From positions 1 to 36,013 of the forward strand of contig JAUWHR010000089.1 of NCBI GenBank assembly GCA_030605795.1: DNA of 36,013 nt, read 5' to 3'. The notes under the pieces are model-generated. The model saw only the letters and a list, made by a program, of their open reading frames with translations. It made no database searches and was not told where the DNA came from. This DNA comes from Anaerolineae bacterium. Lineage in GTDB: Bacteria; Chloroflexota; Anaerolineae; Anaerolineales; E44-bin32. Below, piece by piece: positions 1-36,013 of the stretch. Numbering within the stretch: the first letter of the stretch is position 1; each line of letters starts with the position of its first letter. Position numbers and translations under genes: made by a program.

Positions 1-2
1 TG

Positions 3-857
3 GTGGCAAATTTCATGGCCGGCAGGGTTGTGGCTGATAGTCTCCCTTACCTGACGGCATGCGGAGTGCCTAATTATGCTACTGGCGAACGAGCAGTGGC
101 GGTGCTCGCTCGGATGGCAGAGTATGAAAACAGACAGGCTCTTAAACGCCCATTCCCAGAACCATACCCTAAAATCGGACCTCTGCCTGGCGACGGTCAA
201 ATACTAGAACCTGAGGCCATGGCATGGCTTCGGGATAACCATATCCCGGTTCCTGACTTTCGCTTTGCTCCTAGCCTTGAAGAAGCAGTGGAAGGTGCTC
301 ACGAGCTCGGATATCCCGTCGTGATGAAAGTAGTATCCCCCGACATATTGCACAAATCAGACGTAGGGGGAGTCATCCTGGATATTCGCGACGAAACAGA
401 GACTAGAGATGCCTTCCGGGAAATCAAAGGCGCCGCTGCCGATCAGGATTTCAAAGGCGTGATCCTTTACCCAATGATCCGGGGTGCCTTGGAGGTGCTT
501 GTCGGCTTGTCGCGCGATCCCCAATTTGGTCCGGTAGTCGTCTTTGGCCTCGGGGGGATCTACACCGAGATCTTGCGCGACATCTCCTTAAGAGTTGCGC
601 CGATAAACCATAATCAGGCGGAAGATATGATACACGAAATCCAATCGTTTCCTCTATTACAGGGGTTCCGAAGTGGGGAACCCTGCGACCTGCGCGCCTT
701 GACGGACCTTCTGGTACACGTCTCCAAGCTTCCTTTCCTCTACTCCGACCTCGATGAATTGGACCTGAACCCCATATTCCTCTTGTCAGAGGGGTTGGTT
801 GTCGGTGATGCACGAGTTATTCGTCAGGAAAATACCAAGGACAAAGTGAACCAATGA
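3..857 (+). CDS. Acyl-CoA synthetase (ADP-forming), C-terminal part; gene enters from the left edge
   Basis: NDP-forming acetate/acyl-CoA ligases interconvert acyl-CoA plus ADP and Pi with the free acid, CoA and ATP, conserving energy during fermentation in the cytoplasm. Visible residues 1-45 look like the end of the CoA-ligase region. From about residue 67 to the end lies an ATP-grasp_5 domain, with the typical segment KVVSPDILHKSDVGG at 109-123 and a C-terminal ELDLNP segment. The frame is open to the window edge and the N-terminal CoA-binding domains are missing, so the gene almost certainly starts upstream; the GTG at 3 is only the first possible in-frame start. The stop overlaps the next gene's ATG by 4 bases (ATGA), so the two are probably co-translated. 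The substrate acid cannot be read from this fragment. Confidence 0.85.
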   Translation: MANFMAGRVVADSLPYLTACGVPNYATGERAVAVLARMAEYENRQALKRPFPEPYPKIGPLPGDGQILEPEAMAWLRDNHIPVPDFRFAPSLEEAVEGAHELGYPVVMKVVSPDILHKSDVGGVILDIRDETETRDAFREIKGAAADQDFKGVILYPMIRGALEVLVGLSRDPQFGPVVVFGLGGIYTEILRDISLRVAPINHNQAEDMIHEIQSFPLLQGFRSGEPCDLRALTDLLVHVSKLPFLYSDLDELDLNPIFLLSEGLVVGDARVIRQENTKDKVNQ

Positions 858-1963
858 ATACACCGATTCGTGAGCAGCGCAGCCTTAAAAACATAATCCC
901 TTATGTGCCTGGAAAGCCCATCGAGGAAGTCATGAGGGAGTACGGGATCAAGGATGTGATTAAGCTCGCATCAAATGAAAATCCGCTAGGCCCGTCTCCC
1001 CTCGCGATCGCTGCGATAGAGAAGGTGCTTTCAAAATTAAACCTTTATCCTGATGGAAAGAGCCACCATCTACGGCAAGCACTTGCAAATCACCTCGGCG
1101 TTGAACCCGAGCAAATCATTGTGGGCAATGGAACAGACGGTATCATCGCGCATATCTGCCTGGCGTATCTGGATGAGGACAACGAAGTCATCGTCAGCCG
1201 CTCCTCCTTCCCAATGTACGACATCTACACCCACGTGATGCGAGCTAGGCTAATTAAGACGCCCTCGAAGGACTATGGTCTTGACTTAGATGCAATGGCG
1301 AACGCCATCAGTGAAAAAACCAAGCTTGTTTTCGTGTGCAACCCCAACAATCCGACTGGAACGATCGTCACCAAGGCCGAGGTGGAAACCTTCATGGCGA
1401 AAGTGCCCGCGAATGTTTTAGTTGTATTCGACGAGGCGTATTATAAGTTCGTCGCTTCTGATGAGTACCCAGAGAGCATAGAATACATCCGGCAGGGTCA
1501 AAATAATGTGATGATCCTGCGGACCTTCTCCAAAATCTATGGGTTGGCCGGGATCCGCCTGGGATATGGGATCGCCACCCCTGAAACCCTCGCCCCTCTA
1601 TATAAAATTAAGGAGCCCTTTTCGGTTAATCTTCTAGCTCAAGCTGCGGGAGTAGGTGCGTTAGAAGACGAGGCGTTCCTGCAAACAACAGTGGAAGCAA
1701 ACCACAATGGCCAATTGTACCTTTATCGTCATTTCGATCGGCTAGGCCTGCGGTATGTTGAAAGTCATACCAACTTCGTCTTGGTTGAAATCGGACCGCA
1801 TGCTCAAGCCGTACAAAAGGCATTGCTAGAGAAGGGTGTCATTGTGCGGCTTTGCACAGGATATGATCTCCCTAAATGTCTGAGGGTTACGGTTGGTGAT
1901 GAAATGCAAAACACTCGTTTCATTCAGTCACTTGAAGAGACGCTTAAGGAACTGGGGTCATAG
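854..1963 (+). CDS. hisC: Histidinol-phosphate aminotransferase family (HisC-like), class I/II PLP enzyme
   Basis: Cytoplasmic PLP-dependent aminotransferase of 369 residues, the usual HisC length. Seen: the N-terminal LASNENPLGPSP segment, the CNPNNPTGT motif, the DEAYYKF motif, the PLP-lysine motif RTFSKIYGLAG with Lys227, and RLGYG after it. HisC transfers the amino group of glutamate to imidazole acetol phosphate in histidine synthesis. Homologues of this fold also act on aromatic amino acids or phosphonates, and no other his gene is visible here, so the exact substrate is inferred. The start overlaps the stop of the acyl-CoA synthetase gene. An acyl-CoA synthetase beside an aminotransferase would also fit amino-acid fermentation, with transamination followed by acid release. 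Confidence 0.85.
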   Translation: MNTPIREQRSLKNIIPYVPGKPIEEVMREYGIKDVIKLASNENPLGPSPLAIAAIEKVLSKLNLYPDGKSHHLRQALANHLGVEPEQIIVGNGTDGIIAHICLAYLDEDNEVIVSRSSFPMYDIYTHVMRARLIKTPSKDYGLDLDAMANAISEKTKLVFVCNPNNPTGTIVTKAEVETFMAKVPANVLVVFDEAYYKFVASDEYPESIEYIRQGQNNVMILRTFSKIYGLAGIRLGYGIATPETLAPLYKIKEPFSVNLLAQAAGVGALEDEAFLQTTVEANHNGQLYLYRHFDRLGLRYVESHTNFVLVEIGPHAQAVQKALLEKGVIVRLCTGYDLPKCLRVTVGDEMQNTRFIQSLEETLKELGS

Positions 1964-2018
1964 CGGAGCGGGAATTCCGGTTGACATCCTCTTGTACAGA
2001 GATCCATTCCATTCAACG

Positions 2019-2517
2019 CCGCGCGTTCTTCGTATTCGTCACTATTGAATTGGACACACGCCGCATCGTGCACTTCGGGGTGACACGCCATACCACCGAC
2101 AGTTAGCTGGCTCAGCAGTTACCTGAAGCCACACCCTTCTGCTCAGGTCCACGTTTCTTGATCCGTGACAATGACCGCAATTATGGTGCATCCTTTTCAC
2201 CCGTTGCTTTCGGGACAGGCATTGATGTACTGCGTACTCCCTATCGCGCACCGAAGGCTAATGCTATCTGCGAGCGTTTCCTGGGCAGTCCCCAGCGCGA
2301 ATGTCTGGATCACTTCATCATATTGAGTGAATGTCACCTGTATCGCATCGTCAAGGAATACACCGGCTACTTCAACTACTCTCGTCCTCACCAGGGCGTC
2401 GACCAGCAGGTTCATTGCCAGTTTGCATGCCCAGAAATATCTGCTGCCGGCGATCAGGTTGTCTCATTCCCGGTGCTAAGTGGCTTGCACCATGATTACC
2501 AGCGGTGTGCGGCGTGA
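2019..2517 (+). pseudogene. Transposase remnant (integrase-core, IS481-like), copy 1
   Basis: Reading from about 2019, the frame gives the rve integrase-core region of an IS481/IS3-like transposase: IELDTRRIVHF, then LIRDNDRNYG, TPYRAPKANAICERFLGS, QRECLDHF, and the C-terminal YFNYSRPHQG and LSGLHHDYQR. A TAG stop at 2104-2106 interrupts the frame where copy 2 reads Trp (DSWLAQQ). The helix-turn-helix N-terminal half is absent, so the gene is truncated at its 5' end and dead. The same element recurs at 28370-29243 in the same orientation with different lesions. Confidence 0.8.
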
Positions 2518-2772
2518 GGATCAATCTCGAGGTACCTTATCCTTATCACTTTTGGAGAAATACAACCAGTTGTATAGTCGTGGTTCTCATATACACGATG
2601 CGCATCCTGGTTCACGTCATCGGTGTGATCCCGCTGTGCTTATCGAATTGACCGGTGTCTATCTGATCCCAGCATATTTTGCTTCATCGCTAATGAACGC
2701 TCGTGTGGACTAGCGATGCCCAACCCATTCACCCGGGATTACGAACGGATGACAATTTTCGGCCACTACAGG
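2019..2772 (+). repeat. Direct repeat, left copy of the decayed insertion element
   Basis: This stretch is highly similar by eye to 28756-29499 on the same strand. It comprises the transposase core and about 255 bases of non-coding tail after the transposase stop. Similarity ends near the shared string GGCCACTACAGG, after which the flanks differ completely. The stretch 2518-2810 has no gene: it is the tail of this element followed by the kinase gene's downstream region, with no terminator visible there. The left terminal inverted repeat could not be identified. Confidence 0.8.
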
Positions 2773-2810
2773 AGTATGGAGGGGTCATGATGGAGCATTC
2801 ATGCCTCGGG

Positions 2811-3893
2811 TTATCGTTGAATACGCACTAATCCACCCTCTGCGTAAGCACGCACCTGTTCCAGGGTCGCCATCGTAGTATCACCCGGGAAGGTTGTTAT
2901 GAGCGCGCCATGCGCCCACCCTAACTTGAGTGCATCTTCGGGTTCTTCTCCGGTAAGTAGACTAAAAAAGAAGCCGGAGGCGAAGCCATCTCCACCACCA
3001 ACGCGGTCAAAAACATGGAGCTCGCAGGTTGGTGAGGTATACGCCTTTCCATTAATCCATGCAACCGCTCCCCAGCTATGATGACTGGTAGAGTGGACTT
3101 CGCGCAATGTCGTCGCGACGACCTTTACCCGCGGATGCTTATCTACTACCTTATCAATCATCCTAAGAAACGTAGTTGGATCAAGCTTTGATTTGGCAGT
3201 CACTTCCGGGCCCGGGATCCCAAGACCCAATTGCAAATCTTCCTCATTTCCGCAGAGCACGTCTACATTCTCTACAATCCGGTCGAGCGTAGACGAAGCT
3301 TGTTCATGCCCACCCCAGATATTCCACAACTTGGCGCGATAATTCAAATCGAAAGATGTCACCGCACCGGAAGCCTTGGCGGCTTGCATGCCTTCGATAA
3401 TCAACTCGCCTGTCGTTTCAGATAATGCAGCAAAAATACCCCCACTGTGGAACCAGCGCACCCCTCTTGAAAAGATCGTATTCCAATCTATATCACCGGG
3501 TTTAAGTTGAGCTGCCGCTTCGTTGGAGCGGTTGTAAAAAACGACCGGGGCTCGCACGCCAAAACCGCGATCGCTGTAGACAGTTGCCATGTTTGGCCCA
3601 TTCACACCGTTGTGTTTGAAGTGTTTGTAGAAAGGTTTGACCCCCATCGCCCTAACCCGCTCTGCGATCAGATCACCAATGGGATAGTCAACCATCGCCG
3701 TGATGATGCCCGTTCGCAAGCGAAAGCAATCAGCTAGGTTGGCAGCAACGTTATACTCGCCTCCGCTAACATGAATTTGCGCTTTCATTGCTTTTCGGAA
3801 AGGAACGGTTCCGGGATCCAAACGATGGATTAACGCGCCAAGGGAAACCAGGTCCAACTCACCTTCTTGTCGAATATTCAGACCGTACATCAT
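2811..3893 (-). CDS. kdgK: PfkB-family sugar kinase, probably 2-keto-3-deoxygluconate kinase
   Basis: Ribokinase-like cytoplasmic kinase, 360 residues from the chosen start. Seen: GGEYNVAANLA near residues 44-54 (sugar-binding glycine motif), DLNYRAKLW at about 182-190, as is common in KDG kinases, and the catalytic segment DRVGGGDGFASG with the base Asp302. The expected reaction is KDG plus ATP to KDPG. An upstream ATG at 3920 exists, but an AAAGGAGGG Shine-Dalgarno lies between it and the tandem ATGs at 3893 and 3890, so I start at 3893; 3890 is equally possible. It is the last gene of the leftward operon after gnd. No KDPG aldolase is visible in the window. Other PfkB substrates, such as fructose or 5-dehydro-2-deoxygluconate, cannot be excluded. 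Confidence 0.85.
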   Translation of the reverse strand: MMYGLNIRQEGELDLVSLGALIHRLDPGTVPFRKAMKAQIHVSGGEYNVAANLADCFRLRTGIITAMVDYPIGDLIAERVRAMGVKPFYKHFKHNGVNGPNMATVYSDRGFGVRAPVVFYNRSNEAAAQLKPGDIDWNTIFSRGVRWFHSGGIFAALSETTGELIIEGMQAAKASGAVTSFDLNYRAKLWNIWGGHEQASSTLDRIVENVDVLCGNEEDLQLGLGIPGPEVTAKSKLDPTTFLRMIDKVVDKHPRVKVVATTLREVHSTSHHSWGAVAWINGKAYTSPTCELHVFDRVGGGDGFASGFFFSLLTGEEPEDALKLGWAHGALITTFPGDTTMATLEQVRAYAEGGLVRIQR

Positions 3894-3946
3894 GCTTCCC
3901 TCCTTTGGATAATTTGCCATGCGAAGATACTTTTTCCAGATACCCT

Positions 3947-5395
3947 TTAGGAAACCTCATGTGACTTCGCAGTCACATCGCCCTTATTTACAGTCCAGTT
4001 TGTGTGAAAAGTACCTTCGCAATCTACCCGCTGATAGGTATGTGCACCGAAGTAATCTCGCTGGGCCTGCGTGAGATTGGCCGGCAGCCGCTCGCTCCGA
4101 TAAGCATCGAAATACGCCAACGAGGCGCTCAGCGCGAGCACCGGGATCCCTATATCCACAGCGGTTTGCACCAAGAAGCGCCATGCACTCTGTCGGGATT
4201 CGACGGCCGAACGGAAAGCATCATCAAGAAGCAGGTTAACCAGTGATGGATCGCGTTCATATGCCGTCATGATGTCGCCCAAAAGGCTGGCGCGGATGAT
4301 GCACCCTGCCCGCCAGATTTTCGCAATGTCGTGCAAGCGAAAATCGTATCCATATTCCTCCGATGCCGTCTTGAGCAAACCAAAGCCCTGGGCATAGGAG
4401 ATAATCTTGCTGGTGTAGAGAGCTTGACGGGCGGAGTCGATTAAGCGTCTCCGGTCGCCGTTGTATTGCGGAGTTGGTCCATGCAATACACGACTAGCCA
4501 GAACGCGCTGAGTTTTCAGGCTGGAGAGAATGCGGCTCTCAACGGCGGCATTGATGGTTGGGATAGGGGCGCCCACATCCAGCGCGTTCTGGCTGGTCCA
4601 TTTCCCGGTACCTTTTTGCTTTGCCTCATCGAGAATCAGGTCCACCAGGGGACGTTCCGTCTCGCGATCTGTTTTGGAAAAGATATCTGCGGTGATCTCA
4701 ATCAAGTACGACTTTAGCTCACCGTCATTCCATTCCGTAAAGATTGTGTGCAGATCTTCTGCAGAAAGTCCAAGACCCCGGTGAAGCACATCATAGATTT
4801 CAGCGATCAACTGCATGTCGCCGTATTCGATTCCGTTATGCACCATCTTCACATAGTGACCTGCCCCGCGTGGACCCATATACTCCACACAGGGAGTTCC
4901 ATCTTCGGCTTTCGCAGCAATCGCACGAAATATTGGACCGATGGAATCCCATGCCACGCGCTGTCCACCGGGCATTAGACTTGGGCCCCATAACGCCCCC
5001 TCCTCCCCTCCTGAGACACCGGAACCAATGAAATTAATGTCTTCTGCCTCCAGTTCTTTGTTTCTACGCTCGGTATCCTGGAAATACGAGTTTCCGCCAT
5101 CGATAAGGATGTCTCCTGGTTCAAGATGGGGTTTTAGAGTCTTGATGGCGCTATCCACCGGATCGCCAGCCGGTACCATCATCAAAATTGTGCGGGGCTT
5201 AACCAATGAATCAATTAGTGCGGATGGAGATTCAACACCGATGATATTCTTGCCTGCTGCCGGGCCTTCCATGAAGGCCTTCGTTTTTTCTTTATCCAGA
5301 TCGTAGCAGACCACCAGGTAACCATTTCGCTCAATGTTCAAGGCCAGGTTGTGCCCCATAACTCCCAGCCCGACAACCCCGATTTCGAAATCCAT
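3947..5395 (-). CDS. gnd: 6-phosphogluconate dehydrogenase, decarboxylating
   Basis: Cytoplasmic enzyme that oxidises and decarboxylates 6-phosphogluconate to ribulose 5-phosphate, giving NAD(P)H. At 482 residues it is full length for the long bacterial form. Seen: the Rossmann motif GVVGLGVMG at residues 6-14, the substrate motif SGVSGGEEGA at 125-134, and the catalytic segment KMVHNGIE with Lys183 and Glu190, matching family numbering. The C-terminal RLPANLTQAQRDYFGAHTY block contributes to the active site across the dimer. A GGAGAG ribosome site precedes the ATG. It lies between the SDR gene and KDG kinase in one leftward unit, so it probably links the island to pentose phosphates together with the RpiB-like and transketolase genes. 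Confidence 0.95.
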   Translation of the reverse strand: MDFEIGVVGLGVMGHNLALNIERNGYLVVCYDLDKEKTKAFMEGPAAGKNIIGVESPSALIDSLVKPRTILMMVPAGDPVDSAIKTLKPHLEPGDILIDGGNSYFQDTERRNKELEAEDINFIGSGVSGGEEGALWGPSLMPGGQRVAWDSIGPIFRAIAAKAEDGTPCVEYMGPRGAGHYVKMVHNGIEYGDMQLIAEIYDVLHRGLGLSAEDLHTIFTEWNDGELKSYLIEITADIFSKTDRETERPLVDLILDEAKQKGTGKWTSQNALDVGAPIPTINAAVESRILSSLKTQRVLASRVLHGPTPQYNGDRRRLIDSARQALYTSKIISYAQGFGLLKTASEEYGYDFRLHDIAKIWRAGCIIRASLLGDIMTAYERDPSLVNLLLDDAFRSAVESRQSAWRFLVQTAVDIGIPVLALSASLAYFDAYRSERLPANLTQAQRDYFGAHTYQRVDCEGTFHTNWTVNKGDVTAKSHEVS

Positions 5396-5614
5396 GCCTG
5401 TCTCTCCTATCCCTCAAGCGGAGGGCTTCCGAGCACCTTTTCATTTACTGCCTCTGACAATCCCTCCGCCTTCGCTCCCCAGAGAATCATATTTTTTACC
5501 CGCAACAGCCATTGACCTCAGCAATCAAGAGGCTATCGCACACACCGTTTTCATTGATCAAGAAGACTTTTGTTTAATCAGTAAGTGGTACAGACTCGCC
5601 ATTATGCCATCGAG
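5396..5614 (-). other. 219-base intergenic spacer within the leftward operon
   Basis: No convincing gene is present. On the minus strand it holds only very short frames, and the gnd ribosome site at its end. An 8-base inverted repeat (GCGGAGGG at 5418-5425 with CCCTCCGC at 5462-5469) encloses a 36-base loop. It has no T tract, so I do not call a terminator; its role, if any, is unknown. Confidence 0.3.
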
Positions 5615-6379
5615 TTAGGTCCCCAGCATGCCGCCATCCACCGGGAAGATCACGCCACTGACATAATCTGAGGCCGGTGAGCAAAGGAACAAGAGCGGGC
5701 CACAAAGATCTTCAGGGGTACCCCACCGCCCAAGAGGGATTCGAGCCAGGATGCGTGGATATCTGACAGGATCCGCTTTTACTGCTGCCGTCATTTTCGT
5801 ATCTATATAGCCAGGTGCAATGGCATTGACCGTTACACCTCTAGACGCCCATTCATTGGAGAACGATTTCGTGATCTGGGCGACGCCTGCTTTGCTCGCG
5901 GCGTACGCTGGTATAGTAAAGCCGCCAGTAAAACTTTGCATCGATGCGATGTTAACGATTTTCCCATACCCCTTCGTCAGCATTATCCGCCCAGCCATTT
6001 GGCAAAGTAGAAATACAGAGGTGAGATTGATCTCAATAACCTCGTCCCAATCTGAGATTGGGAATTCCTCAGCCCTATGCCTGCGCTGAATACCCTGCGC
6101 GTTCACAAGGATATCGACTGTCTTTAACAACCGGACAGCTTCATCAAAACCTTGTGCCAAATCACCCCTATCAGCGAGATTAACCTTAACCCCATGAACT
6201 TTGGCTTTGTCCGGAATCGACCAATCATTCACCTTCTCATGAAGATTTTCGATGATGTCTAGCACTACAACTTCTACACCAGCGTCACGCAGTGCAGCAA
6301 CCATACTACGCCCCAGATCTCCAGCACCGCCGGAGATGATTGCCTTCTTGCCAGATATATCAAAAGGATTTGAGGTCAT
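5615..6379 (-). CDS. Short-chain dehydrogenase, KduD / gluconate 5-dehydrogenase-like
   Basis: Classical SDR of 254 residues, NAD(P)-dependent and cytoplasmic. Seen: the nucleotide motif SGGAGDLG at 16-23, Asn118, and the catalytic Ser146, Tyr159 and Lys163 in SMQSF and YAASK, followed by NAIAPGYIDT and a DYVSG C-terminal block. The segments GIQRRH, SMQSF and NEWASRGVTVNAIAPGY resemble both 2-dehydro-3-deoxy-gluconate 5-dehydrogenase (KduD) and gluconate 5-dehydrogenase. The usual NNAG motif reads NAQG. An ATG at 6415 opens the frame, but a run of eight Gs forms a ribosome site just before the ATG at 6379, which I prefer. The neighbours (KDG kinase, gnd, KduI/IolB-like) support a role in keto-sugar-acid metabolism. 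Confidence 0.85.
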   Translation of the reverse strand: MTSNPFDISGKKAIISGGAGDLGRSMVAALRDAGVEVVVLDIIENLHEKVNDWSIPDKAKVHGVKVNLADRGDLAQGFDEAVRLLKTVDILVNAQGIQRRHRAEEFPISDWDEVIEINLTSVFLLCQMAGRIMLTKGYGKIVNIASMQSFTGGFTIPAYAASKAGVAQITKSFSNEWASRGVTVNAIAPGYIDTKMTAAVKADPVRYPRILARIPLGRWGTPEDLCGPLLFLCSPASDYVSGVIFPVDGGMLGT

Positions 6380-6545
6380 TCGTTCCCCCCCCTTTTTATC
6401 ATTCCCATTCAGCATATAGTCTCTTCCTAACCTTAAAGTAATTGAATAATGTTGAACTGAAGAACACTAGAAAAATATAAATTGTTGAAATTCGAAAGCA
6501 CTAATATTCTTATCAACATGCGCCCATATAGCTCATGCGAGTCTA

Positions 6546-7445
6546 CTACCTGGGCTTACGAGCATTAATTGACGCACGGTCTTGAACAAGTGACAGTAGG
6601 CCAGAGTGATCGTATTCACCACGCCCCGAGAGTACCATTTCCTTGAACATCTCGTGGACAATGGCGGTAACCGATAGCGACACACCATAATCCTGCCCGG
6701 CGGAAATCGCAATCCGTAAATCCTTGTAGTGCAGACGACAGCGGAAACCCGGCTCAAAATCTCCTTCCGCCATTCGCATGCCGCGATTCTCTAACACACC
6801 GCAACGCGCCAAGCCGCCACTGAGGACCTGAACGATCTTTGCAGGGTCTACACCGGCCTTAGAGCCAAGCGTTAGCGCTTCTGCTAGACCAGCAATTGTG
6901 ACGCCGACTAGTATCTGATTGCATGCCTTAACTATCTGACCCGCGCCATTTTCACCACATAACACGATATTTTTTCCCAAGACACGTAAGATAGGCAACA
7001 TCGTATCAAAGGTCTCCTGCTTACCACCAACCATAATCGAGAGTGTGCCCTTCTGTGCCCCCACATCACCACCGCTGACCGGCGCATCAAGAGCTTCGAA
7101 ACCCGCATTTGCCGCAGTTTCAGCTATACGCTTTGCCATTAAAGGAGAGATTGTTGACATATCGATAAGCGTTGAGCCTTCCTGGATGCCTCCCAGTACG
7201 CCCTCCAACCCAAAGACAACCTGCTCAACATCCTGAGTATCGGGTAGCATAGTAATGATAACACGCGCGCGGGATGCCACATCCTTTGGGGAAACGCCAC
7301 GCTCTGCGCTCCGGGCAACAAGTGCCTCCTCGGGTTTAGAGTCTATGTCGTACACCACTAGTTCGTAGCCTGCTTCGAGCAGGCGGATTGCCATGGGACG
7401 TCCCATAATGCCAAGGCCTATAAAGCCAACCACAGGTTTAGGCAT
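6546..7445 (-). CDS. 3-hydroxyacid dehydrogenase, tartronate semialdehyde reductase-like
   Basis: Beta-hydroxyacid dehydrogenase of 299 residues, the usual GarR/GlxR/MmsB length. Seen: the Rossmann motif GFIGLGIMG at 7-15, the substrate-binding DAPVSGG at 120-126, and the catalytic Lys173 in KACNQI. GarR reduces tartronate semialdehyde to D-glycerate, while relatives act on 3-hydroxyisobutyrate or other short hydroxyacids; the sequence alone does not choose between them. A GGAGGGA ribosome site precedes the ATG. It is the first gene of the leftward unit driven by the divergent promoter near 7.55 kb, with a leader of about 77 bases. The 6416-6545 gap between this gene and the SDR is AT-rich and shows no gene. 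Confidence 0.9.
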   Translation of the reverse strand: MPKPVVGFIGLGIMGRPMAIRLLEAGYELVVYDIDSKPEEALVARSAERGVSPKDVASRARVIITMLPDTQDVEQVVFGLEGVLGGIQEGSTLIDMSTISPLMAKRIAETAANAGFEALDAPVSGGDVGAQKGTLSIMVGGKQETFDTMLPILRVLGKNIVLCGENGAGQIVKACNQILVGVTIAGLAEALTLGSKAGVDPAKIVQVLSGGLARCGVLENRGMRMAEGDFEPGFRCRLHYKDLRIAISAGQDYGVSLSVTAIVHEMFKEMVLSGRGEYDHSGLLSLVQDRASINARKPR

Positions 7446-7528
7446 CGTTAATCCCTCCCTCAGATTCGAGTCTGGAAGTTTGTACTATTGTTATAATATC
7501 CGCGTTAGCCGCTCCCCCTGTCATTAAG

Positions 7529-7557
7529 ATGGTAGCAAAGAAAAGACCCATTGTCAA
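7529..7557 (-). promoter_or_regulatory. Sigma70-type promoter of the leftward operon
   Basis: On the minus strand, TTGACA (7552-7557) is followed by exactly 17 bases and then TACCAT (7529-7534). The -35 box is perfect and the -10 box matches four of six consensus positions. The -35 lies inside the palindrome at 7550-7575, so a protein bound there would block RNA polymerase. Transcription would start near 7522, ahead of the hydroxyacid dehydrogenase gene. Confidence 0.65.
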
Positions 7558-7575
7558 CGGTTAACTGTTGACAAT
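7550..7575. promoter_or_regulatory. 26-bp palindromic operator shared by two divergent promoters
   Basis: The arms ATTGTCAAC and GTTGACAAT are perfect reverse complements around the core GGTTAACT. Only one base pair (positions 10 and 17) breaks full symmetry. Each arm contains one of the two divergent -35 boxes. The half-site recurs at 28241-28249 over the promoter of the binding-protein gene. A GntR/FCD regulator encoded at 22308-23042 is the likely binder; this is inference from co-location and motif sharing. Confidence 0.75.
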
Positions 7576-7596
7576 GCGATGATGTCATGCTACATT
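7568..7596 (+). promoter_or_regulatory. Sigma70-type promoter of the rightward operon
   Basis: TTGACA (7568-7573), a 17-base spacer and TACATT (7591-7596) form a good promoter. The expected start is near 7603, giving a leader of about 44 bases before the GTG of the isomerase gene. The -35 is inside the right arm of the palindrome, mirroring the leftward promoter. Confidence 0.65.
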
Positions 7597-7646
7597 GTAG
7601 TCAGCTTCTGTATGGCAGTGAAAACACCCCGGAAAGGATATAATAA

Positions 7647-8471
7647 GTGTGCTATCTTTGCCCAGCGAAGACCCTTGTCGAAGGGCCCACGCTCATTATT
7701 GCTGCGCCCCAATCTGAATTGCGTTACCTGGCGCTAGAGCGATTGCTCCTGAGCACGAAGGGAGCGACATACGTTGCTCACACCCAGACCCATGAGATGG
7801 TGATCGACTTACTAGGTGGCGTCTGCGCCTTGACGCTAAAGGGAGAGAGGGGGGACACGCGGTATGAGAAAGTGGGCCAGCGCGCCAATCCTTTTTCAGG
7901 GCCGCCAACCATGGTTTACATTCCGCGCAACACGGAAGTGGCCATCAAGTGTCTTATCAGTCCTTTAAACGCCGTCATCGTGCGCGCCCCAAGTCGACAA
8001 GACAATGCCCCGATGCTAATCAAAGCCAAGGACACTACCCGTCAATCCTTCGGGCGCGACAACTGGAAGCGTGACGTCTACCCATGCATCGGTTTGAATG
8101 TGAACGCTGACCGGATCATGATGGGTGAAACGCACACACCATCAGGTAACTGGAGCAGTTTCCCACCTCACAAACACGATCAGGATAAGCCGCCCGAAGT
8201 GATCAGCGAGGAAATCTATCATTTCCTTATCACCCCTCCCCATGGCTTTGCTATGCAGTATTTGTGGACCGCACCGGGTACCCCCCAACCAATCAATGAG
8301 GTCTATCCGCTGCACAACGGCGATACTGTCGCCATCCCGCGTGGCTACCACCCGACAGTCGTTGCACCAGGCTTTCGCATGGTGACTGTGTGGGCATTCG
8401 CGGGTGAGTCACGTAGCTGGGGTGGTTGGGCTGTAGACCCGACCTTTGCTGAGTTATTGGAGGAATCATAA
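7647..8471 (+). CDS. iolB: KduI/IolB-family isomerase (5-deoxy-glucuronate isomerase-like cupin)
   Basis: Bicupin sugar-acid isomerase, 274 residues, cytoplasmic. The diagnostic stretch GETHTPSGNWSSFPPHKHD at 160-178 supplies the His175 and His177 metal ligands; the EEIYHF segment at 188-193 and GYHP later complete the typical site. IolB converts 5-deoxy-glucuronate to 5-dehydro-2-deoxygluconate in inositol breakdown, and KduI acts on 5-keto-4-deoxyuronate. The gene symbol reflects the IolB-type motif, not a proven substrate. No IolG, IolE, IolD or IolC equivalent is clear here. The start is a GTG at 7647, preceded by GGAAAGG at 9 bases. It is the first gene of the rightward unit. Confidence 0.85.
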   Translation: MCYLCPAKTLVEGPTLIIAAPQSELRYLALERLLLSTKGATYVAHTQTHEMVIDLLGGVCALTLKGERGDTRYEKVGQRANPFSGPPTMVYIPRNTEVAIKCLISPLNAVIVRAPSRQDNAPMLIKAKDTTRQSFGRDNWKRDVYPCIGLNVNADRIMMGETHTPSGNWSSFPPHKHDQDKPPEVISEEIYHFLITPPHGFAMQYLWTAPGTPQPINEVYPLHNGDTVAIPRGYHPTVVAPGFRMVTVWAFAGESRSWGGWAVDPTFAELLEES

Positions 8472-8501
8472 CTATCTGGCCTTATAAGAGGACGGTACGT
8501 C

Positions 8502-9365
8502 ATGAGCAAACGAGAGTACATCCCGCTAACATCTGAGCGCATCAGGGAACTGACCCTCAAAGCCAATGACATACGGCGCGAACTGGTAAAGATGTTCGGA
8601 ATTGCTGGCGGCGGTCATTTCGGCGGGTCACTATCTGCGGTAGAAATCGTCGCCGCTCTTTATTTCGACGTGTTGCGCATGAGCCCCAACGACCCTAACT
8701 GGCCTAACCGCGATAGATTTATTCTAAGCAAAGGCCATGCCTCCCCCGCTATGTATGCTGCGCTTTGTGACCTGGGTTTTTTCCCGCGCTCAGTGCTAGA
8801 TAACTTTGAGAAACCAGGCAACCCGCTGACCATGCATCCCAATATGCACAAAGTACCTGGCGTTGAGGCTAGCACCGGCTCTTTGGGGCATGGTCTCCCC
8901 ATCGGGGTGGGAATCTCTCTGGGTGCTAGACTAGACGGACGTGACTACCGCACATTTGTGTTAATGGGAGACGGTGAGATACAAGCAGGTTCAGTCTGGG
9001 AAGCCGTGATGTGTGCTGCTCATTATAAGCTGGATAACTTAGTAGCCATTGTAGACCGCAACCGTTTGAGTTGCGACGGCCTTATTGCTGAATTACAGTG
9101 CCAAGATCCTCTCCTACCGCGCTGGGAAGCTTTTTCTTGGAAAGGACGCGAGGTGGATGGGCACAGTGTAGGTGAGGTAGCAGCCGCGTTGCGCGCAGTC
9201 CCCTACGAACCAGGCAAACCGTCGGTGCTCATCGCTAATACGGTCAAAGGTAAGGGAATCTCATTTATGGAGAATAAGCCGAGTTTCCACCGCGCCAATA
9301 TCAGCCCTGAGCAAACGCAACAAGCTCTCGCCGAAATAGCCACGCGGCGGGAGGAATGGTCATGA
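8502..9365 (+). CDS. Transketolase, N-terminal subunit
   Basis: Split transketolase A subunit, 287 residues, carrying the thiamine diphosphate pyrophosphate-binding half. Seen: GHFGGSLS at 38-45, SKGHASPA at 76-83, GSLGHGLP at 126-133, and the ThDP/Mg motif GDGEIQAGS at 156-164 with Asn187 about 30 residues later. Together with the next gene it would transfer two-carbon units between ketose and aldose phosphates in the cytoplasm; some split pairs in catabolic islands act on other keto sugars. Its stop overlaps the next start (ATGA at 9362-9365), so the two subunits are probably translationally coupled. The upstream gene ends 30 bases before. Confidence 0.92.
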   Translation: MSKREYIPLTSERIRELTLKANDIRRELVKMFGIAGGGHFGGSLSAVEIVAALYFDVLRMSPNDPNWPNRDRFILSKGHASPAMYAALCDLGFFPRSVLDNFEKPGNPLTMHPNMHKVPGVEASTGSLGHGLPIGVGISLGARLDGRDYRTFVLMGDGEIQAGSVWEAVMCAAHYKLDNLVAIVDRNRLSCDGLIAELQCQDPLLPRWEAFSWKGREVDGHSVGEVAAALRAVPYEPGKPSVLIANTVKGKGISFMENKPSFHRANISPEQTQQALAEIATRREEWS

Positions 9366-10357
9366 GCAAAGAACCGATCATCTATCACTTGGCTAAGGAC
9401 GAACAGTATGAAGACTTAGATATTGAAAAAGCCTTGACGCGGGAGGCGTGGAGCGTGGCCCTGGCCGAGATGGCGGAAGAACGCCCTGAGATTGTCGTGC
9501 TCTCCGCTGACCTGATCGGAGCCACACTTGCCTGCCGCTTTGCAGATCGATATCCAGAACGCAGTTTTAACATAGGCGTGGCCGAGCAAGATTTGATTGG
9601 TGTAGCCGCTGGGTTGGCGTTAACAGGTAAAATCCCGGTGGTTGCGACGTTCAGCGTGTTCCTGCTAATGCGCGCCTGCGAGCAAGTCCGCACCGACATC
9701 TGCTATCCTAACCTGAATGTCAAACTCATCGGCACAGCCAGCGGATTAAGCTTCGGCTTGGGTGGTGTAACGCATGCCACTACCGAGGACATTGCCATTG
9801 CCCGCGCTCTGCCTAATATGGTCGTGATTGTTCCAGCAGACTACCTTGAGACAGCCCAGGCTATGCACGCCGCCATGGCGCGCCAGGGGCCGGTCTTTAT
9901 CCGGGTGGGACGATCAGCCGAACCGGTAGTGTACGCCACCGAACCTTCCTTTGAAATAGGTAAAGCCCACCAACTCCGCGAGGGCAATGATGTAACGCTA
10001 ATAGGGTGTGGGGTAATGGTCTTTGAGTCGTTGCGCGCCGCCGACATTTTGCGAGACCAGGGTACCAGCGCACGTGTGATTGACATGCACACCATTAAGC
10101 CATTGGATGCTGAAGTTGTGCTAACGGCCGCGCGCGAAACCAAAGCAATGCTCACTGTTGAAGAGCATACCATCATCGGCGGGCTGGGGAGTGCGGTAGC
10201 AGAGGTGCTGGCGGAGGCAGGCGTTGAAGTGCGTTTCAAACGCATTGGTTTACCCGACATCTTCGCCACCTCCGGCAGGCCCGACTACCTTCGCGAACTC
10301 TACGGGTTAAATGGAAAAGCCATCGCTGAACATGCCACAGCTCTTTTGGATAAATAA
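9362..10357 (+). CDS. Transketolase, C-terminal subunit
   Basis: Split transketolase B subunit of about 331 residues, with the pyrimidine-binding and C-terminal domains. Seen: the segment LSADLIGAT, the NIGVAEQDLIGVAAGLA motif with the glutamate that activates ThDP, THATTEDIA, and a C-terminal domain with IDMHTIKPLD and VEEHTIIGGLGS. An in-frame ATG lies at 9356, but the GGGAGG ribosome site (9349-9354) is then too close. The ATG at 9362 has a 7-base spacing and couples with the stop of the A subunit. It is the partner of the preceding gene. Confidence 0.92.
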   Translation: MSKEPIIYHLAKDEQYEDLDIEKALTREAWSVALAEMAEERPEIVVLSADLIGATLACRFADRYPERSFNIGVAEQDLIGVAAGLALTGKIPVVATFSVFLLMRACEQVRTDICYPNLNVKLIGTASGLSFGLGGVTHATTEDIAIARALPNMVVIVPADYLETAQAMHAAMARQGPVFIRVGRSAEPVVYATEPSFEIGKAHQLREGNDVTLIGCGVMVFESLRAADILRDQGTSARVIDMHTIKPLDAEVVLTAARETKAMLTVEEHTIIGGLGSAVAEVLAEAGVEVRFKRIGLPDIFATSGRPDYLRELYGLNGKAIAEHATALLDK

Positions 10358-10364
10358 CGATCAC

Positions 10365-10415
10365 TTCTCCTTAGCGAGGAGAATCACGAGCCTGAAGTCC
10401 CCAATACAGGACTTC
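10365..10415 (+). other. Two small hairpins between transketolase and the racemase-like gene
   Basis: TTCTCC/GGAGAA (10365-10370 and 10378-10383, 7-base loop) is followed by GAAGTCC/GGACTTC (10394-10400 and 10409-10415, 8-base loop). Neither has a T tract, so they are more likely transcript-processing or attenuation structures inside a 115-base intergenic gap than full terminators. The function is not established. Confidence 0.35.
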
Positions 10416-10472
10416 CTTGATGTCTTCATAGACCTTTGCAATCCGTAAGCCCAATGCTACAGGTGTGTTGCA

Positions 10473-11282
10473 ATGACTAACCTTGGATCGATTGACACCA
10501 TTAGACTGTTTTCCGACTTCCTGCAGGTGACCGGGGTCCCGCACCTGGGACCAGAACAAGAGGGTGAGCCGGACCTACTGGGCAAGCGGCTTGGCCTTCT
10601 TAACAGCGGTTCATGGATCACACTATGGTCGAGCTACTTTGGGCGGTTGTACCTGCCAGGTGTTCATTTGGTCAACGTTGGCAACGAGGCCATTCAGCTC
10701 AACTTTATGCAAGCCCACGCAGAAGGACGACCCACTCCTCCGCAGTCCAATATTGATGCCTTTAAGCATTATGCTCGTGATTTGGTCGAACTAGCTCAAG
10801 TTGACGCTGTACTTATCACCTGTTCCACCATGAACCGCTCCTATCCACAGATTCAGGCCGCGCTGAAACCCTATGGGGTACCGGTCGTCCAGATTGACCG
10901 ACCAATGATGGAACGAGCAGTGGGGCACGGCGGGCGTGTGTTGGTCGTAGCCACCCACGGTCCGACCGTAGATAACACTCAGGCATTGCTGCGCGAGACC
11001 GCCGAAGAGCTAGGTCGCAGAGTGATGTTCTCCGGCACCACCATCGAGGAAGCCTGGCACTGCTTAGCCGTGGGCGATGTGCTGGGCCATAATCAGCTAC
11101 TCGCTAAAGCGATCCACGACCATCTTAGCAAGGAGGATATTAGTAGTGTCGTTCTGGCGCAGCTTTCGATGACCGTGTTTTTGCTAACTTACCCGGACCC
11201 GGTAGCCAGTATTGGTGTACCAGTCTTCACCAGCGGACAATGCGGTTTTGAATACATGAGGGAGTTGCTAGTCGAAAAATGA
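10473..11282 (+). CDS. Asp/Glu/hydantoin racemase-superfamily protein lacking the second catalytic Cys
   Basis: Cytoplasmic protein of 269 residues. The first family motif is LITCSTMN with Cys117, and RVLVVATHGPTVDNT (about 155-169) follows as in Asp/Glu racemases. In two-base racemases a second cysteine lies in a VLxC-type segment; here the matching segment reads VVLAQLSM with Gln230. Cys197 and the Cys in SGQCGFEY lie elsewhere. A one-cysteine enzyme would not racemise by the usual mechanism, so an isomerase, decarboxylase-like or unknown activity is possible. The start has AGGTG at 7 bases. It lies between transketolase and a UroD-like gene in the rightward operon. Confidence 0.7.
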   Translation: MTNLGSIDTIRLFSDFLQVTGVPHLGPEQEGEPDLLGKRLGLLNSGSWITLWSSYFGRLYLPGVHLVNVGNEAIQLNFMQAHAEGRPTPPQSNIDAFKHYARDLVELAQVDAVLITCSTMNRSYPQIQAALKPYGVPVVQIDRPMMERAVGHGGRVLVVATHGPTVDNTQALLRETAEELGRRVMFSGTTIEEAWHCLAVGDVLGHNQLLAKAIHDHLSKEDISSVVLAQLSMTVFLLTYPDPVASIGVPVFTSGQCGFEYMRELLVEK

Positions 11283-11319
11283 CGGCGAGTCTCATCGACG
11301 AACATTGGATCCGAAGAAG

Positions 11320-12393
11320 ATGATGACGCCTCGCCAGCGCGCTATGGCCGCATTAAAACACCGATTGCCTGACGTGATACCAGCTTATGTGCGCAACGTT
11401 ATAGACTGGGAGCAGCATGCAATCTACTTTGGCGTTACTACTCTCGGTGAGTTAATGGAACGCCTCGGTAACACTATCATAAGTTTCACTCCCGCGTATG
11501 TCTATACCGAACCACCTGATCTCCCGATTGAACACTCTCCAGGCATGCCTCTTATTTGGGGCATACCCGAGGACATGATTTTAACCTACACCGACTCAAA
11601 ACCTCGCCCTCTTGCCGACGCCGAGACAGTCGCTGACATCGAGGCCTATGATTGGCCATTGGCTTCAGATAGCGCTTGGGACTTTACAGGAATGCGCAAG
11701 CGCCTACAGAAAGACAACACACACGCCCGTATGAGCCCCAGTTGGACGCCGGTATTTTCACAGTTGTGTGAACTCTTCGGTATGGAACGGGCGATGGTTA
11801 ATTTGCATGTCAACCGCCCAGTAATTGAGGCTGCCTTGGCCCATCTAGATAAATTCTACACCAAATTCTATGACCACCTGCTGGATATCTGTGGCGACCA
11901 GTTGGAAATCTTTGGTCTAGGAGATGACTTCGCAGACAACAGGGGTTTGCTTCTCCGACCCGACATGTGGCGCGATTTATTCAAGCCATTGTACGCTAAG
12001 TGGCTGGGGATGGCCAAGGCGAGAGGTCTAGTGACACTCATGCATTGCTGTGGTGTGATTACGGAAGTGTTGCCCGACCTGATCGATAGTGGCCTGGACG
12101 CCTGGCAGACCGTCCAGACCCACTTGCCTGGCCAAGAAGCAGAGCGCATCAAGGCAGAATATGGCAAGCACCTAGCCTTTGTGGGTGCTATCGATACCAC
12201 CAACATCCTTGGTTTCGCAAGCCCGAAGGAAGTACGAAAGCATGTGCGCAAACAGATCCATGCTCTAGGCAGAGAAGGCGGCTACATCTGCGCTCCCGAT
12301 CACACCATCATGGCAGAAGTACCATCCGAAAACTTGGCCGCAATGTATGAAGCTATTGCAGAGTTTAGGGAACTAGATTACACCTTACTTTAG
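11320..12393 (+). CDS. UroD-family protein (corrinoid methyltransferase-like), Zn motif intact
   Basis: TIM-barrel protein of the uroporphyrinogen decarboxylase/MtaA superfamily, about 357 residues. The N terminus RQRAMAALKHRLPD is typical of the methyltransferase branch. The MHCCG motif and a later Cys in GGYICAPDH supply the H-x-C...C zinc ligands used by MtaA/MtbA-type methyltransferases to bind a thiol, so this is the best candidate for an active methyltransferase among the four paralogues in the window. No haem biosynthesis genes are nearby, and true UroD is unlikely. A TTG at 11305 could extend the N terminus by five residues, but the family start favours the tandem ATGs at 11320 and 11323. 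The partner corrinoid protein is encoded at 15765-16424 on the other strand. Confidence 0.8.
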   Translation: MMTPRQRAMAALKHRLPDVIPAYVRNVIDWEQHAIYFGVTTLGELMERLGNTIISFTPAYVYTEPPDLPIEHSPGMPLIWGIPEDMILTYTDSKPRPLADAETVADIEAYDWPLASDSAWDFTGMRKRLQKDNTHARMSPSWTPVFSQLCELFGMERAMVNLHVNRPVIEAALAHLDKFYTKFYDHLLDICGDQLEIFGLGDDFADNRGLLLRPDMWRDLFKPLYAKWLGMAKARGLVTLMHCCGVITEVLPDLIDSGLDAWQTVQTHLPGQEAERIKAEYGKHLAFVGAIDTTNILGFASPKEVRKHVRKQIHALGREGGYICAPDHTIMAEVPSENLAAMYEAIAEFRELDYTLL

Positions 12394-12489
12394 GTTTATG
12401 TTTTATGTGGACCCATCGATAACCCCAACTATAAAAGGAGGATGACGGCACTTTACCACAGACAACGGAATCTCCGCCGCAAAATTCTT

Positions 12490-13719
12490 ATGAGTGAGCA
12501 AGTTCTATTCCCCCGGCTTGATCAAGATATGGATGAAGGCATCCTGGTTTCCTGGCTGGTGAGCACAGGCGATCGGGTGCACGCAGGCGACGAAATAGCA
12601 GAGATAGAGACAGCAAAGGTGACCACCACAATAAGTAGCCCAATCGATGGTGTCGTGCTGTCAATCCTGGTTGAAGAAAGCGATTTTGTTCCGGTCGGGA
12701 CCACTATTGCAATTATCGGTGAAGAAGGTGATGAAGTGACTGACCTTCGTGATCCTGATACCACTCCAACCTCAATAGAGTCAGGGGCCGTACCCGCTCC
12801 GTCGGTCGCATCGGTGGTCGCTCCAGAAGGAAGACAGCAGATTCCCATTACACAACGAGCAACAGCGCTTCCGGTAGATCGATCGTCATGGACGCGCCCA
12901 CACAACCAGTCTCCCAGGGCGCGCTTTGAGACACAGATGAAAGACCTGGATTTGGGAGAGGCCATGGCAGCATCAGTGGAGGATCGTTTTGCAGCCCAGC
13001 CAGCTGTTCCCTCTCCTAAAGTGAAAGAAGGCCGTAGAGTTAGCCTAAGCAGTATCCGACGAGCCACCATCAGGACTGTTGAGGCATCGTGGCAAATTCC
13101 ACAATTTTCGATCGAGTTGGAGATCTATACCAACCCCATGAAACACACGCTGGCGAAGACTCGGCAGATGTTGCCTGGTTCGGGGATCAATATTACGGAT
13201 ATCCTAGCGATAGCGATGACGAGAGCCATTCGCAATGTACCCGAGGTCAATGCCTGGTTCGAAGGGGTCGCAATCCAATACTTCGACCACGTCGATCTGA
13301 ACCTCATGATTCATACAGATCATGGCCTATTCGCACCGGCGCTAAGGTCAATTCAAAGTGCAAGTATTGCCGAAGTTGCAGCACAACGACAGGGGCTTGT
13401 AGAGGCAGCCAGGGTGGGTACTCTCGCGTCGAGAGATCTGAAACCTGGTACGATTTCCCTTTCCAATCTGGGCATGTACAAAATCGATCGTTTCAACGCA
13501 TTAATCTACCCACCTCAAGTGGCCGTCCTGGCAGTCGGACGCATACGGGAGGAAGAGCATAACTCACCGATGTGGATGACTTTGTCAGTTGATCACCGGG
13601 CAGTAGATGGGGTTACTGCTGCGCGATATTTAGAGACGCTGGGTGCGATTTTGTCTGAACCTTTACTTCTCATAGGTCAAAATCTCTCGGGGAGCGAGGA
13701 AAAACATGATCGGCGTTAA
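12490..13719 (+). CDS. Dihydrolipoamide acyltransferase (E2) of a 2-oxo acid dehydrogenase complex
   Basis: E2 core enzyme, about 409 residues. An N-terminal lipoyl domain (about 1-78) carries the lipoyl lysine Lys43 in ETAKVTT. A flexible Ser/Pro/Val linker follows. The catalytic domain ends with DHRAVDG, which holds the His and Asp of the active site. Between them the E1/E3-binding domain is hard to recognise: SPRARFETQMKDLDL is only a weak trace and lacks the usual GTGxxGR turn. An upstream ATG at 12442 gives 16 more residues, but its GGAGG touches the ATG with no spacing. I start at 12490 because the lipoyl domain then begins at once, though no ribosome site is clear there. It overlaps the E1 gene by 14 bases. 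Confidence 0.85.
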   Translation: MSEQVLFPRLDQDMDEGILVSWLVSTGDRVHAGDEIAEIETAKVTTTISSPIDGVVLSILVEESDFVPVGTTIAIIGEEGDEVTDLRDPDTTPTSIESGAVPAPSVASVVAPEGRQQIPITQRATALPVDRSSWTRPHNQSPRARFETQMKDLDLGEAMAASVEDRFAAQPAVPSPKVKEGRRVSLSSIRRATIRTVEASWQIPQFSIELEIYTNPMKHTLAKTRQMLPGSGINITDILAIAMTRAIRNVPEVNAWFEGVAIQYFDHVDLNLMIHTDHGLFAPALRSIQSASIAEVAAQRQGLVEAARVGTLASRDLKPGTISLSNLGMYKIDRFNALIYPPQVAVLAVGRIREEEHNSPMWMTLSVDHRAVDGVTAARYLETLGAILSEPLLLIGQNLSGSEEKHDRR

Positions 13720-15694
13720 AGACAGACCAGCTAGAGAGTGGATCACCATATACAAGAAGATGCAACTCGTCCGGCGCTTTGAAGAAAAGATGGTAGCTTT
13801 GTACAGGGCCGGTGAGTTGCCGGGTTTCCTCCACTCATCGGCTGGCCAAGAAGCAGTCGCCATAGGCATGACACATGACCTCCGAAAGGACGACTTCATG
13901 GCAAGTACGCACCGCGGGCACGGCCATATCATAGGAAAAGGAGCCAATCTCGACCGGATGTTTGCAGAGCTGTACGGAAAAGAGAGCGGGTATTGCCGAG
14001 GGCGAGGCGGCTCCATGCACATCATGCATAGGGAAAGCGGAATCTTAGGCGCTAACGGCATTGTAGGCGCATGTATCCCAATAGCCATCGGAGCCGGACT
14101 GACCATCCAGATCGAAGGTCGGGACAATGTTGTGGTTTGTTTCTTTGGCGATGGTGCCGTAAACACCGGAGCATTCCATGAGGCGATGAACCTGGGTGGC
14201 TTATGGCGCCTACCTGTTATCTACGTCTGCGAGAACAATCAGTACGCTCTGTCTACCAATTGGAGCAAAACGCTTCCCATCGACGATCTAACTGCCCGTG
14301 GTGCTTCATATGGTATACCGACAACAGTGATCGACGGGAATGATGTGGCGGCGTGCTTGCATGCAGCTGCCGAAGCTATCAGCCGAGCTCGGTCTGGCGA
14401 TGGGCCCACATTGATCCAAGCCAATACCTACCGCTGGTCTGGTCACCATGTCGGGGATACGGCCCCTTACCGAACCGCTGAAGAAGTAGAATCATGGAAA
14501 CGGAATGACCCCATAATTTTCATAGAAAAGATACTAATTGAAGCCAACGTGCTGACTGAGAATGAGGCCAAAGCGATCATTGCTGAGGTGGATGAAGAGA
14601 TTGAAGCGGCAGTGGAATATGGTCGCAGCGCAAAAGAACCTGATCCTACTGAGGTATTGCGGGATGTGTACGCGCCTGAGAAACCTCAACCCGAGCCATT
14701 TCCCAACATTGAGCGAGTTCAACAGGGGACAGTCCGTGATGCCCTACAGCTAGCTTTACGCCACGCGATGGAGCTCGACCAGGAGATTATCGTCCTAGGA
14801 GAAGATGTGGCTGACCCCTTTGGGGGACCCTACAGAATCACACTTGGGTTATCAGAGCGATTCGGTGAGGATCGCGTGAGAAGCACACCGATATCTGAGT
14901 CGGCGATCGTAGGGGCTGCAATCGGAGCCGCGATGACCGGTAAGCGGCCAGTTGCGGAGATTATGTACATCGACTTCCTCACCATCCCGATGGACCAGAT
15001 TGTGAATCAGGCGTCGTTCATTCGATACATGTCAGGGGGGCAAGTTACACTCCCCATGGTGATCCGTACCATGGGAGGCGCGTGGCGCGGCTCAGCTGCT
15101 CAACATTCGAAGACGCTTGAAGCGTGGTTTGCCCACGTGCCGGGCTTGAAGATATTCGTTCCCTCCACCCCCACCGATGCATATTGGCTTTTGCGCAAAG
15201 CAATCGAAGACGATAGCCCTGTACTCTTCTGGGAACCGAATCTCCTTTACACATTCGAAGGCGAGATAAACCTGGATGGTCCTCCTGAAAACTTAGATCG
15301 CCCGGCAATCCGTCGCGCCGGGTCTGACGTTACGTTGGTCACGTGGGGTTATACAACCCGGATGGTGCTTGAAGCGGCGGAAGAACTAGCGTCTCATGGA
15401 ATCTCAGCAGAGGTCATCGACATGCGCTACCTCGCCCCCTTGCCCACCGAAGAAGTTGTGAAATCTGTGGCAAAAACCGGTCTATGCTGCATCGTTCATG
15501 AGGCATGGGAAATTGGCGGTCTCGGTGCGGAGATTGCCGCCCAGTTAGCCGATAAGGCGTTCTTCTACCTCGATGGACCGGTAAAACGTATTGGAGCTAA
15601 GCACTGTCCCCATCCGTTTGCTCCGGTGTTGGAGTGGGAAATGCTTCCATCGAAGGAGCGGATTATAGCAACAGTAAAGAATTGGTTCATATGA
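13706..15694 (+). CDS. Fused E1 alpha-beta subunit of a pyruvate/acetoin-type dehydrogenase
   Basis: Single 662-residue polypeptide joining the two E1 chains that are usually separate. Alpha part (about 1-325): SAGQEAVAIG, STHRGHGH, GRGGSMHI, and the ThDP motif GDGAVNTGAFHEA at 148-160 with Asn177/178. Beta part (about 340-662): VLGEDVADPFGGPYRIT, RSTPISESAIVGAAIGAA, and a C-terminal EAWEIGGLGAEIA. It decarboxylates a 2-oxo acid such as pyruvate, or cleaves acetoin, and loads the acyl group onto the E2 encoded just upstream, to make acyl-CoA in the cytoplasm. Stop and start overlap by 14 bases, so translation is coupled. No E3 (dihydrolipoamide dehydrogenase) gene is in the window, so E3 must be supplied from elsewhere. 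It is the last gene of the rightward unit. Confidence 0.92.
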   Translation: MIGVKDRPAREWITIYKKMQLVRRFEEKMVALYRAGELPGFLHSSAGQEAVAIGMTHDLRKDDFMASTHRGHGHIIGKGANLDRMFAELYGKESGYCRGRGGSMHIMHRESGILGANGIVGACIPIAIGAGLTIQIEGRDNVVVCFFGDGAVNTGAFHEAMNLGGLWRLPVIYVCENNQYALSTNWSKTLPIDDLTARGASYGIPTTVIDGNDVAACLHAAAEAISRARSGDGPTLIQANTYRWSGHHVGDTAPYRTAEEVESWKRNDPIIFIEKILIEANVLTENEAKAIIAEVDEEIEAAVEYGRSAKEPDPTEVLRDVYAPEKPQPEPFPNIERVQQGTVRDALQLALRHAMELDQEIIVLGEDVADPFGGPYRITLGLSERFGEDRVRSTPISESAIVGAAIGAAMTGKRPVAEIMYIDFLTIPMDQIVNQASFIRYMSGGQVTLPMVIRTMGGAWRGSAAQHSKTLEAWFAHVPGLKIFVPSTPTDAYWLLRKAIEDDSPVLFWEPNLLYTFEGEINLDGPPENLDRPAIRRAGSDVTLVTWGYTTRMVLEAAEELASHGISAEVIDMRYLAPLPTEEVVKSVAKTGLCCIVHEAWEIGGLGAEIAAQLADKAFFYLDGPVKRIGAKHCPHPFAPVLEWEMLPSKERIIATVKNWFI

Positions 15695-15764
15695 ACACCA
15701 ACTCTCTTCTGCAAAACACCAGATTACCCCAACGATTATTCGCTTGATCACCTCTCAAGACGCG

Positions 15765-16424
15765 CTAAGATGGCATAATGATTTCGCTGTCTACCCACCC
15801 TATCAGGGTCTTAGCCAGAGTGGTAGCGCTGCTGGCGTCCGGCGCGCAGCCATCTGCACCGATCTCATCCGCATAAGCCGGCGTGACCGGCGCCCCACCG
15901 ATGATGATCTTGACCTTTTCACGCAGACCAGCACCGGTTATGGCTTCGATGACGCCCTTCATATTCCCCATCGTGGTTGTCAGAAGAGCCGACATGCCAA
16001 CGATTTGGACATCTTCCCTGGCAGCCTCGACAAACCTCTCGGGAGTCACGTCAATGCCAAGGTCTACAACCTCGAAACCGGCGCCCTCTAACATCATCGC
16101 GACCAGGTTCTTACCGATGTCGTGCAGGTCGCCTTTAACTGTTCCCAGGACAATTTTGCCGACAGGCTCAACGCCACTCTCGGCCAACATCGGCTTGATC
16201 AGGTTCAACCCCGCCTTCATCGCGCGAGCAGCAATCAGCATCTCCGGGACGTAAAGTTCCTGGCGTTCGAAACGCTCACCCACTTCAGCCATAGCAGGGA
16301 TGAGGCCTTGCATAAGGATTGCCTCGGGGTCGAAGTTCTCATCCAACGCCCGCTTAACCCCTACCTCGGTGGTCTCGAGGTTGCCGTCGATCACGCTCTG
16401 TTTAATGTCGTCTAATGTTGCCAT
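15765..16424 (-). CDS. Corrinoid (B12-binding) methyltransferase carrier protein, MtaC/MttC type
   Basis: Cytoplasmic methyl carrier of 219 residues, the usual length for cognate corrinoid proteins. A helical B12-binding-2 cap (about 1-85) has the segment FERQELYVPEMLIAARAM. The Rossmann-like B12 domain has the DxHxxG motif as GDLHDIGKN with His101 as lower cobalt ligand, then IVGMSALLTTTMGNM and the GGAPVT motif. In methylotrophs and acetogens such a protein accepts a methyl group from a substrate-specific methyltransferase and passes it to a second one. Here it is the last gene of a 13-gene leftward unit with three UroD-like genes, with a fourth UroD-like gene in the convergent operon. No reductive activase is present in the window. 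Confidence 0.92.
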   Translation of the reverse strand: MATLDDIKQSVIDGNLETTEVGVKRALDENFDPEAILMQGLIPAMAEVGERFERQELYVPEMLIAARAMKAGLNLIKPMLAESGVEPVGKIVLGTVKGDLHDIGKNLVAMMLEGAGFEVVDLGIDVTPERFVEAAREDVQIVGMSALLTTTMGNMKGVIEAITGAGLREKVKIIIGGAPVTPAYADEIGADGCAPDASSATTLAKTLIGWVDSEIIMPS

Positions 16425-16453
16425 ATGGTCTACTACTCCTTGCCTTTGAAAGG

Positions 16454-17272
16454 CTACACCTTTAGTAGCTTGTCCACATATTCGATAAAGTTACGCGAAG
16501 CCGTGTCATCGTCAGGTTGAGGTAACATCTCTCCCGACAGATAGCCCGTATAGCCTATCTGCTTGAGCGCTGCGATGATGGTTTTAAAATCAATATGCCC
16601 CATACCCGGCGCCAACCGGTTGCTATCAACCAGATGAAAGTGACGTAATCGATCATTGGCCATGTGAATGGCCTCCACAAACGACACTTCCTCGATGTTC
16701 ATGTGAAATGTGTCTAGCACCAGACCAAGGTTAGGAGCCCCTACATCATTAATGAAAGCCAGCGCATCCGCCGTCGTGTTCAAGAAATCAGTCTCATATC
16801 GATTAATCGCTTCTACTGTCAGGAATACGCGGCGCTCAGCCGCGTATTCGGCTACATCACGTGTGGCCTCCACAGCGATGTCATACTGAGCTTGGCGTGT
16901 AGCCTGATCAGTATCAAAGAAATTTCCACGTATGCTCCCCAGGACAACCTGCGCACCAATGCATGCCGCAAACCGGATATGTCCCTTCAGTCGATCTCGT
17001 ACCGCTCTTTGAATCTCAGGCCGAGTGTCTGCCAAGCTGAGACCATCCTCGAAGTAACTCTGACCTGTTCCAAAAGAAGGGACTTCCAGACCAAACTCCT
17101 CAGCCCAGCCAATAATGGCATCCTTATCAAGGTCGTCGGAGTCCCGCAGGTTGAGTTCGACGCCGTCGAAACCAAATTCGGCTGCCTTCTGCATCCCCCG
17201 GCGGAGGTTGCCGGTGTAAGACAAGGGCGCGAACTTCGACCTGGTAGGCGAGAGAGCTAGGCTTGTTTTCAT
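16454..17272 (-). CDS. Sugar phosphate isomerase/epimerase family TIM barrel, 5-keto-L-gluconate epimerase-like
   Basis: Xylose-isomerase-like TIM barrel of 272 residues. Metal-site residues are visible in family order: Glu154 in VEAINRYE, Asp187 in LDTFHMN, His213 in HFHLVDSN, and Glu248 in SGEM. The segments GTGQSY, NRYETDFLNT, DTFHMNIEEV and VDSNRLAPG resemble, from memory, the Thermotoga inositol-pathway epimerase that turns 5-keto-L-gluconate into tagaturonate. Hydroxypyruvate isomerase or D-tagatose 3-epimerase types remain possible. AAGGAG precedes the ATG by about five bases. It sits 8 bases after the RpiB-like gene. The product would feed a keto-sugar-acid route that could end in KDG, the likely substrate of the kinase at 2811-3893. 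Confidence 0.8.
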   Translation of the reverse strand: MKTSLALSPTRSKFAPLSYTGNLRRGMQKAAEFGFDGVELNLRDSDDLDKDAIIGWAEEFGLEVPSFGTGQSYFEDGLSLADTRPEIQRAVRDRLKGHIRFAACIGAQVVLGSIRGNFFDTDQATRQAQYDIAVEATRDVAEYAAERRVFLTVEAINRYETDFLNTTADALAFINDVGAPNLGLVLDTFHMNIEEVSFVEAIHMANDRLRHFHLVDSNRLAPGMGHIDFKTIIAALKQIGYTGYLSGEMLPQPDDDTASRNFIEYVDKLLKV

Positions 17273-17280
17273 ACCTCTCC

Positions 17281-17736
17281 TTATTCTTGTGCACGATCCT
17301 GATCTAAACGGGCAATCTTCTCCAAGCGCGGCTCATGGCGTCCTCCGTCATAGGGCGTCTTGAACCACAGTTCAACCAAATGCTTGGCATGCGGTAGGCT
17401 CACTACCCAAGCCCCCATCGCTAGAACGTTTGCATCATTATGTTCCCGGCTGAGCGTAGTAGTAAAAGCATCGTGACACAGCGCCGCGCGCACGCCAGGT
17501 ATCTTGTTAGCGGCGATGGATATACCAATACCCGTTCCACAAATTACAATACCCCGATCGGCCTCACCACCAACGACTGCCCTCCCTACAGCTTTAGCGA
17601 AGTCCGGATAGTCGTTCGATTCGTCCGAATTGGCTCCAAAATCAAGCACCTCGTGACCTAGCTCTTGCTCAATAAACTCGATTAGGCCTTGCTTCAATTT
17701 ATAGCCAACCCAATCTACACCAACTGCGATACGCAT
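17281..17736 (-). CDS. RpiB/LacAB-family sugar-phosphate isomerase with altered substrate-binding residue
   Basis: Cytoplasmic aldose-ketose phosphate isomerase of 151 residues, full length for RpiB. Seen: the active-site CGTGIGISIAANK loop (catalytic Cys and Thr), DYPDFA, and SREHNDANVLA with the His that opens the sugar ring; the C-terminal GGRHEPRL phosphate-binding arginines are present. The conserved N-terminal DH pair reads Asp8-Trp9, so the substrate-contacting His is replaced by Trp. RpiB proper converts ribose 5-phosphate and ribulose 5-phosphate; homologues act on erythrulose or allose phosphates. Trp9 argues for a substrate other than ribose 5-phosphate. A GAGAGG ribosome site lies close to the ATG. 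Confidence 0.85.
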   Translation of the reverse strand: MRIAVGVDWVGYKLKQGLIEFIEQELGHEVLDFGANSDESNDYPDFAKAVGRAVVGGEADRGIVICGTGIGISIAANKIPGVRAALCHDAFTTTLSREHNDANVLAMGAWVVSLPHAKHLVELWFKTPYDGGRHEPRLEKIARLDQDRAQE

Positions 17737-17770
17737 TGTCCTCTCTGTCCTCTCTTTGATGTGTAATCTA

Positions 17771-18643
17771 TTACCCTACCGCTAGAGACGGCCATAGTGA
17801 AGGAACTTGATCCATTCGAATAAACTGTGCGTCCAATTCTTCACTGACTCGACGTAGATCAGAGGCGAGGTCCGAGACCTTCCGTGGATCAATTGCGCCG
17901 GTTTCAAAATTTTGAATGTCGTAAGGATGTGTATCTAGTACCAGAAAAGCCCTTTCTCCCGCACCGTCAATTGCAACTCGCATACGATTCCATTCAATGA
18001 ATGGGGCGCAGGTAACGGGTACTTGTAGAAAGTGTCCTCGCGTGCTGGTAAAGTCTAGCCAATTGTGAGTATCATGCCGCCAGGGTGTCCCATTTAGCGG
18101 CACCATACTGTTATCGGTAAGGATTCCGCCCTCGTCCTTGTCCAGCCGTCGCCAGGGGCTTGGCATCTCTTTGTCGCAAACCATGCGCGCGTAAAGAGCT
18201 GTCTGAGGCCACACATCGCTGCACCACCTGTAACCTAACTCCTGCGCAGCCCGGTAAGCTGCCTTACTCTGCTGGAAACATCCATTGCGATGCGCTAGTA
18301 GGTGAACTTCCCGACCTGCGTTAGCGAAAAACTCGGCAACCTGCTGTCGTGATTGCCTCATCAGCGCAAAGATTTCTGTGTAGCTTACAGCAAAGTTGGT
18401 ATCAAGATGGTCGTGCATGCCGATTGTTTCACCGCTGTCGGCAAGGCTGAGCAGCAAATCGCCATATTGCTCGCTCCACATGAAGTCAATCTCGTTGATA
18501 AACCAGGTCGTTTTCCCGATAATGCCCAAGTCTGCATGGATACTCCGCATTGCCTCAACGCTAGCTCGTTGCTGGATTACGTCGCCCATGCGTAGGTCGC
18601 CATCGACTGTGACCAAAAAGTAAACCTGCTTATCTACCAACAC
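17771..18643 (-). CDS. Polysaccharide deacetylase (NodB/CE4)-like protein
   Basis: About 290 residues, with no signal peptide visible, so cytoplasmic. Three segments fit the NodB-fold metal site: TVDGDLRM near residue 12 in place of TFDD, IGMHDHLD near 75 in place of the HxxxH motif, and AHRNGCFQQSKAAYRAAQELGY near 117 in place of RxPxG. The motifs are divergent, so it may deacetylate or hydrolyse a small metabolite, or be non-catalytic; I cannot name a substrate. The start is a GTG at 18643 or the adjacent TTG, just after a GAGAGG. It lies between an RpiB-like and a UroD-like gene in the leftward unit. Confidence 0.55.
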   Translation of the reverse strand: MLVDKQVYFLVTVDGDLRMGDVIQQRASVEAMRSIHADLGIIGKTTWFINEIDFMWSEQYGDLLLSLADSGETIGMHDHLDTNFAVSYTEIFALMRQSRQQVAEFFANAGREVHLLAHRNGCFQQSKAAYRAAQELGYRWCSDVWPQTALYARMVCDKEMPSPWRRLDKDEGGILTDNSMVPLNGTPWRHDTHNWLDFTSTRGHFLQVPVTCAPFIEWNRMRVAIDGAGERAFLVLDTHPYDIQNFETGAIDPRKVSDLASDLRRVSEELDAQFIRMDQVPSLWPSLAVG

Positions 18644-18667
18644 TACCTCTCTCGCACTTGCTTCACC

Positions 18668-19900
18668 CTAAACCTGAATCGGATACTGTCCGAATTGGTG
18701 AACAGCATCTAGCATGGCATATAGGTTCTCGATGGGTACAGCATCGTGGATTGAATTGCTGGATCCAAAAATATGACCGCCGCCAGGTGAGACATGCCGA
18801 ATGATGCGCATCACCTCAGTCGTAATTTCTTCCGGTGTGCCATTGGTCAACAACTCGCCACAATCCAGGTTGCCCATCAAGGCAATCTTGTCGCCATACT
18901 TCTGTTTGAGTTGCACAATTTCCATACCGGCGGGCGGCTCGATACCGTGGTAAGCATCGATGCCCACTTCATCGACGAGGCTATCAAGAAGCGCGGTGGT
19001 ATTTCCATCCAGGTGCTTTATGTAAGGTATGCCATGCGCGTGGCACTCCTCTACGATGCGCCGCAAGTGAGGCACAAAGAACCGGCTGAAGAAATCAGGC
19101 GAGAACATGGGCCCAGTATTAAAGCACCAATCGTTGCCACCCAAAATGCCATCTACCCCAGCCTCAATCTGGGCGCGAACGAAGCTCAATGCACCCTCTG
19201 TTGTAATTTCCATATAGCGATGTACCAGTTCTGGCTCAGTCGCCATCGCAATCAGAAAGAGGGTGATATAGGGCGACGAGCCAGGATAGACTACGTCGCC
19301 CCAACCAACCACAAAAACCCCTGCATCGCGCGCGGCATCAACAGCCGCGCGGACACCCGTCATACCCGGCTCAGCCTGGGACGGCACAGTGATGGGTTGG
19401 CGCTCAAGCCAGTCTACAAAGCGCCGATATTCGTCCATACCACCCTGGTGAATGGTATGGTCTACGCACATGATTGCGTCGGTCTCGGGCTCATATATAT
19501 GCTCTGACCAAAATCCCTCCGGTCCCTCAATGCGCCAGTGGTTCTCGCCAATCTCCCTAATTTCAGCGTCAAAGAGCCAGTTTGCACCATAATTGCCATA
19601 ACCGAAGTCAACCGGCGTCAGGAAGTCCGTCACCCGCACGCGGATCATATCCAATCCAACGCGTCGACATAGCTCAATAGCAGCCTTTCCCGACTCAACT
19701 GCTGCATCCCGTAGGTTCTCTGGCCCCTGCATGCTGGATAATAAGAAGTGACGAAAGGATAATCCTCCGTCAGAAGGGATGTAGACCTCACGTCCCAGGA
19801 TTTCAGACGCAATTCGGCTTGAAAAACCTCCCTCATAAGTTGGCACCCGGTCTGGCTCCTGGTGCGCCATCGCCATACGGACACGCGTCTTACCATCCAC
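18668..19900 (-). CDS. UroD-family protein, Zn-site Cys replaced (HLDG)
   Basis: 410 residues, the longest of the four paralogues, with the typical N terminus MAMAHQEPDRVP. The segment that holds H-x-C-G in methyltransferases reads KHLDGN, and the later ligand region reads GHIFGSSNSIHD without Cys. A tandem of GNLDCG near 330 is a different position. Classical zinc-thiol chemistry is therefore unlikely unless Asp serves as ligand. The start is a GTG at 19900, with GAGAGG about 11 bases upstream, and the preceding gene ends 14 bases away. It belongs to the leftward unit with two more UroD-like genes, probably from old duplications followed by divergence. The function is unknown. Confidence 0.8.
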   Translation of the reverse strand: MDGKTRVRMAMAHQEPDRVPTYEGGFSSRIASEILGREVYIPSDGGLSFRHFLLSSMQGPENLRDAAVESGKAAIELCRRVGLDMIRVRVTDFLTPVDFGYGNYGANWLFDAEIREIGENHWRIEGPEGFWSEHIYEPETDAIMCVDHTIHQGGMDEYRRFVDWLERQPITVPSQAEPGMTGVRAAVDAARDAGVFVVGWGDVVYPGSSPYITLFLIAMATEPELVHRYMEITTEGALSFVRAQIEAGVDGILGGNDWCFNTGPMFSPDFFSRFFVPHLRRIVEECHAHGIPYIKHLDGNTTALLDSLVDEVGIDAYHGIEPPAGMEIVQLKQKYGDKIALMGNLDCGELLTNGTPEEITTEVMRIIRHVSPGGGHIFGSSNSIHDAVPIENLYAMLDAVHQFGQYPIQV

Positions 19901-19914
19901 GCTTGTTTAGCCTC

Positions 19915-21069
19915 TCAATCTACCTGAATTGGGTAGCGCCCATATTCCCTGGCCGTCTCGAACAGAGCAACGACATTTTCCGGTGGTACCAACGCCTGGA
20001 TATTGTGAATCGCGGCAAAGACGTAACCGCCTCCGGGCGCTAGGTGGCGGATGGCCCTCTTTGCCTCCGCTCGCACATCGTCAGGTGTGCCGTATTCCAG
20101 GATGCGGGTGATACATCCCCCGCCCCAGAAGACCAGCCAGTCACCAAACTCACGTTTTAGTTTCTCCGGCTGCATGTCTTTGGCATCTGTCTGGACTGGG
20201 TTGATGATATCAATCCCAATATTGATCAGGTCTGGCAGGAACGCGTAAACCGACCCGCAGGTGTGGATGTAAACCTTGGCCTCGGTTTTGGAACGAATCA
20301 TATCTACAATTTTCGCCATACGTGGCTTGAAAAGCTCGCGCCACAACGCAGGCGACATTAGAGGACCGGTCGTCATACCTAGGTCGTCGCTGATGGCTGC
20401 GATATCGATCAGGTCACCTACCTCTTCCAATGTGCGGTCCCACTGGGCCATCTGGAAAGCTACCGTGCGGTCGAGGATCTCCTCATAAAGGCCACGTTCC
20501 ACTAAAATGTCCATCAAAGCTTGTTGCGGGCCGCGCAACGTCCAGGTGTGCTCCCATGACCCAGCAGGGGTAATTGTCTGCATGATCGCCTTGGAGCCTT
20601 CATCATGAACTCGTTTCACCTGCTCGCGCAAGCCTCGATAACGCCCGGGGTCGAGCGGGTTAGGCCAGTCATAGGTGTCCAGGTCGGCAATAGTCCTTGC
20701 GTCTTTCAATGGGTGGTTGTGATAATCATAGTAGTAGCCATCTGGAGGCTTTCGATAAGACGCACCCCACTCATCATGAAAGATGCCCGTTTCCTCGTCG
20801 AGATCCATATGCCAGTTATCGGGCGCGCTTGTGCCGAAGGCGGCTACGTCACCGCCAAGTATTTCATTAATCCGCGGATCTACATCCACAGTCTGGAGCC
20901 AATACTGGCGGAATGTATCCTCACCCCCCACCAATCCGAGGTAGGCACGCAGGGATTGTTGTACTCTAACGTGCAGGGTGGCATGCCGCCCCCCCAGGTC
21001 AATAGGCAGGCGTTCGGGCTCCTCGTGGTTTAAAGCAGCAAGTACACACTCTCGCCCGGTCATGCCCAT
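19915..21069 (-). CDS. UroD-family protein (corrinoid methyltransferase-like), HTCG motif
   Basis: 384 residues. The N terminus RECVLAALNHEEPERLPIDLGG is the classical start of MtaA-like UroD paralogues. The IHTCG motif gives the H-x-C part of the zinc site. The later region reads GGGYVFAAIHNIQALVPPENV, with His and Asn rather than the Cys seen in MtaA. This pattern is common in the HSCG...HNIQ subgroup that accompanies corrinoid proteins, so methyl transfer is plausible. GAGGAG lies eight bases before the ATG at 21069; a second ATG at 21063 is possible. It is flanked by the other two UroD-like genes at gaps of 14 and 21 bases. Confidence 0.82.
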   Translation of the reverse strand: MGMTGRECVLAALNHEEPERLPIDLGGRHATLHVRVQQSLRAYLGLVGGEDTFRQYWLQTVDVDPRINEILGGDVAAFGTSAPDNWHMDLDEETGIFHDEWGASYRKPPDGYYYDYHNHPLKDARTIADLDTYDWPNPLDPGRYRGLREQVKRVHDEGSKAIMQTITPAGSWEHTWTLRGPQQALMDILVERGLYEEILDRTVAFQMAQWDRTLEEVGDLIDIAAISDDLGMTTGPLMSPALWRELFKPRMAKIVDMIRSKTEAKVYIHTCGSVYAFLPDLINIGIDIINPVQTDAKDMQPEKLKREFGDWLVFWGGGCITRILEYGTPDDVRAEAKRAIRHLAPGGGYVFAAIHNIQALVPPENVVALFETAREYGRYPIQVD

Positions 21070-21090
21070 GCGTTCAACTCCTCAGATTAA

Positions 21091-22236
21091 TTATAATGCA
21101 ATGGGATAGGTCCCATACTTGAGCGCGGCGTTGCGCATTGCCAACCAGTTCTCATAAGGAATATATTCAGGCACTGAGTTACCCGAACTAATGCAATACC
21201 CACCATCAGGTGCCATTGTGCGGATTAGATCGCGCACAGCCGCGTCCACATCCGCCGGCGTACCTGTTCCAAGCGGGAAAGCCAGATCTACGTTGCCAAT
21301 CAGGCAAACGCTTGGTCCAACGATTTTCCGCACTCGTTGAATATCCATTGCCTTAGGCTCGATAGGATGGATGGCGTTGAAGCCGATCCTGACCAGATCT
21401 TCAAGGATAGGGTATAGACATCCATCGGAGTGTAAAATCAGGGGGCGGTCCCTGGCTTTAACCCGCTCGGCTATTCGTTCGTACCAGGGAAAAACATACT
21501 TGCGGAGGTGCTTAGGGTTAACCAGTGTACTATTGGACGACCCCATGTCGTCGTTGACCCAGATTGCGCCGACAGTATCAAACTCCAGTAGTATCTCAAC
21601 GACGCCCAGTTGAAACTCCCCTATACGCTGGAACATCTTATCGATCAGAGGCTCCCCTAACGCTAGCTGGGTGAAGAAATTTTGCATCCCCATCATCAGG
21701 CTGACGGTGGAAAAAATTGCCCCACTAAAGGGGATTATCCGCATTCCAAGGGGTAACACACTCCCCAACTCTTCGAAGACGGTGTAGTTAATATCTTCTG
21801 GTTGAGGCCAAGGAAATCGGGCGAAATCCTGTTCAGCAACGATTACCCCCTCGTGAGAGGGTGCCCAGCGACGCGTGCCGTCGTCAAGTTCACTAGTCAG
21901 GTTCTGTGATCGAAGCTTGTAGATCGAATATTCCTTAGCCGCGCGAACGGCTTGGCTTTCGCCTTCCAGGGTCTCATACATGCCCGTTTTACCATGGTGA
22001 ATAGCCGCATCCACAATCTCACGCATACCAGATGTTAACTGCAACGTTTCGTAGCCGGCTTTTTCCCAAAACTCAACCTCATCCTTTAAGCTCTGAATGG
22101 GCCGACCTAAGAAGCGCTCTTTGGCTGCGGTATATATACCTGACTCAACAATGGGAACACGGTCGGGGATGCCCTCACAGAACAATACTTTACGTAACCG
22201 ATTATCGAAATCGGGTTCGTTAGAATGGCTATTCAT
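21091..22236 (-). CDS. UroD-family protein, HSDG motif with later Cys
   Basis: 381 residues of the uroporphyrinogen decarboxylase superfamily. The barrel strand that carries H-x-C-G reads LHSDGC, so Asp takes the first Cys position, while YCISSGNSVPEYIP keeps a Cys near the second ligand position. GNVDLAFPLGTGTP is typical of the group. It is the first UroD-like gene after the GntR regulator. The start ATG has GGTGAG at nine bases. With its altered metal site it may bind a different substrate or act as the substrate-specific (first) methyltransferase. This is inference only. Confidence 0.8.
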   Translation of the reverse strand: MNSHSNEPDFDNRLRKVLFCEGIPDRVPIVESGIYTAAKERFLGRPIQSLKDEVEFWEKAGYETLQLTSGMREIVDAAIHHGKTGMYETLEGESQAVRAAKEYSIYKLRSQNLTSELDDGTRRWAPSHEGVIVAEQDFARFPWPQPEDINYTVFEELGSVLPLGMRIIPFSGAIFSTVSLMMGMQNFFTQLALGEPLIDKMFQRIGEFQLGVVEILLEFDTVGAIWVNDDMGSSNSTLVNPKHLRKYVFPWYERIAERVKARDRPLILHSDGCLYPILEDLVRIGFNAIHPIEPKAMDIQRVRKIVGPSVCLIGNVDLAFPLGTGTPADVDAAVRDLIRTMAPDGGYCISSGNSVPEYIPYENWLAMRNAALKYGTYPIAL

Positions 22237-22307
22237 GCTTAATACTCACCGAAGGGCTACAAGCTAGTTGCGGACTGTATTTTAAAATTGCAAAGGCATT
22301 TCTCTTA

Positions 22308-23042
22308 TCAACTGACCTCTTCCCCACTTTCGTTGTATTCGCCAAGTTCGTGCATGCGTGCCACCAGCCTATCGCCAACTTCTATGATGTGCTCGCGGAA
22401 AACGTTCTCGGCGTGAACCGGATCGCCTGAACGCAGCGCATCCATGAGTATAATGTGGTTCTCTGCCAGTTGGACAAGATCCGATGTCAGCTCTCGGTCT
22501 ATGCTGAGAAGCATTCCGATTTTGCGTCGCATGCCCGATAACGTCCTGCATAACAAACGCTGATCTGAAAACTCGTTAATTTGCTCATGGAATTGAATAT
22601 CTAGCTCCGAGACACCCTCTCCGTCTCCCCGCCGAGCGAGTTCACACATCTCCTCAATTATGCTTTCCAGTTTAGCAAGTATCCCATCAGTCATGCGTTC
22701 GAGCGCTAAGCGAACTGCGTAGCTCTCCAGTACAGCGCGCAAGCCATAGACCTCAGACACATCACGCGCCGTCCACCGGGCGACAAAGGTACCATGGTAA
22801 GGATGATTTACCAGCACTCCCTCGCCAACGAGTTGTTGAAGGGCTTCGCGAACCGGTCCTCGACTGATGCCTGTCTGGCGAGCAATTTCAGTCTCTACTA
22901 CTCGATCCCCAGGCTTAAGCTGTCGTGAAAAGAGCGCCTTTTCAATAGAGGCTATCACACCATCGCGAAACACATCCCGTTGTAGGGGTTCGTATATTTG
23001 CTTCGTTTGATCAGTTGTGTTTTTTTCTGGGCTACCGGACAC
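22308..23042 (-). CDS. GntR-family transcriptional regulator, FCD subfamily
   Basis: 244 residues. An N-terminal winged helix (about 20-90) has the GntR motif ETEIARQTGISRGPVREALQQL and ends with HGTFVARW. The C-terminal FCD all-helical domain has the metal-ligand pattern Asp and His in ELDIQFHEQI, His in ENHIILMD and His in FREHIIEVG, as in FadR/UxuR/GntR-type sugar-acid sensors. The expected ligand is a sugar acid or related intermediate. It is encoded inside the long leftward operon between cytochrome c and UroD-like genes, so autoregulation via the operator near 28.25 kb is likely. The start is a GTG at 23042 without a strong ribosome site; a slightly different start is possible. Confidence 0.9.
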   Translation of the reverse strand: MSGSPEKNTTDQTKQIYEPLQRDVFRDGVIASIEKALFSRQLKPGDRVVETEIARQTGISRGPVREALQQLVGEGVLVNHPYHGTFVARWTARDVSEVYGLRAVLESYAVRLALERMTDGILAKLESIIEEMCELARRGDGEGVSELDIQFHEQINEFSDQRLLCRTLSGMRRKIGMLLSIDRELTSDLVQLAENHIILMDALRSGDPVHAENVFREHIIEVGDRLVARMHELGEYNESGEEVS

Positions 23043-23140
23043 AATCGTATGACCTCGCGCTTATGATCTCTTAGGATAGAGCTTGCACACCTCATCAATG
23101 CTTTTTGAGCACCTTCGCTACGTCGGAGTGTAACTTTCTA

Positions 23141-23518
23141 TTAGCGAAACGTCCGTATATAAACAATAATGGCCTCAATTTCATCTTCACTCAGCGCACC
23201 CTCGAAGCTGTCCATACTGGTACCAGCTACTCGCCGACCGGCTAGGATAATCTCTCGGATCTCCTCGTCGGTAATGCCTTCTCTCCATTCCTGGGTGTTG
23301 ATTTGCGGACCGAGCGCAGTATGTCCCTCACCACGGTCTCCATGACAGCCCGCACAATGGCGTTTATACAAGCCCGAGCCCATAATGTAGTGTGGATCTT
23401 GCAGCATCACGCTATCGTCGAGCCTTTCTCCCTCCTCTTGCTTGCATGCGGCCAGCAAGAGAACCAAACTCAGTATCACCAGTAAGATCAGCAGTGAATT
23501 GGTTCGTCGGACATTCAT
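23141..23518 (-). CDS. Small c-type cytochrome lipoprotein
   Basis: About 125 residues. The N terminus has a basic MNVRR, a hydrophobic stretch and the lipobox LLAAC (lipidated Cys25), so the protein is anchored outside the membrane. One haem site CAGCH is at 55-59 and the likely axial ligand is Met102 in GTSMDSF, as in class I mono-haem cytochromes c. An ATG at 23530 opens the frame, but GGAGGCGAGG just precedes the ATG at 23518, which I prefer. An electron carrier is unusual inside a sugar ABC-transporter operon. It could accept electrons from a periplasmic dehydrogenase acting on the same substrate, but no such enzyme is in the window. Confidence 0.88.
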   Translation of the reverse strand: MNVRRTNSLLILLVILSLVLLLAACKQEEGERLDDSVMLQDPHYIMGSGLYKRHCAGCHGDRGEGHTALGPQINTQEWREGITDEEIREIILAGRRVAGTSMDSFEGALSEDEIEAIIVYIRTFR

Positions 23519-23538
23519 CCTCGCCTCCATCTACTTTC

Positions 23539-24336
23539 CTAGCCGACTGTGATCTCGGTAACTCGCGGTTCGATAGTTGTCATGAGGTCCACAAAGTGTT
23601 GTGTCTCAATCGAGCGTCCTAACATAGCTTCGATCCATTTGATAATGCGTTGAGTAAACGAGTAGCCTATGTCGGTATCCTCAGGGATTTCTATTGCCAG
23701 GCACGCATCGCGGAGCAACACAATCTCGTAGTTCAGTTCCCAGGCATCGATTATGGTGCAAAACAAGCATACACTGGCATCGAACCCAACGCAAAACAGT
23801 GTCTTGATATCCATATTCCGCAACAGCGTATCAAGCCGTGTGTCTTTGAAGCCGCTGTAGAAATGTTTCCGTATGTAGTAATCGCCTGGTTGCGGCGCTA
23901 CCGCAGGCGCTATCTTCAAGAAAAGGTCATGGTCACGGTACACGTATTCGAGTGGGTCCACACCATCCTCAGCCATGAGTTCTTCGATGTCGCATTTCAG
24001 CGAGCGTGCCAATTGCTTGCCGAATTCCGACCGGTTAAGCTCTATCCTAGGAGAACTGTTATGCGTGTACACGACCGGCATCCCTGCCAATCGAGATGCT
24101 TCGATCGCAGGTCGAATGTACTTTAACGTGACATCGTCCCAGGGTTTGTTAGCCTCTTCATCAAAGCTGGGATGATCCCTGCCTTTATGGCCCTGCGGGA
24201 ACCCATGGCCGTACACATCAACCACTAATAGCGCCGAGCGGTCAAAATCAACCTCGAACTCATCCTGTATAGATCCCTTGAACCGCTTCGGAGGGTACAA
24301 TTGATAGTACCTACCCTTGACCTTGAGGGTTCTCAT
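23539..24336 (-). CDS. Isochorismatase-family cysteine hydrolase
   Basis: About 265 residues, cytoplasmic. The catalytic triad of the family is visible: Asp40 in LLVVDVYG, Lys157 in YIRKHFYSGF, and Cys190 in GFDASVC. Members cleave amide or ester bonds in isochorismate, nicotinamide, ureidoacrylate, carbamoyl compounds and others; the substrate here is unknown. The frame is open up to 24414, overlapping the permease gene, but AAAGGGG before the ATG at 24336 favours the shorter start. It lies 40 bases after the permease and 20 bases before the cytochrome gene, so it probably processes an imported compound or clears a side product of it. Confidence 0.85.
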   Translation of the reverse strand: MRTLKVKGRYYQLYPPKRFKGSIQDEFEVDFDRSALLVVDVYGHGFPQGHKGRDHPSFDEEANKPWDDVTLKYIRPAIEASRLAGMPVVYTHNSSPRIELNRSEFGKQLARSLKCDIEELMAEDGVDPLEYVYRDHDLFLKIAPAVAPQPGDYYIRKHFYSGFKDTRLDTLLRNMDIKTLFCVGFDASVCLFCTIIDAWELNYEIVLLRDACLAIEIPEDTDIGYSFTQRIIKWIEAMLGRSIETQHFVDLMTTIEPRVTEITVG

Positions 24337-24376
24337 GGGCTTTACCCCTTTCCATTCCACCAGCGCCATCCGTGTA

Positions 24377-25387
24377 TTATCGGTAGCCACCTGAACGGAG
24401 TATATCGACAGCAACTGCGGTGATCAACACAATACCGCTGGCAATTTCTTGCCAGTAAGGGTTGATATTATTGATTACCAACCCATTACGCAACGCACCA
24501 AGAATCAGCACACCAACCAACGTGCCCTGAATGGTGCCGCCGCCGCCAGCCAGCGCTGTACCGCCCAGGATGGAGGCGGCGATAACGTTCAATTCCGTAC
24601 CCGCCGCAGCGTTAGGTATCATAGTACCTAGCTTAGATAGCAGGACCATCCCCGCGAAGGCTGCAGATGTAGCCACAATAACAAACAGCTTCATACGAAT
24701 GCGGTTAATATTCAATCCTGCTAAACGACTGGCGATGGGGTTACCTCCTATTGCATAGACAGATCGCCCAAACTTTGTGTAGCGCAATGTGATAAAGCCC
24801 AACGCCATCACGATCAGCATGAAGATGATCGGGGAAGGCACGCCTAATATCTGAATCCGTCCCAACCAGCGAAAACCCGCGGTTGGGACTGCGTGTGATT
24901 GCCCACCCGTCAGCAAAAATGCGATGCCACGAAAGATGCCAGCTGTACCCAGTGTGCAGATAATCGGGTTAATGCGCAACCGAGTCACCAGAAAGCCATT
25001 TATCAGGCCGCACAACATGCCCACAACTAGGCCAAGCGGTATGCATATCCCCGCCGGCAAGCCAAGTTCTAGGTGCGCCAAGCTGACGATCACAAGGGTC
25101 AGGTCGGCTACCGATGCGATGGACAAGTCGAACACGCCCCCTATCAGACCTATTGTTACGCCTGTCGCCGTGATCCCCATAATAGCGACCGAACGCCCAA
25201 TGTTCATGAAATTCCTTGTTTTGAAGAAATAGGGCGAGGAGAACGAAAAAACAATTATTATAAGCGTCAAGGCTACAAGCAAGGCTACAGCGTCGATAGC
25301 CAACAGTCGCCTGATCCTCTCCCTAAGAGCCGAGCGCTTCGGCTGCACTAATTCACCTGTTTGTGTCGGTACTGCGCTCTTCCTCAC
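24377..25387 (-). CDS. Ribose-type ABC transporter permease (RbsC family)
   Basis: Inner-membrane permease of 336 residues with about eight to ten hydrophobic segments. The first is at about 32-55. The family signature GTAGIFRGIAFLLTGG follows the central loop, and ASRLAGLNINRIRMKLFV plus GTALAGGGGTIQGTLVGV are typical of the CUT2 (ribose/xylose/inositol) class. The start is a GTG at 25387 with AGGAGG at seven bases. It forms a homodimer fed by the binding protein encoded at 27010-28083 and powered by the ATPase at 25423-26919. CUT2 carriers move unphosphorylated monosaccharides or polyols, which fits the kinase genes in the island. Confidence 0.93.
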   Translation of the reverse strand: MRKSAVPTQTGELVQPKRSALRERIRRLLAIDAVALLVALTLIIIVFSFSSPYFFKTRNFMNIGRSVAIMGITATGVTIGLIGGVFDLSIASVADLTLVIVSLAHLELGLPAGICIPLGLVVGMLCGLINGFLVTRLRINPIICTLGTAGIFRGIAFLLTGGQSHAVPTAGFRWLGRIQILGVPSPIIFMLIVMALGFITLRYTKFGRSVYAIGGNPIASRLAGLNINRIRMKLFVIVATSAAFAGMVLLSKLGTMIPNAAAGTELNVIAASILGGTALAGGGGTIQGTLVGVLILGALRNGLVINNINPYWQEIASGIVLITAVAVDILRSGGYR

Positions 25388-25422
25388 CGAAACCTCCTCT
25401 TAATTAAGAATTAGTCGGTTTG

Positions 25423-26919
25423 TTATATTACGGCACGTTCTATCAACAGTTCTTGAGTAGCCTCGTCGTGAGAAAAAACACCCGTTAGCTGCCCTTTACT
25501 CATCACCAGGATACGATCAGCAATTGCTAACAATTCTGGCATCTCTGATGAGAACATCAGAATTCCTACTCCCTGTTGGCACAATTCATCCATTAGAGTG
25601 TAGATTTCAACCTTAGCCCCAACATCGATGCCACGTGTTGGCTCATGCATGATCATAATGTCGGCCTGCGTTTCAAGCCAGCGTGTGACGACAACTTTTT
25701 GCTGGTTTCCACCGCTTAAGCTCTGGATATTTTGGTCAATTGATGGTGTACGAATATCCATTCGCTCCACCCAATATTGGGCTCGCTTTTTCTCACCGGC
25801 CTCATGGAGGAACAGACCCCGACCATACGCGCTTAGATTTGCCACTGTGATGTTCTTATGGACTGTAAAGGTTGCTATCAAGCCTTCATTCTTGCGTTCC
25901 ATCGGCACGTAGCCCATGCCTAACGCACAAGCCACATTAGGGGACCGTATGCGAACCACCTTGTTCCTAATTAACACCTCACCTGAGAACTTCGGTTCAT
26001 CACCGAACAAGATGTGAGCTAACAGCGAGCGCCCTGAGCCAAGGAGCCCAAACACACCTAGGATTTCGCCTTCGCGCAAGGTGAAGTTAATGTCGTGCAG
26101 TCCCTTCTCCGAGTTCAACCCTCGAACCTCAAGCAACACGTCACCCAGTTCGACGAAATGACGGGGGTACATCTCATCCAAGTCACGCCCCACCATCATC
26201 CGGATCAAATCCTCATATGTGGTGCTTTTTATATCTACCGTATCCACCCGAAGACCATCACGGAGAACCGTCACACGATCGGCAATCTCAAAGATCTCAC
26301 CAATATGGTGTGTGATGTAGATGATTCCAATTCCATGAGAAACCATGCGCCTCAACAATGAAAACAAACGTTTAATTTCGGCGTCGTTCAACGCAGCAGT
26401 AGGTTCATCCATTACTAGTATTTCGACCTCTCCGACAAGTGCTTGAGCAATCTCGACCAACTGCTGATTACCAGTGTTCAGATTCCCAGCTTTCTCCCGT
26501 ACATCGAGATCTACTTGTAGCTTGGCAAGTGCCTCAGTAGCTTGTTGTCGAGCTTTGCGCCAGTCTACGAAGCATGGCAACCTGCCCGCGGGGAGTTGTC
26601 CTAATAGGATATTCTCCTCAACGCTGAGTAGTGGCAACAAGTTCAACTCTTGGTGGATGACCCGTAACCCCGCCACTTGCGCTTCACGCGGACTTCGGAA
26701 TTCGACTTCCTGCCCTTTGATTATCACGCGCCCACTATCACGCAGGTAAACCCCACACAAAATCTTGATTAACGTAGACTTCCCAGCCCCATTTTCGCCC
26801 AGGATGGCGTGTATCTCACCACGCTTTAAACTGAAATCCACAGATTCCAATGCTCGCACCCCAGGAAAGTCTTTTGTGATTTGTTCAGTACGCAAAACTA
26901 ATTGGTCTTCCACCATCAT
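25423..26919 (-). CDS. Ribose-type ABC transporter ATP-binding protein (RbsA family)
   Basis: Cytoplasmic double ATPase of 498 residues, the usual CUT2 length. Domain 1 has Walker A GENGAGKSTLIK, a signature-like NTGNQQLVEIA and Walker B LVMDEPTAAL. Domain 2 has a degenerate Walker A GLLGSGRSLL with Lys replaced by Arg, and an intact signature LSGGNQQKVVV with MHEPTRGID. This asymmetry is normal for the family. The start is one of two tandem ATGs (26919, 26916) or the GTG next to them; AGGAG touches the first ATG, so a later one is likely. A strong hairpin separates it from the binding-protein gene. Confidence 0.95.
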   Translation of the reverse strand: MMVEDQLVLRTEQITKDFPGVRALESVDFSLKRGEIHAILGENGAGKSTLIKILCGVYLRDSGRVIIKGQEVEFRSPREAQVAGLRVIHQELNLLPLLSVEENILLGQLPAGRLPCFVDWRKARQQATEALAKLQVDLDVREKAGNLNTGNQQLVEIAQALVGEVEILVMDEPTAALNDAEIKRLFSLLRRMVSHGIGIIYITHHIGEIFEIADRVTVLRDGLRVDTVDIKSTTYEDLIRMMVGRDLDEMYPRHFVELGDVLLEVRGLNSEKGLHDINFTLREGEILGVFGLLGSGRSLLAHILFGDEPKFSGEVLIRNKVVRIRSPNVACALGMGYVPMERKNEGLIATFTVHKNITVANLSAYGRGLFLHEAGEKKRAQYWVERMDIRTPSIDQNIQSLSGGNQQKVVVTRWLETQADIMIMHEPTRGIDVGAKVEIYTLMDELCQQGVGILMFSSEMPELLAIADRILVMSKGQLTGVFSHDEATQELLIERAVI

Positions 26920-26961
26920 CTCCTATCATGGTCATCAAACTTACGATAGGCACCTCAAATT

Positions 26962-26992
26962 TAGAGGGTGCTGCATTGGGCAGCACCCTCTA
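26962..26992 (-). terminator. Strong stem-loop between binding-protein and ATPase genes
   Basis: A 13-bp perfect stem (26962-26974 with 26980-26992) with a 5-base loop lies between the stop of the binding-protein gene and the start of the ATPase gene. On the minus strand it is followed only by AAATTTG, so read-through is likely. Such intercistronic hairpins commonly give excess binding-protein transcript by partial termination or by blocking 3' decay. Confidence 0.7.
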
Positions 26993-27009
26993 GGTGTCGT
27001 GACTGGTTG

Positions 27010-28083
27010 TTACTCCTCAGGGTAGTATTCGTCGATGTTGTTAGCGTCAATGAAGACGTGATTGATGAACACCTCAGCCGGTACCTGCTCGCCGGCCAAC
27101 ACCCGGCATCCAAGCGGGATCAGGTCCCATCCGTACATCTCTGGCAGGAAAGTGGGTGTACCCAGGAAGCTGGCTGGGTCGCCGCTTCTAATGGCCTCCA
27201 AGCCAACGTCGTCGGCACCTACACCTGTAGTTACAACATGGTCTCCACGACCAGCCATCTCGGCTGCGGTTGCAGCTGCCACACCGTTGCTGTCGCCCAA
27301 CATTCCTATAAGGATGTGCTCAGCATCTGGGTAAGCCTCGAGCATTGTAGCGACCGCCTCTTGCGCCTCGTCAACGTTAACGCCTCCTTCAAAACGCACG
27401 ATAAGTTCCACGTCTAGGTCCAGCAGGGATTGCTGGACGCCAGCGATGATACCCAACGTGCGAGCCTCGAGCGTCTGTTGACCAGCGAGGCTCTGTTGCT
27501 CAACCAACACTATATCAACCTGACCGTCCCAGTTGTCTAGCGCGAACTGGGCTAGTCCCTGTCCGGCTAGTTTCCCGGCATAATAGTTATCTCCGCCGTA
27601 GTAAATAGCACCGGGTATAGGAATGTCAATGGCGATCACTGGGATGCCAGCTTCCTTGAAAATTTCGCCAATTACGTAGTTCTGCTGCTGATAGTAGTTG
27701 AACTCGAATACTAAGTCCACATCGCCGCGCGCAGAGATAAGCTCAGCATTCTCCAATGCAATTTCCGGACTGAACTCGTTGTCCAGGAAGAAAAGCTCAA
27801 CTCCAGCATCCTCAGCTGCGTCGCGCATTGATTCATCCACAATGGCGATGAAGGCGAACTGACTACCGAAGCCGGCATATGCCATCGTGCTACCAGTGCA
27901 GTCGAACTCCTCCTCTTCGACTTCAACCGGCACTTTGACTATTACTTCAACGGTCTCAACAACGGAGACCTCAACTGTCTCAATGATGGTCTCAACAATG
28001 GTCTCCGGGGCGCAGCTGCTAAGGGCAAGGGCAAACACTACAAAAATAGCAGCCGCGGATAGTAGGTAGACTCTCCTCTTCAT
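27010..28083 (-). CDS. Sugar ABC transporter substrate-binding lipoprotein (ribose/RbsB type)
   Basis: Periplasmic-binding-protein type 1 fold, 357 residues from the chosen start. The signal peptide MKRRVYLL... ends at lipobox LALSSC (lipidated Cys24). A linker of about 35 residues repeats Val-Glu-Thr units (VETVEVSVVETVEV) before a Glu stretch, a feature often seen in Chloroflexota binding proteins. The two lobes contain DLVFEFNYYQQQ and GVGADDVGLEAI. A longer frame begins at 28146, but GGGAGGG lies just before the ATG at 28083. It is the first gene of the 13-gene leftward unit and would select the substrate of the island; the sequence does not say which sugar or polyol. Confidence 0.93.
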   Translation of the reverse strand: MKRRVYLLSAAAIFVVFALALSSCAPETIVETIIETVEVSVVETVEVIVKVPVEVEEEEFDCTGSTMAYAGFGSQFAFIAIVDESMRDAAEDAGVELFFLDNEFSPEIALENAELISARGDVDLVFEFNYYQQQNYVIGEIFKEAGIPVIAIDIPIPGAIYYGGDNYYAGKLAGQGLAQFALDNWDGQVDIVLVEQQSLAGQQTLEARTLGIIAGVQQSLLDLDVELIVRFEGGVNVDEAQEAVATMLEAYPDAEHILIGMLGDSNGVAAATAAEMAGRGDHVVTTGVGADDVGLEAIRSGDPASFLGTPTFLPEMYGWDLIPLGCRVLAGEQVPAEVFINHVFIDANNIDEYYPEE

Positions 28084-28219
28084 TTCTTCCCTCCCAGGAT
28101 ATGTCAAATAGTGGCTTGGTCTGGTAATCACTAAGGCGGCTTGCAAAGCATAGTTTAACCAAATTACCTCCTTTCTTCATGTTGAATCTCTGAGATGATG
28201 TCAAGCGTCGATTATGAAA

Positions 28220-28248
28220 AGCATAGCATGTGCACAACAGATTGTCAA
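28220..28248 (-). promoter_or_regulatory. Sigma70-type promoter of the transporter operon
   Basis: On the minus strand, TTGACA (28243-28248), a 17-base spacer and TATGCT (28220-28225) form a promoter with the same -35 and spacing as the two divergent promoters near 7.55 kb. Transcription would start near 28213, leaving a leader of about 130 bases. Confidence 0.65.
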
Positions 28249-28270
28249 CAGTTTACAGTTAACTGTTATT
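28241..28270. promoter_or_regulatory. Probable GntR-type operator at the transporter promoter
   Basis: ATTGTCAACAGTT at 28241-28253 repeats the left arm of the 7550-7575 palindrome and covers the -35 box. Next to it is the perfect 12-base palindrome ACAGTTAACTGT (28255-28266), which repeats the core GTTAACTGTT of the other site. The spacing of halves differs from the first site, so two overlapping dimers may bind. Confidence 0.6.
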
Positions 28271-28369
28271 TGAAATTGCTAAAGCGTAGAAGATGTATCT
28301 ATTCTACATGCCTGGATCGAAGTTTGACAATCCATCACTGGCACAGAGAATAGAACTCTGTTCGTCGCA

Positions 28370-29243
28370 TTGGACAACCGATCCAAGGGACGGAGACTCT
28401 CCACGCTCGGTTCGCGAAAGATTGTAGATAAATATCTGAGATTGGTAGGGTTGAAACAAACTGGTCGCCCACCAATCTCTGAGGAGAGTGTGGCGCTCAT
28501 TCACCGTATGGCAAGGGAAAATCGCACCTGGGGCGCCAAACGCATTCGAGGCGAACTGCTGAAGCTGGGACTGCGCGGGGCGAAGAGCACGATCCAGTTG
28601 CTATATCAAACAGGTGCCTGGCCCTGGTTCATCTCAGCAGACCTGGAGAACCTTCCCTGGGCAGCCGAAGGGTCCACCTGTGCCTGCGCCACAGGTGCAG
28701 GCAGGACAGGCATCCACAACCACGCCAGCGAGATCTGGGCCGGCGACATTCTGTTCCGTGCGCTCTTCTTATTCGTCATTATTGAATTGGACACACGCCG
28801 CATCGTGCACTTCAGGGTTACACACCATCCCGCCGACAGTTGGCTGGCTCAGCAGTTACCTGAAGCCACACTCTTCGACTCAGGTCCACACTTCTTGATC
28901 CGTGACAATGACCGCAAATTTGGCGCATCCTTTTCACCCGTTGCTTTCGGGACAGGCATCGATGTACTGCGTACTCCCTATCGCGCACCGAAGGCCAATG
29001 CTATCTGCGAGCGTTTCCTGGGCAGTCTCCAGCGATCACTTCGTCATAGTGAGTGAAGGCCACCCGTATCGCATCGTGAAGGAATACACCGGCTACTTCA
29101 ACTACTCTCGTCCTCACCAGGGCATTGGCCAGCAGTTTCCTTGCCAGTCTACGTGCCCAGACATGTCTGCTGCCGGCGGACAGGTTGTCTCATTCCCGGT
29201 GCTAAGTGGCTTACACCATGATTACCAACGGCGTGCGGCGTGA
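28370..29243 (+). pseudogene. Transposase pseudogene (integrase-core, IS481-like), copy 2
   Basis: The frame from 28370 encodes an N-terminal helix-turn-helix (GRPPISEESVALIHRMARE, RTWGAKRIRGELLKLG), then a variable segment and the rve core (IWAGDILF, IELDTRRIVHF, LIRDNDRKFG, TPYRAPKANAICERF). At about 29033 an 11-base deletion relative to copy 1 removes the QRECLD segment and shifts the frame, giving an early stop at 29056. The C-terminal part continues in another frame to 29243 (YFNYSRPHQG, GLHHDYQR). The enzyme is therefore dead, but the integrase region before the shift is better preserved than in copy 1. Confidence 0.82.
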
Positions 29244-29499
29244 GGATCAATCTCGAGGTACCTTATCCTTATCACTTTTGGAGAAATTCAACCAGTTGTA
29301 TAGTCGTTGTTCTCATGCACACGATGCGCATCCTTGTTCACATCCTCGGTGTGGTCCCGCTGAGCCTATCTACTTGACAGGCATCTATCTGATCCCGGTA
29401 TATTTTGCTTCATCGACAATGAACGCTCGTGTGGACTAGCGATTCCCAACCCATGCACACAGGATTACGAACGGATGACCATTTTCGGCCACTACAGGG
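28756..29499 (+). repeat. Direct repeat, right copy of the decayed insertion element
   Basis: It matches 2019-2772 on the same strand with scattered substitutions and an 11-base gap. Similarity stops near GGCCACTACAGG, after which the flanks differ. The stretch 29244-29590 contains no gene: it is the non-coding tail of this element followed by a terminator. Both copies frame the catabolic island. Confidence 0.8.
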
Positions 29500-29559
29500 G
29501 GAAAAAGAACTACCTGCCGCTTCTGACAGGCCTTTGGTGAGGGAAATCGCTTTAATATG

Positions 29560-29587
29560 TCACGTTTTATGGGAAAACGTGATTTTT
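29560..29587 (+). terminator. Rho-independent terminator (possibly bidirectional)
   Basis: The 9-bp stem TCACGTTTT/AAAACGTGA (29560-29568 and 29574-29582), with loop ATGGG, is followed by TTTTT at 29583-29587 on the plus strand. It sits immediately downstream of the minus-strand tRNA gene, so it may also end the tRNA transcript, although the minus-strand tail is only CATATT. Confidence 0.65.
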
Positions 29588-29590
29588 AGG

Positions 29591-29663
29591 CGCCCCCGAC
29601 AGGATTCGAACCTGTAACCACCGGATTAGAAGTCCGGTGCTCTGTCCATTGAGCTACAGGGGC
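29591..29663 (-). tRNA. tRNA-Arg, anticodon TCT
   Basis: The minus strand folds into a full cloverleaf. The acceptor stem GCCCCTG pairs with CGGGGGC (one G-T pair), and the D arm reads GCTCAATGGACAGAGC. The anticodon stem CCGGA/TCCGG holds the loop CTTCTAA, so the anticodon is TCT (plus positions 29628-29630), reading AGA/AGG. The T arm ACAGG TTCGAAT CCTGT is perfect. The discriminator is G, followed by CC and then T, so the CCA end is not fully encoded. Confidence 0.95.
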
Positions 29664-29696
29664 ATGTAGATATTCTAAGTGAAAATCTATTCCGGC

Positions 29697-30134
29697 TCAA
29701 CCCTCAGTATAGGGTCTAATACCCTTATATACCCTTCGGCCAGAGAAGGTACGCAGGATCACCCTCGGAGGTCGGCCTAGCCGCTCTCCCAGTTCAATCG
29801 GCGTCAATGATGTGTTGCTGTTGGCTAGAAAAATACGAAAAACTGCATCCACCAAACTGGTCTGTGGCGTCAAGTAGTCCAGCTGCCGAGAGCAATGTGA
29901 GATTAGGGTATGCTGGATACCCGCCACTCGGGTGACTTCCGCGGTTTCAGGATCCACATAGTCGACCATGGCGTCTGCCTCCAGGTCGGCGTATGCTTCC
30001 TTATGTTCCGAACAGAGATGGCTGCGGAGATCAACCTCCAAATCCCGATTAGCTCGGTCCCACCAGTTATAGTCGATATTGAATTTGGTCTCCAAGGTCG
30101 GGCGCACGAGCAATCCTGATTTAGTTGATTCCAT
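29697..30134 (-). CDS. Hypothetical protein with possible C-terminal HTH, paired with the next gene
   Basis: About 145 residues and not recognised. The N-terminal half is charged and Trp/Asp-rich (NYNWWDRANRDLEVDLRSHLC-like composition), with two Cys and a His in RSHLCSEH. The C-terminal segment SLTPIELGERLGRPPRVILRTF looks like a helix-turn-helix, so DNA or RNA binding is possible. The ATG at 30134 begins five bases after the stop of the 531-residue gene upstream, so the two are co-transcribed and probably work together. A longer start at 30176 would overlap that gene. No signal peptide or membrane segment is visible. Confidence 0.6.
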   Translation of the reverse strand: MESTKSGLLVRPTLETKFNIDYNWWDRANRDLEVDLRSHLCSEHKEAYADLEADAMVDYVDPETAEVTRVAGIQHTLISHCSRQLDYLTPQTSLVDAVFRIFLANSNTSLTPIELGERLGRPPRVILRTFSGRRVYKGIRPYTEG

Positions 30135-30139
30135 AGAAT

Positions 30140-31735
30140 TCACGCCTGGTTCCAAGCGGTTGCCTCGAACCGCCAATACAAATCGCCAACGTGGACAAAG
30201 TACGGTCGGGCGACTAACTCAGTGAAGACTATCGCCGGAGGTAGACGCTGGATTACATTTACTCCGGAATACAATGATTGGGCATGGACCGCGCTTTGCG
30301 GGGTAAGCTTGGCCAGCTCACGAAAGACCTGAACTGTCAAACGATCGACTGGCATTTTACGCTGCTTGCCTCGCAACCAGGCCTCGTCAAGCGCCACCGG
30401 ATCGACCAAGCCAACCACCATCAAATCGTCATATGCTGTCCCGACTGCTTGCTTAAGCATCGTGAACCCAACCATGCCATCCTCATTGATGGTCACAGTC
30501 CTGATCCAGTCATTACGTCTGCGACGGTCGACAGTCTCTATGATCACATGGCCAACTGATTCACCACGGCGGACTCTTATCAGGCCCCCAGTGGGCACAT
30601 TATAACGCTTGTACCACTCATCTAACCCCAGGATATAGCCAGCCTCACGGACCACCCAGCCGGGAAATTCATCCCCGCTATGCCCATCCACTAAGATGAA
30701 GCGGATGCGCGGCGCTTCGTAGGCGGTTGGGAAGAGAGGGATCAGGCGTCCAGAGAGTGGGAGCGCTCCAACACGCCAATGCGGAAAGAGCAATGAGAGA
30801 GTAACTTCCTCTGTCCTCTCATCCATAGGGGTTGGCGGGCTGAGTTCATCGTCCAATCTCTGCTCGAGCGCCAGTAAATCATCAGTGAGAAGTGAGCGAT
30901 CGACGGCAGTGGAAACACTTTCCAATCTAGGTGGTGTGAACAGCACTTCTGGGGGCTCAAGCCGTCTCAAGAACCACAACACCTCCCCGGCGGGGCCGAC
31001 TTCATCGAACCGCTCGTCCTCTTGAAGGGCATAATCCAGCGAAAACGCCATCAGCAAAGGATCAAAGCCGGAGGGCAACTCGATATGCTCAAGTAGATCA
31101 GTTGTTGGAACTGGACCACCACTTGCGACGTCGAGCACAGCCTCGGCTAGGTTTTTATGACCTTCGTGGATATCCGCCAGGAGTGCCTTAGGAAACCAGC
31201 GTCCAGCTATTCGGACAATGTCCTCTGCCCGATTTAGACGCCCTTCCAAGCGTTCTTCAATTAGCGATCCATAGCTCCTCAACACTCCATCGATCGTGCT
31301 AAGTTCATCAACATCCACTTCAGGCATGGGCGGATTGTTGAGAATATGATCTTCCAACCGAGCAGCGAACTCTCGCACCTGCCCATCTTCTTCGATCTTG
31401 ACCTGGATTACATCAAAGGAGCTGATCTCCGGATTATCGCCGGGGCGCACCCCCATCACAGTTCCAATTGCATTTCCTAGTGCGGGAAATATTAACACCT
31501 GGCCAACTTCGTACTCATCGATTGGTAGATAATCACTGTAATCCGCTTCTACCGCCTGCTGTGCTTCTTTCTCAAGCCGAACCAGACAGTGTTCGATCAG
31601 CACGGGCGTCATTTCAGCCGTGGTTAGTGGAACTTCGCGATCTAGCAGCAAGTTATAAATAACACCAAGATCATCGTCAGTGACGTCGAACTCGGTCCAA
31701 TATACCTCGCAGGAGAATTTAGCAGCCTGAACCAT
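30140..31735 (-). CDS. Large hypothetical cytoplasmic protein
   Basis: 531 residues, not recognised. It is acidic, with no signal peptide or membrane segment. Around residues 75-125 a small beta-rich stretch (VGQVLIFPALGNAIGTVMGVRPG, VIQVKIEEDGQVREFAARL) resembles an SH3-like or PRC-like barrel. The middle is helical and Leu/Glu-rich. The C-terminal third is again beta-rich (GWVVREAGYILGLDEWY, GGLIRVRRGESVGHV). It overlaps no neighbour and is divergent from the DUF2007 gene. It probably forms a conserved lineage-specific pair with the small gene downstream; no function can be assigned. Confidence 0.65.
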   Translation of the reverse strand: MVQAAKFSCEVYWTEFDVTDDDLGVIYNLLLDREVPLTTAEMTPVLIEHCLVRLEKEAQQAVEADYSDYLPIDEYEVGQVLIFPALGNAIGTVMGVRPGDNPEISSFDVIQVKIEEDGQVREFAARLEDHILNNPPMPEVDVDELSTIDGVLRSYGSLIEERLEGRLNRAEDIVRIAGRWFPKALLADIHEGHKNLAEAVLDVASGGPVPTTDLLEHIELPSGFDPLLMAFSLDYALQEDERFDEVGPAGEVLWFLRRLEPPEVLFTPPRLESVSTAVDRSLLTDDLLALEQRLDDELSPPTPMDERTEEVTLSLLFPHWRVGALPLSGRLIPLFPTAYEAPRIRFILVDGHSGDEFPGWVVREAGYILGLDEWYKRYNVPTGGLIRVRRGESVGHVIIETVDRRRRNDWIRTVTINEDGMVGFTMLKQAVGTAYDDLMVVGLVDPVALDEAWLRGKQRKMPVDRLTVQVFRELAKLTPQSAVHAQSLYSGVNVIQRLPPAIVFTELVARPYFVHVGDLYWRFEATAWNQA

Positions 31736-31803
31736 AATGATAGATCAGCCTATCCAGGGGAAATACTTCGCCATTATACTATAAGCATCCACGTGGAGGC
31801 ATC

Positions 31804-32061
31804 ATGAGTGAAGAGATCGTTGTCGTCGAAACAACCTCTGGGATGATGGAAGCCGAAATCCTACGCGGATTGCTTGAGTCGATGAATATTACCATCTGCC
31901 TGTCCCACGAATCGGCTGGCACGGTCTACGCTTTAGGTGTTGGACGTCTCGGGCGAGTCGATCTGATAGTGCCAGCTGACCAAGCAGATGAAGCACGCCG
32001 GATCCTCGCCGATTATCACGCTGGTCGGCTCATTGACGATGACGGGCCTTCGATTGTATGA
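31804..32061 (+). CDS. DUF2007-family small protein (putative signal-transducing)
   Basis: 85 residues, cytoplasmic. It fits the DUF2007 fold: a beta strand (IVVVETTSG), helix (MEAEILRGLLES), strand (NITICLS), the GRVDLIVPADQADEARRIL segment characteristic of the family, and a short acidic tail. Its biochemical role is not known; homologues are often small free-standing domains. A GGAGG lies five bases before the ATG, and an AT-rich TATACTATAAG just upstream may be its -10 region, within the 68-base divergent spacer. Confidence 0.8.
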   Translation: MSEEIVVVETTSGMMEAEILRGLLESMNITICLSHESAGTVYALGVGRLGRVDLIVPADQADEARRILADYHAGRLIDDDGPSIV

Positions 32062-32080
32062 AAACCTTTGGATGGACTCT

Positions 32081-33478
32081 TTAAGGAAAAACCTTCTCCA
32101 CCCAATCCAAGGGATCGACCGGCACACCGCCCACCCAAATCTCCCAATGCAGGTGCGGTCCGGTCGAACGCCCGGTCCCACCAACTTTGCCGATCACCTG
32201 CCCCGTCTCGACGAAATCACCCTCTGACATGTAAATCTCCGCCTGGTGGAAATATCCACTATATACCCCCCAGCCATGGTCGATGTAGGTTGCGTTACCT
32301 CGCACGACCAGAGATCCAGTAAACACGACTCGTCCAGATGCCGGAGTAAGGATCGGTACACCCGAACCATAGAAATCAAGCCCGGTGTGATAGTAATAAT
32401 ACGCCCCATAATTATAACTCCGTCGAGTGCCAAAAACGGAGATAAAGCTATCGGTGTAATAGTCGGATGGGAATTGGAAAGCGCCTTCCCAATGCCGTTC
32501 CGGTGTTGCTGGAGACAATAACAAAGCAACCATTTCCTCCTCTGGTCCTACAACATCGGGATCAATTGTCTCCGCTGGGACGCTATTGATGGTCTCAAAC
32601 CCATAACCGCCTTCCCGAATACGAACCGGCTGGGAGAAGGCGAATGTCAGCTCCCCGCCTTCAGAGGCATAGAGTCGTACCTCCAGGTCGTACAACCCAG
32701 GATCCGCCATAGCGTGAATACCTTGCAGGGCAATCCATTGGTGAGAATCCAGCGGGAAGAAGTTAAGCGTCCGATCCTCTAGACGTCCTTCTACCCATCC
32801 TGGTTGGTTGAGTTCCAAGCTCACCACTGTCGTTTTCCCCTGCACTGCGGGCAAAGGATCTACTTCGGCCGACACAATTGGATGAGGGAGAGCGCCTACC
32901 CAATGCTCTCCTCCCGGAACAACAAGTGGCGTTCCCGGGACGACCCACATCTTGATTTCTGTTTGGCTGAGGGTGGTCAAACTCCAAGGACCAGTGCCGG
33001 TTCGCACAGCCAACTCCAGCTTACTGTCCCCGATTCGCGGGAGCAGAAGTGAGTTCTCCAGTCGCGCCGAGGTGTCATTCTCCATTTCAACCAGGATCAG
33101 CGGCTGACCCGCATATAGCCTACCGGGGCTAACTAAACGATTGAGGCGAGCCAAGGAATCGCCCGGCATCCCATAACGAAAACTAAGGCTCGATAGGGTT
33201 TCCCCGTAGCCGACCTCATGAATGGTCAGCACCCCGCTGATCTCCTCATAGCCCGGGATGATTAATTCCATACCGGGGATCAACAGGGATGGATCAGCGA
33301 TATTGTTGGCGGTTACCAAGGCTTCGACTGTGGTGCCAAATATCAGCGCGATAGCTGTCAGGGTATCTCCAGGCTGTACAACATATACCGGTCCCGACTC
33401 CTGGGCCGTAACTGATGAAAATGGAAGCGCAACCAGCGTGATGATGCAAAGCAGCAAGAACCTAGTTCGCGCTTTCAT
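32081..33478 (-). CDS. Exported LysM-M23 peptidase (cell-wall endopeptidase)
   Basis: About 465 residues. The signal peptide ends near SSVTA (about 25). Two LysM repeats follow: VVQPGDTLTAIALIFGTT... (about 30-75) and HEVGYGETLSSLSFRYG... (about 85-130), which bind peptidoglycan-type glycans. A long beta-rich middle region leads to a C-terminal M23 domain with the zinc ligands in HTGLDF and HLHWE and the GTGRSTGPH turn. It would cleave peptide cross-links in the wall or be a scaffold for septal or sporulation-like processes. A TTG at 33484 extends the frame, but GGAG before the ATG at 33478 is better. It overlaps the end of the DUF192 gene by 17 bases. Confidence 0.9.
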   Translation of the reverse strand: MKARTRFLLLCIITLVALPFSSVTAQESGPVYVVQPGDTLTAIALIFGTTVEALVTANNIADPSLLIPGMELIIPGYEEISGVLTIHEVGYGETLSSLSFRYGMPGDSLARLNRLVSPGRLYAGQPLILVEMENDTSARLENSLLLPRIGDSKLELAVRTGTGPWSLTTLSQTEIKMWVVPGTPLVVPGGEHWVGALPHPIVSAEVDPLPAVQGKTTVVSLELNQPGWVEGRLEDRTLNFFPLDSHQWIALQGIHAMADPGLYDLEVRLYASEGGELTFAFSQPVRIREGGYGFETINSVPAETIDPDVVGPEEEMVALLLSPATPERHWEGAFQFPSDYYTDSFISVFGTRRSYNYGAYYYYHTGLDFYGSGVPILTPASGRVVFTGSLVVRGNATYIDHGWGVYSGYFHQAEIYMSEGDFVETGQVIGKVGGTGRSTGPHLHWEIWVGGVPVDPLDWVEKVFP

Positions 33479-33839
33479 CCACAAACTCCAACACGTCGCC
33501 TACGGCGATCGAATCAAGGATCGAAGGGGGACCTTCGAGGATGTAGCGCGCTGGCAGTACAGGTAAATAGACCCGCCAAGGCTGAGCGATTTTGCAGTCC
33601 ACAACCCGAAGAGACGAATCAAGCCACACCACACCCAAGGGAAAGAATACCGCCCACATGTGAATCGCCGCTTCAGACCTACTCTCATTGGTATTGACCA
33701 ACAGCAAACTCATCCCGTCTGGGAGGGACCGGCGAAAGGTCAATCCCCGCAAGCGGCATAGATATGACTGACACCAACGAGCGCGGACGATTGGTCGCTC
33801 GCCATGCGAGCGATTCCGGACCTCAACCCAACGCGCCAT
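33462..33839 (-). CDS. DUF192-family protein
   Basis: About 125 residues. The family pattern is complete: CRLRGLTFRRSLPDGMSLLLV near 30-50, HMWAVFFPLGVVWLD at 65-80, and the C-terminal ARYILEGPPSILDSIAVGDVLEF. DUF192 proteins are small beta-barrel proteins, often exported; here no signal peptide is visible after the preferred start. A longer frame begins at 33899, but it would run through the terminator hairpin of the upstream receiver gene, so the ATG at 33839 after GAGAGGGG is chosen. Its stop overlaps the start of the LysM-M23 gene, so the two are coupled. The function is unknown. Confidence 0.85.
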   Translation of the reverse strand: MARWVEVRNRSHGERPIVRARWCQSYLCRLRGLTFRRSLPDGMSLLLVNTNESRSEAAIHMWAVFFPLGVVWLDSSLRVVDCKIAQPWRVYLPVLPARYILEGPPSILDSIAVGDVLEFVDESAN

Positions 33840-33851
33840 AACCCCTCTCAC

Positions 33852-33878
33852 AAAAAAACAGGGCGACCTTAGCCGCCC
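33852..33878 (-). terminator. Rho-independent terminator of the receiver gene
   Basis: On the minus strand, GGGCG and CGCCC (33874-33878 and 33861-33865) form a short GC stem with an 8-base loop, followed by a run of seven Ts (33852-33858). It ends the receiver gene and precedes the DUF192 gene. Confidence 0.7.
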
Positions 33879-33902
33879 CGGTTGCAGGTAGCCATGCACT
33901 CT

Positions 33903-34289
33903 CTACTCAACAGAACCCAGGATCTTCTCCACACTCTCCAGCAATTCCTGTGGTCCAAATGGTTTGGTGATGTAATCATCTACCTTTGCGATGTGAAGAC
34001 CAAGAACCTTATCGATCGATTGCGCCTTGGCAGTGACCACCACCACAGGTATCGCACGTAGTTCGGTATCGGCTTTGATCTGCTGGTACACCTCCCAGCC
34101 ATCCATATCCGGCATCATCAAGTCGAGCAGGATGATATCCGGCTTCTCTCGCCGGACAATTTCCAACCCCTCGATGCCCCCATTAGCCCCAATCACCTTA
34201 AAACCTTTACGACCCAGGATCAGCCGAACAAGATCGATCATCTCTGGTTCGTCTTCGATGCATACAACGCGCTTTTGTTCTATTGTCAT
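33903..34289 (-). CDS. Stand-alone response regulator receiver protein (CheY-like)
   Basis: 128 residues, a single REC domain with no output domain. Seen: the acidic pocket Glu12-Asp13 (CIEDEPE), phospho-acceptor Asp56 in ILLDLMMPDMDG, switch Thr86 in VVVTAKAQ and Lys109 in YITKPFG. It would be phosphorylated by a histidine kinase encoded elsewhere and act through protein contacts. It is transcribed alone: a terminator follows it, and the 315-base spacer upstream separates it from the carboxypeptidase gene. Confidence 0.93.
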   Translation of the reverse strand: MTIEQKRVVCIEDEPEMIDLVRLILGRKGFKVIGANGGIEGLEIVRREKPDIILLDLMMPDMDGWEVYQQIKADTELRAIPVVVVTAKAQSIDKVLGLHIAKVDDYITKPFGPQELLESVEKILGSVE

Positions 34290-34604
34290 CAGGCTTCCCC
34301 TAAGACGCAGACATACATCCAGTAGTTTATCACAACCCCCAGGCGATGCAACGAGCCTCTTGTCCTATTTACAGTTGCAAATCGCTTGCCATATCGTACT
34401 GCCGCTTACCAGTGGAGATCATATCCTGATTTCACCCCAATTCATAATATGAAAAACAACCGCTATCATGAAAATGGGGTCTATGAGGAGTGTGAGCAAA
34501 GCTCACACCCCTCATAGACCATTCCCTTTCTCACGCCTGGGCTTTTTTCAGTGCAGCCATAATATCTGCTAATCCGAAATTAAGGGTTGCCTCGATGTTC
34601 TAGG
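34290..34604. other. Intergenic region with a gene-end remnant and hairpin
   Basis: No complete gene is present. On the minus strand at 34531-34599 an in-frame stretch between two stops reads NIEATLNFGLADIMAALKKAQA, which looks like the C-terminal tail of a helical protein whose body is missing; the hairpin at 34478-34520 follows it directly, as a terminator would. The left part (34290-34470) is AT-rich and probably holds the receiver gene's promoter, but I cannot fix its boxes. Confidence 0.35.
34478..34520 (-). terminator. Long stem-loop, likely terminator of the carboxypeptidase gene
   Basis: A 20-base stem with one mismatch (34478-34497 with 34501-34520) and a 3-base loop AAA. On the minus strand it is followed by CCATTTTC, a weak T run. 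It lies 85 bases beyond the stop of the M15 peptidase gene. Confidence 0.65.
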
Positions 34605-35207
34605 CTAGGGCCAGGGATGGTAGAAATGCTGAGGAAGTACTGGGCTGGCGGGATCGAGGTAACCAGCGTCGTAGATCTTTTTAGCCAACGCAACCCCTAC
34701 ATAGCGGAGATGCCAGGGTTCATGGATGTATTCGGTGACCACCGGCATCCAACGATTGTGATACGGCCATACTTCGGCGGATTTGTATGGATAACTCAAG
34801 ACAAATCCATAGATGTGAGCGTTCTCCGCCAACCAGGTGTAGAGGCGCTTGTTACGTGGGTCATGAACGCCCAGACCCACACCTGGCCAGGCGACATCAA
34901 TCGCGGTGCCGAGTTGGTGCTCACTGTACCCCGGACGAGCTGTGTAAAGATTCACACCACTTTTATGCTTAAGTGCCTCACGGGCATAGATTACCGCCTG
35001 GTACTCGTACGAGCGATATCCGGAGAATAGAGTGGTCTTTATACTCTCATCGATAGCTGCGCCCTGTAAAGCTATCCAGGCATCGAATGCCTCCTCACGC
35101 ATACCAGGGTCATACCATGAAGGCAAGCCGTGCTCTCGGTCAAGCAGGGTATCCAGCGGGGCTCCTAAGAGCAGCAGTAGAGCGACATAGAGCTGGAGAA
35201 TTAGCAT
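34605..35207 (-). CDS. M15-family D-alanyl-D-alanine carboxypeptidase (VanY-like)
   Basis: About 200 residues. A hydrophobic N terminus (MLILQLYVALLLLLGAP) acts as a signal peptide or anchor, so the enzyme works at the cell wall. Seen: SGYRSYEYQ, the zinc motif SEHQLGTAIDV with His and Asp, and EPWHLRYVG with the catalytic Glu and third ligand His. It trims the terminal D-Ala of peptidoglycan stem peptides. The in-frame TTG at 35210 directly precedes the ATG at 35207; GGAGA nine bases upstream supports the ATG. The gene is monocistronic. Confidence 0.92.
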   Translation of the reverse strand: MLILQLYVALLLLLGAPLDTLLDREHGLPSWYDPGMREEAFDAWIALQGAAIDESIKTTLFSGYRSYEYQAVIYAREALKHKSGVNLYTARPGYSEHQLGTAIDVAWPGVGLGVHDPRNKRLYTWLAENAHIYGFVLSYPYKSAEVWPYHNRWMPVVTEYIHEPWHLRYVGVALAKKIYDAGYLDPASPVLPQHFYHPWP

Positions 35208-35405
35208 CAAGGACGTCTCCGGTTGGTAAGATCACACACAGCGGCAATTATGGGAAGTCTACACAACCTCGATCGGCAAGCAAAGTCCCATAGGGTGTAG
35301 AGCTTGTAAGGCGAATGTAACGTCCAGGGAGTCCATTGTGTGCTAGGATAATCTAAACAAATCTACCGGTGGGAATAACCATTCGGTTAATAAAGGTAAG
35401 GTGGA

Positions 35406-35639
35406 ATGGCAATAAAAAGCGCACCAACTCAGAAAGCGACTATCGAAGAAGCAATTGATCTCGCAATCACGGCGGTTAATCTTGGGGATCTAGGAAAGGG
35501 CAAAGCTGCCCTTAACTGGGTTCTCGAGCAGGACCCTGCCAACACCACTGCCTGGCTCTGGTTGGCATGCTGCATGACAGATGACGAGGCCAAACAAGAT
35601 TGTTATAAGCATGTCTCTCTGATCACTTCCAGGAATTAA
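35406..35639 (+). CDS. Short TPR-like protein
   Basis: 77 residues. One helical-repeat unit is visible: AITAVNLGDLGKGKAALNWVLEQDPANTTAWLWLACC resembles the TPR-like repeats frequent in Chloroflexota proteins (helix, ...QDPxNxxAWLWLA). The family usually has several repeats or extra domains, so this may be a truncated copy or a small adaptor. AAGG occurs before the ATG. The 195-base gap upstream contains no gene. A terminator follows 46 bases after the stop, so it is transcribed alone. Confidence 0.65.
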   Translation: MAIKSAPTQKATIEEAIDLAITAVNLGDLGKGKAALNWVLEQDPANTTAWLWLACCMTDDEAKQDCYKHVSLITSRN

Positions 35640-35685
35640 TAACCGCAACCAATTCAAACCGGATTAGCCGTTTTCATTAAACATG

Positions 35686-35721
35686 ACCTCTCGGCGATTT
35701 GAAATCTACGGGAGGTTTTTT
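35686..35721 (+). terminator. Rho-independent terminator after the TPR-like gene
   Basis: ACCTCTCG (35686-35693) pairs with CGGGAGGT (35709-35716), with one G-T pair; an inner GATTT/AAATC stem extends it, and six Ts follow (35716-35721). A classical intrinsic terminator on the plus strand. Confidence 0.75.
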
Positions 35722-35795
35722 GCTTTAACCTCCCATCTATGGTTTCATCATGTGGAATGACACTCCTTTAAAGCGGATATATTCACCTCCAATAA

Positions 35796-35969
35796 TTGTT
35801 AGTCCGGATTTGTGGCGATTGGACCAACTGTTTACGAAATCAGCCCTTCGACTGCGCCAACTGTCATGAAAACCACGAAGGCTTTCTTAGCAATGATAGC
35901 TACAACTTTAGTGGCCAGATTAACCCAGTATCAATTAAAGAGTACACCGAAAAAACTACCCTCGCGTAG
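35796..35969 (+). CDS. Possible 57-residue Cys/His-rich protein or gene remnant
   Basis: A frame between stops, with TTG as the only start candidate, encodes 57 residues with Cys6, Cys12, Cys20, Cys23, His24 and His27. The CANCHENH segment could bind zinc, or haem if exported, but no signal peptide is present. The rest is polar and ends in EKTTLA. No ribosome site is clear. A GC-rich hairpin begins 18 bases after the stop. It may be a real small zinc-ribbon protein or the end of a decayed gene; nothing recognised. Confidence 0.3.
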   Translation: MLVRICGDWTNCLRNQPFDCANCHENHEGFLSNDSYNFSGQINPVSIKEYTEKTTLA

Positions 35970-35986
35970 CGGGGAGGGGTATATAT

Positions 35987-36013
35987 GGGGGTGCGGGCTG
36001 CGCCCGCACCCCC
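35987..36013 (+). terminator. GC-rich hairpin at the right edge
   Basis: GGGGGTGCGGGC pairs perfectly with GCCCGCACCCCC (12 bp, loop TGC) and reaches the last base of the window, so any T tract would lie outside. It may end the small frame at 35796-35969 or a gene to the right on the other strand. Confidence 0.45.

Follow-up and report, generated by a model that had tools for sequence, protein, structure and literature searches.

We found that, in a window of 36,013 nucleotides from an Anaerolineae bacterium (the whole stretch of DNA analysed here), the near-palindrome between two divergent catabolic operons consists of three GTNNAC boxes at a 7-bp period rather than being a simple dyad. Read outward with the adjoining A, the two outer boxes spell TTGACA, so that this element, operator 1, supplies the -35 boxes of two predicted divergent promoters. 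Based on the sequence and on comparison with related genomes, we propose that the palindrome is very probably the operator for the FCD-GntR regulator of the same cluster, which would act through the three boxes to repress three operons, its own among them, until an inducer releases it (Table 1). Without inducer, GntR dimers would cover operator 1 side by side, probably two or three of them in view of the three boxes, and keep RNA polymerase off both divergent promoters; GntR at the second site, operator 2, would occlude the transporter/gntR operon in the same way. Since operator 2 lies before the gntR operon, the system would be autoregulated. The inducer, probably a sugar acid or keto-sugar pathway intermediate, would bind the FCD domain, the DNA would be released, and all three operons would be switched on. 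The earlier note on this DNA had one bound regulator silencing both catabolic units at once: our comparative tests bear out a GntR-type operator common to both promoters, while the single bound regulator gives way to probably two or three dimers and the two operons become three.

Table 1. Regulatory elements, regulator gene and operons of the catabolic cluster, in window coordinates
Feature	Position	Strand	Description
Operator 1 (putative)	7550..7575	.	Near-palindrome ATTGTCAACGGTTAACTGTTGACAAT
Operator 1 boxes	7553-7558, 7560-7565, 7567-7572		GTCAAC, GTTAAC, GTTGAC; period 7 bp
Leftward promoter (predicted)	7529..7557	-	TTGACA 7557-7552, 17-nt spacer ending TGC, TACCAT 7534-7529
Rightward promoter (predicted)	7568..7596	+	TTGACA 7568-7573, 17-nt spacer ending TGC, TACATT 7591-7596
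Operator 2 (putative)	28241..28266	.	ATTGTCAACAGTTTACAGTTAACTGT; three GTNNAC boxes starting at 28244, 28251 and 28258; period 7 bp
ABC/gntR operon promoter (predicted)	28220..28248	-	TTGACA 28248-28243, 17-nt spacer ending TGC, TATGCT 28225-28220
GntR + FCD regulator, FadR subfamily	22308..23042	-	Recognition motif SRGPVREAL; proposed repressor
Leftward operon	2811..7445	-	GarR-like dehydrogenase, SDR, 6-phosphogluconate dehydrogenase, PfkB/KDG-type kinase
Rightward operon	7647..15694	+	KduI/IolB-like isomerase, split transketolase, Asp/Glu racemase-like, URO-D-like, E2, fused E1
Third operon	15765..28146	-	Sugar ABC transporter, isochorismatase-like, gntR, three URO-D-like, deacetylase-like, RpiB, IolO-like epimerase, B12-binding-like protein

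The 26-bp near-palindrome with a TTGACA on each strand had been described in the earlier note, and its letters and coordinates proved exact; the 7-bp periodicity of GTNNAC was absent from that description. The arms, 9 nt each, match perfectly, and a version widened to 28 bp (7549-7576) keeps 13 of its 14 pairs. No other zero-loop palindrome in the 36-kb window is as good, a comparable one appeared in 0 of 60 simulated 36-kb windows (order-1 Markov), and 0.02 matches to the arm pattern with up to 3 mismatches are expected from shuffles. Taken as a simple dyad with free spacing, TTGTCAAC-N3-20-GTTGACAA, the motif was found in 15 of 400 genomes and its reversed control about equally often. The arms alone are therefore not the conserved feature, and our operator claim rests on the three-box form, whose strict pattern occurs in 5 of 400 genomes and in none with the reversed control. 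An inverted repeat could also be an RNA hairpin or terminator, and a pattern scan did rate the palindrome terminator-like on the minus strand; however, its tail has no clean T run, and with both predicted starts downstream of it, it would be in neither transcript. We find this explanation hardly credible.

The predicted promoters fit an operator that overlaps them. Exact 17-base spacers to TACCAT on the left and TACATT on the right, as previously claimed, were both found, and in addition a TG lies one base upstream of each -10 box. Given the TTGACA, a -10 box with at least 4 of 6 matches at exactly 17 nt with the TG has a P of ~0.002 per side in shuffles, although the -10 boxes are modest in themselves (4 of 6 bases each). 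The leftward and rightward promoters are predicted to drive the operons transcribed from 7445 to 2811 and from 7647 to 15694, respectively. Weak -10 boxes would also suit an activator or dual site: GntR at -50..-31 would bring RNA polymerase to either or both of them, and a site near -41 could in principle activate. But the overlap of the site with a perfect -35 speaks against this, as do the extended -10 motifs of the promoters and the position of the array in many relatives, about +1..+20, which is classic for a repressor; we regard activation as improbable.

Repression by the cluster's own GntR would also account for operator 2. This is the sole further match of the operator pattern within the window, located before the leftward operon whose first gene encodes a sugar-binding protein and which includes gntR, and no third site of the same stringency was found in the 2.66-Mb genome assembly (~81% complete). 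Here TTGACA is kept solely in the operon-facing arm; the far arm, GTTAACTGT, has lost it and kept its GTNNAC box, so that all three boxes are retained. The -35 role is thus separable from the regulator role, and this is the arm pattern expected if GTNNAC serves the regulator and TTGACA serves the promoter. The third promoter, on the minus strand, has a layout identical to that of the divergent pair and was absent from the earlier note. Another regulator might bind these sites wholly or partly, most likely the FCD-GntR paralog of the same genome (G000:C93), with cross-regulation of two divergons. This paralog has 37% identity to the window GntR and the same SRGP motif, and its gntR/enolase-like divergon (L109:9536-9566) holds a 31-bp palindrome, AAATTGTCAACAGTAATATTGTTGACAATTT, with the same arms, TTGACA on both strands and TAGGAT at 17 and 18 nt. 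Its outer boxes, however, are 15 bp apart instead of 14 and the middle box is missing, while the genome's only two triple sites flank the window gntR regulon. Binding by the paralog is therefore conceivable but rather unlikely.

The proposed repressor had been called a GntR protein from its sequence, and profiles agree: PF07729 (FCD, 1.1e-25) and PF00392 (GntR, 9.7e-14) both score above their cut-offs. With an N-terminal GntR wHTH and a C-terminal FCD domain, it belongs to the FadR subfamily of GntR regulators; against the NanR subfamily (NCBIfam NF003011) it scores 54 bits, below the cut-off of 260. Both window sites have the GT-N2-3-AC palindromic core of FadR-subfamily operators, and they lie, as is usual for this subfamily, at putatively regulated promoters and before the regulator's own operon, as do the sites at the gntR operons of relatives. 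A search of the window GntR protein against genome contigs returned only two distant matches, Kaistia and Afipia. Its solved relatives by sequence include 7xp0, McbR and 6z74, the last of which we take to be Atu1419. As for the regulated genes, a sugar acid or keto-sugar is indicated by the KduI/IolB-, IolO- and GarR-like enzymes and the KDG-type kinase, and 6-phosphogluconate dehydrogenase, RpiB and the transketolase halves point the same way. The E1 and E2 genes of the rightward operon were assigned by reading the sequence, not by profile, and the third operon would be a single transcript judging from its small gaps.

A motif search of related genomes, which the earlier note had proposed, revealed that FCD-gntR loci of other genera and families also have the three-box array at their promoters. 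In a gene-blind pattern search of 151 genomes, palindromic triple sites lay beside GntR homologs in G137 and G090 and on the same contig as one in G013. In our protein search, 128 of the 301 genomes had GntR homologs; scanning around the best of these homologs gave triple sites at G131 and G048, and a 32-genome scan added G180, G244, G292 (where GTATACGGTATACCGTATAC lies ~2.3 kb upstream of gntR) and G201. In G201, which belongs to another family of the order, a 20-mer identical to window 28244-28263 (G201:C154, L135:5919) is located between divergent catabolic operons, aldolase/enolase-like on one side and E1/E2 on the other. A gntR homolog lay no more than 6 kb from the site cluster in 10 of 19 cases against 0.13 expected, a count that omits three heptamer-microsatellite-rich genomes and includes genomes first chosen by motif, and in 6 of 13 against 0.09 expected for genomes picked by gntR alone; both figures are approximate, as the clusters were tallied manually and the gntR numbers come from the protein search.

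The array is a feature of some members of this regulator group, not all, since the closest GntR homologs in family f14 are without triple arrays; some related loci have ordinary single palindromes. No triple array was found within ~9 kb of several closer GntR homologs (G101 and G135, 37-38% identity). In the flanks examined around IolB homologs in 24 other genomes, no triple site was found either, and synteny of the IolB/GarR divergon was rejected as the carrier of the switch, which thus follows gntR, not the enzyme. At FCD-gntR loci of another genus (L095:6124, L101:8446, L098:9412) we observed a different palindrome, ATTAATTGTTTAACAATTAAT, which is probably the operator of the GntR proteins of those loci.

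The intergenic DNA of the order contains scattered degenerate heptanucleotide repeats such as GTTCACT and TGTCAAC (L014, L015, L113; G055, G283, G105). The array could itself be a stretch of such a repeat with no regulatory role: (GTTCACT)n- or (TGTCAAC)n-like arrays occur away from gntR in G055, G283, G105, G081 and G033, and in the first three of these relatives heptanucleotide microsatellites mimic the array. The genome of the window, however, has just two array sites, and we rejected a microsatellite origin for them. More generally, the gntR-linked arrays are characterized by a three-box form, promoter registers that recur, box centres specific to a lineage and a strong association with gntR, which leaves the repeat explanation very improbable. 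The strict-pattern matches in G059 and G150, a heptamer repeat and a site inside coding sequence, had no gntR in the flanks examined and were set aside.

The registers and centres of the gntR-linked arrays are consistent with binding by their GntR proteins. For the 15 tabulated sites, sigma-70-like promoters put the array mostly at -50..-31, as at the three window promoters and the rightward promoter of G013 (the leftward one has it at -43..-24), or at roughly -4..+24, as in G137, G131, G048, G201, G180, G244 and G292; the promoters come from a best-match scan without its own shuffle control, so that the recurrence of a register counts for more than any one instance. Either position would be expected to block polymerase. 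In G013, from another genus of the same family, the array also holds the -35 elements of two divergent promoters, and together with the paralog's palindrome this indicates that the design is recurrent in the lineage. The three boxes within one site tend to change together. GTYRAC boxes (the window, G013, G137 and G090) go with the HTH residues SRGP, GTCGAC boxes (G131 and G048) with SRAP, and GTATAC boxes (G180, G244 and G292) with SRIS; the boxes of G201 have a mixed centre. Across FadR-subfamily regulators, a correlation has been reported between residue 39 and the bases at the operator centre (PMC4494728), and we infer that the residues after SR correspond to positions 39/40. The box centre is possibly read by these residues, a match that is supporting rather than conclusive, because it comes from only three lineages and is not independent of phylogeny.

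GT-N2-AC is the known core of FadR-subfamily GntR operators (PMC4494728), and our system resembles the divergons of this subfamily in that core and in one mid-intergenic site controlling both operons. In those divergons, extra boxes were reported 7-12 nt from the site centre (Suvorova et al. 2015, PMC4494728). They have one strong palindrome and a weaker half-site, whereas here there are three full GTNNAC boxes at an exact 7-bp period, the outer of which double as -35 elements. In E. coli, three NanR dimers bind a (GGTATA)3 operator cooperatively (PMC8012715). NanR is likewise an FCD-GntR of sugar-acid catabolism with three closely spaced boxes and several operons per regulator, but its boxes are direct repeats downstream of the polymerase-binding site, while each box here is near-palindromic and the site overlaps two -35 boxes; three direct GGTATA repeats are not present at operator 1. 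The Agrobacterium FCD regulator Atu1419 (VanR group) binds the operator ATGTATACAT; its dimer reads one 10-bp GT-N2-AC palindrome, also in a divergent region, but its single palindromes are 109-190 bp apart and a DNA-looping tetramer was proposed (PMC7797058), in contrast to the three abutting boxes here. GntR divergons and the three-repeat operator of NanR are thus known already; what appears to be new is the window's variant, in which the boxes would be the divergent -35s.

We give about even chances to a broader proposal, that FCD-GntR proteins of this order form a distinct operator class, binding three interlocked GTNNAC boxes at a 7-bp period as two or three dimers, with the boxes fused to divergent -35s in the family of the window. 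If true, one 26-bp element would be both an operator and a double promoter core, an economical layout in which the same bases serve as repressor boxes and as the -35s of two promoters. Such sharing would limit the evolution of either role and force joint control of both operons. It would also give a precise operator code for a GntR group in a little-studied order, by which regulons there could be predicted from sequence.

The gene on the other side of operator 2 is, as read from the sequence, a transposase/integrase-like ORF (28370-29056) that borders the cluster. Congeneric genomes are without the IolB-like gene and without any close GntR. Together, these two observations raise the possibility that the catabolic cluster is a mobile or accessory island.
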